Source: Mytilus galloprovincialis (taxonomy: Eukaryota; Mollusca; Bivalvia; Mytilida; Mytilidae). From it: 64,000 nucleotides of DNA. The stretch covers positions 75,943,497-76,007,496 of the forward strand of contig NC_134844.1 in assembly GCF_965363235.1 (NCBI RefSeq). Reading direction: 5' to 3'. Position 1 is the first letter of the stretch; the number at the start of each line of letters is the position of its first letter. The notes beneath the pieces were generated by a model. The model searched no databases. It saw nothing but the letters and a program-made list of their open reading frames with translations, and was not told where the DNA came from. Below are positions 1 through 64,000 of this stretch, one piece after another. The position numbers were made by a program, and so were the translations under genes.

Positions 1-1394
1 AATTGGCGGTTAAGTCCGATACTTTTCAAAAGTCTCATGAAACACATAGGCCCTTGCAATGTAGATCTGTTTGCAGACAGGTCAAATACTCACCTGAATC
101 AATATTTCAGCTGAAAGCCAGATCCCCAAGCGAAAGCGGTAGATGCCCTTCTCCAATCCTGGAGACAGATAAAGGGTTATGCTTTCCCTCGTTCTGTCTA
201 ATAAGTACGTGTCTGGCGAAAGTTCGGGAGGAAAACAGTCAGATAATTCTGATAACTCCAGTTTGGCAATCCCAGGCTTGGTACCCTCTGTTACTTCAAA
301 TGTCAGTAGATTACCCAGTGTTACTTCCCATGAGTCACAACACTGTATTGTCTCCCATGAAAGAGCCACACCCACTGATTCTGAACAAAACATTAAAACT
401 AGCAGGGTGGACGGTCTCCGGAGATCATTTAACTCAATTGGAATTTCAGAGGAAACTTAAGAATTACTCCTTGGGTCTTGGAAATCCGGAACAAGATCTT
501 CTTACGACAGTGCCTGGAATAAGTGGTCTAGCTGGTGTAACTCGCGGGAAATTGATCTCTTTTCAGCACCTTTGGCCGCTATCTTAGATTTTTTGACTTG
601 GATGTATAAAGAGGGGTATCAATACAGAACTTTAAATGTTCACCGTTCGGCCATATCTTCAGTACTGCCATATATCGATGGTGTCCCAATTGGTCAATTA
701 CCTATAGTAAAACAATTAATGAAAGGTGTTCTACAAAATAACCCACCTTTACCAAAATACCAATTTTCATGGGATTTGGATATTGTTCTTAAATATTTAT
801 CTGCTTTACCAATAAACAAACAACTTGATTTTTCAGTTTTAGGTAAAAAATTATCAATTTTATTGGCTTTGGCAGCGCCTAAAAGGATATCTGAAATTGC
901 AAGGTTAGACAGAAGATTCATGTCCAGAAACAAAAGTAGTATAATTTTTCATTTACCGGGTCTGTCTAAAACACAAAAAGATTGCAATAACAGATAAGTG
1001 AAATACTGCAAATTTTCAAAGAAAAAATTATGTGTTATTTCTTGTATACATGAATATGAATTGAGAACGGAACAGTTAAGGCCTGTTAGTAAACATGAAC
1101 CTGATCCTTTATTAAGGTCAACTAAGAAAACCTTTTAAAGGTCTATCTTCACAGACAGTTGGAAATTGGATTAAATGGGTTATGAAGGAGGCAGGAATCG
1201 ACATCTCATTGTTTCAAGCACATTCTTGTCGCATGGTCTCAACTAGCAAGGCAGCGATGAGTGGCATCAGTATGGATGATATTATGTCCATGGCAGATTG
1301 GTCCAACACTAGAACGTCTAATAAATTTTATTTTAGGACTAATGAAAAAGCGGGTTTTGCAGATAAAGTTTTAGAAATGGTAAGCTTGCTTTAA
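1..1394 (+). mobile_element. DIRS-type tyrosine-recombinase retroelement, 3' part (fossil)
   Basis: The window opens inside this element, so its 5' part is missing. The first ~590 bases translate into sequence like the end of the reverse transcriptase/RNase H region of DIRS elements, including WQSQAWYPLLLQMS and LAGWTVSG. Bases 572-997 and 1182-1394 look like a DIRS-type tyrosine recombinase; the second part contains HSCR, which fits the H-x-x-R box of that enzyme family. DIRS elements use a recombinase instead of an integrase. The copy is broken in several places and is a fossil. Inverted repeats of the kind expected at DIRS ends follow at 1396-1500 and 2351-2438. The domain order agrees with the family; the subfamily is not known. 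Confidence 0.8.
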
Positions 1395-1395
1395 A

Positions 1396-2438
1396 CGTGC
1401 ATTATTATATCTCACGAAAATCTTAGAAATATAATTTCAGATTTTATGAGAAATGAAATATTGATTATATGATAAGATTAGAGTGAGATATAATAATGCA
1501 TTTCCCACCCATCCCACCCAAATGCATTATTATAGAGAAATTAAATACATTGCAAATAGATGTGGTATGATAACAATAAGACGACTCTTGGTCTAAGTAT
1601 TTCTAAACAGTATTCGATAAAATATGAAATATTACACAGAATGTTTATTCTCGAATGCAAACTTGAAATATACATCTATATCATTAAATTTTTCAGAAAG
1701 GATAGAGTTGGATGGACATGTATATGACTGGTATTCCAAACAATAATTGCAGTTTTGTAGCAGTGTGGCTGAATATGATATAGAACATTTGTATGCAGTT
1801 TTTTCGTGGACTATAAAGAAATTACTGACTTTAACGTGTATACTCTGTGAAATATTTTGATGTACATTTGATAATACAAATGATTATTTTCTGTAGTTAT
1901 TTTCTTTTTTTAAGTAACCGCCTTATATCTATTCAGTCCAAACAGTTCAGTATTCAGATGTTTGGTGAGATTTCACAGGTCGTAATACTTGGTCGTGGAC
2001 ACCAGAAAAAAATAGTATTTTGGGTGTCAATTTGTTTATTCATTATCCAGATGCATAGAAATATGTCTATGGTGAACTATATCCATTGTTTACTGAATCG
2101 GTTTCTTTCGTATCAGATCTTTTGAACAAGAACATGATATTTTATTGGTTCAGATATTGGTTTTGTTGTTTTATATCAAACATAATTGTTTGAGGTTTAA
2201 GGTTTGGCTTCATTGAAAGTCAATCTATTGTAGCCCGAGGTATACGATGTTACCTTTGGGCATGCGCAGTAAGGTATTACCTGGATTGTAACAATTTTTA
2301 TTCAGATGTGTACTTTAAAGAGCTATTATTTGATTAGAATTGAAGGTCAATGCATTATTATATCTCACTCTAATCTTATCATATAATCAATATTTCATTT
2401 CGGGCGCTATGCGCCCTTATAAAATCTGAAATTTTCAG
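1396..2438. repeat. Inverted end repeats of the DIRS-type element
   Basis: Bases 1451-1500 and 2351-2400 are exact reverse complements over 50 bp (outer end TGCATTATTATATCTCAC). The similarity continues inwards to about 1430 and 2438, except that the right copy has an extra 15-bp palindrome, GGGCGCTATGCGCCC, at 2402-2416. A second motif, TGCATTATTATA, lies at 1521-1533 after a C-rich stretch (CCCACCCATCCCACCC). DIRS elements characteristically end in inverted repeats, so these are probably the terminal repeats of the neighbouring element or of a second partial copy. Confidence 0.7.
1501..2350. other. Non-coding stretch between the inverted repeats
   Basis: AT-rich sequence with no supported gene. 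The reading frame at 1847-2125 is hydrophobic low-complexity sequence with no recognisable domain and no splice support. Confidence 0.5.
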
Positions 2439-3577
2439 TGTCAACACATGGTCAATATAAGGTTAATGTATCTAAAATAACATATTGAAACAAAAGTTGC
2501 AATTTGATTTTATTAATAAGAGATATAAATCCACAATGACACTTTAACAACACAAAAACAAAATCTACAATTTTAGTTACTATTTTATCAATATTACATA
2601 ATAAGCTCTTCGTCACCATAGATAAATCAATTAAACATGATATAAAATTGTTCAAGAGAAAGTAAGCAGGAACAGTATGTAAAATATCAATACAAAGAAC
2701 TATCTCTAATTGATATCAACATCGTTTTCACCAATTACATAAGGAACCATTTTTGTTTTGTGTTTGTAATGAAGTTTCATAACTATCATTTTAGTGATTA
2801 TTTACTGATGTAAGGCACATCATACTAGTAAAATATAGTTTGGATAACCTGAATATATATGCAGATATTCATACAGCCATCTTTATTATATGCTATTTTT
2901 TTTTAAGTAGTTTGGAGACTTCAAAATTGTCTTTAGTTGCATCAAATGTAGACAAATCATTTTTTACTCATTTTAATTTTTGATAGTTTTTACTAACCTT
3001 AAATTGAGTAGTTTGCAAAAGAAATGGTTTTAGTGAATGCTAAAATGGTAAAAATAAAACTGATATGTAAAAAAAGTGATTTATATATGCATTGTTATTG
3101 ATGTATTGTGTACAATTATATTCCTTCAACTGAAGGCGTTTAGTCAACCTAATGTACATATTTAGACCTATTGTGAGTATGTATTTCCGAACCTAGCCTA
3201 AACCATTTCAAAATGATATGCAGTTGAGGGCTTGGTAAATTCAGCTTTCACCCAGATCTTACTAGCCAGTACAATCAAATGAATGTATCAAAACAATTGT
3301 ATAATATTAATAAGATTGTCCCCACTTTTAAAATTCATCCTTCATTATGTATGTGTCAGAGGTATCAGACAATCAAATAGCCGATTGCTCTGAGGTGGAA
3401 GAAGATGAATAAAAGGTAACTTGAATTACAATAAAAGCAGCCCCACCAACACAGCCTGCTCTGTCCCATTATTGTTTTCAACATGTTTTTTCTTCCAAAA
3501 ATTATAATCTTTAATAATACTCAACCAAAACTCACTATAAAAAACATAAAAAATTGCAAATACTGTTAATTCAAATT
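2439..3577. other. Non-coding AT-rich stretch
   Basis: I see no gene, tandem array or inverted repeat here. Confidence 0.5.
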
Positions 3578-4162
3578 AAAGGAGTAGGTTCAGTAAGACC
3601 CCTTTTTGGCCCCAAAATTAAGCAGTTTTGCAAAATTGTGAAAATGTAATCTTTTAGCTATTTTTTGGAAAGTAGAATGCTTATGCTACATAAATATGTG
3701 CTGTTTTTGACAATACAATGCACATATATCGTGTACTAGCATCATAAAGTCATGCTAAATTACTGAAATCTTCACAATTATAGCATTTTAGTTAAATTTT
3801 AGACAGTTTCCGTCTTAAATGAAAGTGGCCGCATTCGTGTTCATTCATAATATTGAAATGTAAGTTGTATTTGATGATTATACATAATATATATAAAGGT
3901 TGAGGATGAACACGGATGCGGCCACTTTCATTTTTGACGAAAACCATCTGAAAAGTGACGTTTTTTTGCATATTTGATAGATTTTTCATATTTAAGCTTC
4001 AATCGGAGCGTTTTTAATGACTGAATCAGTTAAAATCTTTTACATAAACTAATCGAATCAATTGAAATAGACCCTTAAGTGTTTAAAAAGTGTCCTAAAT
4101 ATCTCGTTAGATGAAACTGAAATTTGGGACCAAAATCGGCCCTTACCGGACCTACTCCTTTT
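3578..4162. mobile_element. 585-bp TIR element (MITE-like) with inner hairpin
   Basis: The ends are inverted repeats of about 38 bp. The left end begins AAAGGAGTAGGTTCAGTAAG and the right end, read in reverse, begins AAAGGAGTAGGTCCGGTAAG; both continue into TTTTGGxCCCAAA. Inside, GTGGCCGCATTCGTGTTCAT (from about 3826) is repeated in inverted form near 3908-3930, forming a long stem with a ~65-base loop. There is no transposase. No clear target duplication can be seen. I recognise this terminal motif as common in bivalve sequence. Confidence 0.75.
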
Positions 4163-4274
4163 CCATAACTAAATTCCATACATTCGTCTCAACACGGTCA
4201 ACTAGATGCAATGCAAGCAATTGTAACTAATTGAATTGGTTTCACTTGCAAGTTTTCTGTGTTCACTTTCAAAA

Positions 4275-6063
4275 ACTAGAGGCTCTAAAGAGCCTGTGTC
4301 GCTCACCTTGGTCTATGTGAATATTAAAGGAATCAGATGGATTCATTACAAAATTGTGTTTTGGTGATGGTGATGTGTTTGTACATCTTACTTTACTGAA
4401 CATTCTTACTGCTTAAAATTATCTCTATCTATAATGAACTTGGCCCATTAGTTTCAGTGGAAAATGTTAGTAAAAATTTACAAATTTTATGAAAATTGTT
4501 AAAAATTGACTATAAAGAACAATAACTCCTAAGGGGGTCAATTGACCATTTCGGTCATGTTGACTTATTTGTAAATCTTACTTTGCTGAACATTATTGTT
4601 GTTTACAGTTTATCTCTATCAATAATAATATTCAAGATAATGACCAAAAATAGCAAAATTTCCTTAAAACTAACAATTCAGGGTCAGCAACCCAACAACG
4701 GGTTGTCCGATTCATCTAAAAATTTCAGAGCAGATAAATGTTGACCTGATAAATAATTTAACCCCATGTCAGATTTGCTCTAAATGCTTTGGGTTTTGAG
4801 TTATAAGCCAAAAACTGCATTTTACCCCATGTTCTATTTTTAGCCATGGCGGCCATTTTGGTTGGATGGCCGGGTCACCGGACACATTTTTTAAACTACT
4901 AACCCAAAAGATGAAGGGGCCAAGTTTGGATTAATTAGGCCAAGTAGTTTCAGAGGAGAAGATTTTTGTAAAAGATTACTAAGATTTACGAAAAATGGTT
5001 AAAAATTGACTATAAAGGGCAATAACTCAGAAGGGGTCAACTGACCATTTCAGTCATGTTGACTTATTTGTAAATCTTACTTTGCTGAACATTATTGCTG
5101 TTTATAATTTATCTCTATCTATAATAATATTCAAGATAATAACCAAAAAGAGCAAAATTTCCTTAAAATTACTAATTCAGGGCCAGCAACCCAACAACGG
5201 GTTGTCCGATTCATCTGAAAATTTCAGGGCAGATAGATCTTGAACTGATAAACAATTTTACCCCCATGTCAGATTTGCTCTAAATGCTTTGGGTTTTGAG
5301 TTATAAGCCAAAAACTGCATTTTACCCCATGTTCTATTTTTAGCCATGGTGGCCATCTTGGTTTGATGGCCGGGTCACCGGACACATTTTTCAAACTACT
5401 AACCCAAAAGATGATTGTGGCCAAGTTTGGATTAATTTGGCCCAGTAGTTTCAGAGGAGAAGATTTTTGTAAAATATTACTAAGATTTACGAAAAATGGT
5501 TAAAAATTTACTATAAAGGGCAATAACTCCTAAAGGGGTCAACTGACCATTTCAGTGATGTGACTTATTTGTAAATCTTACTTTGCTGAACATTATTGCT
5601 GTTTACTGTTTATCTCTATCTATAATAATATTCAAGATAATAACCAAAAACAGCAAAATTTCCTTAAAATTACTAATTCAGGGGCAGCAACCCAACAACG
5701 GGTTTCCCGATTCATCTGAAAATTTCAGGGCAGATAGATCTTCACCTGTTTAACAATTCTACCCCTGTCAGATTTGCTGTAAATGCTTTGGTTTTTGAGT
5801 TATAAGCCAAAAACTGCATTTTACCCCTATGTTCTATTTTTAGCCGTGGCGGCCATCTTGGATGGTTGGCCGGGTCACCGGACACATTTTTTAAACTAGA
5901 TACCCCAATGATGATTGTGGCCAAGTTTGGTTTAATTTGGCCCAGTAGTTTCAGAGGAGAAGATTTTTGTAAAAGTTAACGACGACGACGGACGACGGAC
6001 GACGCCGGACGCCAAGTGATGAGAAAAGCTCACTTGGCCTTTTAGGCCAGGTGAGCTAAAAAG
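4275..6063 (+). repeat. Bivalve repeat with three ~500-bp units and a 3' hairpin (family R5)
   Basis: The 5' end carries the hairpin AGGCTCTAAAGAGCCT followed by TGTGTCGCTCACCT. The body is three tandem units; the landmark GGGGTCAAxTGACCATTTC starts at 4534, 5033 and 5535, giving periods of 499 and 502 bp. The last unit runs into a GACGACGGACGACGG-rich tract at 5979-6012, then a terminal hairpin (AGCTCACTTGGCC, short loop, GGCCAGGTGAGCT). The 3' AGGTGAGC is the exact complement of the 5' GCTCACCT. The minus-strand frame at 5742-5924 is an accidental reading of the unit. This is a non-autonomous, very abundant bivalve repeat; its mobilising enzyme is unknown. Confidence 0.85.
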
Positions 6064-6432
6064 CTGGCCACTAAAATCTTAGTCAAACTTGGGTTTTTCA
6101 TGTATATAAAATAAATAATTATAAATATATATCCAATGAGCATTTCAAACCCGTTCATTTTCTGTAAGTTTCTGTTATCTCGACCCAAATCAAATCATAA
6201 TTGTTTTTCATCTAATATTTTACACAAAATAATGAGAGTAGTAATGACTTTTTCCGTCAGGCCTTTTCTGAAATGTTTCATGAAAATAAAACTATTGACA
6301 GCAACGAATTGCTGGTTCCGTATTCAATCCTCGAGAATGGGTGCACCTTAATGAAGAATAATGGAAAAGAACTGGACTGATAGTTGTTAAATCCCATTTT
6401 TGATCACTTATTAAACTTTGAACGTAATGCAA
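6064..6432. other. Short non-coding stretch
   Basis: The frame at 6136-6351 has no recognisable domain. I see nothing else. Confidence 0.4.
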
Positions 6433-6570
6433 TTATGGTGACTTGAGTAACACCGGTATCACTCAGATTACAATTCTACCTTGACAGGTAAGTTTGTATA
6501 TAGCCTATAAAATACTTATTTAGCCTTGAGAATTGAAAGGTCAGTTTATCCCATTCATACAATAGAAGTT
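6433..6570 (+). repeat. Left terminal inverted repeat of the 5.5-kb transposon
   Basis: This is the reverse complement of 11760-11897. It contains GGTATCACTCAGATTACAAT and ends near AATAGAAGTT. Confidence 0.9.
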
Positions 6571-7800
6571 GATAAATTTGGCTTCATGCCATTTACCTTG
6601 TCCAAAATTAAGGTCACTTTATTGTTGTTGTGATAGTGTTAAAGTACAAAAGAACCCTATATTCTGACCAATACTTAAATTTTGTCCATCTTGATAAAAT
6701 TGTTAAAAATCTGTTAATGTTGAATTTTTGGGGTTATTTCGGCCTTTTAATTGCATATTTCTTTACATGGTAGTTTTTTTTTCAGATATATAAAAAACTA
6801 TCTGTTTGACTTTATAGAAATAGACTATGCTTGCAGGTTATATATTACACTGTCTTGTTTTTTGTTTACGCCAATTCTGACAGATTATTATTTAGTTGCA
6901 AAATATTTTAAATGAGAGCTGAAATGTTTTCTATCTTTAAATGTGCATTGAAGGTTAAAATAATCATAATGTGAACAAGAATGAAGAAAACATCTTGGTC
7001 CCTAAAAAACATCATCAACGAGGATATAACATTCCAAATATTAATTTATTATACTAATATCAGTTGAAATCTCAAGCCACTGTTTTGCATGTTAACAATG
7101 TAGGTCATGTCCCAACAGAAAATCAATAAATATGACAGTACAATGTACTCTTAGGACAAACACATAAGGTCACTGTGAAATAGACATCTAGGGCAAGAAA
7201 CAGTCAGTTATACCAAACAAGTTTGACTAGATGTCTAGTTTAAAACCAGTTTGACTAGTATGTCCTATTAGTGGAGTGACCATGCCAACAATTTTTCAAC
7301 TTTAATGGATCACCCTACCTGCAGGCTAAATTATGACTTTTTGGAAAGAGAAATGTTTATTCTTTAATTTTTGCCTGGTCGTAGAATTGAAATATGGTGC
7401 AATTTTTTTTAATGAGGTCAAAGGTTAGTGATTGAGATCTTCACTATTGTCAATTTATTTCACAAGAGGTTATAAAAAGTCTCCAAAAATATTTGAATTG
7501 TTACTAAACAAGAAATTCATAATGAAATCAACTGTTGCACTTCATTTTCAACTTAATTTGAAAATGATGAAACCACCAAATGCACATTTTAAAGGGAATT
7601 CAGACTAGCAACAAAATAGCAGATGGAACAACCGAATCTCAATTAATTTTGTTACATCGCATGTACTTCTAAAGATATATTTCTAAATTTAACGGCATTT
7701 ATAAAAAGTCGAAGTCAATTTTGGTTTTGCTTTGATGTATATTTATTGCCAGTCACAAATATTTCACAAGGCAATTAAATCAAATGAGTTTAATGATGGA

Positions 7801-10765
7801 CTAAAGTTTCAGCGTATATTCTACCTCTATGAACTTTTTAGGTTTTATGTGCCTTTGCCTTGCAAAAGCACACATGAACCCCTTAGGTTGTATGGGGTAT
7901 TTTAACAAACAAAGGGCATGACAACTTTCGAAAACCTGACATCGGTCATCGTTTTCATCGTCGTCTTCTTCCAATATTGCTCGGTGAGTTAAATAATTTC
8001 TACAACCATCATATCCTTTACATGAACAAATATTGGTAGACACAGATTTCTGTTAGTTGCATACACAGTTGTTATTGCAAGCTGTTTTCCCTCGTACAAA
8101 CAAGGTTTTGAAGGAAATCTACTGACATAGGTCCCTTAAAGAAAACCGAGAGCAAATTGTTTTTACCCTCTTACAAATGTACCAACCAGAGTCCTTGGAA
8201 AGTATGATCACTGGTTTAGCAATATGAGAGTTTATCCAAACTTGAGTTTGAAACATTGCACGTGGGATGTGCTGTAAAAACGTGTTTTCACATTGGGGGA
8301 TTTTCACAAGAATGACATCCTTTATGGCGGCAAATTCCAACCTTAGCTTGTTTAGATCATTTAAAGATACATGAACTTTCCCTTCGGATCATGCAATGAG
8401 GCGATAAATGTACTTCCAATGTTAACGGCGATTCCTAATCTCCCGTTTGAAAACTTATCGGATTTAACACAACTTTAGGGAATTTTTGTTCTCAATGCTC
8501 TTCAACTTTATACTTGTTTGATCTGAGCGTCTTATGTAGACGAAACACGCGCGTCTGGCGTATCAAGTTATAAGTCTGGTTCCTTTGATAAATATCATCA
8601 TAACTTGAAAGATTGAAAGATGAGCAAATTTCCTTTTCAAGGAGATGAATTATATCACATTTACAACATTTCCACTTGGTACCATCATCATGGAACAGAG
8701 CTGAAGGTATGGGACCAATAGGATATGCCAATATCCTGACTACAGTCTCATTCTCACGAACATTAGTAAGAACTAAAGCACGGCGCAATATTTTTACTGG
8801 GTTTATGTGTGGCTTTACAAAGTCACCTCAAGTTGAGTTTTGAGGTCTTGGTCGTATCATCGAAAGTATTGAGAGGATACCTCGACATAGGACTGTAGAA
8901 GACAGGGGTTTCTGACTCATTAGTGCAGCCTTCCTCAAAAAGATTTAACCATCTGGTTGTCACGTTCAAGAGTTTTAGAAGAGAATCATGAACATTTATT
9001 GAGGCTTTCATTTCTGTAGAAATACTAGTATTTATCAATGGCTAAGGATGATCGGCAATGTTAAATGGATCGGTCATATTTGAATGCATATACCCTATCA
9101 TATCAGAGACATTCTTCTTGTCTCGTGTCACTGCCGTTGGCTTGTTTCCTTCGTGTTCAATTTCTAAATCTGTGGCTTATCCCGATCTTGATCTCATTTC
9201 AGAACTAAAATGCGCAAGGATATGTCTTGTAAGCATCTATCGAAGTAAAGCGGTGTTTTCCTTGTCAGTTTATTTATGATGCCTATATGATGCCTCTACA
9301 ACCTTTTGAATCTTTAATAATAGTTTTCTCTGAAGCCATATCACTCCAGATACTATTTAAACCTCCATGTTTATGCCTGATTGAAAACTCACCTGACAAA
9401 AATACAGATTTTACTGTTTCCGACATATTCAACATATCCAATATGTAGGCTGGTGTTGATCACCTAGCATAGTTCGTCCGATTGGTAATGAAAAATCATC
9501 GCAACATTGCAGCTACCATTTTCAAGTGTAAAAGCCACTACCCATTCCGTTCAGCCCTAATGTTCTGTAACAACATCTCAACTGCACGAAGAAACATATC
9601 TCGAATTGGGAAGGTTGGTGATAGTTTACAAGAGTGTATTCTGAATTCTTCAAACAATGGCAACATATGCTTTTTAAAATTAGAAAAACAACCTGTGCAA
9701 TACCTTCAGCGCTTTTGGGTGTTTCAGCAACTGAACTGTGACATACATTTGGTTTAATATTAATTAACAATTTTCGTCTTAACACCAATTGAAGAATGCT
9801 TTTACATTAAACAAAAGAACCATGATAGCTTGCCTCATATACCAAAGTTCATCCTCGAACACGTCTGGATAGACTATTTTACATTTGGGCAACAGCATAC
9901 AATTAATTGTCAAATGTTTGCACAGCATATTGTTGACCAGCAGGTTTTGACATATCTAAACATTGTTCCATAGTTGTAAATACTATTGCCATGTCGAGGC
10001 ATGGCATCTATAACTGGAGCATAGGCCTCAGACGAAATTTCAGATTTAGCTTTTTGTAAGAACCGGTCCAAAATGGAACAATTTGTTCTGTGATTTCTGA
10101 AGAAAATGGAATCGAATCTAAATTTTGTCTCGAAAGAAGTCGCAGAAATACCAAAGACTGGACAGCTATATCTCGGTTTTCGATGAAACAAGACTCAATC
10201 TTCCCATAAACATTAGAATAACGAGCAGGCTCGTAACGTTCTATTGGCTTGTCGAAAGGTAAACATGCCATAAGATTGGTATTCGAATCATTCAACGTCA
10301 AAGATCTTTCTATTCCCCGTTTAACCTTTATGGAACTCATGTGGGCGTTTGATGATTCGTTTTGATACTGGAATACAACTCTAGCCATGGAGTGAAATGT
10401 ATGTTTACCATCCATTGTTTCAGCCTTTAAGTCAATATGTTCTGCTCCCTACTATATAATACGGCCACCTTTTCTAAATACAGCAATACCATTAGGTACA
10501 TGTCTGGGATTCTGTCTATTTCCAAATTTGCTAAACTAGTCCGATATTTACATGTACGTACTTCAGAATAGGATGCACAAAAACCATGAGAGTTTGGATT
10601 TTGAATATTTTTTTTAGATCCAAACTTATTGTGTAATTGTAATGCCAAAGCAAGATGAAATGGGGTTAACAGGTTTATGTCTAATGCAAGTATGCATCCT
10701 GTTATTGCCAGTAATTTTCGCAGTTTGTCGACAGGAAGTTTAGAAAGATTACTACAATCTTTCAA
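7801..10765 (-). pseudogene. Decayed transposase-like gene of the 5.5-kb transposon
   Basis: Read on the minus strand, collinear fragments occur at 10427-10765, 10008-10415, 9522-9788, 8823-9038, 8492-8788, 8119-8340 and 7801-8043. The first contains FGSKKNIQNPNSHGFCASY. The second begins with ETMDGKHTFHSMARVVFQ, in a different frame only a few bases on, so the gene is frameshifted there. I recall the pattern D-x-x-D..ET-DG..TFHS from large, uncharacterised repeat-encoded proteins of bivalves and cnidarians that end in a cysteine-rich tail. The last fragment here begins NICSCKGYDGCRNYL and then turns acidic (EEDDDENDD), which fits such a tail. Some gaps could be introns, but stops and frame changes make an intact gene unlikely. 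I cannot name the superfamily. Confidence 0.55.
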
Positions 10766-11132
10766 TGAGCATCAGAATAACGAGGAGGAAAATTTCATAT
10801 TCATTGAATTAAATGCAAAGTTAAAAATCCTCATTAACGGTAATTCATAAAAAAAATACTGACTTGGAATGGCTTAGAAACTTTACAATAGGAAGTTTAA
10901 AACATTTCAATTCGGAAAATCATGAAATTATCATTGTAATCTAAATTTACAGATGTTGTAACCACTTCATTTAAATAATACAGAGTGTGCTTTCCCTAAA
11001 CTGAGTGAAAATTAACAAAATTAAGAAAAAACTCTGTATAAAATGCAAAATCATATGTCAAAAGACAAAAAAAAGTAACAAAATTCAATTTTTTTCCCAT
11101 CTTGAAATTTAACAAAAAAATGCAAATAAAAT

Positions 11133-11200
11133 TGAGAATGGAAATGGGGAATGTGCCAAAGAGACAACAACCCGACCATAGTAAAAAACAACAGCAAATG
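11133..11200 (+). repeat. Fragment of a dispersed mussel repeat
   Basis: The sequence GAGAATGGAAATGGGGAATG, then GCCAAAGAGACAACAACCCG, is a motif that I recognise as frequent in mussel DNA. The same core occurs in reverse at 29985-30035. Confidence 0.6.
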
Positions 11201-11759
11201 TCTTTTTTCTTTTTTCTTTCCATTTTATAAAAAACTGCACCGCATGAAATGTCTACCACCGGGCAAAAAAGTTAGCTTAAGGTATTAGCTTTGCAAAAAA
11301 ATCGTTTTTAGCCTGCAGGTATGCCAATCTATTAAAGTCGTAAAATAAGCACCTTTTTCTTGATCTGTCACTCCACTATATATTTTGACAATGTAAATGA
11401 CATGAGGACCTGCATGGTTTTTTTTAATATTTGTATTCTTTAAATTTTTAGGGCATTTTTCTTTTAATAGCCTTAAAAATAATTTCATTCTGTAAAATTC
11501 TCATGAAAATGATTTTACTATTTAGTCTTTCTGTTACAAGATTATTTATCAATTCTGTACATTGATCATTATTTTATCAGTACTGCATTACAGTTACCCA
11601 AGTTATCTTTTTATTTTGCACAGTTATTCTTTATACTTTTGCACCGCATTAAATTATTCTCTATTCCTTATTTTGTTGTTCATTTTCTCTATTCTTTATT
11701 TTTTGTTGCTATTACATGTGTTCTCTATTCTGTAAACCCCATTCTGACCCTTATAGGTA

Positions 11760-11897
11760 AACTTCTATTGTATGAAAGGGATAAACTGACCTTTCAATTC
11801 TCAAGGCTAAATAAGTATTTTATAGGCTAAATACAAACTTACCTGTCAAGGTAGAATTGTAATCTGAGTGATACCGGTGTTACTCAAGTCACCATAA
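11760..11897 (-). repeat. Right terminal inverted repeat of the 5.5-kb transposon
   Basis: Mirror of 6433-6570. The two visible differences are in the TATATAGCC/TATTTAGCC and CCCATTCAT/CCCTTTCAT segments. Confidence 0.9.
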
Positions 11898-12943
11898 GGC
11901 ATTCATTGGAGACATTCCGACAATGACCGACATGAAAACTAATGTCTTTTCCAAATTGAATCCGTCAACTTACATTAGTCTGTTCATTGATATTTCTGTC
12001 AACTGATGATCTATAGTGTGATGTGGAAAACACCAGCAGATTCACATGTGCACTTTATTCTTTATTATTGCAATACTCAATACTAAAATATTTTCTAACT
12101 TTAAAAAAAAACAACACATGTTGTCTAAAACCGTAATATGATTTGATTGCGTTGAAGATCTGAACACAGACAGAACAACTAAATCTGTGTATTTTTTCAA
12201 GCATAATTGATTTGTTCATGAAGTCATACTCTCAACGTGATACTTGACTTCAACACAAGATTGTTTATCATTATTTTGAAGCTTTAGAAATTTTACAATT
12301 TGTACACATGCGCAGATACGTAACCAACATGGTTTGAATTAAACCGTATAATCGAGTGGTTTTATTTCAATTATTAATCTATCAAAGACAATTATTACAA
12401 AAGACAATGAGGTTATTAATTATTAAGACCTATTAATGCTCCTTAACAAGCCATCAACTTATAATTATTTCCAAGTGTTTTCATGAATTTCGAGAATTTA
12501 TATTCCATAAAATATCTGAAAAAGTTTATTTAACTTAAATAACCATATTAATATTATTATTTTTAAATAAAAGCAAGGACATATAACATGTATAATACAT
12601 TCTTAATAAAATTAAGGAGAAGGAACCCAGCCCTCTATAGAAGAATGCACTCCATGTACGAACAAACTCAGGTTGAACAGATCCAGGGTAAATACGTAAT
12701 TTAGGGTGAACCGATCGCGACCCAATACCAAATTCATGCATGCGTACTATCAAATCTACTTTAAAAACATCCGGTACTAGTAAACAAATAATGTTCTGAC
12801 ATTTAAGATGAGATGAAATCTAATAATGTACATAAATAAAAAGGGTAGATACATGTATTGATTCATTAAAACATCAGAAATTATAACACTACTGATAGTG
12901 ATTGTTTTTTCAAGCCCAACTAATTAAATGATGCAGATGCTTA
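11898..12943. other. Non-coding stretch
   Basis: I see no supported gene. The frame at 12535-12753 (minus) has no recognisable domain. Confidence 0.4.
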
Positions 12944-13210
12944 CAGCGGATTCCATTGAGTGTGTAGAGAAATGTAATATCTTTGATTAGCTTGCTTGTT
13001 AGCTGAACCGTGAAGTCATTATTAGGTCAGGTATACTTCTCTCCTTTCAAAGTAGCATAGTCCAACAGACTAATCGATTAGTTTTCTGTTGGACTAGTCT
13101 ATTTTCAAAGTAGGGTAGTTTACCTATCCCAACAATGACTTCACGGTTCAGCTAACAAGCAAGCTAACCAAAGATATTACCTTTGGCTACACACTCAATG
13201 GAATGCGCTG
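12944..13210. mobile_element. 267-bp foldback element (near-complete palindrome)
   Basis: The ends CAGCGGATTCCATTGAGTGT and, in reverse, CAGCGCATTCCATTGAGTGT begin a palindrome that runs to a centre at ACTAATCGATTAGT (about 13068-13081). The arms include GTTAGCTGAACCGTGAAGTC and its complement, and GTCCAACAG opposite CTGTTGGAC. With arms of about 125 bases it could fold almost entirely on itself. It has no coding capacity, as expected of a foldback MITE. Confidence 0.85.
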
Positions 13211-14600
13211 TAATCATGTGCAAACATTGTCATCGGTGTCAAGATATGGCAAAGAAGTTGTTATGAAATTGTAAAGCACAGAAAAGGATACGGCAAAACA
13301 AATTCTAACCTTAATGACAATTTGTTTTTCATTTAAAAAAATTAACATTGTGTGTCATGTGGTTTACAGAACAGTATTTACACATTTGTTCTCAGTAGAC
13401 AAAAGGTTAATACTACACACCAGTGTTTCTTCATACAGATGTTTTTCAGAGTTGTCTAAATCTAAAGAATAATATCAATTTTCATAATTGTGTTTTTCAC
13501 TTGCAACAGAAAAACGTCTTCCTGACATTTCTTTGCTGCTACAATGTATAAGTGTCACTTGAATTGTCAATGCCATTGTTTCATGCATTCTGTTTTTTTT
13601 ACTATCACATTATCTATATCTACTGGATGGTAAGTATGTTGCTAAGGCGAAATCAGGTTCTTATCTTCTACCTCTTCCTCTTCTTAGCGTACCTCTTGAT
13701 GCACTAATTGGCTTGTAATTTTCCTCCTTTGCAAACAGATGCAACTCCAGAAAATAGTGCAAGCAACCCCTAAAAGTAGTCTACCATTACAATCAAACTG
13801 CTGGATAATTGCAAGTACATGTAAATGTTCAATGAATGACAAGATTGTTTTTCTGAAACGAAACAAAGAGATGATCATTCTAAATGCATCATAATTTTTT
13901 TTTCTAATTCTGTTAATTATAAAAAATTTGTTGAATGTCTAATATCTTACAAAAGATAAGCTACTTAGTATTTACTTCACCTCTTAATTATATATTACAT
14001 GTTGTGAGTATTGAAAGTATCATTATAGCTGTCTTAAATGATCACTTTGATCTTAAAATCATATGCAGGTCAGAACAATTACTCATTAGGTCATAGTCAG
14101 TCTTTCAGTATATATTATGACATATTATATCCAGAGCTAGATATTCTGTTCTAATAAATTGCTTGCAGTCAATTTAATACTCACTTCAGAAATTAGGGAG
14201 AAGGATGTCATTAATGCTTTATATAAATTAAATTTGTATCATCTACCCCATCTTGTTATTTTTAGGAATCTTAAATTTGCTTGACAATTGTAAACATGAT
14301 AGGACTTGTGTTCTGAATGAATTGTAAAACAATACATTGATTAAATATCGCTACATCTCAATCTCAAAGCCTTTTTCAAACATGTCAGCATTGAATGACA
14401 TAAATGCAGCATAGGAACTTCCCTCCTTCCCCCTAAAAAAAATAAAATAACTAGGGACTTGTTACATTTGAGGTGAAATTCAGTAAAAAGGGAGATAACT
14501 CCAATTGTTCAATTTAACTTTTGTCTTATTTCCCACCTCATCCAGAATTTTTTAATTTAGGGTTTAGATAAAGATTAAGTGCTTCATTTAAATCTGAATC
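13211..14600. other. Intergenic stretch downstream of the minus-strand gene
   Basis: I see no gene. The frame at 13684-13878 (minus) looks accidental. Confidence 0.4.
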
Positions 14601-14606
14601 TTTATT
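14601..14606 (-). terminator. Candidate poly(A) signal AATAAA
   Basis: On the minus strand AATAAA occurs about 270 bases beyond the stop codon at 14873-14875, a reasonable place for the end of the 14873-31803 transcript. Other signals further away cannot be excluded. Confidence 0.4.
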
Positions 14607-14872
14607 TGTCATGATCTAAATAAAACTATGTTTAAATTACTTAAAATTAGACTATAATTAATCTCTTCAACAAAAGATGGAAAGCATTAATTATATTTTC
14701 GTTGTTACTGTAGTCACATTTCAGTGGTTTTTTTTAATGTGGTATAAAGCTGTGTTGTGAGACTGGATTTGATGTAAAAAATTGATCTAATGCTGCCTTT
14801 CTTCTTTTTTTTTAGTATCAAGGTTTTTTAATGACTAAATGTGGTCTACAGAAAGTATTTCAATTATTTTAC

Positions 14873-17800
14873 CTAGAAATGTTCTAGTAACTTCCCCATG
14901 TCTAAGAATGTTTGTACCATCTGTCTTCTGTCTCCTTTTCTAAGAAGATTATATTCTTTGCTGTATAATATTACTGCTCCTTTGTTCTGCAAATTTCCAT
15001 TACATAAATTAGTATAATATCCATTCTCTGGTTTAAAAGATGTCAGTGTCACCTGAAAAGAGTATGTTAAATTTTCGTAAACAGAAAACAACACATGCAC
15101 ATCTTTCTACCAAAACAAATAATTAAACAATTTTAATTTTACAAGTTAAAAGTTTGCTCCCAAAACTACATATATTCCTTACCCTCTCATAATGAAGTCA
15201 GGGTATATAGTAAAGGGAATGTCCTTCCATCTGTCTGTTTGACAGTTCAGGCAATTTCATCTTTTCATACCCCTACCTAATGAAATGGAGATATATAGTA
15301 AAGGAGGTGTCCTTCCATCAACCATTTCTCAGTTCGTGCAATTTCACCTAAACTAGTGAAGAGATTTCAACAAAATTCCTATAATCTTAACTGTTCTGGT
15401 TAATATTATGTGTGCATCTCCAATCTACATCTCTTTCTATAAAACAGGTAATAACCACATAATGACACTATGCAGCTCCTATTTTACTTTTCAATCAGAA
15501 TTATTTCTGTGGTTTTTCATACTAAAATACGGACTTTTCAGTTTCATATCATTCATTCACAACTTTTACATGGATTACAATGAAACTTTCCCAGAATCTA
15601 CACGGTATAATGCCATTGTACATCTTTTTCCATGTGAGTGGGAAAATTTTTGGATTAATATCACCTTTGCGCTTAAAATTCAGACTCTGTCGAGTGAACA
15701 TTTTCATACAAACCATGATCTGGCCATAGGGACATTCATGTTTTGTAATGCAGTGCATGGAGGCGATAATTACATTCACCTTAAGGAGGCTTGCGGGTAT
15801 AGGATTTTCAGAAAAAAATTAAACATTTATTTTTCATTACAAATTTTAATATTTACCTTAAGTAGTTGTTACTTTATTATATGGTACAAAAATTATTCCA
15901 AAAAATCAATTCGTGTTGGCCTCAGGTGACTTTTAAAATGTAGATATCATTGAAAAAGCTCCAAATTATCTCCCTTTGGTGCAAAAATGCCATTTTTTTG
16001 CATTAAAATTGAAATTTTTTTTTTAACTCATCAGTGACCTATTATATTTTTTATTGTTGTTTTAAGCTGTACATAAACTAAATAATTGCAAAATTTAGGC
16101 GATTTCTGTAATTTTGTTCTTTTTTTATTTCGATATTACTGCTTTTTCTCCTATTAGTTCAACAGAAAAGAAGGACATTAACTAAAATGTATGCTTCTTT
16201 CAAAGGCAGATTGTGAGCTTAAATGAATGGTGATTCCATTTTTTTATTTCATTTTTCTATTAAGTATAAGATAAAGTTCATTTATAGAAAAATATATCGA
16301 AATCTTATATTAAATAAAAAATTTGATTTAGACCCATGAGCCCCTAAATCATGATGATTATGCATCATCACACGTGACTTCAATTTTCCAAACGTACAAG
16401 ACACTCATAGGTATTCAATGTATTAAACACCCCCTAATACACTTCATTTTTATCTTTGTAAGGATGTCTGTGACTTACATTTGTTCCTTGTACAAGGAAT
16501 CCATACATTCCATTATTTCCAAAGACTGAGAATGGTAAAGTACATATGAACTGTCCACCAAGTTGACCTTTCAAGGATGAATCAATGTGCGGGGCATAAC
16601 ATGAATTATTTGAACTTCTCATATCACTGACATAATCATTGCCTTCATCTTCTCTGTACCCCTTCACCTGTAAATGTAAAAACAGAATAAATCTGGCTGG
16701 AAAGGAAATATATGTCAAATCACTCATGTATTAGGTAGTAAAATTAAAATGTAAAATATGATTTATGATACATGCATGTACATGAATTTTGTTTATATTC
16801 AAAATATTAACATTATGCTACAGTTTGTGAAATGATTTTTCTTTTAATATAAAAATTGACTGTTACACAAAATATTTTGTCTATTTTTTGGTCTGACAAA
16901 TGTGTTTGGTCCATCGAATACTGTGAGTGTGTGCAACAAAATACACAGAAAACAGCCAATTATTTTTTCACTATGTCTGCAATTGGCGTTACACTGGTTT
17001 TCTGAGACAGCTTAACGTATTTTAAGAATGTTCGCTACTCTTGTTTTAGAATTTTTGACAGATAATAGGATTCTCTGGTTTTATCTATGTAGTACCATTA
17101 AAAATATTTCCCCTCTAACCCCTTCTTTTCTCTTCATAATTTTATTTCATATAGTTTTAAAAGCAATATTTAAAAATCCTACATAATCCTTGTTATTTTT
17201 TCATTATTTTTGAAAGCAAAAGGGTGCCAATGTTAAATGTAAAAAAAATCTAGAGAGAATTGTTTCCCGCTAAATTTTCAATGGCTTTTATCTAAAAACA
17301 AGCACACAGACCCTACATCTTTTCTGCTTTTTAAGTTCCTTTACATATATACAACAAATTATAACAATCTTTTAAAAAAAACTTGTTATTTTGAAACAGA
17401 GTAGCAAACTCTTAAGAGACTATTCTCCAGTCTGTGTACATGGTTTATGAAGACACATGATTAACATGATTAATGTTCATTTTGATTTTTTGCATTGTTT
17501 AATATACACAACTGACATTGCACTTTCAATTGTGATGTTAGTCCCCGCCACATTCGGCATGTATGTGCCTGTCCCAAGTCTGGAGCCTGTAATTCAGTGG
17601 TTGTCACTTGTTGCTGGGTTACATATTTGTTTTTCATTCATTTTTTTGTACATTAATTAGGCCCTTTAATAGTTTGAAATTTTGAAATTTTTCATTTCAG
17701 GGCCTTTTATAGCTGACTATGTGGTATGGACTTTTCTCATTGTTGAAGGCCGTAAGGCGACCTATAGTTATTAATTTCTGTGTCATTTAAATTTGGTCTC

Positions 17801-20800
17801 TTGTCATGCTTGTGAAGAGTTGTCTCACTGGTAATCATACCACATATTTTTTTTTATATGTCCATTCAATGTATATATGTACAACAAAATGTATCAGTAA
17901 TTTCTGCAGCAACATGAAAAATATAATAATATTACAAGTTATTGTTTTACCTTAATGACAGCACATATCTTGTCCTCGTTAAGATCTGTCGGATGGCATA
18001 TCAATCCATCTGGTATGGCAACAATATCTGTATCGTTAATGTTTAATGAGTACTGTTCAACATTTGAGCCACTCCTGCAAGAAATTATAAAATCATCAAG
18101 GTGATCTAGAGATAACTCATTAACTGATTCCCTTGTCACCTTTTTTCTCTAAACATGCTGATGTTCAGTTATTGTCATTTGTCTATGTGCTTTAGTAAGT
18201 GTTTCTCGGTTCTTGCTTTATTTTTATTTTGATTAGACTGTTGGTTTTCCAGTTTGAATGGTTTTACACTAGTCATTTTTGGGACCCTTTATCAATATCA
18301 AAATCAATCAATATTTATATTGGAAAGAGCACAATAGAGGCGTGATCCAAATCAGACAATTATAATATTAAAACAACATATAAATGAAATAAAGATGCAT
18401 GTAACAACAAGAAATAAGCCAATTCTATGTATACCATTACATTACAAGAGTGCACACGCTGAAATGTCTCGCCTTCTATACTAATCATTGATATTATGTT
18501 GATAGTCCTAAGTATAAAGCTAAGCTTTATTACAACTGTCACATAAACTTATCATTAACCAAGATAACTAAACAAAGACCAATGAACCTTGAAAAAGAGG
18601 TCCAGGTCAGATGAACCATGCCAGGCAGACAGGTACAGCTAACAATGCTTCTATACAACATATATAGTTGACACATTACTTATAGTTTAAGAAAAATAGA
18701 CCAAAACACAAAAACTTAACACTGTGCAATGAACCGTGAAAATGAGGTCACGGTTAAATAAAACCTGCTCGACTGACATAAAGATCATAAAATATTTCCA
18801 TACACCAAATATAGTTGACCTATGGCATATAGCATTAGATAAAAAGACCAAAACTCAAAAACTTAATTTTGACCACCGAACCATGAAAATATGGTCAAGG
18901 TCACATGACATCTGCCTGCTAGACATCTACACTTAACAATCATTCCATACAACAAATATAGTAGACCTATTGCATATGGTATGAGAAAAACAGACCAAAA
19001 CACAAAAATTTAACTATAACCACTGAACCATGAAAATGAGGTCAAGGTCAGAGGACACCTGCCAGTTGGACATGTACACCTTACAGTCCTTCCATACACC
19101 GAATATACTAGCCCTATTGCTTATAGTATCTGAGATATGGACTTGACCACCAAAACTTAACCTTGTTCACTGATCCATGAAATGAGGTCGAGGTCAAGTG
19201 AAAACTGTCTGACAGACACAAGGACCTTGCAAGGTACGCACATATCAAATATAGTTATCCTATTACTTATAATAAGAGAGAATTCAACAGTACAAAAAAT
19301 TTGAACTTTTTTTTCAAGTGGTCACTGAACCATGAAAATGAGGTCAAGGACATTGGACATTTGACTGACGGAAACTTCGTAACATGAAGCATCTATATAC
19401 AAAGTATGAAGCATCCAGGTCTTCCACCTTCTAAAATATAAAGCTTTTAAGAAGTGAGCTAACGCCACCGCCGGATCACTATCCCTATGTCGAGCTTTCT
19501 GCAACAAAAGTTGCAGGCTCCACAATAAACTGATATTGATACCATAAAGTTATACATCAGTATTATTTAATTTTTTCATAAATTTATTTAAAACACACAA
19601 TCACCTATATAACATGTATAAGATATATGTGTATATGCACAAACTACTGTAAAAGATTATTATCTGATGAAACAGTATGGTGGTCTCTCAAATCAAGAGC
19701 TTCTTCAATATACATACAAATAGATTTTAAATCTTTTTAAGACATAGGAAATTTAACATTTTGGTAAAATTTTCATCCAAATTATTTGAATTAATATCAT
19801 TAATTTTATATTTAGATCTAAGTTTGTTATATTGTGGACATTCAATCAAGAAATGTATCTCATTTTCAATTTTTCCTGTGCAAATTTTACAAAATCTCTT
19901 ATTAGATGGTGGGTATTTTTGGTCTTGCATACCTACCAGTTTCTATTGCTAATGAGTGTGCACTTATTCTTAATTTAGTGAGTTTTTTTCTAAGGTATTT
20001 AGGAATATTCTTGTTGTTTAAATTTAGTATAAATTTTACTAAAAAATAAAAGTTTACCACAGTTTCCATCTTTTATCTTGGTTAGTTCAAATATAATTTT
20101 ATTTTTGTAGAAATCTTCTAGTTTCTGTTTGAAATTACTTTTATAATGCTTGTTTAAGGGTATTCCAATATATTTCATTAATTCAGATAGCTTATTAGAC
20201 CATGAATTTTCTCTATTTGTGAGAGTTTTGTCACTTTATACCTTACTGTTTGGTGTGAGCCAAGGCCTTGTGTTGAAGTACTTTGACCTACATGTATAAT
20301 GGTTTACCATGTTAACTTTTACAAATTGTGACTTGGATGGAGAGTTGTCTCATTGCATTTTTTTTGGCACTCATAACACATCTTCTTATGTAAAATTAAT
20401 CATGATACATTAATTTTGTTATAAAGAAATGTAACTAGTGAACCTAACCTGGGATATAGCTACATGTATAGGTTACACTCAACCACTAAATATAATGCCA
20501 CATCCATTTTATGAACATGATGAATGCAACATGGTATTCAGAAAATTGGCTAATCTTAATTGGTCAATGTGTTGCCGAAATATTTTCTTACAAGACACTA
20601 CATCTTTTGTACATGTTGTACATGCACTCTATAGTATATGAAGGAAAAAATAATATATATATTTTGCTTAGCTCTAGTTTAAACATATTTTATTGTTCAA
20701 AATGGCCTAATGGATTAGACATAAGCCTAGCTTAGCTCAAACAAACCCGGAAGTCTTTTCAAACACCTGTGTGATGAGATACACATTATAAGTATAGAAT

Positions 20801-23800
20801 TTTTCGGCAAGGGTAGGCAGATAAGTACAATCATGGTAAGAAAAGCAACAGATTACTATTAAAATACTGTGTACATGTATGACTAATAGTCCAGTCAATC
20901 TAGCATAAATTTGACCCTTACCTTGAAATAATTGCAACAGAAGATTTTTAAGTTTAAATCTTCAGCATTATTATATACCTCAAATATACACAGAGAAAAG
21001 TTTTAAAAATGTAATTTGAGGAAAACAATAAATCATGATTTTAAAATTCCTATGGAGATTTGCATTGAAATGGGAGATAACTCTGCAAAAAAGGCAGAAA
21101 TATCAATAACAAGAATGTGTCCAAAGTACATGGATGCCCCACTCGCACTATTATTTTCCATGTTCAATGGACCTTAAAATTGGGTAAGAAATCTACTTTG
21201 GCATTAAAATTAGAAAGATCACACCATAGGGAACATATATACTAAGTTTCAAGTGGATTGGACTTCAACTTCATCAAAAACTACCATGACCAAAAACTTT
21301 AACCTGAAACTCACACTTTCATTTTCTATGTTCAGTGGACAGTAAAATTGGGGTCAAAAGTCTAATTTGGCTTTAAAATTAGGAAGATCATTTAATAATG
21401 AACATGTGTACTAAGTTTGAAGTTAATTGAACTTCAGCTTCATCAAAAACTACCTTGACCAAAAACTTTAACCTGAACATCATGAACATGCTGAAGCAGG
21501 ACGAACGGACGCACAGCGACCATAAAACATAATGCCCTTCTACTATCGTAGGTGGGGCATAAAAATTGATTCAAAGTTATAACTTTACCCCTTCTATTCA
21601 ACAGAATGTATTGATTCTTGATATTTTAGCTGTCTTTAGAGTATAACAAACAACTTTAAAGGTGTTTTCATATCATTTATCAAGCTACAACCTAGAGTTC
21701 ATAATTCATTAGTTGACCATTTATCAGATTTTTCATCTGTCAAGGTAAACAATCTCAAATTTAATAAAACTTATTAAGCATATATTCTTCTTTAAGTGGT
21801 TTAAAGTTTCTTTAAACTAGGTAGATGCTGAACAAATATAATTTACAGATATAACCAATACCAAATATTCACATTAATTTTTCAAAATGGTCACAAAGCC
21901 ATAAATTTGCAATTTCTTTAATGAAAAATGTCCATATAAAAATTAAAAATACCCATTACACTTCGGTTTTATACATTTCATGAGCAGAATATTATAGTAT
22001 AGTCAAATAAAAACTTATAACCACACCAAAGTATCATACTTTACATGAATTTTAAGAAAATCATTAAACAAGAATGTGTCCCAAGTACACGGATGCCCCA
22101 CTCGCACTATCATTTTCTATGTTCAGTGGACCGTGAAATTAGGGTCAAAGCTTTAATTTGGAATTAAAATTAGAAAGATTATATATCATAGGGAACATGT
22201 GTACTATGTTTCAAGTTGATTAGACTTCAACTTCTTCAAAAACTACCTTGACCAAAAACTTTAACCTGAAGCGGACGGACAAATGGACGCACAGACGGAC
22301 GGAAAAACGGATGGAACGACGAACGGAGGCACAGACCAGAAAACATAATGCCCCTCTACTATCGTAGGTGGGGCATAAAAACTGACAAAAAAAAAAATTT
22401 TGCGGAGTTATCTCCCTTTCCAATGTTAATTTCCATAAGAACTCAAAAATGCGGATTTTGAGTTTTCCTCAAGTTAGATTTTATGGGACTTTTTTCTGTG
22501 TATATATATTAGGGGTTGAATGCTATAGATGAGAATTAAATCATTTTCTGTTGCAATTAGTTTGAGGTTCAAACTTAGTTTGACTGGACTAAAACAAGTA
22601 TATTTACTCTTTAACATTTTTTGTGAAAAGAGCTGCTGGAACCTATAATTTTTGGACTAAAAAATACTTTCCTAATAATATTTTTTTTTATGTTGCCTAC
22701 CTATAAACTTAACTTTTAGGGTTGTGTTAACTGTAGATACATGTCGGTACCGTAATTTTTTTTAAAAAATAACATGTAAGAGCATGAAAAAAACAAGAGT
22801 GCACACACTGAAATATCTCGCCTTCTTTACTAATCATTGATATTATGTTGATAGTCCTAAGTATAAAGCTTTATTACAACTGTCACATAAACTTAACATT
22901 AACCAAGATAGCTAAACAAAGACCAATGAACCATAAAAATGAGGTCAAGGTCAGATGAACCATGCCAGGCATACATGTACAGCTAACAAAGCTTCCATAC
23001 AACAAATATAGTTGACCTACTACTTATAGTTTAAGAAAAATAGACCAAAACACAAAAACTTAACACTGTGCAATGAACCCTGCAATTGAGGTCATGTTCA
23101 AATAAAACCTGCGGGACTGACATATAGATCATAATATATCTCCATACACCAAATATAGTTGACCTTTGGCATATAATATTAGATAAAAAGACCAAAACTT
23201 AAAAACTTAACTTTGACCACTGAACCATGAAAATCCTAAGGTCAGATGACATCTGCCCGCTAGACATGTACACCTTACAATCATTCCATGCAACGAATAT
23301 AGTAGACCTATTGCATAAAGTATGAGAAAAACAGACAAAAATACAAAAACTGAACTATAACCACTGAACCATGAAAATGAGGTCAAGGTCAGATGACACC
23401 TGCCAGTTGGACATGTACACCTTCCAGTCGTTCCATACACCAAATATACTAGTCCTATTGCTTATAGTATCTGAGATATGGACTTGACCACCAAAACTTT
23501 ACCTTGTTCACTGATCCATGAAATGAGGTCGAGGTCAAGTGAAAACTGTCTGACGGGCATGAGGACCTTGCAAGGTACGCACATACCAAATATAGTTATC
23601 CTATAACTTATAATAAGAGAGAATTCAACATTACAAAAATTCTGAACTTTTTTTTCAAGTGGTCACTGAACCATGAAAATGAGGTCAAGGACATTGGACA
23701 TGAGACTGACTGCCGCCGGATCACTATCCCTGTCGAGCTTTCTGCAACAAAAGTTGCAGGCTCGACAAAAAATTAAACAAAATTTGAAACAATTTGTGTC

Positions 23801-26800
23801 ATAATTTTTTTCCAGTAGAAATCTATTTAGGTGGGAATATACGTAGCTAATTTATTTGTTTACTATGTTACTGAACATGCTGAATAATACATTTCTTCCA
23901 TGGACACAGTTATCGTTCTGTGGTGTTTCGTTGTCTATGAACATAGTCATGATAGTCCCTAGTGTGAACAGTGTATAACTTGCATTTTTTATTTGATACA
24001 CTTTCTCAATTTATTTCTTGATATCTAACGCAAGAAATATTAAGTAATGCCAATGGGATGAAATTACATGCTTCAAAAAATTTGGGTGCTGAATCTTTAT
24101 GTTAAGTAGGGATTAGGTCCAGTTAAAAAAGGGTAAAAATTAGTACGTCTAAAGCTGTCAAACTGAATTTTAGAACCTGGGTCCCCTTTACACAGAATTA
24201 TCAATATTTTGAGTTGGAGCTGGGAGAAGTTTCTATAATATTGATATTATTTGTCCCAATAGTAGTACACCACTGTAAAAATCTTTTTGAGATACAGCAG
24301 GTGCGGTTTTTTTAATATGAATTTATTGTCTTAAAGAAATGCACTACAAAATAACTGTGTTATCATATATATGTTACAGTGAATTGGTATAATCAGTGAT
24401 TATGTAGAATCCCCGAAATTTTCAGGGATTATGTAGAATCACTGGCTAGTTTAGGGATTATATATAATCACTAAAATTTTCAGGGATTATGTATTATAAT
24501 CACTAGAAAATACGTCAGGGATTCTACATAATAACTTAAATGAAGAAATAGTTTTATTTATAAAGAAAATGAATAAAATTGAAATTATTTATTCTATAAA
24601 ATCACATAAAAACATCATTATAAAGTAACATAAATTGCAAAATGTTAAGCACAATATATCAAAATGATAACCCAAATTTTTTAAAATGTTAGGCACACTA
24701 CATGCAAATGTGAAACACAATATATCAAAATAATATGCTTCACATCTGTTTTACCACAATATCCACCTTTTAGAAAACCTTTTCCTGCACATATCGAATC
24801 AGATTTTAACGACACGCCTAAGTGAAATAAAGTGTTCAGTAAAACATTGGAAGGTACCCCCAACAAAAGATGGGAATTTGCAACCTTGAACCGGTTCAAG
24901 CAAGAAAGATACCATGTTTTGTAGTCAGCTAGGCGATATCCTTTTTCAGACTTTTTTTAAACAATTGTAATTATGTTTTTCGGGTTTCCCTGTCCTTTTT
25001 TACCATGTGGAATTGCAATGAGAATATTACACCAAATGCAAGCTTCCACTAAAAGGTGTTTCTATGTGTCAATCCTAAGTTCTGCCTGTTTTTCCTACAT
25101 TTAGATGCCTAAGTTCTCACAGTTTGAATGTCTTGTTAATTTTAACAAACAAAAAAACACACACACAAAACAGATGTTCCATAATCGTCTTCACCATTTG
25201 CTTTACATGTATCACAAATAACATGCTTTGTGGATTTAAAAATAGAGCATAAATAAGGCCGTTAGTTTTCTCGTTTGAATTGTTTTACATTGTCAGTTCG
25301 AGGCCTTTTATAGCTGACTATGCAGTATGGGCTCATTGTTGAAGGTCGTACGGTGACGGTCAGACCTATAGATGTTAATTTCTGTGTCATTTTGGTCTCT
25401 TGTTGACAGTTGTCTCATTGGCAATAACACCACATCTTCTTTTTTACCTGAATATTCATTTGACGCTGGCTTTTAATAAACAAACAATACATGTAAAGCT
25501 ATTGCGATAAACCAGTCAGGGGACTCACTGAAATAAGTGACTTTTAAATCACTTATTTGAGTAGCAAATTCGAAATTTTGTCACAAATTGGGATTTGGTA
25601 GTTTTTTCAAAATTTTAAACATATAGGTTTAAAGAACATCTTTTAATTAGTAAAATTAAAAAAATATGAACTTTTTGCTTCTTTTAAGTAGCAAGGTTTA
25701 TGCCTTTGATGCTATCATTTACCTGAAAATTCTATTTTAGTTAAAAAAAATGCTATAATAATGGCTTTACATAATGAACTGATACTTTCTTAAAAGATTT
25801 TTTACAGCAGTGGAAGTATTTTTCCTGTGAAGTTCAAGGTTTCATCTTTCAGATTATGTAATAAAATTCTACTGTTAGCGATAAAAATTTCACTGTTCAG
25901 GGGTGTTGAAATTAGTGGGGGTTATTAAAAGAATGAAACTTAAAGAAGTGATTTTTGGGAAGGAAATTGAGGTCTGAAACTTAAACAAGTGATTTTTAAG
26001 TCATTATTCTAGATTCAGTACAAGGTCATCACCTGAAATGACCTGGTCATCCTAGACAACACAGATGTTGGTTCTGATAAGTTTAGAAACATAATTAGTC
26101 CCTGGATCATTAGTATTCTATATTTAAAGCTACACTAATATTAAATCACTTCTTCTAGTGCTTAATTTGTACTACTTAAATAGGTGATTATTAAAGAAAG
26201 ACAACTCTAACTTCCAACCCTTTATGGAAATTATGTTACTTGAATCAGTGATTTAGAAAATCACTTGTTTAAGTAAGTCCCCTGACTGATAAAGGGAATG
26301 TTGATATTATTAATTTTGAAGTCTTCAACTTTATCTCGAAACCCTGTGTTGGTTATATCTTGTCATCTTGTAGATCATCCTCTGTGTTTAAAAGCAAAAT
26401 CATTTCATCTGGCAAGGAATTAAGGGCATCCGATACAGTTTCAAGGGAGTTAACTCTTGGCGCGACGTTAAGCGTTTGAATTCCCACAAAACGTCACTTT
26501 TTGCGGGACGTAATGCGTGTCATTTTCCGTAATACGAAACGTAATGTGGAATTTCCATGCTCCAATTTCTGTTTCTCCCGCATGCTAATTTCTACGCCAT
26601 TAATATTAGTCCGTGCATTTGATTATACCAGGATAACAGTCTAATAACATAATAAGAAATAAAACACATTACTGTTTCTTTGAGATCTTCAACAAATATC
26701 GTATAGTGAGCAATCTCAAGACGACTGACCCTTTTGGTGTTACTAATATCATGCATGTCAATTAAAATTTTATTATCATGCATCATCCACGATTTGGTCC

Positions 26801-29800
26801 AGATCCGATTTTTTATTACAGCACAGAAAACCAATGATATTTAAAAACTAATACCAAAAATGTATGTACACAAAGAAGTCAATTTCCTTTCTGAACAATT
26901 TATTTAATTTATTTATGTAAACAAAAAATAATGGTATGCCGCTAATACAAACAATGATACAACTTTTATAAAAGAACAAAGTTTCTATTTCCTCCACGTT
27001 GCACGTAGTTTATCTAACAAAAGGCAATAGCAAACAATATGTTCATACACCCGTAAAAATTTTACGGGACGTAAAATGGTATAGAAATGCCCGCGTCCGT
27101 CTGTCCGTCGTAAATATGGTACAGCATATTATCATTAAACTGAACATGGTTGTTTTTTCAGTCATGATGGTCAAACGGTCTGTATCATTTTTGGTGAACT
27201 TTATAAGTTACAAGACTTTGTAACTAGAACAGTTTTTTTACAGTTCGCGCTGCATCTAGAAAACGTTTTATGACTATTGCTCAAAACTTTACGCACTTCT
27301 TAGTCATATAATTCTGAAGAACTTGTATATACTTTTGAGAATGATTCAGAATTTGATTTTAGAGTTATTGAGTTTATGACAAAAAGGGGCTGGGGGTTCA
27401 CATGTCGCGCCGTATCTCAGAAACTATCTATAATAATGGCATAGAACTTCACATACTTTTTAGTTAAATTATTCTTAAGATCTGTATACTTTTTCGTGAT
27501 GATTCTTTAATTCATTTTTGAATTCTTGAATTTTTATTGAGCTTCAATTTGGGGATCATATAAAACATGTTGTGATATATAAACTTATTATTGAGCAAGA
27601 ATAATGAATGAGTCAGGATATACCTAGCATGACTTCCGTACAACCCCTGTGTTATTTTAAAAACATATATTATGTTGGGTTTTTTTTTTCATGAGACGAA
27701 GGGCGTATCATGCGCTCGAAGCGCAGCTGTTTATTTTTTCTTTATTTTTTTATAGATATATTAGAAAAATGACGGAATGACAGAAAATACAATGTAATTT
27801 TCAATATAATTAATATTTCCAAATGGCATAACTCTCTTAAAGAATAGTTGATATGCACTGATTTTCGAACGTGTCCATACGATATCAGTTTTATAGAAAG
27901 TTGGCAAGAATTGTACACTTGAAAAATCTAATTAACCAGAAGTCTGGAAGGACAGACAGGGGAATGGACATGCAGTATTTTATGTACGCGCTGTGAAAAA
28001 AATATATAGTTTGTTACCAATAAAATTACGCTATGAGAGAATGATTTTAATTGCAACTAATCGTAATATATCCAGTCCTCTCGCTATTAATTCAATCATT
28101 TTTTTGCCAAATCAAAAATTTCAAAATTATAGTTTCTCTGTCTGGACAAAAGCATTCATTAGCAAATTGAAGATTTTCCTTTGTAAGATTTGGCTTCTGT
28201 TTTCTGACCACATAAAACAGAAGATGTGGTATAATTGCCAATTAGACAACTCTCATCAAGAGACAAACATGACACAGAAATTAACTATAGGTCTTCAACA
28301 ATGAGCAAAGCCCATGTCGCATAGTCAGCTATAAAAGGTCCTGAAATGACAAGGTAAAACAACTCAAACAAGAAAAGTAACGGCAAATTTGATTACTGTC
28401 CAAACGACGCTAATATACTTTTTTAAAATTCGTATCAACAAAAACGGATTTTCTCAGTGATAAAAACATGAATTAAAGGATATTAAGGAGTATGTGTAAT
28501 GAAACAGCAGCCAACCAAACAAAACAAAACAAAGAACAACATCTAGAGGTCATCATACAGTATGAAATAATATACGAGTGTGTACAGTAAATGTACCTGA
28601 ATGTCATGTTCTAAATTGCCGAGTCTTAAATTTTTGAAAGCCGTAAAAATTATCAACAGTCCGTAATAACTTTTCTTGAGAAGTTTCTCACTTAGACCAC
28701 AAACACAGAGAGGTATTTGTTATTCACATGCTTTTACTTCCGAAAACAATGTTACCAATTTATAGATAGTACTTTACAAGTAATATTTATACATCTGAAA
28801 AATGTCGCCGGTAATTTGAAGCGATAACGTCGAAATTGTCTGCCAGCGACGTCGTGCACTTTAGCGCTAACGTTGAGGTTACAAAGGGGTGACGCAATTT
28901 TTTAGGATAAATCGTGATTATCATATGGAATCCAGCACGGTGACCTATATTTTTTATTTGAGATTTGGAGAAAGCAGTTTATGCAGAAAAATGTTAAAAT
29001 GACATTTTCAGAAACAGTTTTTTTCCATTTTTTTAGGTTTAGAAAAATACCACTTTGAGCATCTGGTCCGCAATGTCAAGCAAGACTTGAATAATTTTAT
29101 AGTTATTCGTATAGTGATTTATTTTTTTCCTTATTGCCACTTATCACAGCTTCAGATTGAACCCGATCTTAATAATTTACGACGAAGAATATCTGCTCCA
29201 AAAATTTTATAACATTGCCTAATTTTTTTACAAAATTGCACAAATCCCCAATTTTCAGCCTCAATTTTCTCGAAAACAAGCACGGTGACCTATGTTTTAT
29301 TTTGTGTTTTATTTTATAACTCGCCAAGGCCTACAACATATTTCAAAATTGTAAAAATGACATTATATCGAGAAACTGTATCGGATGCCCTTAATGAAAG
29401 AAAAAAATATAATTTGTCTATATTATTTTTTTTTAATCAAACAAAGGATCATTAAATTATTCATAATTCCTGAAATCATATTAGGGAATTTGTAGAATAA
29501 TTATTAAAATGTTCAGTGATTATGTAAAATCACTGGTCATTTTCAGGGATTATATATAATTACTAATGATTTTAGTGATTCTACATATTCCCTGAAAAAT
29601 CAGGGATTCTACATAATCCCTGATTATACAAATTCACTGTAACATATATATGTTTCTGTGTCAAATACATGAAAATATTAATACTCAAACTTTTTAATTT
29701 TAATCTGTTTGATGAAACCGAATGAAAATATCACATGTGATATCTACATTTTAAGTCAATACTCACACAATATTTAAGCCAAATATTCGTGCAAATGAAA

Positions 29801-31803
29801 CAAACAATTCTTGATACATTCCTTCAGATATTTCTTTTAAATCATTTCCTCTTTGTCTTCTAAGCATATAGATAAGCTGCCTTTTAAACATGTTTAGGTG
29901 CCTAGATAAATCTCTACAAGTTCTACAAAAAAACAAATAAATAATAAGTTTGATTAGCACTCATGTTGTTTAGTATTCTTTAATCAGGTTGGTATCTCTT
30001 TGACACATTCCCCATTTCCATTCTCTATTTATGTCTAGAATATACATCCCCACCCAAGAAGAAGGGTGACAACATGTTCATGCAGATATAAAAAAAAATA
30101 ATAAATAATTTATTTTAACAGATAGGTTCTTTCTTACTGTAGATGCAGAGCCAGGATTTTTAGATTGGTTTATCATGTGTCTACTAGATGTACTTGTCAC
30201 TTTTGAAACACCATATATATATGTTTTTAAGATGTATATTTATATATAAAAATAATTATTTTTTCATGAATAAAAAATTGTGTAAATTTTGTTATTAGAT
30301 GGTGAATTGTTAAATGTATATATCATGTAATGTATATATATACAAAAGTAACATGTATATTCATGATATTAATGACAACTGTTAGTTGGCACCAAAAAAA
30401 TATGTATTTACAAAGGTACAATGTACATTGTAATTTCATTGGAATTATTTTTTGGAGTTTGAAAATCATGATTGTTGTTTCAGTTCTGATCTATATTAAC
30501 ATTAAAATATTATTCAAATTCATGTTGCATGATATGTTTTCAGATTCAAGCATTTCTGATGAAGATAGATCCAGAAAAGTGTTTTAGGCACATAAGATTA
30601 TCTACAAAAAATGTATTGTCTTATTCAGATTTTTTCTTATACAGTACACCATGTACATTTAAAAAAAAAAGGTATTGTACAAAGTAACAATAAATATTTC
30701 AGTGCTCATTTAATTTACAATAGTGCATGCATATGATTTCAATTAGAATGATTCTGTAAGCTTTTGACACACACATGGTTCAACTTCAACTGTTGATGTT
30801 TTTGCATGATTGCTGTCATTATTGAGTGTCGTTTTTATAACGTCAATGGTTAACCATGTTTAATATCCCCTACTTAAAATGTATCTTTAACACATGTTAC
30901 AAGTCTTAGACAATGTTAGATGTATGAACTTGGCTTAAATTTTGATCATCATGACAATTGCTTTTGTTAAGGGCTGTACGGTGACCTATAGTTTTTAATT
31001 TCTGAGTCATTTGGTCTCTTGTGGAGAGTTGTCTCATTGGCAATCAAACCACATCTTCGTCTTTTTTTGTAGAAAGGGGGTGACCATGATATTAGGTGGA
31101 CAGATATCCTGATTCTGGGGAACACTGGCTGGATTACGGACATGTCGGAGAAAAGGACAAAAACCCAGCTGCATAAATTTCCAAATCCCAGACAAATATA
31201 AAAGTTATCATAGGGTTACCTTTCACGCACTTTGCGTTGTTTAGTACTAGTAATTTTTTCAACAAAATTATCAATCCATAAATCAGTTTTAATCTTCTTG
31301 AGGTCTTCATCAGTAACTTCATCAATGTGATGACAGTCGATATTAAATAAATCATGTACTGCATATTTGTAACAATCATATTTTTGCTTGTCTTCTTCAC
31401 TGCGTTCTCCAAAATTGCTTACAAGGGTTGCACATTTATTTTTATCATTTATGAAATGCAACAAGCCATTTGTGAATAATTGGTATGCATCCAACAATTT
31501 ATTTGAAGGTTCTGACGCGTCAGTTTCAGTTTGGATATGAAAGTTTGATAAACATTGCATTGTCCATTCAGAAGTATTTTTGTTTATGTTTGTAATGTTT
31601 GTGCAACATTCTGTGGAAATGCCTTCACAATTACTGTTCAGTCTGTTGCATCTACGCTTTTTGATATTTTCAGTGTTATTGTTGGAGGGGATAGTAGTTT
31701 CTGAGCCATCATGACTTCTCTTTGGGTGAATATCAACGTGGTTGGAGGAAGTGTCAGGGCTGCATTTAGTTGAAACACACGACTTGGATGGGACAGATGC
31801 CAT
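14873..31803 (-). CDS. Five-exon gene, 410 aa, PD-(D/E)XK nuclease-like C-terminal half
   Basis: I assembled exons 31220-31803, 29767-29922, 17951-18074, 16479-16667 and 14873-15052. Donors (GTAACC, GTGAGT, GTAAAA, GTAAGT) and acceptors (TTTTTTTGTAG, TTTCTTGCAG, TTTTTACATTTACAG, ACTCTTTTCAG) fit, and all four junction phases agree (2, 2, 0, 0), giving 1233 nt. The start ATG at 31803 has the context AACATGG. Residues 1-100 are polar, with a possible nuclear signal (KKRR near 49). Residues 228-335 look like the PD-(D/E)XK fold: an early helix containing E228 and E233, a strand DTDIVAIPDGLI with D269, a strand ICAVIKVK with K290, and a late strand YGFLVQGTNVTL. The acidic residue normally two before the lysine is K288 here, so this copy may lack cleavage activity. 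No named homologue is recognised. Intron 2 is 11.7 kb of transposons. Confidence 0.8.
15053..16478. repeat. Intron 4 of the 410-aa gene, filled with dispersed repeats
   Basis: Two related segments near 15195-15225 and 15287-15320 share TATAGTAAAGG and GTCCTTCCATC. From about 15770 (AAGGAGGCTTGCGGGTATAG) to 16330 the text, including CTCATCAGTGACCTATTATA, resembles a dispersed mussel repeat that I have seen before. The 173-aa frame at 15408-15929 crosses this material and is not supported as a gene. Confidence 0.5.
17520..17862 (-). repeat. Mussel dispersed repeat R1, minus orientation (intron 3)
   Basis: In reverse the unit reads: GATGTGGTATGATTxCCA, GAGACAACTCT, AxxACACAGAAATTAA, GGTCxCCxTACGGCCTTCAACAATGAG, GCATAGTCAGCTATAAAAG. 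Here the plus strand shows the complement, with TAGCTGACTATGTGGTATGG and TTGTTGAAGGCCG (that is, AATGAG..CGGCCTTCAACAA). R1 is the commonest repeat in this window; it has no coding content and its class is unknown to me. Confidence 0.75.
18443..19527 (+). repeat. 1.1-kb bivalve repeat R2, copy 1
   Basis: It starts ACAAGAGTGCACACGCTGAA and ends at the hairpin GTCGAGCTTTCTGCAAC, AAAA, GTTGCAGGCTCCAC. The body holds six degenerate units with the core ACTGAACCATGAAAATGAGG, at about 18581, 18728, 18874, 19022, 19169 and 19323 (spacing 146-154 bp). It lies in intron 2 of the minus-strand gene. Near-identical copies are at 22793-23768 and 61484-62578. Confidence 0.85.
19690..20240 (-). mobile_element. 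LINE remnant, C-terminal end of a reverse transcriptase ORF
   Basis: Read on the minus strand, 19727-19930 encodes RFCKICTGKIENEIHFLIEC, a C-x2-C...H-x4-C zinc-knuckle-like end typical of some non-LTR retrotransposons. The sequence just upstream (to about 20240) reads WSNKLSELMKYIGIPLNK and YKNKIIFELTKIKDG, which fits the region before it. Stops interrupt the frame. The element is 5'-truncated and dead. A relative lies at 55746-56345. Confidence 0.7.
20255..20395 (-). repeat. R1-related repeat, variant form
   Basis: GTGTGAGCCAAGGCCTTGTG, TTGAAGTAC, ATGGAGAGTTGTCTCATTG and CATAACACATCTTCTT match the GTGTGAGCCAAGGCTCCGTG variant of R1 seen again at 49490-49605. Confidence 0.6.
20396..20887. 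other. Non-coding part of intron 2
   Basis: No exon of the minus-strand gene is needed here because exons 2 and 3 already join in phase. GGCCTAATGGATTAGACATA at about 20703 resembles the 5' part of a tRNA, but no cloverleaf follows. Confidence 0.4.
21108..21562 (+). repeat. Bivalve repeat R3, copy 1
   Basis: The 5' end AAGAATGTGTCC is followed by ATGCCCCACTCGCAC. Two internal units each contain TTCTATGTTCAxTGGAC and AACTACCxTGACCAAAAACT. The 3' end has a GGACGxACGCAC tract and the hairpin ATGCCCTTCTAC-TATC-GTAGGTGGGGCAT. The 3' GTGGGGCAT is the exact complement of the 5' ATGCCCCAC. Confidence 0.85.
22069..22379 (+). repeat. Bivalve repeat R3, copy 2 (one internal unit)
   Basis: Same ends as copy 1 but only one internal unit. 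The GACGGACAAATGGACGCACA tract precedes the hairpin ATGCCCCTCTAC-TATC-GTAGGTGGGGCAT. Unit number therefore varies between copies while the two ends are conserved. Confidence 0.85.
22793..23768 (+). repeat. Bivalve repeat R2, copy 2
   Basis: It runs from ACAAGAGTGCACACACTGAA to the intact 3' hairpin GTCGAGCTTTCTGCAAC-AAAA-GTTGCAGGCTCGAC. It lacks ~100 bp near the 3' end (the segment with CATCCAGGTCTTCCACC) that copies 1 and 3 have. Confidence 0.85.
23769..24371. other. Non-coding part of intron 2
   Basis: I see no exon, repeat boundary or hairpin. Confidence 0.4.
24681..24946 (-). pseudogene. Transposase C-terminal fragment of the 5.27-kb element
   Basis: On the minus strand an open stretch reads SEKGYRLADYKTWYLSCLNR, then LLLGVPSNVLLNTLF and SDSICAGKGFLKGGYCGK. 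The last part resembles the TCGGQGFxKCxC tail of bivalve KRBA2-like, integrase-type proteins that I associate with Ginger-like DNA transposons. Only this C-terminal piece is found; the catalytic core is absent between the ends, presumably lost or replaced by later insertions. The family name is a guess from memory of the tail motif. Confidence 0.35.
25255..25442 (-). repeat. R1 repeat, minus orientation, nested
   Basis: ATAAGGCCGTTAGTTTTCTC, TATAGCTGACTATGCAGTAT, TTGAAGGTCGTACGGTGAC and TGTCTCATTGGCAATAAC mark a 5'-truncated R1 copy inside the 5.27-kb element. Confidence 0.75.
25512..26288. mobile_element. 777-bp CAGTCAGGG-ended element with AAGTGATTT..AAATCACTT palindromes
   Basis: The left end CAGTCAGGGGACTCACTGAA (from 25513) and the reversed right end CAGTCAGGGGACTTACTTAA begin ~50-bp TIRs. 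ATAAA flanks both sides (25507-25511 and 26289-26293), a 5-bp target duplication with one extra C on the left. The TIRs and interior carry repeats of AAGTGATTTTTAAATCACTT and its halves (for example near 25530, 25950, 26000 and 26250). There is no ORF. Confidence 0.8.
27045..27740 (+). repeat. Bivalve repeat R4 (GTCCGTCTGTCCGTCG type)
   Basis: It starts near ACGGGACGTAAAATGGTATA, carries CGTCCGTCTGTCCGTCG and the two related blocks CAGTTCGCGCTGCATCTAGA and CATGTCGCGCCGTATCTCAG. It ends near GAAGGGCGTATCATGCGCTC. Non-coding; the frame at 26999-27223 is accidental. Confidence 0.65.
28210..28400 (+). repeat. R1 repeat, plus orientation, nested
   Basis: AGAAGATGTGGTATAATTGC, GACACAGAAATTAACTATAG, TTCAACAATGAGCAAAGCCC and GCATAGTCAGCTATAAAAGG are the R1 landmarks in order. 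Confidence 0.8.
29985..30035 (-). repeat. Fragment of a dispersed mussel repeat
   Basis: In reverse this reads GAGAATGGAAATGGGGAATG then TGTCAAAGAGATACC, the same core as at 11133-11170. Confidence 0.55.
30036..30961. other. Non-coding part of intron 1
   Basis: AT-rich with TATATA tracts near 30220-30350. The frame at 30330-30587 has no splice support or domain. Confidence 0.4.
30962..31067 (-). repeat. R1 repeat fragment in intron 1
   Basis: GTACGGTGACCTATAG, TTTCTGAGTCATTTGGTCTC and TTGTCTCATTGGCAATCA mark the end of an R1 copy. Confidence 0.7.
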
Positions 31804-31825
31804 GTTATTGGTTTTTTTTTTGTAG

Positions 31826-31833
31826 ACCGGAAG
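31826..31833 (-). promoter_or_regulatory. ETS/GABP-type site just upstream of the start codon
   Basis: ACCGGAAG is read on the plus strand (CTTCCGGT on the coding strand), about 23 bases before the ATG at 31803. A CCAAT box (CCAATAAC) overlaps the region between this site and the ATG. ETS sites this close to the start are typical of TATA-less housekeeping promoters; its use here is inferred. Confidence 0.4.
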
Positions 31834-32238
31834 CAAAACAACTCATCCCCACTACCAAATCGCCCCAGACAAAGTCGCCCCATGTTCTACAACCTCTCCA
31901 AATTATCCTTTCTTCTTGTAAATAACTTCTTGGAAACAAGAATACCTAATCAAATATACGTGTAAGATATAACTAGATAGATTTCAAATTGAAAATAAGG
32001 AGGGTTTTGTTGACTCATCATAATTTATTGTTGAAAACACATTACTTTTAAATTCCGGAAAATATACGTTTCCTACGTGTTTGGTTTGTTCCAAAAGCAC
32101 GACAAGAAATAGAAAGTAGACAAATTTTCTACTAATTTTGTAACTAAATCTATATAGGTACACTGACATATAGTTACACATTATTCTCATGTCTGTATTT
32201 TATGTTTGTGTCAAAATGTACATATGAACTGTAAACAT
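31834..32238. other. Upstream region of the 410-aa gene
   Basis: No TATA box is obvious; see the ETS site entry. The frames here are shadows of upstream non-coding DNA. Confidence 0.4.
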
Positions 32239-32266
32239 CACAGGCACTTGTTTTACAGTCCATCTA

Positions 32267-34046
32267 TATATGGCTAAGTATTCAGTATAGTGTTGTTAGT
32301 GTGTGACAACATGTATGATTTTAAAAGTAGCTGTTTCAATCTTAATAACATGATTTTCTGAAAGGAGAATGATTCTAGTTTAGGGTTTTACATGTAAAAA
32401 GATAGTTATTTAGTCAGAAAACATAAAATTAGACCTAAATAGCATGTTGGACAGAGGTTATGTTGGACGTAACAGGACATTGAAAAATTGAATATTTTCC
32501 TTTTATATGAAGGCCTAGTTAATAAATATATCAATTTTTCTCTGACAGTTCATAAGATCTTCAATTAAAGTATATCATTTTGTTAAATTTTTCAAAAACT
32601 AACTTATAAGTTGGAAAAATCTTAAAATATGTCGGACAAACGGGGACATTTTTGGATGAGAATTTGTTCCATTTGCATCATTGAAAGTCAAAAACAAAAT
32701 CAAAACTATGCTGTTTATACTAATATCTACAGCTGTTGTTCCTCAGCAAGAGGTAAAATGGTTCATTATTAAATAAATGGATAAAACAAAACCATAAAAA
32801 AACTGTAGGACAAACATAGGACAGATTATATTCCCTGTCGGACAAACATAGGACAGAATTTATTAATTTACTGATTCTAATGGGAATTTAAAAATGGCCA
32901 CCTCTTAAGAAGAGACTAGGAAGGGTCTGAGAACTATTTTTTAGTTTATGTGGACTTGTTAGTTGTTAACAAGGTTCTTTATACTTTTAAAAAGCTGTTA
33001 CGTCCGACATTAGAAGATTTTGTCCTACGGTTCGTCCAACAGAAAATTAATGGACTCTTGTTACGTCCTAATTTTCAAAATTATGTCAAATTTAGACTGT
33101 CAACAGTTTAAAACCTCTTTATTTTTCATTTATATGGTAGTGTTTAAGGTTAAGTAATTGTCAAAGTAGAAGCGAAATTGATTCTGTGACTTGTGGTAGC
33201 CATTTTAGAGAATATCTTGGATGTTGGACGTAACATTTTTTTGGACAAATGTTGGATGTAACTTCCATCTCTTGGTTGGACAGAAAGAGTGTTCACCCTT
33301 TCAATGTCGTTGACCTCAAGTAAAAAGGAACAGTTGACAGCAATATCGTATGCACATCACGATTGTCGTAAAATTTGTTGTCATAAACATTAAAAAAAAC
33401 TTAAACTGAGTTGGCAATTTGCAAATGAAAATTGAAATTTTCGCCCGTAACGGTTGGACAGATTTTTCAAGAGTAAACTTTAATGACAATTCCTGAAAAA
33501 AATAAAACTTTCTGCTGTAACTTCATGATGAATTATCACATTTTAGTTAATAAGCTCAAGCCTCAAGAAATTTTGTGCATTTAATTGCCCTCTATTGTTA
33601 CATAACTTATATTTCATTTTCACATAGGAAGAAGACAGAAAATGTTAGTCCAACAACATGACCATTTAAAATTGTTTTTAATCCTTATTTTTCGATGATT
33701 TTTCATGTTTTAGTGTCCTTAACCTTGCCAACCCTATTGTTTTACCTGAAAATCCTTTTTACCTAGTTGCCATTCATACAAAAAGGTTAATAAAACAATT
33801 TTGATTTTGGGTCATTGGACCATGTCACAAAATAAGCATGCAAAAAATAGGGAATTCAACACTTCATTTATAAAATACTTTATTCAACAATAAACTTTTC
33901 ATATGAGACTGTTTATATTATCTCTTCATCATGCAGTGAATTGATTAGCTACCTGCATTAAAACTCAAAATAATTTAAAATATGAAAAAAATGCATTTTT
34001 CTGGGACACCCATTGAAACAGCACTTTACTGAATACTTAGCCATAT
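32267..34046. mobile_element. 1.78-kb TIR element with TTGGACGTAAC iterons
   Basis: The ends ATATGGCTAAGTATTCAGTA and, in reverse, ATATGGCTAAGTATTCAGTA are the same over 20 bp. The interior has many short related motifs in both orientations: GTTGGACGTAAC (32462, 33222), TTACGTCCGACA (33000), GTTCGTCCAACAG (33037), GTTACGTCC (33060), GTTGGATGTAAC (33249) and GGACAAACATAGGACAG (twice near 32815-32860). It interrupts the left arm of the 8-kb block. There is no ORF. Confidence 0.7.
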
Positions 34047-34431
34047 AATCATGTATATATGGGCGTTTTTCAATAAAAACGTATTTTCTTGTCCTAGCCG
34101 ATTTAAAAAAAAATGTGTTTGGTCTTTGCAAATAATTTTTTGTGCATCAGTACATTGAATTAGATTTAACATTTTTAAGCAAAGAAACAGTTAATTTTTT
34201 AAAGGGATTGCTAATTTATTGATTCCTGAATGGTCCAAAACAACCAAAATGGCATGTCCCTAGACCGCCTGTTCAACATTCATACTCTAAAATATCGTAA
34301 AAAAATGTAGAAATAAATGTTATTTTACTTAATATAAGTTCTTTTATAATTCAAAAGTATGTTTAGAGCCAACATATTATAATAAACAGCTTTTAACAAA
34401 GGATTTTTAATTTCAGAAGGTGTGTCCCTAA

Positions 34432-35245
34432 CAAAATGTCCACTATGAAACAAAGTCATTAAAATTTGCTAATACATTAATAAACCATTCTATAAAATCA
34501 ATGTAATTTTTGTTTGCAAGAGATATAAACATTAGGGTCTTACAAAAGAAGTGATGCTTTTATAACGACAATTAAATTGTTGGTAAAAAAAATTGAGCAC
34601 ATCAAATGGACCAGAGTGATACCGTATTTTTGTAAATGTCCACTACAAAACGGGTTAAATCTCCATCAGTATCTGGTTTTAAAATTATGAAAAAAATATC
34701 AGTGTACAGCTTAATACATGCTTTGATGAATACAATCAGTCTTGTTACTTTTGCAATAAAGGGATTGTGGGAAAAATAAAACATGTGAATACGTCCCCTA
34801 TGAAACGGTCACCTACGAAACAAGTATGGGAGAAAAACGTTTCGTAGGGGACACTACCACTACCATGCAGTCTTTATTACTCTTTTTTTCAATTATATTC
34901 GTGCAAAGCAAATACCAAGGGTTAGTTTCATGTAATTTTTATTATGTTTTTATTAACATAGAATAGGGTTGATGTCAACTATGAAACTTTTTGTCCACTA
35001 CGAAATGGATTTGTCACCTACGAAACGCATCAAAATGTCCACTACGTAACACGAGTTGTACCTTCATATGTGAATTACTGTCTAATCTTTATCGATAAAA
35101 AATGGTTCTCCAATTCAGATAAAAATAGATTTTCCTAGTATATAAAGTAAACAAACTTGAATGTCTATAGGAAACATTTAAAATTGCAAACATGTGTGGT
35201 TAGAAGCAGTTTCGTAGGGGACTTTTGTCCCCTACGAAACAGTAC
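34432..35245. repeat. Iteron cluster GTCCCCTACGAAAC
   Basis: About eleven copies of GTC(CC/CA/AC)CTACGAAAC-like 14-mers occur here: near 34434, 34637, 34791, 34806, 34838 (reverse), 34972, 34990, 35010, 35036, 35210 (reverse) and 35228. Variants include GTCAACTATGAAAC and GTCCACTACGTAAC. The last pair is a perfect head-to-head palindrome, GTTTCGTAGGGGAC-TTTT-GTCCCCTACGAAAC. No ORF overlaps in a meaningful way. Confidence 0.8.
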
Positions 35246-35313
35246 TCAAATTATGAAAAAAATATCATTTTAAGGAGTATTTAAGATTGCACTTTTTGTT
35301 TACAAACATGTCC

Positions 35314-35465
35314 ATAATAGAGGGGGAGGACAGGGGTAAGGGAGACAGGGAGAAAGGGGGTAGGAGAAAGGAGAAAGGGGGTGGGAGAAAGGAGAAAGGG
35401 GGTAGGAGAAAGGAGAGGAAGGCTGGGAGAAAGGAGAAAAAGTTGGAGAAAGGAGAAAAAATAAA
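35314..35465. repeat. Purine-only minisatellite, left
   Basis: Units of GGGGGTAGGAGAAAGGAGAAA, about 20-21 bp, are repeated several times on the plus strand. They produce accidental reading frames on both strands. A related array lies at 39932-40014. Confidence 0.9.
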
Positions 35466-35695
35466 ATATCTCTCCTTTTAAGAAATGATCTAATATTTCA
35501 AGAAAAAATATCAAAACATTATCTTTTAATCGAATTTCAATTTAAAAGTGATACCGATAGCTTAAATGATCAATCTAGTATGAATTAGACGTTCCATTAG
35601 ATTAAATCCGGATTTTAACTCAACGTTTGATTACGTTTTTTTGACTTCGTTATTTACAATTTTACGTTGAACGTTATCATTTCCGGTTTTCTATA

Positions 35696-37286
35696 ATGGA
35701 AACAATTAGTGCTGGGGTCCATATATTTGGACGGATGCAAGGAAAGGCCTTGGATAATCATTTCATTTATCTGGAAATATCGGCGGAAAATGATTTCGCG
35801 TCATTCCTGAAAACCTTAAGGTTGAATAATGGATTTAGCGAAAGGTGCGCGAAGTTTGGAATAACTAACTTTGAGACAGAGCTGTCCATTTTAGAAAAAA
35901 AAGACCGTAAACTTGTTGTTATAAACAACAATTCATCATTCAAGCATGCTGTTAAACTGCTTCTTAAGGAAGAGGCTGATCTTCATGGTAATTAAACTTA
36001 ATTAATTTATGAAATCACACATTATGACATCTGTATTTCTTTTTTCGTACTATGTCTATGATCTACTATGAAATTGAGAAGACCATTGTCAGTTAATTGC
36101 CTAGTTTGTAAAACTGGGGCTGTTTTAACAGAGAGAGATTCCTTTACAGTTTTGGCAAATAGCCTTTAGATATCACATTCGGTAAACGACCAATTGACAA
36201 AGGTTTAATTTGATTTCAATTACTTGTGGGTCGGTCGACACACTTATAGTTAGTTATGTTACATGTTTTCTCATTGGTTCAAATGAAATTTTTATTTACG
36301 ACAGCAAAACAGCAAAATTACAGCTTATTTAGTCTCCATTTTTTTCTGTATCCTTTAAACATCAAACACATGACTGCCCTTTGATTCTTTTCTAACCTGT
36401 TTTTATATTATACCGTTTTTGTCCTTATGTATGGCGAACATCCCCTCTATATTCAATGTAGATCGAATATTCTGACACACGTGCTTTCCAAAACCTCCTT
36501 TTCTAGTATGCACCGGGAATAATATATTTGATACTGTTCTAGACTGTTTTGTTAAAAAAAACCAACTATTTTAACACAGGGCGTGAAAAAGAGAGCATGT
36601 TTTGCGGTACACTCACACAAGTTTATGACACAGTCGCTTGAGTTTTAGTGACAAAAATATAAAAAAGAAATAAAAAAAAAAATAAAATCGTGTGATATCT
36701 AAGTCATCTATGTAATAATATAGGGGCATATCACACGATTTTTTTTTATTTCTTTTTAACATTTTTGTCACTAAATGTGATTCGACGCTTGGGGCGGTCT
36801 TGACCACGTTCTAGGATATGAATGATTCGTTCATTGATAAAGACTGTACATCGACTGGCAAGATGAAGAACAGGAATAAAAACCCTGTTAATTGATAATT
36901 TGTATTTTGTGCGATTTTGTCCCATGTTCATCTTCTCCATATCCCTTACTTCCACTACAGTAGCATACAGAATTGAAAGAATGTTCATCAGAAAAGAACT
37001 TGTGGCAATGATTGAAAGGGAATGGTTTTTCAATCACCCCAAAATAAATCTTCTGTGACAAGAACTTATTTCACATTGTGAAACATGCAAACAATGCTGT
37101 TTAAGTATATATGTTCTAACGGTACTGTCGCAATCTGAGTATGACTATGATTCCGAGATTTGTAGTATAGTTCTTTTATGTAAAACTGCTTTTAAAAGGA
37201 TGCATGACGAAAATACAAAAATTTGCAAGGAAATTGAAAACATGCAAAATATGGTGGAGCAAATTTTTGATGAACAACATCACTGA
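35696..37286 (+). CDS. Two-exon gene, about 171 aa, unrecognised
   Basis: Exon 1 runs from the ATG at 35696 to about 35987 (donor CATG|GTAATT, phase 1). It encodes METISAGVHIFGRMQGKALD, then an evenly mixed hydrophobic/charged sequence that looks like a folded domain (ISAENDFASFLKTL, RKLVVINNNSSFKHAVKLLL). A second open stretch, ending at the TGA at 37284-37286, encodes EYDYDSEICSIVLLCKTAFK and an amphipathic end NTKICKEIENMQNMVEQIF. An acceptor at 37062/37063 (TTCTGTGACAAG) would keep phase; this junction is the weak point. ATTTCCGG, an ETS-like site, lies at about 35679-35686, and AATAAA at about 37392-37398. It sits inside the inverted-repeat block, so it may be a captured or element-borne gene. 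No family recognised. Confidence 0.5.
36650..36776. repeat. Foldback hairpin in the intron of the 171-aa gene
   Basis: TTAGTGACAAAAATATAAAA, AAAATCGTGTGATAT and the complementary ATATCACACGATTTT, AACATTTTTGTCACTAAA form a long imperfect palindrome centred near 36705. Confidence 0.8.
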
Positions 37287-37392
37287 TTCATCACTTTTGA
37301 TGAAATGAATGACCTAATTCATTGCTCGTAATGTATATGCGTTATTTTTGTGTGATTATGATTTGTGATATATTAAATTGCTATATTTGAAC

Positions 37393-38336
37393 AATAAAGT
37401 TTGTACTTTAACAGGTTGCAAGTAAGCATTCACATCACTGCTATAGCAAATCATTTTAGTGGTGTTCTCCTTACGAAAGTTCCTATAAAGCCGGCGTCTA
37501 TTAGCTCGTGACCTACTGTGCTAGGGTCACGAGATCAGCTCCTGATTTGTTCTGTGACACATTTAGAAGATAAATCATGCATATTAGTCTCCGGCAGTTC
37601 ATTGGCTACAGTAAAACACAAATCAATCTCAATGAACATGTACAAAATTAGTGAACTTCTATAATTATTGCCAGGCACAATTATCAACTGTACCCTTGAG
37701 AACATTGAGGTACAGATAAGTTGAATGTGGCCTTGTATTTTCAGAAAAGAAGACGTTCACAATTATAATACGCAAACATGAAAGAATCCTTCCATTCAAT
37801 GTGATTCGATCGACGTTTTTGTACTGTATCAAACAACAAATTAAAGTTATATATATTTGCGTATTCCTTGTGTCGATGATAATTATAAATGCATGTATAT
37901 ATAATTATGTATAAAGTTGTACTTTAAAAATAAAAATATCTATCTATTTATATAAACGTATACAAAAAAGACAAAATCAAAAACCGACTGCATGTTGGAT
38001 CGTAAACCGTAAACAGTAAATTCTAAGCTCTAATATTATTAACATGATTTGGTTCCAGACACTAAGTTTCGACACTATTTATAAATTAGTTTTTCTGCCC
38101 GTCTGTTGTACCAATATCTTGTCTGAGTTGTATTAATTTGTAGCAACTTTTAATCAAATATAAGTGAAAATGTGCATGATGTTAACCACCATGTTCAGTG
38201 TCAGAAGTTCCAGAATGGTCAAGACAAAATTTGTTCACGGCTATCCAGTTTCACTAAAAATTAATACATAGGATTGACAGAAGATGACACCAATTTAAAC
38301 TACACCTATAGCTATGTTTTTTTTTTCTGACACACG
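37393..38336. other. Non-coding stretch
   Basis: The poly(A) signal of the upstream gene lies at the left edge. CTCGTGACC..GGTCACGAG near 37504-37534 is a small hairpin. I see nothing else. Confidence 0.4.
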
Positions 38337-38421
38337 GGCATATCATATAAAGATACCAGAGGAACATTCAAACTCATAAGTCAAAAATAAACTTACAATG
38401 TCATGTCTAAAAAAGAAACAG

Positions 38422-39620
38422 CAGGGCCGTAACTACATTGAGGCAAATGAGGCAAATGCCTCATGTTAGAAATTTCAAAAAAAAAACTTAAACAAAAGAT
38501 TGTTTTAATATCAAATTGTTTTCACGGAAAGTGTCTAGCAAGAAGCAAGTTCTCCTCACTCTCTGGTGTCGCCCCTGCATGTTTTTCGTGATCCATGTTT
38601 CTATTTTACTTTTAGTTTTCAGAGTTGATGGTCTATTGTTTGTACTTCTATGTGACTGTCCGTACGGTGACCTATAGTTGTTAATGTCTGTGTCATTTTG
38701 GTCTTTTGTGGATAGTTGTCTCATTGGCAATCATACCACATCTTCTTTTTTATATTGTCTTTTGTTCATTTGTTTTCCTACTTTATGACTATAGTCCGAG
38801 TGATGATTTTTATTTGTAAACGTGTGGTTTTGCAATGTTGCATGCCCACCGATGTCCAGATATTGTGCGAGAAAATATTTTACGAATATACGATGCTACA
38901 CAGACAAAAATTGTCGTTTATGCATGGAGAACTGAACTTTAATATCAAAGAATACAAAACTGGCTTTCTTGGGGAGGGGGAGGGGTAGACAAAACTAGAA
39001 AGCTGACATGGTTTAAATTAAAGTAAGGTCACCAATTTCCAGGATTCAATTAATTTGGAAAAAAAAAACAATAATGTATTGCCATATGACCTTTTTCCAT
39101 TGAAGGGTTTAACTTGCATTAAGTGATGTTCAGACCCTCTAACAGAAAATAAAGGAATATGGAGTAAATGTGCACGAAACATAATCGCACAGAGTCAATG
39201 CATAGAAAAAATTCTAAAAGACAATGGTCAAAGTTGCTGGAGAGTCTTTAACAATAAAAGAATCAATAATACCGTAAAACATGGTTAAGATGGTCCCTAG
39301 TGTCGACTGAAGCAGTACTAATACTTAAAGTACAAGCTGTCACTATATTTAAATCTAGTCATAAAAACAATAACCATAGACTAAGCACAATACAATTAAG
39401 ACAAATACAGACAGACAGATCCTGTATTAATGATTACGAGAATTTCGATTTTTGCTTTATCCTACATATCGGTCTTTTAATGTTTTCCATAAAACCTTAA
39501 AGTCTTAAATCACAATGAATCTATGTTCTTGCTTTGAGACCAGATTATTGTCGGAAAATAGCAAATTTTCTCGGCGAATATATTTTGCCTCACGATTAGA
39601 AGAGGCTAGTTACGGCCCTG
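38422..39620. mobile_element. 1.2-kb element with CAGGGCCGTAACTA ends
   Basis: CAGGGCCGTAACTA starts the element and its complement TAGTTACGGCCCTG ends it. AACAG is present immediately outside both ends (38417-38421 and 39621-39625), a probable 5-bp target duplication. The element interrupts a recognisable dispersed repeat, so the junctions are certain. The termini look like hAT ends, but hAT elements make 8-bp duplications, so the class stays open. Adjacent GAGGCAAATGAGGCAAATGC follows the left TIR. An R1 fragment (38650-38757) is nested. Confidence 0.75.
38650..38757 (-). repeat. R1 repeat fragment
   Basis: CCGTACGGTGACCTATAGTT, TCATTTTGGTC and TGTCTCATTGGCAATCATAC are R1 landmarks in reverse. 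Confidence 0.75.
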
Positions 39621-39931
39621 AACAGACAAACAAAAGTACACAAAACACAACGCAGAAATACACGGAAAATGAAGTGATAGCAGGTGCTCCGGAAGGGTAA
39701 GATACCAGACGAGGGCGTACAATTAATAAACCAAGACATTTACAAGATTTTTATTGAAAACAATTAGTGTCGTTTCCCTTACATGAGAAATGTTTGCCGC
39801 CTTTAATTTCTTATTGTTATAATGATCAATCATGAATTGTTTTTGTGCTAATAAATTGTGGCTTCTGTACAAACAAAAACGACAGATACAGCTTTATTTT
39901 AATTTATCTCAAAAGGAGATGTTTTATTCTA

Positions 39932-40014
39932 ATGGGAGAAAGGAGAACGGGGGTAGGAGAAAGGAGAAGAGGGGTAGGAGAAAGGAGAAGAGGGGTGGGA
40001 GAAGGGAGAAGGGT
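39932..40014. repeat. Purine-only minisatellite, right
   Basis: Four to five units of GGGGTAGGAGAAAGGAGAAG on the plus strand. It lies in the right arm of the 8-kb inverted block, yet has the same strand polarity as the left array at 35314-35465. Confidence 0.9.
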
Positions 40015-40293
40015 ACCCCCCTGTCCTCCCCCTCATAATAGAGGTATTCAAAATAACTCTTTAAATTCATGAAATTAAATTTTAGACAAGTTGATTTTCC
40101 ATTTTTTTTAGGTCTGAAATATATGCTTTTATTGAAAAACGCCCATATAGGAATAGAATAGAATGGATAGTCGACTTCCTATGGATAGAAACAAGTGCCT
40201 GTGGTAAACATGGTAAATTTTTACTAAAATGGTTACATGATCATCACATTCAGTACAAATTTCAACCTGAATACTAGTCCATATAATTATGTG

Positions 40294-40364
40294 GTCTGGC
40301 AAGGCTATTTTATTTTTTTCTGGGACGCCTTAATTAGGAAGGAAATAAAATAGCCTTGCCAGAC
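40294..40364. repeat. Hairpin with ~21-bp arms
   Basis: GTCTGGCAAGGCTATTTTAT at 40294 is matched by ATAAAATAGCCTTGCCAGAC ending at 40364, with a loop of about 30 bases. Confidence 0.9.
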
Positions 40365-40431
40365 GTCATAGTTATTTGGACTTAACCTCCATACAGTCAT
40401 ACCTGTGCATCTTGAAAAGTTTAGAGTAGGG

Positions 40432-40480
40432 ATGGACCTAGATAAAGAAAACTTATTAAGTTTTCTTTATCTAGGTCCAT
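40432..40480. repeat. Perfect 23-bp hairpin with a 3-base loop
   Basis: ATGGACCTAGATAAAGAAAA, then CTT, is followed by the loop ATT and the exact complement ending ATCTAGGTCCAT. Confidence 0.95.
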
Positions 40481-40548
40481 TAATAAATGCATTTTAAGTT
40501 TCTGAATATTGAAAACTTTAGTATATTTTGCTATTTATTTTTATATGC

Positions 40549-42780
40549 TCGTTTACGGGACATATCATGGTAAACATGTCTGTTTGTCAGTTGTCCTTTT
40601 GTCCATTAGTCATCAACAGGTCCTACAAAAACACTTTAACCAATTTGCTTGAAACTTTGGTGAATTGTTTATATAATATATCTATTAAAGTGAGCTCCCT
40701 TTCATTTTTTTTATATTTTAGTTTTCAAGTTTCTGTGTTAAGGTTTTTTTCATTCTAAAAGGGGGGATTGTCAAGTTTTTGGACAATAAATAAAAAACAC
40801 TTTCACCAATTGGCAAGAAACTTGGGAGAATTATTTATATCTATTGACATTCATCAGTCAGGGTACTACTTGTACAAGTGCTTGAAGAAGTAAAAAAATA
40901 TATACACATATAAGTAAATGAATAATGTTTGAATAACCTCCACTGAATTTTCTCAAAAATTTACTTGTATAAGTAAATTTTTCTTACAATCCCACAAAAG
41001 TCCTCAACTTTCGAGATGTAAATTCATGCCTTTAATGATTTTTCTTATGTTTGCTCAATTTTTTTTATTAGAGTTCAATGTTTCATCTCATTAATTCAAC
41101 AAAGAAACTGATTGCGCAGAGATCTTAAGTATTTGTGCAAGGCCTACAAAAATTGCTCCTTGGGGGCTTGTAAATGAGAAGTGTTCTGAAGATAACAGAC
41201 AAATGAGTTTTCATTGTCCATGAAATTACACTTAAATGATAAGTAAAGACATCTGCAAAGGGCAGATAATTTAAAATTCTATTAGAGCAAAGAAATCATA
41301 AGACTTCAATAAAAGAAGATAGGATGACTTTTTTACTTCTACAAGTAAAAAAATTTGAATGTCTAAAGCCTTACCTGATAGCTCGAACGGACGCCTAACG
41401 GATAACTTTTTTTCAATCTGTTCATGTCCGTTGGACATCTGTTCTTATCCGTTAGACGTCTTTTCATATCCGTTGCATGTCCGTTAGGCGTACGTTTTAT
41501 CCGTCAACGTCCATTCTGTCCGGTGGAGAATTTTGAGCATGTTCAAAACTTTGAACAGATGTCCAACGGATAAAATGTCCGTTGAACATCCGTTAGGTGT
41601 CCATTTTGTACGGTACTCAACCGTTTCGTTTCCTTTTTGTATCTGTTACGTGTCCATTATACATCCATTGGAGGTCTGGAAGATAGATTCACCAACAGAC
41701 TTCTACCCGACATTTAACGGATAAAACAGATGATGAAGGATCTGAAACAGATAAATGCCAATTGAAATTTTCGCGTCGGAAATGCCAATTATTGGTATGT
41801 CAGATTTCTTAAGGTTCATGAATTCTTATTATTCATAATCAATCTTAGGGCATTATGCACGTCTTCACATTCAAGCAGCTCTTATTCAGGCCAGATACTG
41901 CCCTTTGGTGGCATTTTGAAGAACAAACCAAAACCAGTTACACAGAAACATTTTGAATATTTATGCGATTTACATGTATTATTATTGTCGCCTTAAATTT
42001 TTCCTTATATCTTGTTCATCCGTTTTATCCAGAACGCTTCCGTTATGTGTCTGTTTTATGCAGTACTCGTTTGTTGGATGATACATCCGATTTGTCCATA
42101 AAGTTTCCGTTTCTCGTACGTTGCATATTCGGTGTGTGTTCGTTATGCATTCGTTACACATCCATTTTATTCGGTCAGTACATCAACGGACTCCCAACGG
42201 ATACCAATTTTGTCAACGGACAACTTTTATTTTCATCTGTTCGGGGTCTGTTCGTGCTATCCTTCAATGTGTGACCGAGGCTTTAGGGACATAACTCAGC
42301 CAATATTTTTTTTTACCTATACAAGTAAATGAAATTCACTTGTATAAGTATCCTACAAATTTACTTATATAAGTATATTAATATTACTTCTTGAAGTAAT
42401 TAAAAAAAACTTGTACAAGTAGTACCCCTGACTGTTCATCATGTTCATAAGCTTACTTTTGATATTTATAAATTTAAGATTATGGGTTTTTTATTCATTA
42501 AAAAAGGGATTTTCCCGTTTTTGGACAATTTCATATAGTCTTAAATGGTTTTAGCAGTTTTCATGATGCTTTTTATCAATTTTAAATTTATCTTTTTCGA
42601 GTTATGGGGCTTTAGCATGTTTAGCCATGAAAAAATAGAGGGATTTTCCATTTTCAGACAAATTTCTCAAAAATGCTTTTAGCAGTATTCATGGTATTCA
42701 TGAAACTTTGGAGAATTGTTTATATCTATTGACGTAAGCTCCCTTACACTTTTATTCTTCCGCTCCATATTATCAACATC
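40549..42780 (+). repeat. R4-like repeat, split by the 1.58-kb iteron element
   Basis: CGTTTACGGGACATATCATG, TTTGTCAGTTGTCCTTTTGT and blocks with TTTTTGGACAAT and GGGAGAATTATTTATATCTA come before the insertion. Matching blocks (TTTTTGGACAATTTC, GGAGAATTGTTTATATCTAT) continue after 42440. Confidence 0.6.
40855..42434. mobile_element. 1.58-kb CAGTCAGGG-ended element with two kinds of iterons
   Basis: The left end CAGTCAGGGTACTACTTGTA and the reversed right end CAGTCAGGGGTACTACTTGT begin the TIRs. TTCAT flanks both ends (40850-40854 and 42435-42439), a clean 5-bp target duplication. The terminal regions repeat the palindromes ACTTGTACAAGT, ACTTATATAAGT and ACTTGTATAAGT. The interior, 41386-42226, carries at least fifteen copies of AACGGA/TCCGTT in both orientations, often as GTCCGTTAGGCGT or AACGGATAAAA. 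There is no ORF of substance. Confidence 0.85.
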
Positions 42781-44080
42781 AACCAAGTTTTCCCCCCACA
42801 AAATGGTGGGGGTGGGGACCTAGCTTCAATATTGCAGAGTGGAACTGTTGAGTCTGCAAAACCTACGTGGACATTGGGTCATTGTTGCTGCATCACTCAT
42901 TTGTTTCACCTATAATGTATCATACTAAAACATGCTCCCAAAAACACATTCTGGATGTGTAGAACCTGCCATCAGTCTTCACATAATTTAAAATCTGTAT
43001 GGAAAATTGTATCATTAATGATTTCAGTCTTTACGATAAAAGTCTTCAAGTTGTATTTAAATACTTTTTGCTAGTCCCAGCATGCATTCATTGAAGTGCA
43101 TAAACATAACTATAAAGCAACGTAAACATAGACACAAATATTATTGTTACGTTCATGATTTATTGTTTCCTTATAACCATGAATTCCATTGGTGTCCAAT
43201 TTGAAAATATTTTTTTTATTAAGAATTGAATGCTTTTTTTTTGTAACTTCATTGGGGTGTAAAAGCATTGACCAAAGTACATTTTGTATGAAGCGCAGAA
43301 GATTCTAAAAATGTGTGCATAGTCAATGTTTTTACAACCCTATGAAGTTACAAAAAGAAGCATTCAATACTTATAATTACATTTTTTTAGCTATGATCAT
43401 GAAAAAATGAATTATATATTTTTTATTTATTTAATTCACATGTGCACTTTATTCATGTTATTGTGGGACCACGTGTTATCATGAATGAAGTCAGATCAGG
43501 ATATCAACTAGGCTAATGACTGTCAAATATACCATGGGGAATCCTGGAACTCCTTAATAGTATGAAGTAGTCTTCTGACTATACCTTTGTAATAGTAAAC
43601 CCAAGAATATGTAGTTCTGAGAACTGCTGTTATACCATATTCATAACAATACACCTTATTGCTTTCTATCCACATTACCGGGCTTCCATTCAAATTTTGA
43701 CGTCATAAGAGGAAATGTCTGATGCAACAAACATTGACAAAGAGTATCTATTATAGTGATTGTTGTATGACATCATAAGTTCAAGTGTGGCATATATATT
43801 CTTGGGTTAGGTGTTGCAGATTCCCTAATACATGAAAACAGAGATAAGGACTCAATATTCTCGCAATGAAATAACCATAAATTAACTTTTTAGGGAGAAT
43901 ACTTCTATTAATATCAGCTCTTGTACCATGTTTATATATACATAAATATTAAACTCCTTAGCATGATGTTTCAAATATTATATGTCACTTTATTAGTGAA
44001 GAACTGAATTGCAATCAGTTAAAAAGTTTTAATAAGACCACTGTTATGCCTTTAGTAATTGTAGATTTCTTATATTTCAG
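42781..44080. other. Upstream region and 5' leader intron of the TRIM-like gene
   Basis: Apart from the foldback element above, ACCCAAGAATAT (43599) and ATATTCTTGGGT (43797) form a weak inverted pair. The first exon of the TRIM-like gene must lie somewhere upstream, because its coding exon begins at a splice acceptor. Confidence 0.4.
43213..43374. repeat. Inverted-repeat element (foldback MITE)
   Basis: ATTGAATGCTTTTTTTTTGT, AACTTCATTGGGGTGTAAAA and GCATTGAC are matched in reverse by GTCAATG, TTTTTACAACCCTATGAAGTT and GAAGCATTCAAT. A degraded copy of one arm lies at 63440-63530. Confidence 0.8.
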
Positions 44081-44081
44081 G

Positions 44082-45755
44082 ATGGCATCATCATTTGATA
44101 AATTATGTGGTCCTTGTGAAGCAAGACATACAACAGAAAAAGCAGCTGTCTGGTGTATTGATTGTGATGATGGACTATGCCTCCCTTGCTTGGAACACCA
44201 TAAAGTCAGCAAAGCTAGCAATAAACACCAGACCATACCAGTTAGTAAGTACGCAGAAGTGGAATCAGTTTCAGCATTGATAAAGCTGGATTGCGAAGAA
44301 CATAATCAAAAGTTAACTTTTTTTTGTCAAGATCACTTTTCCACTGCCTGTGCTTTATGTATACCAGAAAAACATAAACAATGTTCAAGTATAAAACCCA
44401 TCGAACAACTTGCTCATAATGCAAAAACGTCAACAGAGCTGTTTGACTTAGAGAAAGGACTTAAGGAGCTTTCTAATACCCTTGCTGAACTTAATACTGA
44501 CCGACAGCGAAATATCAAAGAGATAAGAGACCAAAGAAAAAACATTTTGGCGGAAATTAAATCTTTAAGAAAACAGATAGATACGTATCTAGATGTGTTG
44601 GAATCTGATTTGTTAAAGCAGTTAGAATGTTTAAGTGACCAAAATATATCCGAAATAGACAAGTTACTTTCAAAGTTAAAGGACAAAGAGACACAAATTA
44701 AAAGTCTTGGAGAGTCAATTCATCAAATCAAAGAAACATTATCTGATGTTCAAGTCTTTTTAGCAACAAAGAGTGTTGGTGAAAAGTTGCACGAAGAACA
44801 AGAATGGATTTCAGCTCTATGTGACCAGGAGGGAGCTAAAGAGTCAACTCTAGAACTTTCTACTGATTCACAACTCACACATTTGTTATCTGACTTAAAA
44901 CATTTTGGCGTGATAAAAGTTGTCCGTAAGACATGTCAGATTAAAATTGGAGCATGGGAGCAACAAAGAGCACAGCTTATTGTACCAATGCCTGCTGCAG
45001 CGAGAGATATTGACGAGACAAAACTGGAACTGCTTCACACGATAAAGTTTGACAATGATTTGTGTATTCAAGATTGTGTTGTTGTCAATGATGGAAGAAT
45101 GATTTTTACCCTTGGAAAAACGGGACAGGTATTTGTGTATTCAAGTGAAGGGCATTTATTGAAGTCAATCAATGTTTGTAAGTCTCCCTTTGGACTGGCT
45201 GTAATCAGTACTAGTACTGTAGCTGTAACATGTCTTTACAACCAAACAATAAACATTGTGAATATTGATGATGGTGTTGTGAAGCAGAAGATAAAAGTCG
45301 GGAAATATTGCTTTGGTTTGTCTTACCACAACACGAAACTGTATGTTATTGTTAAAGGGACAGGAATAGTTGAGTTTGATTTAGGTGGAAATCTCATTAG
45401 AACAATATCAGTAGATGTTGCAAGTGATGATTGTTACTTAACTTCGTATAAAGACAGATTTTGTTACACATGTTATAAGCAATTCATAGCATGCTGTGAT
45501 AGTAATGGTAGGGAAATCTGGAGACAAGGCATTGCTGATTCTGGTGTAGCAGCAGACAATTATGGAAATTATTTTGCAGCACATTACGAGGAACATACAT
45601 TGAATATAATATCTGGCGATGGTAAAAAAACAAAACAACTTCTGACAAGCAATGAGGGTCTCAATCATCCTCAAGGAATCTTTTTCGACAGCAACAACAA
45701 CACATTACTTGTAGCTAATCGATACAAGAAGGCAATGCTTTATCGCATCATTTGA
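44082..45755 (+). CDS. TRIM-like protein: two B-boxes, coiled coil, NHL-type propeller (557 aa)
   Basis: The start is set by a splice acceptor, TTCTTATATTTCAG, directly before G-ATG, so a 5' leader intron is likely; the upstream ATG at 44046 would fall in that intron. Residues 9-50 form a B-box-like zinc site (C9, C12, C25, C28, C33, C36, H39/H40, H49). Residues 71-101 form a second (C71, H74, C82, D84/H85, C90, C93, H98). A coiled coil spans about 115-240, rich in L, E, K and Q. From about 325 to the end, short repeats such as GRMIFTLGKTGQVFVYSSEG and HPQGIFFDSNNNTLLVANRY fit an NHL/six-bladed propeller like that of TRIM2/3/71. No RING precedes the B-boxes, so ubiquitin ligase activity is doubtful. 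Such RING-less genes are greatly expanded in bivalves. One uninterrupted coding exon. Confidence 0.92.
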   Translation: MASSFDKLCGPCEARHTTEKAAVWCIDCDDGLCLPCLEHHKVSKASNKHQTIPVSKYAEVESVSALIKLDCEEHNQKLTFFCQDHFSTACALCIPEKHKQCSSIKPIEQLAHNAKTSTELFDLEKGLKELSNTLAELNTDRQRNIKEIRDQRKNILAEIKSLRKQIDTYLDVLESDLLKQLECLSDQNISEIDKLLSKLKDKETQIKSLGESIHQIKETLSDVQVFLATKSVGEKLHEEQEWISALCDQEGAKESTLELSTDSQLTHLLSDLKHFGVIKVVRKTCQIKIGAWEQQRAQLIVPMPAAARDIDETKLELLHTIKFDNDLCIQDCVVVNDGRMIFTLGKTGQVFVYSSEGHLLKSINVCKSPFGLAVISTSTVAVTCLYNQTINIVNIDDGVVKQKIKVGKYCFGLSYHNTKLYVIVKGTGIVEFDLGGNLIRTISVDVASDDCYLTSYKDRFCYTCYKQFIACCDSNGREIWRQGIADSGVAADNYGNYFAAHYEEHTLNIISGDGKKTKQLLTSNEGLNHPQGIFFDSNNNTLLVANRYKKAMLYRII

Positions 45756-47047
45756 ACTGTTGAAATTATTTAAATGTTCATAACATATATGTAAAATTGT
45801 AAAAGTCTCCACTTCATACTGTATCACTTACTTATTCAAGGTTTTCCCCATTGACATAAGGAAATGTCAATTACTGGTTCGTCAGTAATGCTCCAATACA
45901 GATTTTTTGAGAAAATACAAAACCTAGTACAAAATGTACAAAAATTTAACATGTTTACGTGCTAAGACAACAACTGAGTCCATACCATAGATGTTAGCCC
46001 CTATTGTTTTCTATTCCATTTGCTGTCATGCATCATTGCTAAAAGTAATTTATGAAGAAAACATTCATCATTCATGTTATTTTTCAACGTCTGTGCAGCA
46101 GTCCATTCATCCATCTGTCTTGCTTCAGTTTAAAGTTTTTTGTCATGGTAATTTTTGAAAAGTTGAAATCCAATCAACTTGTAACTTAGTACACTGGTTT
46201 TCCCATTGGAGTTAGACTTGTATTTCTATGTGTTTAGATAGTACTGCATGCTCATTTCGTCATTCAATTGTTTATGTATTATAGTTTAACTTCAGGTTAC
46301 ACATTTATGTGTCTGAGCTTTATCAAGAAATCTTGAATCTTGGGACTATTATACTAGTACTATATAATTATATTACTAATTTACTAGTATAATAGTCCCA
46401 GATTACATTAAGTGCTTTTAAATAATTTTCACCTGTTTTCACATTACAAAGTATATCATGGTTAATTAATATCAATCACATAACATCTTTAAGAAAAGAA
46501 TTTTATGATAGTATTTCAGTAGGTTGTAAAAATTTTTAAAAGTTAAGCACATGTGCCAAATTTAATTTACTTTTTATTCAAGAAAACCTAGAGGTATTGA
46601 AAAATATTGCTTTTTATAGTAACAAATGTTTTGAACTGAGAAAACTATCAATATAGTATAGATATTGTTTTATTAAAGATGTTTAGAATATTTGCCTGTT
46701 AATAATAAATATATTGTTATGCCTTTTTATGTATATATGGCTCTGATTTGGTTGTAGATTAACATCTAAGAAATAGTAGTTAAATTCAGGTTTATGATTT
46801 GTGTTATTATTGTAACAATTATAAAAATCATTGTAATAAATTGCTTTGCTCTTCATGGGCCCTTTAATTGGAATAAAAATATCTGATCATAACTTTTATT
46901 GGAGTAACAGATTTATTTGAAAATTTTCTGTATTCTAATTTTATGATGACTAAAACATTGTAAAAGACATTGTGTTATTGATAATGACTTTTGGGATTTT
47001 TAACCGGATTTTTGTGACAAAAATGTTGGTTATTGATTTGGTGACAT
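45756..47047 (+). other. 3' flank of the TRIM-like gene
   Basis: Several AATAAA-type signals lie within about 1 kb (for example near 46704 and 46835). A perfect hairpin is at 46341-46400. There is no further gene. Confidence 0.45.
46341..46400. repeat. Perfect 19-bp hairpin in the TRIM-like 3' flank
   Basis: TGGGACTATTATACTAGTA and its exact complement TACTAGTATAATAGTCCCA are separated by 22 AT-rich bases. It could be a tiny MITE or, if transcribed, a stable 3' UTR stem. Confidence 0.9.
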
Positions 47048-47109
47048 CCCATTAGTCTGACAACCATTATTCCGCAGCCCATTACTCCGACAGCCCATTA
47101 TTCCGACAA
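47048..47109 (+). repeat. Tandem CCCATTATTCCGACAG motif, four copies
   Basis: The units CCCATTAGTCTGACAA, CCATTATTCCGCAG, CCCATTACTCCGACAG and CCCATTATTCCGACAA follow one another directly. Confidence 0.9.
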
Positions 47110-47541
47110 TGCGTTTTTCTTATGTGTATGGGTATATTTTCGTTAAAAAGACCAACTCCGTTATCTGGGCCTTTTTCAAAAAATGTGGATTTTCTTGTAC
47201 AATCAATATTTCTAAAAAAGTGTAAATATGTTTATCCAATTTTTAGATACACCATTTAGTTTTTGGTGTGTGTAACAAGTTCCAGAAAATTCAATATGAA
47301 ATTTAGCTACAGATATTGCTTCCAGTGGGTTTCAAAGGGTCCAAAAACACCAAAATTGCTTGTACCAAATTGAAAAACTAGTCTTTTTTAAATGCTGGTT
47401 TTAATACCCAGCGGAAATTATTATTTTTCTTTTGTTATTATAAATATATAGGTATCACTGCAGGTATGTATACACAAATACAGGGAATTATTAGATTTTA
47501 TTAGCATTTTTTTTTACTTTTCATTTCGTACTTAAAAAAAT

Positions 47542-48130
47542 GTCAACTACATAACGCAAATGAAATAATGTTGCCAACAAACAACTGATTATATCCCTTG
47601 TAACTAAGGAAGTGTTCTCTACTTACTCTTCACCCTCTGATGACGTGCTTAAAGTTACAGGATGACATCATTGATTCATTTCATTATAGATTAGTTTTGG
47701 TGAGTACAAATTACTCCGTAATTTTATTCTATGTCAACTTTGTTAGGCAAAAACATTGATAAATTTTGGCATAAATATTTTTTTTTTACATAAATCATTC
47801 AAAGTCTATAATACTCACTCTAATTCAATAAAAACCATTTATCTGGTAGTATTAGGGTCAAGAAAAACCTCCAAAAACCACAAATAGGTCAACTACATAA
47901 CGGTCAACTACATAACGCAGTGAATCGCTATGTAGTTGACAAAAAGCGTTATGTAGTTGACAATGCTGAATTAAATTCACTTTAAAATATGTTTCTAAAA
48001 AGTGTAATTTTAACCATGTTAACTGTTTTGAAAAAAGTGTGATGATTTTTATGGAAATATATATCAAGCAAAATGTAAATATTATTAAAAAAAATTTAGG
48101 GACCGAAACTAAATCCGTTATGTAGTTGAC
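47542..48130. repeat. Iteron cluster GTCAACTACATAACG
   Basis: Exact or near-exact 15-mers lie at 47542-47556, 47888-47902 and 47903-47917 (forward, the last two abutting). Others are at 47926-47940, 47947-47961 and 48116-48130 (reverse). The sequence is close to the 34432-35245 iteron variants GTCAACTATGAAAC and GTCCACTACGTAAC. Element ends are not identified; the block may start with the CCGACAG array at 47048. Confidence 0.85.
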
Positions 48131-48544
48131 ATATGTCCCATACTTGTTTCTATGTTATTTTTTAAAATATTTTTGTAGTAGCATTTAAGATTGCATATTT
48201 TTATTTCAGGTTGTATTGTTGTTAAACTATTCAATTTCATATATTAAAGTTGAAAATTGAATATTTTTTTGTATTGTTATTTCACAACTGAAATATCCAC
48301 ATTTTTTGAAAATGACCCATCTATGATATGTGTGCTTGTACGTCTTGATTACAATTATTCTTTCCATACGGGATATTTGTATATTGGAGTTGATACACAT
48401 GCTCAGTCCTTATCATCGTTCAACTTTCGATTTACGTGTCTAGGTACTTTATTTATCTTTGTATTTCGTTGTTTGTGTGTCCACTGTCAGTCTGTGCTGT
48501 TCTAGTTCGCTAGTTTTTGCATATGTGTCTTGATGTTCCTTCTT

Positions 48545-48945
48545 TATATAAAGAAGATGTGGTATGATTGCCAATGAGACAACTATCCACAAGAGACCAA
48601 CATAACACAGACATTAACAACTATAGGTCACCGTACGACCTTCAACAATGAGCAAAGCCCATACCGCATAGTCAGGTATAAAAGATCCCGATAAGACAAT
48701 GTAAAAAAAAAATCAAACCAGAAAACTAACGGCCTTATTTGTATAAATAAATGAACGAAAAACAAATATGTAACACATAAACAAACGACAACTACTGAAT
48801 TACAGGCTCCTGACTTGGGACAAGCACATACATAAAAAATGTGGCGGGGTGAAACATGTAAGCGGGATCCCATCCCTCCCTCTAACCTGGGACAGTGGTA
48901 TAACAGTCCAACATAAGAACGAATTATAAAAATCAGTTGAAAAAG
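48545..48945 (+). repeat. R1 repeat, long plus-strand copy
   Basis: AAGAAGATGTGGTATGATTG, CAACTATAGGTCACCGTACG, ACCTTCAACAATGAGCAAAG, GGCTCCTGACTTGGGACA, AATGTGGCGGGGTGAAACAT and AACCTGGGACAGTGGTATAA occur in order, so this copy reaches far into the 3' half of R1. Confidence 0.85.
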
Positions 48946-49399
48946 GCTTACATTTGCATTCAGGTCTCGCAGATCAAATTTATTTCGTAGTGTGTTAATT
49001 TACGTTTTTTGATTGAGCTAAGCCTTCCAATTTATATTTTATGGCATGGTTTTCTATGTTGTGATGTTATGCTATTGTTTCAGAAAAAGGGTTCAACTTG
49101 GTTCCATTAAAACGTTTAATCCCGCTGCAAATGTTTGCACCTGTCGTAAGTCACAGGTATTTGGGGCATGGACCCCCCTTTTTTTGGACCTCACTAAAAA
49201 AAAAATGTTTAGTGTTTTTTTATTTATTTACAATTTTCTACAATGTATAAACATATATCAAGTCTCAACAATCCATTGCTAGTCGATTACAATAATTTTT
49301 TTACTATCCATACGAGCTCCAAGTGAAAAAAGAAGTCCTACATGTAAGTCAGGAATCTGATGTACAGTAGTTTTCGTTTGTTTATGTTATTTATACGTG

Positions 49400-49735
49400 T
49401 TTCTCGTTTTTTATATAAATTGGACCGTCGGTTTTCCCGTTTGAATGGTTTTACACTAGTAATTTTGGGGCCCTTTATAGCTTTTTCTTCGGTGTGAGCC
49501 AAGGCTCCGTGTTGAAGGCCGTACATTGACCTATGATTGTTTACTTTTATAAATTGTTGTTTGGATGGAGAGTTGTCTCATTGGCACTCACACCACATCT
49601 TACTATACCTATTAACCGTCATCAGATGGATAAAAATACAAGTGGATGTGGCCGGGTACTTGTACATTCCGACAACAAAAAGACACTATAGGAACAGATC
49701 TGAGGGTACTCGCAGTTAGTTATCTGAAAGCTAGT
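49400..49735. repeat. R1-type repeats, two abutting fragments
   Basis: 49410-49605 is the GTGTGAGCCAAGGCTCCGTG variant in reverse. 49606-49735 is the R1 3' end in forward orientation (GTGGATGTGGCCGGGTACTT, GCTAGTTCAAAGCCACTAAC). They meet head to head. Confidence 0.7.
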
Positions 49736-49750
49736 TCAAAGCCACTAACA

Positions 49751-50647
49751 ACTAGTAAAAAATCATGCATCTAAGACTTAACTAGATCTTCGGTTCCCCC
49801 TTTTCGCGTATCAGGGGAGTGAGGTTTCTCCCACTATTAACTACATAAATAAATATATTGGAGTTGGTTAACACTACCCGCCCTCTTAGGTCGCAACACT
49901 TTCTGTCCTTGTATCACTCATCGGAGTTTTATTTAAATTAATTTTGTCGCAGAAATATACAGTCACTGTTTAGATAGAGTGCAGTATAAAAGCCAATAAC
50001 AAACTAGTAAAAAATAAAAAACAATGTGTGACATTCTTGTCCTGCTTGTGTCTGTCAAATTGTCTAATTTTAAAAACTTAGTACATTATGTGTTTTGTTG
50101 GAAACTTGACACTTATTTTTCATTTAAAGATTGTTTTCAAGAAGAAAAAAATATTTAGATATTATTACTTTTAAGAAAGGTAGTTCATATGTTAATTCAC
50201 AACCGGTGCTCTTCCATTACATTAAGAATTGAAAATGCTAGATACTAAAAAAATCGTATTGTACAGCTGATAAACTTGAGGATGAGCGTCATTTTTCAAT
50301 CGAATGATCACTTAATTATAATTTGAGGGAGAAACTCTTTCACCATATATCTAGCACATGTAAGAACTTTAAAAAGTAAGAAAAATATGATAAATTTTGG
50401 ATGATAAGTTAACACAAGAAAACTTTACTATTATAGGGGGAAATGATGATTACATTGTTAGTTCTTTTGAATTATGTAGAACATGTCTTGATACTGACTG
50501 TTATTTGATATCAATGTGTTAGTTTGGTTTTTTTTTTCTATTTTGTCTTGGCTCCGATTGTGACTGAGGCTTATAGTGCTATAAAGATAACTATATCATA
50601 TTAGTATTGTAATGTCTTATTAGATGTCATGAATGTTGACCCAATCA
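49751..50647. other. Non-coding stretch
   Basis: I see no gene or clear repeat boundary. Confidence 0.4.
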
Positions 50648-51016
50648 TTAGACCGCCGCTTCGAAAAAGCCGGGGTATACTGTTTTACCTCTGTCTGTCC
50701 GTCCGTCCAACCGTCAGTTCGTCCGTCCGTCCCCTAAATATGTGCGTTGCATCTTTTTCATGAACTACATTACAAAGATTTCTGAAAAGTTTATTGAAGT
50801 CGTCTATGTCGTGTAATGCGTTTTCAAATTCTATGACAGCCAAGTTGAAAATTGTCGTCACATTTTTCTCAGGAACTACAATACAATGATTTCTGAAATT
50901 TGATTTTAAGGTTTATATAAGTCAGTTATACTGTGTAATGCTTTTTCAGATTCACAACTCAAAACCTTCCTATCTACCGAAATGTTTGGGCGGGGGTATC
51001 ATCAGTAGCTCGTATC
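50648..51016 (+). repeat. R4-like bivalve repeat (CCGGGGTATAC type)
   Basis: It runs from CGCTTCGAAAAAGCCGGGGT, through CTGTCTGTCCGTCCGTCCAA, to TTGGGCGGGGGTATCATCAG. A partial second copy (51640-51870) has CATTTACTCATGAACACTTC and GGCAGGGGTATCGTCAG. Confidence 0.65.
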
Positions 51017-51072
51017 ATCAATGGTTGTTCTGGATTTATATGCTCTTTTAATCTTTTAATTTGGAAAATGAC

Positions 51073-51222
51073 ATATTCTTTTCTGTTATAAATATATATA
51101 TATAATATATTTTATATACAGATTTCGAATTGAGTATATAGAAAGTATTCGAACTACCTTATCCTTATGTTATAGCCTTATGTTCTATATATATATATAT
51201 ATGTGTATATATAGAACATCAG
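51073..51222. repeat. (TA)n tracts and AT hairpin
   Basis: ATATATATATATAATATATT, then GTTCTATATATATATATATA to TATATATAGAAC, the latter able to fold on itself (about 51190-51222). Confidence 0.85.
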
Positions 51223-51989
51223 TTGTTCGACCTGTTAGTCAAGTGCGTTTTGTTTAAATATACTTTTTCACTTGGTCTTTTGGAAAATGTTGTTTGTGCT
51301 GTTTTTAGAACCTTCTACAACGAAATTTGTTTTACATGCACACGTATAAAAATTGCGGTATAAAATAAAATAATGACGATTTTGACTTTTACGGTTCTGG
51401 ATTTACGATTCTTGAAAGATTGGAAAATGGCGTTTCCAGTTGTGTCCGTGTATTTACTCATGAACCGTATATGAATGGTATACCAGTATTAATGCGATCA
51501 CCAACTACAGGAGATCACCAGTCCTGTCCGTGCATTTACTCATGAACTGTTCAACCAAAGTTTTTAAAATTTTAATATGTTGTTACTGATGACAAAATGG
51601 ACGTCAAGTTCAATAAGAAAAAAATGTGTTTCCAGTCATGTTGTTGCATTTACTCATGAACACTTCAACCAAAGCTTTTCAAATTCTATCCCTCACATGA
51701 ATATTTTTATGTCACATCTTTCTCAGGAATTACAAGGATTTCTAAAATTTGGTTTAAGGGTTTATATAGGTCAGGTATAGCGTGTGATTCGTTTTCAGAT
51801 TCATCACTCAAAACTTCTTACATGTTTAACGTCAAATATTTTGGCAGGGGTATCGTCAGTTCACTTGTTTTCTTCTCTTCGGTAAATTGTTTGAAGAATT
51901 TAAAGTAGGTAGGTTGTTTGTTTTACTGTTGAAACTAATTTTGTGAATGTATATATATTTTTTATGAAGTGCCCTCCTTTAATAACTAA

Positions 51990-52320
51990 GGTTATATTGT
52001 CTATTTATAAAAATATATTCAGATATCAAATTTAGGACTCAGTTTTCAAGTGGGTCCAGAATTAAACTGTGTTTGGTTTCGACATAAATTGAATATATGT
52101 ATGGGGTTCCTTGGAACGCTGAATCTAAACCAGATTAATGTTCATTATTGAATAAAACCACAATGAGGCCCAAAGGGTAATTAATCAAACTTTTGTTTAA
52201 TTTCATTAATTTACATGAATTCTTGGGATTCTTTGATATGCTGATTCTACCAATAGTTTAGTAGTTAAATCATATCTAGTTTTAGAGAACCATTTTTGTT
52301 GTCAAGTCATCACTGGTTCG
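51990..52320 (+). repeat. Diverged dispersed repeat
   Basis: Two related blocks, GGGGTTCCTTGGAACGCTGAATCT (about 52101) and GGGATTCTTTGATATGCTGATTCT (about 52227), belong to a repeat that I recall from bivalves. The original text is GGTTCTTTGATATGCTGAAT. Non-coding. Confidence 0.5.
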
Positions 52321-53139
52321 TTGAAATAAGGTTGAGTTATTTCCCTTTGAACAAAAATACTATATATGTCATATATGGATTTTATTTTTAGTCTATCAAT
52401 GATTGTCTCTGTTCAATTGATTTTGGTCATGAGTTGTCAAAAATTGCTTTCTAACTATTTTTTAAAGTCATGTGTGTTATATATATGAAGGTATATGTCA
52501 TAGTCCTTATGTGGTATTTAATTTTTGTTGTGTGCGTTAATGTTTAATTTTTACTTGATCCTGTTTGGGGGTTCAGATTTGAAAATATCAGTTTCATTAT
52601 TAATTAGATAATAATCTATTTTAAATATTTAATCACAATCCAAATTCAGAGCTGTTTTAAGCTTAAATCTTCTGTCCATACTTGCAGGGTTCGACCTCTG
52701 CAGGGAAATCCGGTTTGCTATCACTCTGACAACGTCTTGTAACCGCCGTATACGAACACATAACCTTGAATTATACCATGTAAAAAAAACATAATGAACG
52801 ACCCATTCATGAATTAGTTAGTGGATTTTCGTACGCTTCAAGTTCACGAACTTGTGCCATGGACCATTAATTACAGTTTTTGTGGTATTTGTAATATTGA
52901 ATAAAATCAGAAACGGGAGCGCTGAGAGGTTTGATTTTAAATTAATCAGACTTCCCCCGATTTAACCACTAGCTGGTATAGGCTTACGTTCAATAACTGG
53001 GAATACTCTTAGATTAGTAACTCAGACTTCTCTCAAATCAGTACATGTATATGCGACTTCTATTAGATAAGTAACTGTGACTACTCTTAGATTTAACATT
53101 ATTGCGTTTGTCTTCATGTTAGTTTTTGTGCTTCATTCA
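52321..53139. other. Non-coding stretch
   Basis: GGGTTCGACCTCTGC at about 52688 resembles a tRNA B box, but there is no matching A box or cloverleaf. Confidence 0.4.
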
Positions 53140-53575
53140 TGTAAAACAATACAAACGAGAAAACTAACGACCTGATTTATGTACACAAAAAATGGACGAA
53201 AAACAAATACGTAACACACCAACAAACGACAACCACTGAAGTAAAGGCTATCAAGATACAAAAAAAAACCAGGCTCCTGACTTGGAACAGTCACATACAT
53301 ACAGAATGTGGCGGGATTGAACATGTTAGCGGGATTCAAACCCTCCCAAACCTGGTACAGTCACTGTGGTGTAACAGTACACCATAAGAACGAACTATAA
53401 AAATCAGTCATTGAAAAAGGCTTAACCCATCAGATTGGTTCAAATAGAAATACATCTAACAAAAACACAGAATGGACGTGGCCGGGTACTTGTATATCCC
53501 AACTTCAAAAATACACTAAGTACAGATATGAGAGTTCTCACAGTAACTGACAGCTAGTTCAAAGCCACTAACAAC
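53140..53575 (+). repeat. R1 repeat, 3' half, plus orientation
   Basis: It contains CGAGAAAACTAACGACCTGA, CGTAACACACCAACAAACGA, GGCTCCTGACTTGGAACAGT, ATGTGGCGGGATTGAACATG and CTAGTTCAAAGCCACTAACA. Confidence 0.8.
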
Positions 53576-53740
53576 AGTGGCGGATCCAGAAATTTTAATA
53601 AGTAAGGGCCCACTGACTGCCTAAGAAGGGCCCGCTCCAGTCATGGTTCAGTGATTCCCTATATAATCAACAATTTTTTTCCCAGAAAGGGGGGGGGCGG
53701 GCCCCCGGGAAAACCCTCTAAACCCGCCTCTGAACAACTA
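53576..53740 (+). repeat. GTGGCGGATCCAGAAATTT repeat (family R6), copy 1
   Basis: It starts GTGGCGGATCCAGAAATTTT, passes ATTCCCTATATAATCAACAA and a run of nine G residues, and ends CCCGCCTCTG. Copies are at 58556-58688 and, in reverse, at 59622-59788. Confidence 0.75.
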
Positions 53741-54431
53741 ATAAAAGTTAATCGGAGGCTTGAGCATTGTTGTCCTTGATTGGTGTCCTGTCGTTTACTT
53801 TCAATATTATTTTCAAGTTGAAATAAGACTAGATTTTTTTTTCGTTTAAATTTCTACACATATTTTTTTGTGTCATTTTGAAGTTGACTATATGGTATTG
53901 GTTCTGATCATTGTTGCATAGCTTGCGGTGACCTATACATGCTGAAATTTGCTTCATTTGGTCTTTGTTGGGTAGTTGTCTCTACTGTAAACATATTTTA
54001 TTAAAGAAATCATTATATATATATATATATATATAGCTACAAGGGTAAAGATATAAATACGAAATATACAAAAGATTCAATAACTGGGATTAGGAAACAA
54101 GAGCAGTTTTCTTATATAAATCCGTCTCCCTAAATTCGAAAATAAAATTACAAGCTATGAACACATGCTGAATAGCAAACAAATAAATATGTAACAAAAT
54201 ACAGCCAATTATTACAATAACAAAAGGAATATTCATACGAAAAAAATATATAGCAAAGGAAGGGGGTGAAAGATGTTTTTAGAAAAATGAGAGTGTTATT
54301 AAAGAATGAAAAAAAAATATATATATAGGGGAGGAGTGAATAATTAGAATTATTTGATTGTGAATGTGAATCGATTGCTGCTTATAATAAAGTTTTGCAC
54401 AGCTTTAAATATAAGTATGTTTTGTTCTGCT
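53741..54431. repeat. R1 remnant and (TA)n tract
   Basis: A weak R1 relic (GGTGACCTATACATG, GGGTAGTTGTCTC) lies at about 53880-53995. It is followed by (TA)n at 54016-54036. No gene. Confidence 0.5.
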
Positions 54432-54437
54432 GAAAGT

Positions 54438-54661
54438 GAGGGCCCTCATGGGGTTTTTGATTATGTGATTACTTGGCCGTTTTTTTAATGATTATTTGAT
54501 TATTAAGCCAAATATTTCATGATTATTTGATTACCTAGGACTGTATTTTTAGTTTATGATTATTTGATTACTAAAGATAAGCAAATATTTAATGATTATG
54601 TGATTATATTGGCAAAAAAATGTTGATTATGTGATTACTAGGACCCCCCATGAGGGGCCTC
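54438..54661 (+). mobile_element. 224-bp MITE with six direct TGATTATTTGATTA iterons
   Basis: The TIRs are GAGGGCCCTCATGGGG and, in reverse, GAGGCCCCTCATGGGG. GAAAGT flanks both ends exactly (54432-54437 and 54662-54667), a 6-bp target duplication. Six copies of TGATTAT(T/G)TGATTA lie inside in the same orientation, 25-50 bp apart. No coding content. Confidence 0.9.
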
Positions 54662-54667
54662 GAAAGT

Positions 54668-55421
54668 CTATCGGAGCCAAAAAGTAAAACATTAGTAGAA
54701 AGTTTGATTGGAATCTGTAGGTTGTGAGTGTGTCTTTGGCGAGGTACATTGAATATTTTGCATTTTAATAAGTAGCGATACAAGTAGTTATCTCTTTGGA
54801 AATAATACAACATCTCATTATGGTATATCGATCTGTATTTTGTAATGTATTTTTTTTTAGGAAAAGATCATATGTATAGAAGCTTAAGGGATAGATGGCA
54901 ATGCGTCGATCAGACAGTAACCAACCAACACAAAATAAACTGTGAGACATTAGAGGCCTCATTAGAGAGGTCACTGTACTATATATGTGTTATGCTCTAA
55001 ACAAGCTTCATGTCAGTGAAAAAACTATGTGAATTAAGGTTTTTTATCCTACATTGAACTTTTGGTGTCGTCCCTAAGGTTCATTTTAAAACTATCATCA
55101 ATTAAAGTTTATTTAATTAATCCCAAATCTATGGTTAGTGTTGTTTTATGTAAGCATGGTAATTGAGCACAAGCGCTCTTGAATCTGTTGCTATTAATAA
55201 ATACCTAACAAATACATTATACCTTAATTGGTAATCAATTAAATGAATAATCCTCCTGAGTTTGAGTCTGCTTTACTCGTATCAATACAACAAAGTCACG
55301 AACTCAACGAGATCTCATCTACACAAACACAAATACATAAATTGCATATATATAAAAAGAAACATAATTCATTAAATTTTATATAAACCCGAATCAATAT
55401 TAACTACAAAAACACAAAGAT
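54668..55421. other. Intergenic stretch upstream of the 335-aa gene
   Basis: I see no gene. The frames at 54604-54813 and 54765-54974 (minus) are accidental. Confidence 0.4.
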
Positions 55422-55430
55422 TATATAAAG
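55422..55430 (+). promoter_or_regulatory. TATA box TATATAAAG
   Basis: A strong TATA box 35 bases before the ATG at 55465. It would place transcription start only a few bases before the start codon. Another TATATAAAA lies at about 55352, which would allow a longer leader. Confidence 0.5.
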
Positions 55431-55464
55431 CGTATTTCCAGTTTCAAATCGAAAGACAAACAAC

Positions 55465-57470
55465 ATGCTGCTTCAAGAAAATTTGAACGCAGTTGTTTCT
55501 GGTGAAAATGCATTGTCTATCTTGTCAAAGATTGTAAGTATAACATGTTTTATAATTTTGATACACAAAATGTACGACACTCGATTGATTTTTTTAGACA
55601 AATAGAAAAGGCCTAAAGTATTAAATAAAAATATTGCGTAAACAATTAATATTAAGTTTGATTTTAAATCTCATCAACCCGTCTATAGATTCTTTTTCTT
55701 CTCTCTTTAATTGATTTGATAATAATAAAGGTAGACCGGTGTAGTAGAATAGAATAGAATAGAATAGAATATTATTATTTTTATTTCCCAAATTACAGGG
55801 CCCAAAAAGGGCATTAAATCAGATACAATTGATTTACATAATTGGTAACAACAACAATAATAGAGGCATATACATATATATTTAGAATATAAGCATTGGT
55901 CAGAATCAAGCTAAAAACCACATATATATTGTGAATAAAAGAATAATAAATTACATTATATGTATGTATTCTCAAATTATTTACTTGACTTAGTGTCAGT
56001 GTTCATACTTGATTTCCTTAATTCAAAACAGTCACAAATATAACAGCCCAGTTTTTCCATAAGAGTAACATTTTCTTGCGTCAAGAGCCATAAAAATTTA
56101 TAGAAAATTTATTTAAATTTATAAAATTATAACTATTGTTAGAAATGTCTTCAAAAAAATTGTCCCTTTGAATATCATAAAGAGGGCATTCTAATAAAAA
56201 ATGAAGCTCATCTTCAACTTTACCAAGTGAGCAATTAGAACAAAGACGCTCATATCTTTCATATGTTTTTTTGAATATCTGTCTGTCAATTTTTAAAGAG
56301 TGAGCGCGTATTCTTAATTTACAAATTGACTGTAGTTGAATTTATTCATTCTTGAAAGACTTGTATATGTTCATATTTTCGCTAATAAGCAAACTTTCCC
56401 AAAAAATATACAACATAGAAATTTATTTTTGTGCACAAGACATTACTAGATATTAGTATTTAAACTGAAATTCAACAAGTTTTTATTATCAAACTCACAC
56501 TGACTAAAATTTGTTTCTTTGTTTCGTATAGGTTCAAGGAAAAGTTGGAGAACCATTACTCGAAAAGGATGATGTTGCCATGGGAACAGTTCTAAGACAC
56601 ATATCAGCTGCCTTGTTGTCATCACAGAAGAACAATTTGGACACATCAAGTCATGCAGTAAAGAAACAAACTGAAACAGACTTCATTCCAAACAACATTA
56701 ATTCATCAGAATGCTTCAGTATCAATGCAAACGACATCAACACAACCTCCTCGGACTTAGAGCCATGTGACAGTGACGACCAATCAGAACTAGAGATAGA
56801 CTATGAAGAGGAACTACTCTCTAGAATGTTATACTATGGTCAGTACGAAAATTCAGAAGCAGTAGCACCCAAGGCAGAGAAACATTCCGCTCCAGCTCCT
56901 TCGTCTACGCCTCTTGCTTCATCCACTATGATAGAAGATTGTTCAGAATCCACCATTAGAAACAACAGAAGACGTAAAAGCCGGTCTACCCCGCTAGCCT
57001 CATCTACCATGATGGAAGATCTTATAGCAGATATAAAAGAACAGAACCAGGAGCCAACTAGTTCCGGAAGTATCGTCACATGGTCTATTGATAATAGCAC
57101 CAACACAGCATCACTAAAAGAGTACTACCACAGATATTTTGGTGTCGACAGCAACGATTCCGACTCAGAATTAGATACCACTGATATGTCAACTAGGTTA
57201 TCAAATACATTTAATGCAGACGACAGCTTTTCCAGTGATGATGACTCGGAAGTGACGTCATCGGAATTCTGGAACAGAAATCGCCACTTGCCCCGTACTA
57301 GTACCAGTGTTAACCTAAATGAGTTGACCGTCAATCCATCCCCGCTAAAGAAATGCCAGAAGAAAACATCAAAGAGTAGACAACCAGTATCAAAACTATT
57401 ATTTTTCATCCGAGGCATCAAAAGAAACATCACAAGAAAAACATCGTCAAAGGACAGCAGCAGACGATAA
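55465..57470 (+). CDS. Two-exon gene, 335-aa serine-rich acidic protein with basic tail, unrecognised
   Basis: Exon 1 is 55465-55533 (MLLQENLNAVVSGENALSIL, donor ATT|GTAAGT). Exon 2 is 56532-57470 (acceptor TTTCGTATAG). Both are phase 0 and give 335 aa. The N-terminal ~55 residues, through VGEPLLEKDDVAMGTVLRHI, are a well-ordered amphipathic stretch. Then come a long Ser/Asn/Asp-rich region, an acidic block (SELEIDYEEELLSRM), and two copies of STPLASSTMxED, about 32 residues apart and separated by a basic RRRKSR. Another acidic patch (SFSSDDDSE) follows, and a strongly basic end (KKCQKKTSKSR, KRNITRKTSSK). No signal peptide or catalytic motif. This composition suggests a mostly disordered nuclear or regulatory protein. 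AATAAA lies at 57573-57578. Confidence 0.85.
55746..56345 (-). mobile_element. LINE 3'-end remnant with (ATTCT)n tail, in the intron
   Basis: On the minus strand, about 56260-56145 encodes RYERLCSNCSLGKVEDELHF then LLECPLYD, a C-x2-C...H-x4-C end like that at 19727-19930. The element ends at 55746-55772 in (AGAAT)n on the plus strand, that is an (ATTCT)n tail. Short tandem tails instead of poly(A) are known in some LINE clades. 5'-truncated and dead. Confidence 0.75.
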
Positions 57471-57572
57471 GAAAAAAACGGATCTGTATATGTACCAACT
57501 ATGAAAACATTGTTTAAGACTATGAAATAGTGCTATATTGTTAAGTTTAAATTTATTAATTGATAGAATTAA

Positions 57573-57578
57573 AATAAA
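57573..57578 (+). terminator. Poly(A) signal AATAAA of the 335-aa gene
   Basis: It lies about 100 bases after the TAA stop, at the expected place for a short 3' UTR. Confidence 0.6.
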
Positions 57579-58250
57579 TATAAATACTGGATTTCCTTTT
57601 TGTGTGTTTATCTGTTTGTTGTTGTTGCTTCCATCAAGGAATCAAGTTAGTTTGGTTTAACTTTTGCATGCCCTTCAAGTCAAACTAGTAAATTGCACAT
57701 TACAAGTATTTAAACAGGAATTTCGGAATCAGCAGCTTATCAATTAAAACAATCTATCATGGATTAGTTACTCTAGAGATTTTATGATTCTGAGAACAAT
57801 TTTAGAACGTTTTTTCGATGATTTTAATATGCACTTTCTATACAAATGTGCATTAAATTGTATAGAACTAATTCGATATTTCAGAAATAAAAGGGATAAA
57901 TGCATTAATTTTTCAATTTAAAGTTATAGTTAAACTAGCCGAATGTGTGCATACAAAGGATAACCATAATCTGTGACATAGCCGTTTTACTGTTTTTGGC
58001 CTTAACATTTATTACCCGAGTATCATTGATGAAATTGTCTATAGCTGAGCTAGTATCATTGATGAAAATATCACTTTATAAATTTCGTTGTCAGAAGCGC
58101 TTTTGTGGATTTACCGTCACCAAAAATTGAACGCTTAAACCTAAACATTCGAAAGCCATCTTGTTAAAAAAAAAAACAACGAAATAACGCCAGGAGCTAT
58201 AAGAATTCCAAAACTATATATTCATCTATATTGTCAACTTCTAATTTTTC
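57579..58250. other. Non-coding stretch
   Basis: Only a short direct repeat is visible (GTATCATTGATGAAA at about 58020 and 58051). No gene. Confidence 0.4.
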
Positions 58251-58375
58251 TACATTTGTTTTAGTCCGAGATTACTCTGACGTCCAACGGCTGTTTTGCC
58301 AGACAAGCTGGGGCCGTGGGACTTGTCTTGCAAAACAGCCGTTGGACGTCAGAGTAATCTCGGACTACATTTGTT
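58251..58375. mobile_element. ~105-bp palindromic MITE with ~10-bp target duplication
   Basis: The arms AGTCCGAGATTACTCTGACG..ACAAG (58263-58307) and their complement (58322-58366) are 45 bp with one mismatch around a 14-base loop. TACATTTGTT is present on both sides (58251-58260 and 58366-58375), and a preceding C also matches. The long duplication suggests a Mutator-like or similar mobiliser. Confidence 0.9.
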
Positions 58376-58555
58376 CATACTTGTAGCCGCAACTGATTAA
58401 ATTGAGCTTCACAAAAATGACATACTTAAAACAAAAGCTTTATAGAGTGTAACAAATAGAAGTATAATAGTAAGATTACCAAACAAGGAAACTATCCAAG
58501 AAGAGTTCAAGATATACATTTTACTATTTTATTAGGTTATTTTTGGTCATATCAG

Positions 58556-58688
58556 TGGCGGATCCAGAAATTTTCCTATAATTGGGGGCCCATTGACTGC
58601 TCCAGTCACGCTTTAGTGATTTCCTATATAAGCAACACAAATTTTTCCCAAAAAGGTGGGGCCCTGCCCCCTAAATCTGCCTCTGCAT
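58556..58688 (+). repeat. R6 repeat, copy 2
   Basis: GTGGCGGATCCAGAAATTTT, GGGGGCCCATTGACTGCTCC and ATTTCCTATATAAGCAACAC match copy 1 at 53576. Confidence 0.75.
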
Positions 58689-58819
58689 ATAGCTCTTCAC
58701 TTGTTTTATTTCTTATAAATCCTTGGCTTAAACATATTTGGCGTTCCTGATTAGGTAAATTCAAAAATGCGCTTAGGATGCATTGAATTTATGTAACGTG
58801 TTGCTTTCATTTGTTACAA

Positions 58820-59182
58820 GACTACATGGGCTTTAATGATCATTAGTGGCCAATAGGATTATGTAGTCCAACAAATGCATCCCGAGTCTGTCAACACCGA
58901 GGTTGTATGTTCGAATACCGTACGTGGCAGGACCGATTGACTCCAATTTTAATTGACTAGGATTATCAGGTGGTTCTCTCTCGTTTCCTCCACCAATACA
59001 AACTGACAACAACGAAATACAACAATTGTTGAAGGTCGTACGGTGTCCTATAAATGTTAATTTCTTATTCATTTGATCTCTTGTGGAAAGTTGTCTCATT
59101 GGCAAGCATACCACATCTTCTTTTTTATGATAATTTTATTGTGGCGTTAAGCACCACTAGTTTATCAATCAATCAATCAATC
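58820..59182. repeat. SINE-like segment, R1 fragment and (AATC)n tail
   Basis: GGTTGTATGTTCGAATACCG (about 58902) resembles a polymerase III B box. GTCGTACGGTGTCCTATAAA to GCAAGCATACCACATCTTC (59035-59120) is an R1 end. GTGGCGTTAAGCACCACTAG with (AATC)n at about 59142-59182 looks like a mollusc SINE 3' end. The order suggests stacked insertions. Confidence 0.5.
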
Positions 59183-59369
59183 ACGAGTGTCTCCTCTGCT
59201 GTACAGGTCGTGCATGATTAAATTCTTGATAAGATTTCACTATATCACATTAAACTAACAGCATTAATGAAAGTCCAGATGAACACGTCCAATACAGACA
59301 TGCAACCCATAGATTAAATTCCGTACGCCAAATACTGAAACAGACACATAACCTCAACACTCAACATGT

Positions 59370-59530
59370 TTATGGTTTTATTCATAAATAAGGCCGTTGT
59401 AGATTTCTCGTTTGAATTGTTTGCGATTACCATTTCGAGTCCTTTAATAGCGCTCTCTGCGGTATTCGGCTTGCTCATTGTTAAAAGTCTCTGGTGGAGA
59501 CTAGTCTCATTAGCAATCATACCCAATTTT
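59370..59530 (-). repeat. R1 repeat fragment, minus orientation
   Basis: AAATAAGGCCGTTGTAGATT, CGAGTCCTTTAATAGCG and AGTCTCATTAGCAATCATAC are diverged R1 landmarks. Confidence 0.65.
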
Positions 59531-59621
59531 TTTTATCATATTGACTGATTCACTATTAAACGTGAAAAAGGTAAGATTAAGCGATCGGACAGTTATACAC
59601 CACATGTTGATCTATTGCTAA

Positions 59622-59788
59622 GACAGATCCAGGGGTGTGCCAGACAGTGGTGTTCGGAAAATTAGGTAGATTATATAGGTAATCACTGAAGCATAACTGG
59701 GGCGAAACCCTCTTAGGTCAGCCAGTGCCCCCATCCCCCCTCTAAAAAAAACCCACTTTGTATGAAAAGTTCTGGATCCGCCATTGCA
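59622..59788 (-). repeat. R6 repeat, copy 3 (reverse)
   Basis: The reversed end reads GGCGGATCCAGAACTTTTCA; the other end is GACAGATCCAGGGG. Confidence 0.65.
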
Positions 59789-59794
59789 AGTTAG

Positions 59795-60225
59795 TATAAA
59801 AAAAAGTATATGATTGACAATGAGACAACTCTCTACAAGAGACAAAATGACACAGAATTTAAAACATGTAGGTCATCGTACGGCCTTCAACAATGAACGA
59901 AGCCCATAATCACATAGTCATCTATAAACGGCCTCGAAATGACAAGTGTAAAACAATTCAAATGAAAAAAACTAACGACTTCATTTATGAACAAAAATGA
60001 ACGAAAACCAAATATGGTCACATCGACCGCTGAATTATTGGCTCCTGACTTGGGACAGGTACATACATACAGAATATGGTGGGGTTAAAATGCTATAGTG
60101 GAATCCCAACCCTACCCCTAACCTAAGACAGTCGTGTAACAGTACAACACAAGACCGAACTATAAAATTCAGTTGGAAAAAGGTTGAACTCATCAGAGGG
60201 ATACAAAAAGAAAACCATCTAACAA
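59795..60225 (+). repeat. R1 repeat, long plus-strand copy
   Basis: GACAATGAGACAACTCTCTA, GGTCATCGTACGGCCTTCAA, ACATAGTCATCTATAAACGG, GGCTCCTGACTTGGGACAGG, ATATGGTGGGGTTAAAATGC and AACATAC-type spacing cover most of R1. Confidence 0.8.
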
Positions 60226-60440
60226 AAACGGACATCACATTATAGTTGAGATATTGCTTATAGTATCTGAAAAACATACCAGAGCACAAAAACCTAACAT
60301 AGACCAATGAATTATGAAAATGAGGTCAAGGTCAAAGAAACCGGTCAAATTGATATGTTCATTTTACAAGCAATTCAAACACCACATTTAGTAGACCTAA
60401 CTGCTTATAGTGTTATAGAAACAAACCCATGCTATGCGTT
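60226..60440 (+). repeat. R2 fragment, one to two units
   Basis: ATAGTTGAGATATTGCTTAT, CCAATGAATTATGAAAATGAGGTCAAGGTCA (in parts) and TTTAGTAGACCTAACTGCTT match internal R2 units without either end. Confidence 0.7.
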
Positions 60441-60454
60441 ATGGATTTGCTCAT

Positions 60455-60665
60455 TGTTGTTTGGTTGGTGTTTAACGCCACTTGGTGTATTATTTGCAAT
60501 TACATGGCGGTTAGGCGAAGGAAGCCGAAAAGAACCACCGACCTACGCCATGAAATCTGACAATGCTTGTCAATTAAGATTGAAGTCGAGCACCTAGGCT
60601 AGCGATCCAGTAGTTTGAAATACTAGTTAGACAACTCTGTCATCGGTGGTCCCTGCTCATTGTTA
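60455..60665 (+). repeat. SINE-like repeat (GGTGTTTAACGCCAC type)
   Basis: TTGGTGTTTAACGCCACTTG and TGGCGGTTAGGCGAAGGAAG, ending before GGTGGTCCCTGCTC, resemble a mollusc-wide short repeat. The frame at 60307-60597 crosses it and is not a gene. Confidence 0.5.
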
Positions 60666-60686
60666 TAAAGGCCGAGCAGTTACATG

Positions 60687-61150
60687 GTCCGAGACCACAA
60701 TTATTTCGTAGTGCATTTCTTTTAGAGCATAAATGAAATTAAAAAAAATCCCACCTGCGCTTTCTTAAAGAAACTTTTACAGTGTGTTGTACTACTTTTG
60801 GGACAAATTATATCAAAATTATAGAAAACTTCATCGGCTCTAACTCAAAAATATAATTTTATGTTTAGGGCGTCTTGAAATCTTTGGACAGCTTCCGAAG
60901 TGCTAATTTTCAACCTTTTTTAGCTGGACAAAATCACTACTTTCCTATAAAACTCTGGACCCAAATTTTTTTACATTGTAATTTCACCCCCCTACATTAC
61001 TTGTAATTTGAGGCATTAAACATGGAGAAAATAATTTGGAAGGGGTATACAAATTAATGGCAAGTAACCCACTGTCAATACTAGGTACTATATTTGTTTT
61101 TTGAACAACGAAAATCAAGGGACGACAATTGTGGTCTCGGACCACATGTA
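60687..61150. mobile_element. ~464-bp MITE with GGTCCGAGACCACAATT ends
   Basis: GGTCCGAGACCACAATT begins the left end and its complement AATTGTGGTCTCGGACC ends the right. ACAT flanks both, a possible 4-bp target duplication. No ORF. Confidence 0.8.
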
Positions 61151-61152
61151 GC

Positions 61153-61372
61153 GTATATAGAGGGTTTTATTCGTGGGTGTCAAATTTCATTGAAAAAAAA
61201 AAGTATACGAAATATTTTGAGGGTTATTTTTTTTGCGGATTCAAAACTTTTTGTTATCAATATCTGTTCATGTATACTTTTAAATTAGCGGAATTTATTT
61301 TTGCGACTTTGTTCTATCCGGGAAAATAGGCGAAAATTTACACCCAACTAAAATAACCCTCTATACGGTAAA
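61153..61372. mobile_element. ~220-bp MITE with GTATAxAGAGGGTT ends
   Basis: GTATATAGAGGGTTTTATTC, then GTGGGTGTCAAATTT, is mirrored by AAATTTACACCCAACTAAAA then TAACCCTCTATAC. It lies directly against the preceding MITE. Confidence 0.75.
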
Positions 61373-61384
61373 TCAATAAAAAAC

Positions 61385-61440
61385 GCATTTTGTCTCTGGT
61401 GGAGTTTTCTCATTGACAATACTACCACATCTTTTTCTAT
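61385..61440 (-). repeat. R1 end fragment
   Basis: TTGTCTCTGGTGGAGTTTTC and CAATACTACCACATCTTTTT are a diverged R1 terminus. Confidence 0.6.
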
Positions 61441-61483
61441 CTATTCTCGCAACATTTACCTTCAATCATCACTTAATTATCAA

Positions 61484-62578
61484 CAAGAGTGCACACGCTG
61501 AAATGTTTTGCCTTCTATACTAATCAATACTAATCATTGATATTATGTTGATAGTCCTAAGTATAAAGCTTAGCTTCATTACAACTGTCACATAAACTTA
61601 ATATTAACCAAGATAACTAAACAAAGACAAATGAACCTTGAAAAAGAGGTTCAGGTCAGATGAACCATGCCAGGCAGACAGGTACAGCTAACAATGCTTC
61701 TATACAGCATATATAGTTGACACATTACTTATAGTTTAAGAAAAATAGACCAAAACACAAAAACTTAACACTGTGCAATGAACCGTGAAAATGAGGTCAC
61801 GGTTAAATAAAACCTGCTCGACTGACATAAAGATCATAAAATATTTCCATATACCAAATATAGTTGACCTATGGCATATAGCATTAGATAAAAAGACCAA
61901 AACTCAAAAACTTAACTTTGACCACTGAACCATAAAAATGAGGTCAAGGTGACATGACATCTGCCCGCTAGACATGTACACTTAACAATCATTCCATACA
62001 ACAAATATAGTAGACCTATTGCATATGGTATGAGAAAAACAGACAAAAACACAAAAATTTAACTATAACCACTGAACCATGAAAATGAGGTCAAGGTCAG
62101 ATGACCAGATGGCCAGTTGGACATGTACACCTTACAGTCCTTCCATTAACCGAATATACTAGCCCTATTGCTTATAGTATCTGAGATATGGACTTGACCA
62201 CCAAAACTTAACCTTGTTCACTGATCCATGAAATGAGGTCTAGGTCAAGTGAAAACTGTCCGACAGACACGAGGACCTTGCAAGGTACGCACATATCAAA
62301 TATAGTTATCCTATTACTTATAATAAGAGAGAATTAAACATTACAAAAAAATTAACTTTTTTTTTCAAGTGGTCACTGAATCATGAAAATGAGGTCAAGG
62401 ACATTGGACATGTGACTGACGGAAACTTCATAACATGAAGCATCTATATACAAAGTATGAAGCATCCAGGTCTTCCACCTTCTAAAATATAAAGCTTTTA
62501 AGAAGTGAGCTAACGCCGCCGCCGCCGGATCACTATCCCTATGTCGAGCTTTCTGCAACAAAAGTTGCAGGCTCGACA
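61484..62578 (+). repeat. Bivalve repeat R2, copy 3
   Basis: It runs from ACAAGAGTGCACACGCTGAA to the intact 3' hairpin GTCGAGCTTTCTGCAAC-AAAA-GTTGCAGGCTCGAC. It has six degenerate units and closely follows copy 1 at 18443, which suggests recent spread. Confidence 0.9.
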
Positions 62579-62878
62579 ATAAAATGAGATCAGATAAACT
62601 TTTGACGGTCATGTACGTTGCAAGCAAACAAATACCAAATACAGTTATCCTTTTGTACTCATAATAAGTTAGAAATTCTGAATAAGAAAAAAACTACATT
62701 TTAAGCAGTCGCGTAACCATGAAATGAGGTCTAGGACAATAAACAGACGACAGACGAAAGCTCCGTAACATAAGGCATCTATTATATGCAAGGTATGAAG
62801 CATAAAGATTTTCTACCATCAGAAATACATAGCTTACTGCAATGAGTTTACGCCAGACATCGCCGGATTGAAATCCAT
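62579..62878 (+). repeat. Diverged R2 3'-end fragment
   Basis: AGTTATCCTTTTGTACTCAT, CCATGAAATGAGGTCTAGGA and CTACCATCAGAAATACATAG parallel the last R2 unit, but more diverged. It lies directly behind copy 3. Confidence 0.6.
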
Positions 62879-62879
62879 A

Positions 62880-63090
62880 TTTTGAACATAAATTAGGCCG
62901 TTAGTTTTCTCATTTGAATCGTTTACATTGTAATTTCGAGGCCTTTTATAGCTGAATATGCGGATTGGCTTTGTTCTATGTTGAAGGCCGTATGGTGACC
63001 TATAATTGTTAATTTCTGTCATGTCATTTTAATCTCTCGTGAAGAATTATCTCATTAGCAATCATACCACATCTTCATTTTTATATTTGC
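62880..63090 (-). repeat. R1 repeat, minus orientation
   Basis: AACATAAATTAGGCCGTTAG, TATAGCTGAATATGCGGATT, TTGAAGGCCGTATGGTGACC and CAATCATACCACATCTTC are present. Confidence 0.8.
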
Positions 63091-63241
63091 ATTTTCGGGC
63101 GAGACAACAACAAAAAACATAACAAAAATATTTAATATACAGGAATTATATATTAACAAAATAAAGTTGCCAATAAAGCAACAAATCTGCACTATTGTCT
63201 CTGTTTATAACAGTAAAGTGCTGATTTTGCATCATTCACCA

Positions 63242-63946
63242 TTATCCAAATTCGTTGTCATCTTCCATAACCAACTTGAGATCGATGTCCTGTATCCATC
63301 TTATTTTAGCCTGAAAAAGAATTAAATGATTAAATTGGTGTACGTATGCAAATGAGGTGTACATGCTAGTATAATACCTCTATAAAGAAATAAAATATAA
63401 AAATGTTCTGTAACTTCACTTTATTTGTAAATTTTCCCAAAATTTAATGTTTCTTTTTTTTTTATAACTTTAATATGGTGTACAAGCGTTGACCGATGGC
63501 GAAGCGTATTCTGGTATGACGCGGAAGCGATTCAGTCCTATTTAAATTGTGCGCGTGACGCAAATGGGCAAATAAAAAAAAGATAAATCGAATAAAACCA
63601 GACACCAACTTAGTAAATTAATTTATCAAATAAAACTTGAAGGAACAAAAATTCACAAAGCACCGCACATAAAACTATATATAAATGTATTGAGGAGCCG
63701 GAACCGGGGGAATGATCTGAAAGTCGCATATTTATACTGTACTACATAAATTGACAAACGTCACTGCTTTCTGTCTTGTTGCCATACTCTTAATTGTGTT
63801 ATGCAAGACACTCAAATAAACCAGATTATCCTGTAACGACTTCAAAGAACAGCCTAATCAAACGGTAAGCTAAATAAAAATCATCTCTGATATATTGTTG
63901 TTGCGTAATAATTGCTGTCACTTACAGTTTTCTTGATAAGATTCAT
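63242..63946 (-). CDS. Terminal exon(s) of a minus-strand gene, partial
   Basis: The last exon is 63242-63310: acceptor TTCTTTTTCAG, then AKIRWIQDIDLKLVMEDDNE, FG and stop, in phase 0. A possible preceding exon ends at 63926 with donor ACT|GTAAGT. In the matching phase it reads MNLIKKT from an ATG at 63944-63946, with an in-frame stop just before. Either this is a tiny 29-aa ORF, or, more likely, an acceptor lies just upstream and the gene continues past the window. The sequence has a conserved, structured look, but I do not recognise it. Confidence 0.5.
63440..63530 (+). repeat. Degraded arm of the 43213-43374 foldback family
   Basis: TAATGTTTCTTTTTTTTTTA, TAACTTTAATATGGTGTACAA and GCGTTGACCGATGGCGAAGC follow the order of the left arm at 43213-43290. 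The second arm is not seen. Confidence 0.45.
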
Positions 63947-64000
63947 ATCTCCTTATCATCTATTGTTTTCATCATTAATTAATCATGCCTCGTTAATGTA
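63531..64000. other. Right edge, no further gene supported
   Basis: AACG|GTAAGC at about 63861 on the plus strand could be a splice donor of a non-coding first exon, but nothing else supports it. Confidence 0.3.

Follow-up and report, generated by a model that had tools for sequence, protein, structure and literature searches.

Three clusters of short repeated motifs (iterons) in a 64,000-nucleotide stretch of the Mytilus galloprovincialis genome (the window) are accounted for by three dispersed, bounded families of DNA transposons in the 1.38-Gb genome. Very probably the three loci are non-autonomous members of a single group of cut-and-paste transposons, in which putative transposase-binding iterons are recoded as the transposase diverges. 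An earlier note, made from the sequence alone, had assigned the motifs to one class of element. Defined ends, 4-bp target site duplications (TSDs), motif counts above controls and coding partners bear this out, and in the copies examined the motifs are confined to elements bounded by such ends and TSDs.

Three bounded families and their iterons

The elements lie at 32272-34042, 34061-35323 and 47167-48318. The spans first noted were 32267-34046, 34432-35245 and 47542-48130, the second and third elements being longer than originally described. Rfam and tRNA scans of the whole window were empty. Family 1 is represented by the following features:

32272..34042, no strand assigned: non-autonomous element, 1771 bp, with inverted ends beginning GGCTAAGTATTCAGTA
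32268-32271 and 34043-34046: TSD ATAT, flanking both ends
32462..32473, minus strand: iteron GTTACGTCCAAC
32997..33071, plus strand: iterons starting at 32997 (GTTACGTCCGAC), 33029 (GGTTCGTCCAAC) and 33060 (GTTACGTCCTAA)
33223..33262, minus strand: iterons starting at 33223 and 33251

Five of the eight fetched family 1 copies align over their full length with 98.7-98.8% identity, and the pattern of the terminal inverted repeat (TIR) has 85 matches genome-wide (control, 0). The family 2 element in the window has lost its 3' end:

34061..35323, no strand assigned: non-autonomous element, left TIR GGGCGTTTTTCAATAAAAACG, ATAT before the left end
34438..35050, both strands: 14-bp iterons at 34438+, 34638+, 34793+, 34808+, 34839-, 34974+, 34993+, 35013+ and 35037+
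35209..35240, both strands: 3' head-to-head iteron pair, 35209- and 35227+

It has been shortened by approximately 91 bp, the right TIR among them, and a GGAGAAA satellite comes next. Complete family 2 copies elsewhere measure 1310-1355 bp, while those with insertions reach 2319 and 2461 bp; in the complete copy L009, iteron 35209- has its counterpart in a slot 191 bp inward of the right end. Family 3 is intact at both ends:

47167..48318, no strand assigned: non-autonomous element, 1152 bp, ends GGGCCTTTTTCAAAAAATGTGG and GGGTCATTTTCAAAAAATGTGG, TSD ATCT on each side
47542..47555, plus strand: iteron, slot A
47888..47916, plus strand: head-to-tail pair with a 15-bp period, slots B1 and B2
47927..47961, minus strand: iterons facing the B1/B2 pair, slot C (47927) and another (47948)
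48117..48130, minus strand: iteron, slot Z, 188 bp from the right end

Matching 4-bp TSDs flank every complete copy scored: 8/8 in family 1, 12/12 in family 2 and 12/12 in family 3. For family 2 these are 12 of 16 fetched copies, L010, L017, L020 and L024 having been omitted as partial or diverged. The TSDs are AT-rich across the families (for example ATAT, ATAA and AGAT), and the elements end in GGG or GGC.

Iteron counts exceed those of the controls. Counting both strands against 30 dinucleotide shuffles per locus, we found six matches to GTTACGTCCAAC in locus 1 (up to two mismatches; shuffle mean, 0.07), 11 to GTCCCCTACGAAAC in locus 2 (up to three mismatches; 0.03) and six to GTCAACTACATAAC in locus 3 (up to three mismatches; 0.10), in agreement with the 6-11 copies per locus, in both orientations, reported earlier. 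Genome-wide, with the reversed pattern as control, GTCNNCTACGAAAC occurs 3127 times (reversed, 54) and GTCAACTACATAACG 260 times (reversed, 8); the 82 occurrences of TGTTGGACGTAAC against 37 reversed are weak evidence as counts alone. The head-to-head and exact head-to-tail pairs described earlier are real features of the arrays, as seen in the family 2 pair 35209-/35227+ and in slots B1/B2 of family 3. Head-to-tail pairs with one base between the iterons (15-bp period) number 166 for the family 2 type and 264 for a wider type, with no control matches to either.

Coding partners and their transposases

The earlier note had envisaged an autonomous partner encoding a DNA-binding domain. We found coding partners for loci 1 and 3, the latter with a damaged gene, and none for locus 2 among the places listed. 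The family 1 coding copy is 11.35 kb long, contains an intact frame of 1,328 codons, and is 85-87% identical to the window element at both ends; at a second genomic place there is an open frame of family 1 length, 100% identical (rounded) across the 1,073 residues searched. The family 3 parent (C6:70870170-70876047, 5.88 kb) has a family 3 end, four iterons 5' and two exact iterons 3' of the damaged gene; its right 338 bp are 93% identical to family 3, and its transposase piece is 44% identical to that of L067. L067 and L066 are two coding elements of 5.2-5.6 kb with family 3-like ends, each with an iteron array. For family 2, tandem-iteron positions were combined with a transposase search using the family 3 piece (73 matches), and no iteron place was near any transposase locus among those listed (the iteron lists covering 100 of the 166 and 100 of the 264 places). 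The enlarged copies L012, L013, L051, L060 and L062 were rejected as coding partners, the longest frame listed being 156 codons with no long transposase frame; we interpret them as non-autonomous copies that have gained insertions.

A search for outside relatives found one, L071, in genome contigs, on a contig filed as bacterial; it carries its own array. None was found in viral contigs, in PHROGs or by PDB profile search. Coding elements range from about 3.5 kb (L071) through 5.2, 5.6 and 5.9 kb to 11.35 kb, and TIRs are 12 bp (L071) or longer. L066, L067 and the 11.35-kb element also have a 4-bp TSD; the left and right flanks of L071, AAAT and TTCT, do not match. In four coding elements, and likewise in the outside relative, iterons are present both 5' and 3' of the gene. 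Own-type iterons flanking the gene on both sides number eight in L066 (shuffle mean, 0.63), ten in L067 (0.43) and eight in L071 (0.03). The 11.35-kb parent has a weaker excess, six against a shuffle mean of 0.57 (maximum, 3), with only one site at one end. Six transposase lineages were read from the genome, and for two of them, L065 and L068, neither ends nor an array could be established in the 10 kb examined.

All six transposases aligned contain three invariant aspartates, spaced by 79-94 and 40-41 residues, as judged from sequence alignment. Most have an OTU-like domain, usually after the aspartates. Pfam scans of five proteins returned no family above cut-off, no DNA-binding domain and, at E<=1, no integrase core. 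Neither NCBIfam nor Pfam gave a relevant transposase family, and sub-threshold matches to both (interleukin-2, pilin, secretin and others) were set aside. Academ-type transposases contain an XPG nuclease; the Pfam scans of the five proteins detected no nuclease domain. A PDB search with a single protein gave a weak OTU match (4bop, E 0.2) and three other matches that we take to be chance. A single-sequence structure model of the L071 protein was unusable (pLDDT 36).

The transposases of family 3, L066 and L067 form one clade (support 99/99), and that of family 1 falls into another. As the ends and site layout of family 1 also differ, it could be argued that the families come from different superfamilies and acquired similar-looking arrays independently. 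We consider this most improbable, given that the transposases align on the same invariant residues, that families 2 and 3 have homologous end regions (identity 58%; E 6e-9 and 2e-6), and that GGG(T/C)C ends are common to family 3, L066 and L067. The proposal that the three motifs are related holds for loci 2 and 3 in this sense; the locus 1 motif is 12 bp long and its resemblance is partial. Locus 1 is a more distant branch than loci 2 and 3. The slot plan described below was not seen in the family 1 array; family 1 has the strategy and the protein family in common with the others, not the slot plan.

A conserved slot plan with diverging iterons

Each lineage with defined ends has its own 12-14-bp iteron. 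In four elements, five slots keep their position and orientation and the sequence changes together. Comparing these five common slots, which were picked after the positions had been seen and leave other iterons aside, we obtained 1.10 mismatches within elements and 5.57 between elements at the same slot (0 of 20,000 permutations). The complete copy L009 represents family 2 in this test (the window copy is without its right end), and the slots of L066 are only moderately similar to one another. The result supports the earlier idea that the array diversifies in concert within a copy. It does not support the proposed 'intermediates' linking the motifs through locus 2: these are slot-specific variants common to most family 2 copies, not transitional forms, and GTCCACTACGTAAC occupies its slot in 10/12 family 2 copies scored.

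High similarity within elements could also result from recent local duplication or gene conversion, with no protein tracking the iterons, and an iteron-like motif forming a 15-bp tandem array at C1:8030300-8031123 demonstrates that such motifs can multiply locally. However, elements with differing iterons have slot positions and orientations in common, and the array therefore seems older than the divergence. Moreover, scattered 14-bp sites in both orientations with unlike flanks would be a poor substrate for conversion. Local copying is thus very unlikely to be the explanation.

Iteron version also follows transposase lineage. We scored 40 of 469 candidate loci, taking identity to L067 from the best segment. 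A tandem iteron pair lies upstream in 18 of the 19 listed transposase loci that are at least 51% identical to L067: the 11 loci with a zero-mismatch pair all belong to the L067 lineage (about 80-100% identity), and the seven with a two-mismatch pair are all 51-60% identical. The pair is absent from 4/4 scored loci at 39-42% identity. Among isolated tandem pairs, 2/20 are not near any listed transposase.

Most iterons of L066 and L067 are located within approximately 1 kb upstream of the gene. This is promoter territory, and what the iterons attract might be a chromatin protein or transcription factor of the host, as in a promoter or silencer module, rather than the transposase. We think this unlikely: all copies encounter the same factors within one host, yet iteron version tracks transposase lineage; there are iterons at 3' ends, and non-autonomous family 3 copies without a gene still hold sites at both ends. 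The best reading of the sequences is that the iterons are putative transposase-binding sites co-diverging with the transposase.

Under this transposase-binding model, the families would owe their movement to large transposases in which three invariant aspartates usually precede an OTU-like cysteine-protease domain, and the three loci in the window would be MITE-like. The encoded transposase would bind the iterons, probably cooperatively via tandem and facing pairs, and so pair the element ends; because the 5' array sits just upstream of the gene, the transposase may also repress its own promoter. When the DNA-binding part of the transposase changes, only elements whose entire array follows would stay mobile, and the array would therefore be recoded in concert with its places fixed. 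We regard it as rather probable that one plan, in which at least five predicted transposase sites hold their positions and orientations, has undergone concerted recoding several times in one animal genome as the transposase diverged, each code being a private transposition network, since several codes coexist in coding as well as non-autonomous copies.

Relation to known transposons and significance

The families are Sola-like by description. Sola elements have a DDD transposase, a 4-bp TSD, variable ends and TIRs of 11-1124 bp, and are mostly 2-9 kb in size, with some >15 kb (PMC10741241). Amoeba Sola2 has AT-rich 4-bp TSDs (AWWT; ATAT, AAAT, ATTT) and TIRs of 12, 13 or 21 bp (PMC3627910), and bivalves have both Sola1 (mean, 5445 bp) and Sola2 (PMC10294476). 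The 4-bp TSD (8/8, 12/12 and 12/12 copies), variable ends, TIRs of at least 11 bp and the prevailing size range are found here too (coding elements, about 3.5-11.35 kb). In contrast, an OTU domain and a subterminal iteron array are not among the Sola features in the available text of PMC10741241, PMC3627910 and PMC10294476.

Some Ginger1 transposases have a C-terminal OTU domain, and Ginger1 also has a 4-bp TSD (PMC2836005), both as here. However, in Ginger1 the TSDs are CCGG or CCGT, the ends are TGTNR and the core is of the Gypsy-integrase type (PMC2836005); we reject membership on the AT-rich TSDs, the GGG/GGC ends and the lack of a Pfam integrase match at E<=1 in five proteins. KolobokP, with a DDD/E transposase and a 4-bp TSD, is reported from mussels, and the Kolobok TSD is specific to TTAA (PMC9587614), which occurs in 0/32 TSDs scored here; membership of this group was likewise rejected. 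The transposases of Galileo (THAP) and Herves (hAT) bind a short motif that occurs several times close to the ends, and the motifs vary among hAT elements (PMC3688188, PMC3143072). These belong to other superfamilies, whereas here a common set of slots is recoded in concert in several lineages of one genome.

It is already known that subterminal motifs are bound by transposases and vary between families. The present elements form a matched set in a single genome, in which the architecture is common, the site codes differ and every code goes with a protein lineage. Several lineages retain open coding copies, and the joint change of a protein and its many scattered sites becomes a testable question. 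The site code also offers a means of assigning non-autonomous families to their parents. If our interpretation is true, these elements, whose transposases matched no Pfam model above cut-off, would offer a natural series from which to work out the way in which a large DDD-OTU transposase recognises its 14-bp site.

Bounded elements at the three loci

Three motif clusters had been described in this stretch (C7:75943497-76007496 of a 1.38 Gb genome), and all three are real: loci 1, 2 and 3 hold 6, 11 and 6 sites, against shuffle means of 0.07, 0.03 and 0.10. Comparison with copies elsewhere in the genome gave sharp ends for the non-autonomous DNA transposons (fam1, fam2 and fam3) that carry these 12-14-bp sites, or iterons:

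32272-34042: fam1 element, 1771 bp
34061-35323: fam2 element, cut at 35323 and followed by GGAGAAA satellite
47167-48318: fam3 element, 1152 bp

Copies with both ends carry a matching 4-bp target-site duplication (TSD) in 8 of 8 cases for fam1, 12 of 12 for fam2 (12 scored among 16 fetched) and 12 of 12 for fam3. Allowing up to three mismatches, the fam1 end pattern occurs 85 times in the genome and the fam3-type pattern 837 times, versus none for either reversed control. The fam2 iteron occurs 3127 times versus 54 for its control, which would correspond, as a rough estimate, to some 300-500 fam2 copies. In the copies examined, these duplications and counts go against the refuting conditions set by the earlier note, namely motifs not confined to bounded elements or counts that match base composition.

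The fam1 and fam2 copies are separated by 18 bp (34043-34060), with ATAT adjoining both. A 21-bp GGAGAAAGG... tandem array lies directly after the point where the fam2 copy loses its 3' end (35340-35460), and another at 39934-40013; a 16-bp tandem repeat, GACAGCCCATTATTCC, lies shortly outside the fam3 left end (47043-47108). Elsewhere in the window, a ~147-bp repeat forms three arrays whose consensus sequences resemble one another (18566-19205, 22921-23537 and 61632-62247), and a 569-codon ORF in a single frame encodes a B-box zinc finger (44046-45755; PF22586, E 3.1e-6).

Coding partners and their transposase

A coding partner, as called for earlier, was found for fam1, as an 11.35-kb element, and for fam3, as a 5.88-kb element with a broken gene; no parent of fam2 was found among the iteron places and transposase loci listed. 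Fam1 ends are paired at the 11.35-kb distance in two places. One pair (L063 with L064) has the TSD ATAT, ends that are both 85-87% identical to the window fam1, and an uninterrupted frame of 1,328 codons; the second place has an open frame of equal length, 100% identical (rounded) across the 1,073 residues searched. At its end, the L063 frame repeats a 45-bp in-frame unit ~16 times (L063 7089-7808; 15 residues, ...LTEVHPEVDLMQPDP...). A genome search with this transposase gave 59 matches, many of them open frames of ~660-1710 codons with 29-38% identity (43 of 525 candidates scored). Two complete coding elements have fam3-like ends:

L066: 5570 bp, TSD ATAA
L067: 5244 bp, TSD ATAA

A search with the L067 protein matched C6:70872155-70874767, on the far side of a fam3 end (C6:70870170) and of four fam3 iterons. 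The right 338 bp of this fam3 parent are 93% identical to the window fam3, its first 780 bp are known from pattern matches alone, and its gene is damaged by frame changes and stops. Relatives of 902 and 878 codons (groups C6:17990182 and C6:37216374) are each present in several open copies. Their search scores hardly differ, so the copies may be near-identical and may have moved recently.

Five proteins from the host genome align with three invariant aspartates, preceded by a conserved cysteine set; spacings are 79-94 and 40-41 residues when L071, a relative from a 4-kb contig, is included. Four of the five contain an OTU-like stretch (DGNCLP ... NHF). Pfam returned nothing relevant for the transposase core of these five proteins, and a weak OTU match in one, below the cut-off (E 0.046). 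In a tree, the fam1 transposase falls in another clade than those of fam3, L066 and L067, with long branches for L065 (a further lineage) and L071.

The three aspartates, AT-rich 4-bp TSDs and size resemble Sola as described in PMC10741241 and PMC3627910; the comparison was with these descriptions, and this is a likeness and not an assignment. Ginger1 was rejected since TSDs, ends and core all differ (PMC2836005), and Kolobok since its TSDs differ (PMC9587614). Among the top titles listed in a literature search, thin in subscription journals and no proof of absence, none dealt with an OTU-bearing Sola-like transposase or with subterminal arrays in Sola.

The L071 contig (JAAEPJ010000558.1) is filed as bacterial and is most likely animal contamination of a metagenome bin. 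L071 has the ends GGGCAATTCCAT and a 705-codon frame that lacks OTU; its flanks do not match as a target duplication, and eight copies of its own iteron, GTACGTCCAACAC, lie on both sides of the frame (shuffle mean 0.03).

A common slot plan with element-specific iterons

Iterons occupy corresponding positions, or slots, in four elements, fam2 being represented by the complete copy L009.

Iteron positions (bp from the left end, last line from the right end) in fam2, fam3, L067 and L066
Slot A, + strand: 375, 376, 397, 377
Head-to-tail pair, + strand: 724/739, 722/737, 751/766, 725/740
Facing iteron, - strand: 770, 761, 790, 764
Right-end iteron, - strand: 191, 188, 188, 190

A MAFFT alignment of fam2 and fam3 placed all five slots in the same columns, with 592 of 1137 aligned bases identical, and may lean on the iterons themselves. 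The sequences in the slots are, in the same order of elements, GTCC(A/C)CTACGAAAC; GTCAACTACATAAC (one GTCAACTACATAGC); GTCA(C/T)TTGTGTTAC; and, with looser agreement, variants of GTCCATTATGTTAC. Iterons differ by a mean of 1.10 bases within an element versus 5.57 in the same slot between elements, a difference reached by 0 of 20,000 within-slot permutations (without L066, 0.53 versus 5.53; 12 of 20,000). The variants taken earlier for intermediates in locus 2 exist, but are each specific to one fam2 slot and kept across copies; GTCCACTACGTAAC, for example, fills its slot in 10 of the 12 copies scored.

Coding elements are also enriched: 10 iterons against a shuffle mean of 0.43 in L067, 8 against 0.63 in L066, and 6 against 0.33 in the fam3 parent minus its first 780 bp. 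The 11.35-kb fam1 parent shows the weakest excess among those counted (6 against 0.57, maximum 3), with five iterons at one end and a single iteron at the opposite end; the strategy of fam1 is alike, and the slot plan is not shared. Within the 10 kb fetched for each of L065 and L068, another transposase lineage, neither ends nor an array were established. L068 has a ~410-bp tandem array after its transposase frame (6900-9500), most units of which contain two ATGTCCAAC motifs 41 bp apart; this core is also seen in fam1 and L071 iterons.

Iteron type and transposase lineage

The L066/L067-type tandem pair, allowing up to two mismatches, occurs 38 times in the genome and never in controls. Eighteen occurrences form one 15-bp tandem array (C1:8030300-8031123) with an iteron-like unit, GTCTATTGTTTTACT, which may be a satellite derived from a transposon iteron. 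Most of the other 20 fit the proposal that iteron variants follow element lineage. All eleven exact pairs lie upstream of L067-lineage transposases, ten of them 201-486 bp away from the matched segment and one 6.7 kb away. Seven of the nine two-mismatch pairs, known by mismatch count alone, lie 535-672 bp upstream of transposases of the L066 lineage and its close relatives, which are 51-60% identical to L067; the remaining two (C6:82438893 and C14:70274111) have no listed transposase locus nearby. Conversely, among the 40 of 469 candidates scored, a partial list, the pair is present at 18 of 19 loci at least 51% identical to L067, the exception (C2:57236613) being matched only from residue 192. 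It is present at none of four loci with 39-42% identity (C4:37003706, C3:63052884, C11:26787734 and the fam3 parent, whose iterons are of a type of their own).

The array, with slots common to these lineages, seems to predate their divergence. Since each element carries a version of its own throughout its slots, its sites changed together. The simplest cause of such joint change would be an element-encoded protein that reads all of the sites. The transposases of Galileo and Herves bind short motifs that recur close to the element ends (PMC3688188, PMC3143072), and by analogy the present transposases may bind the iterons.
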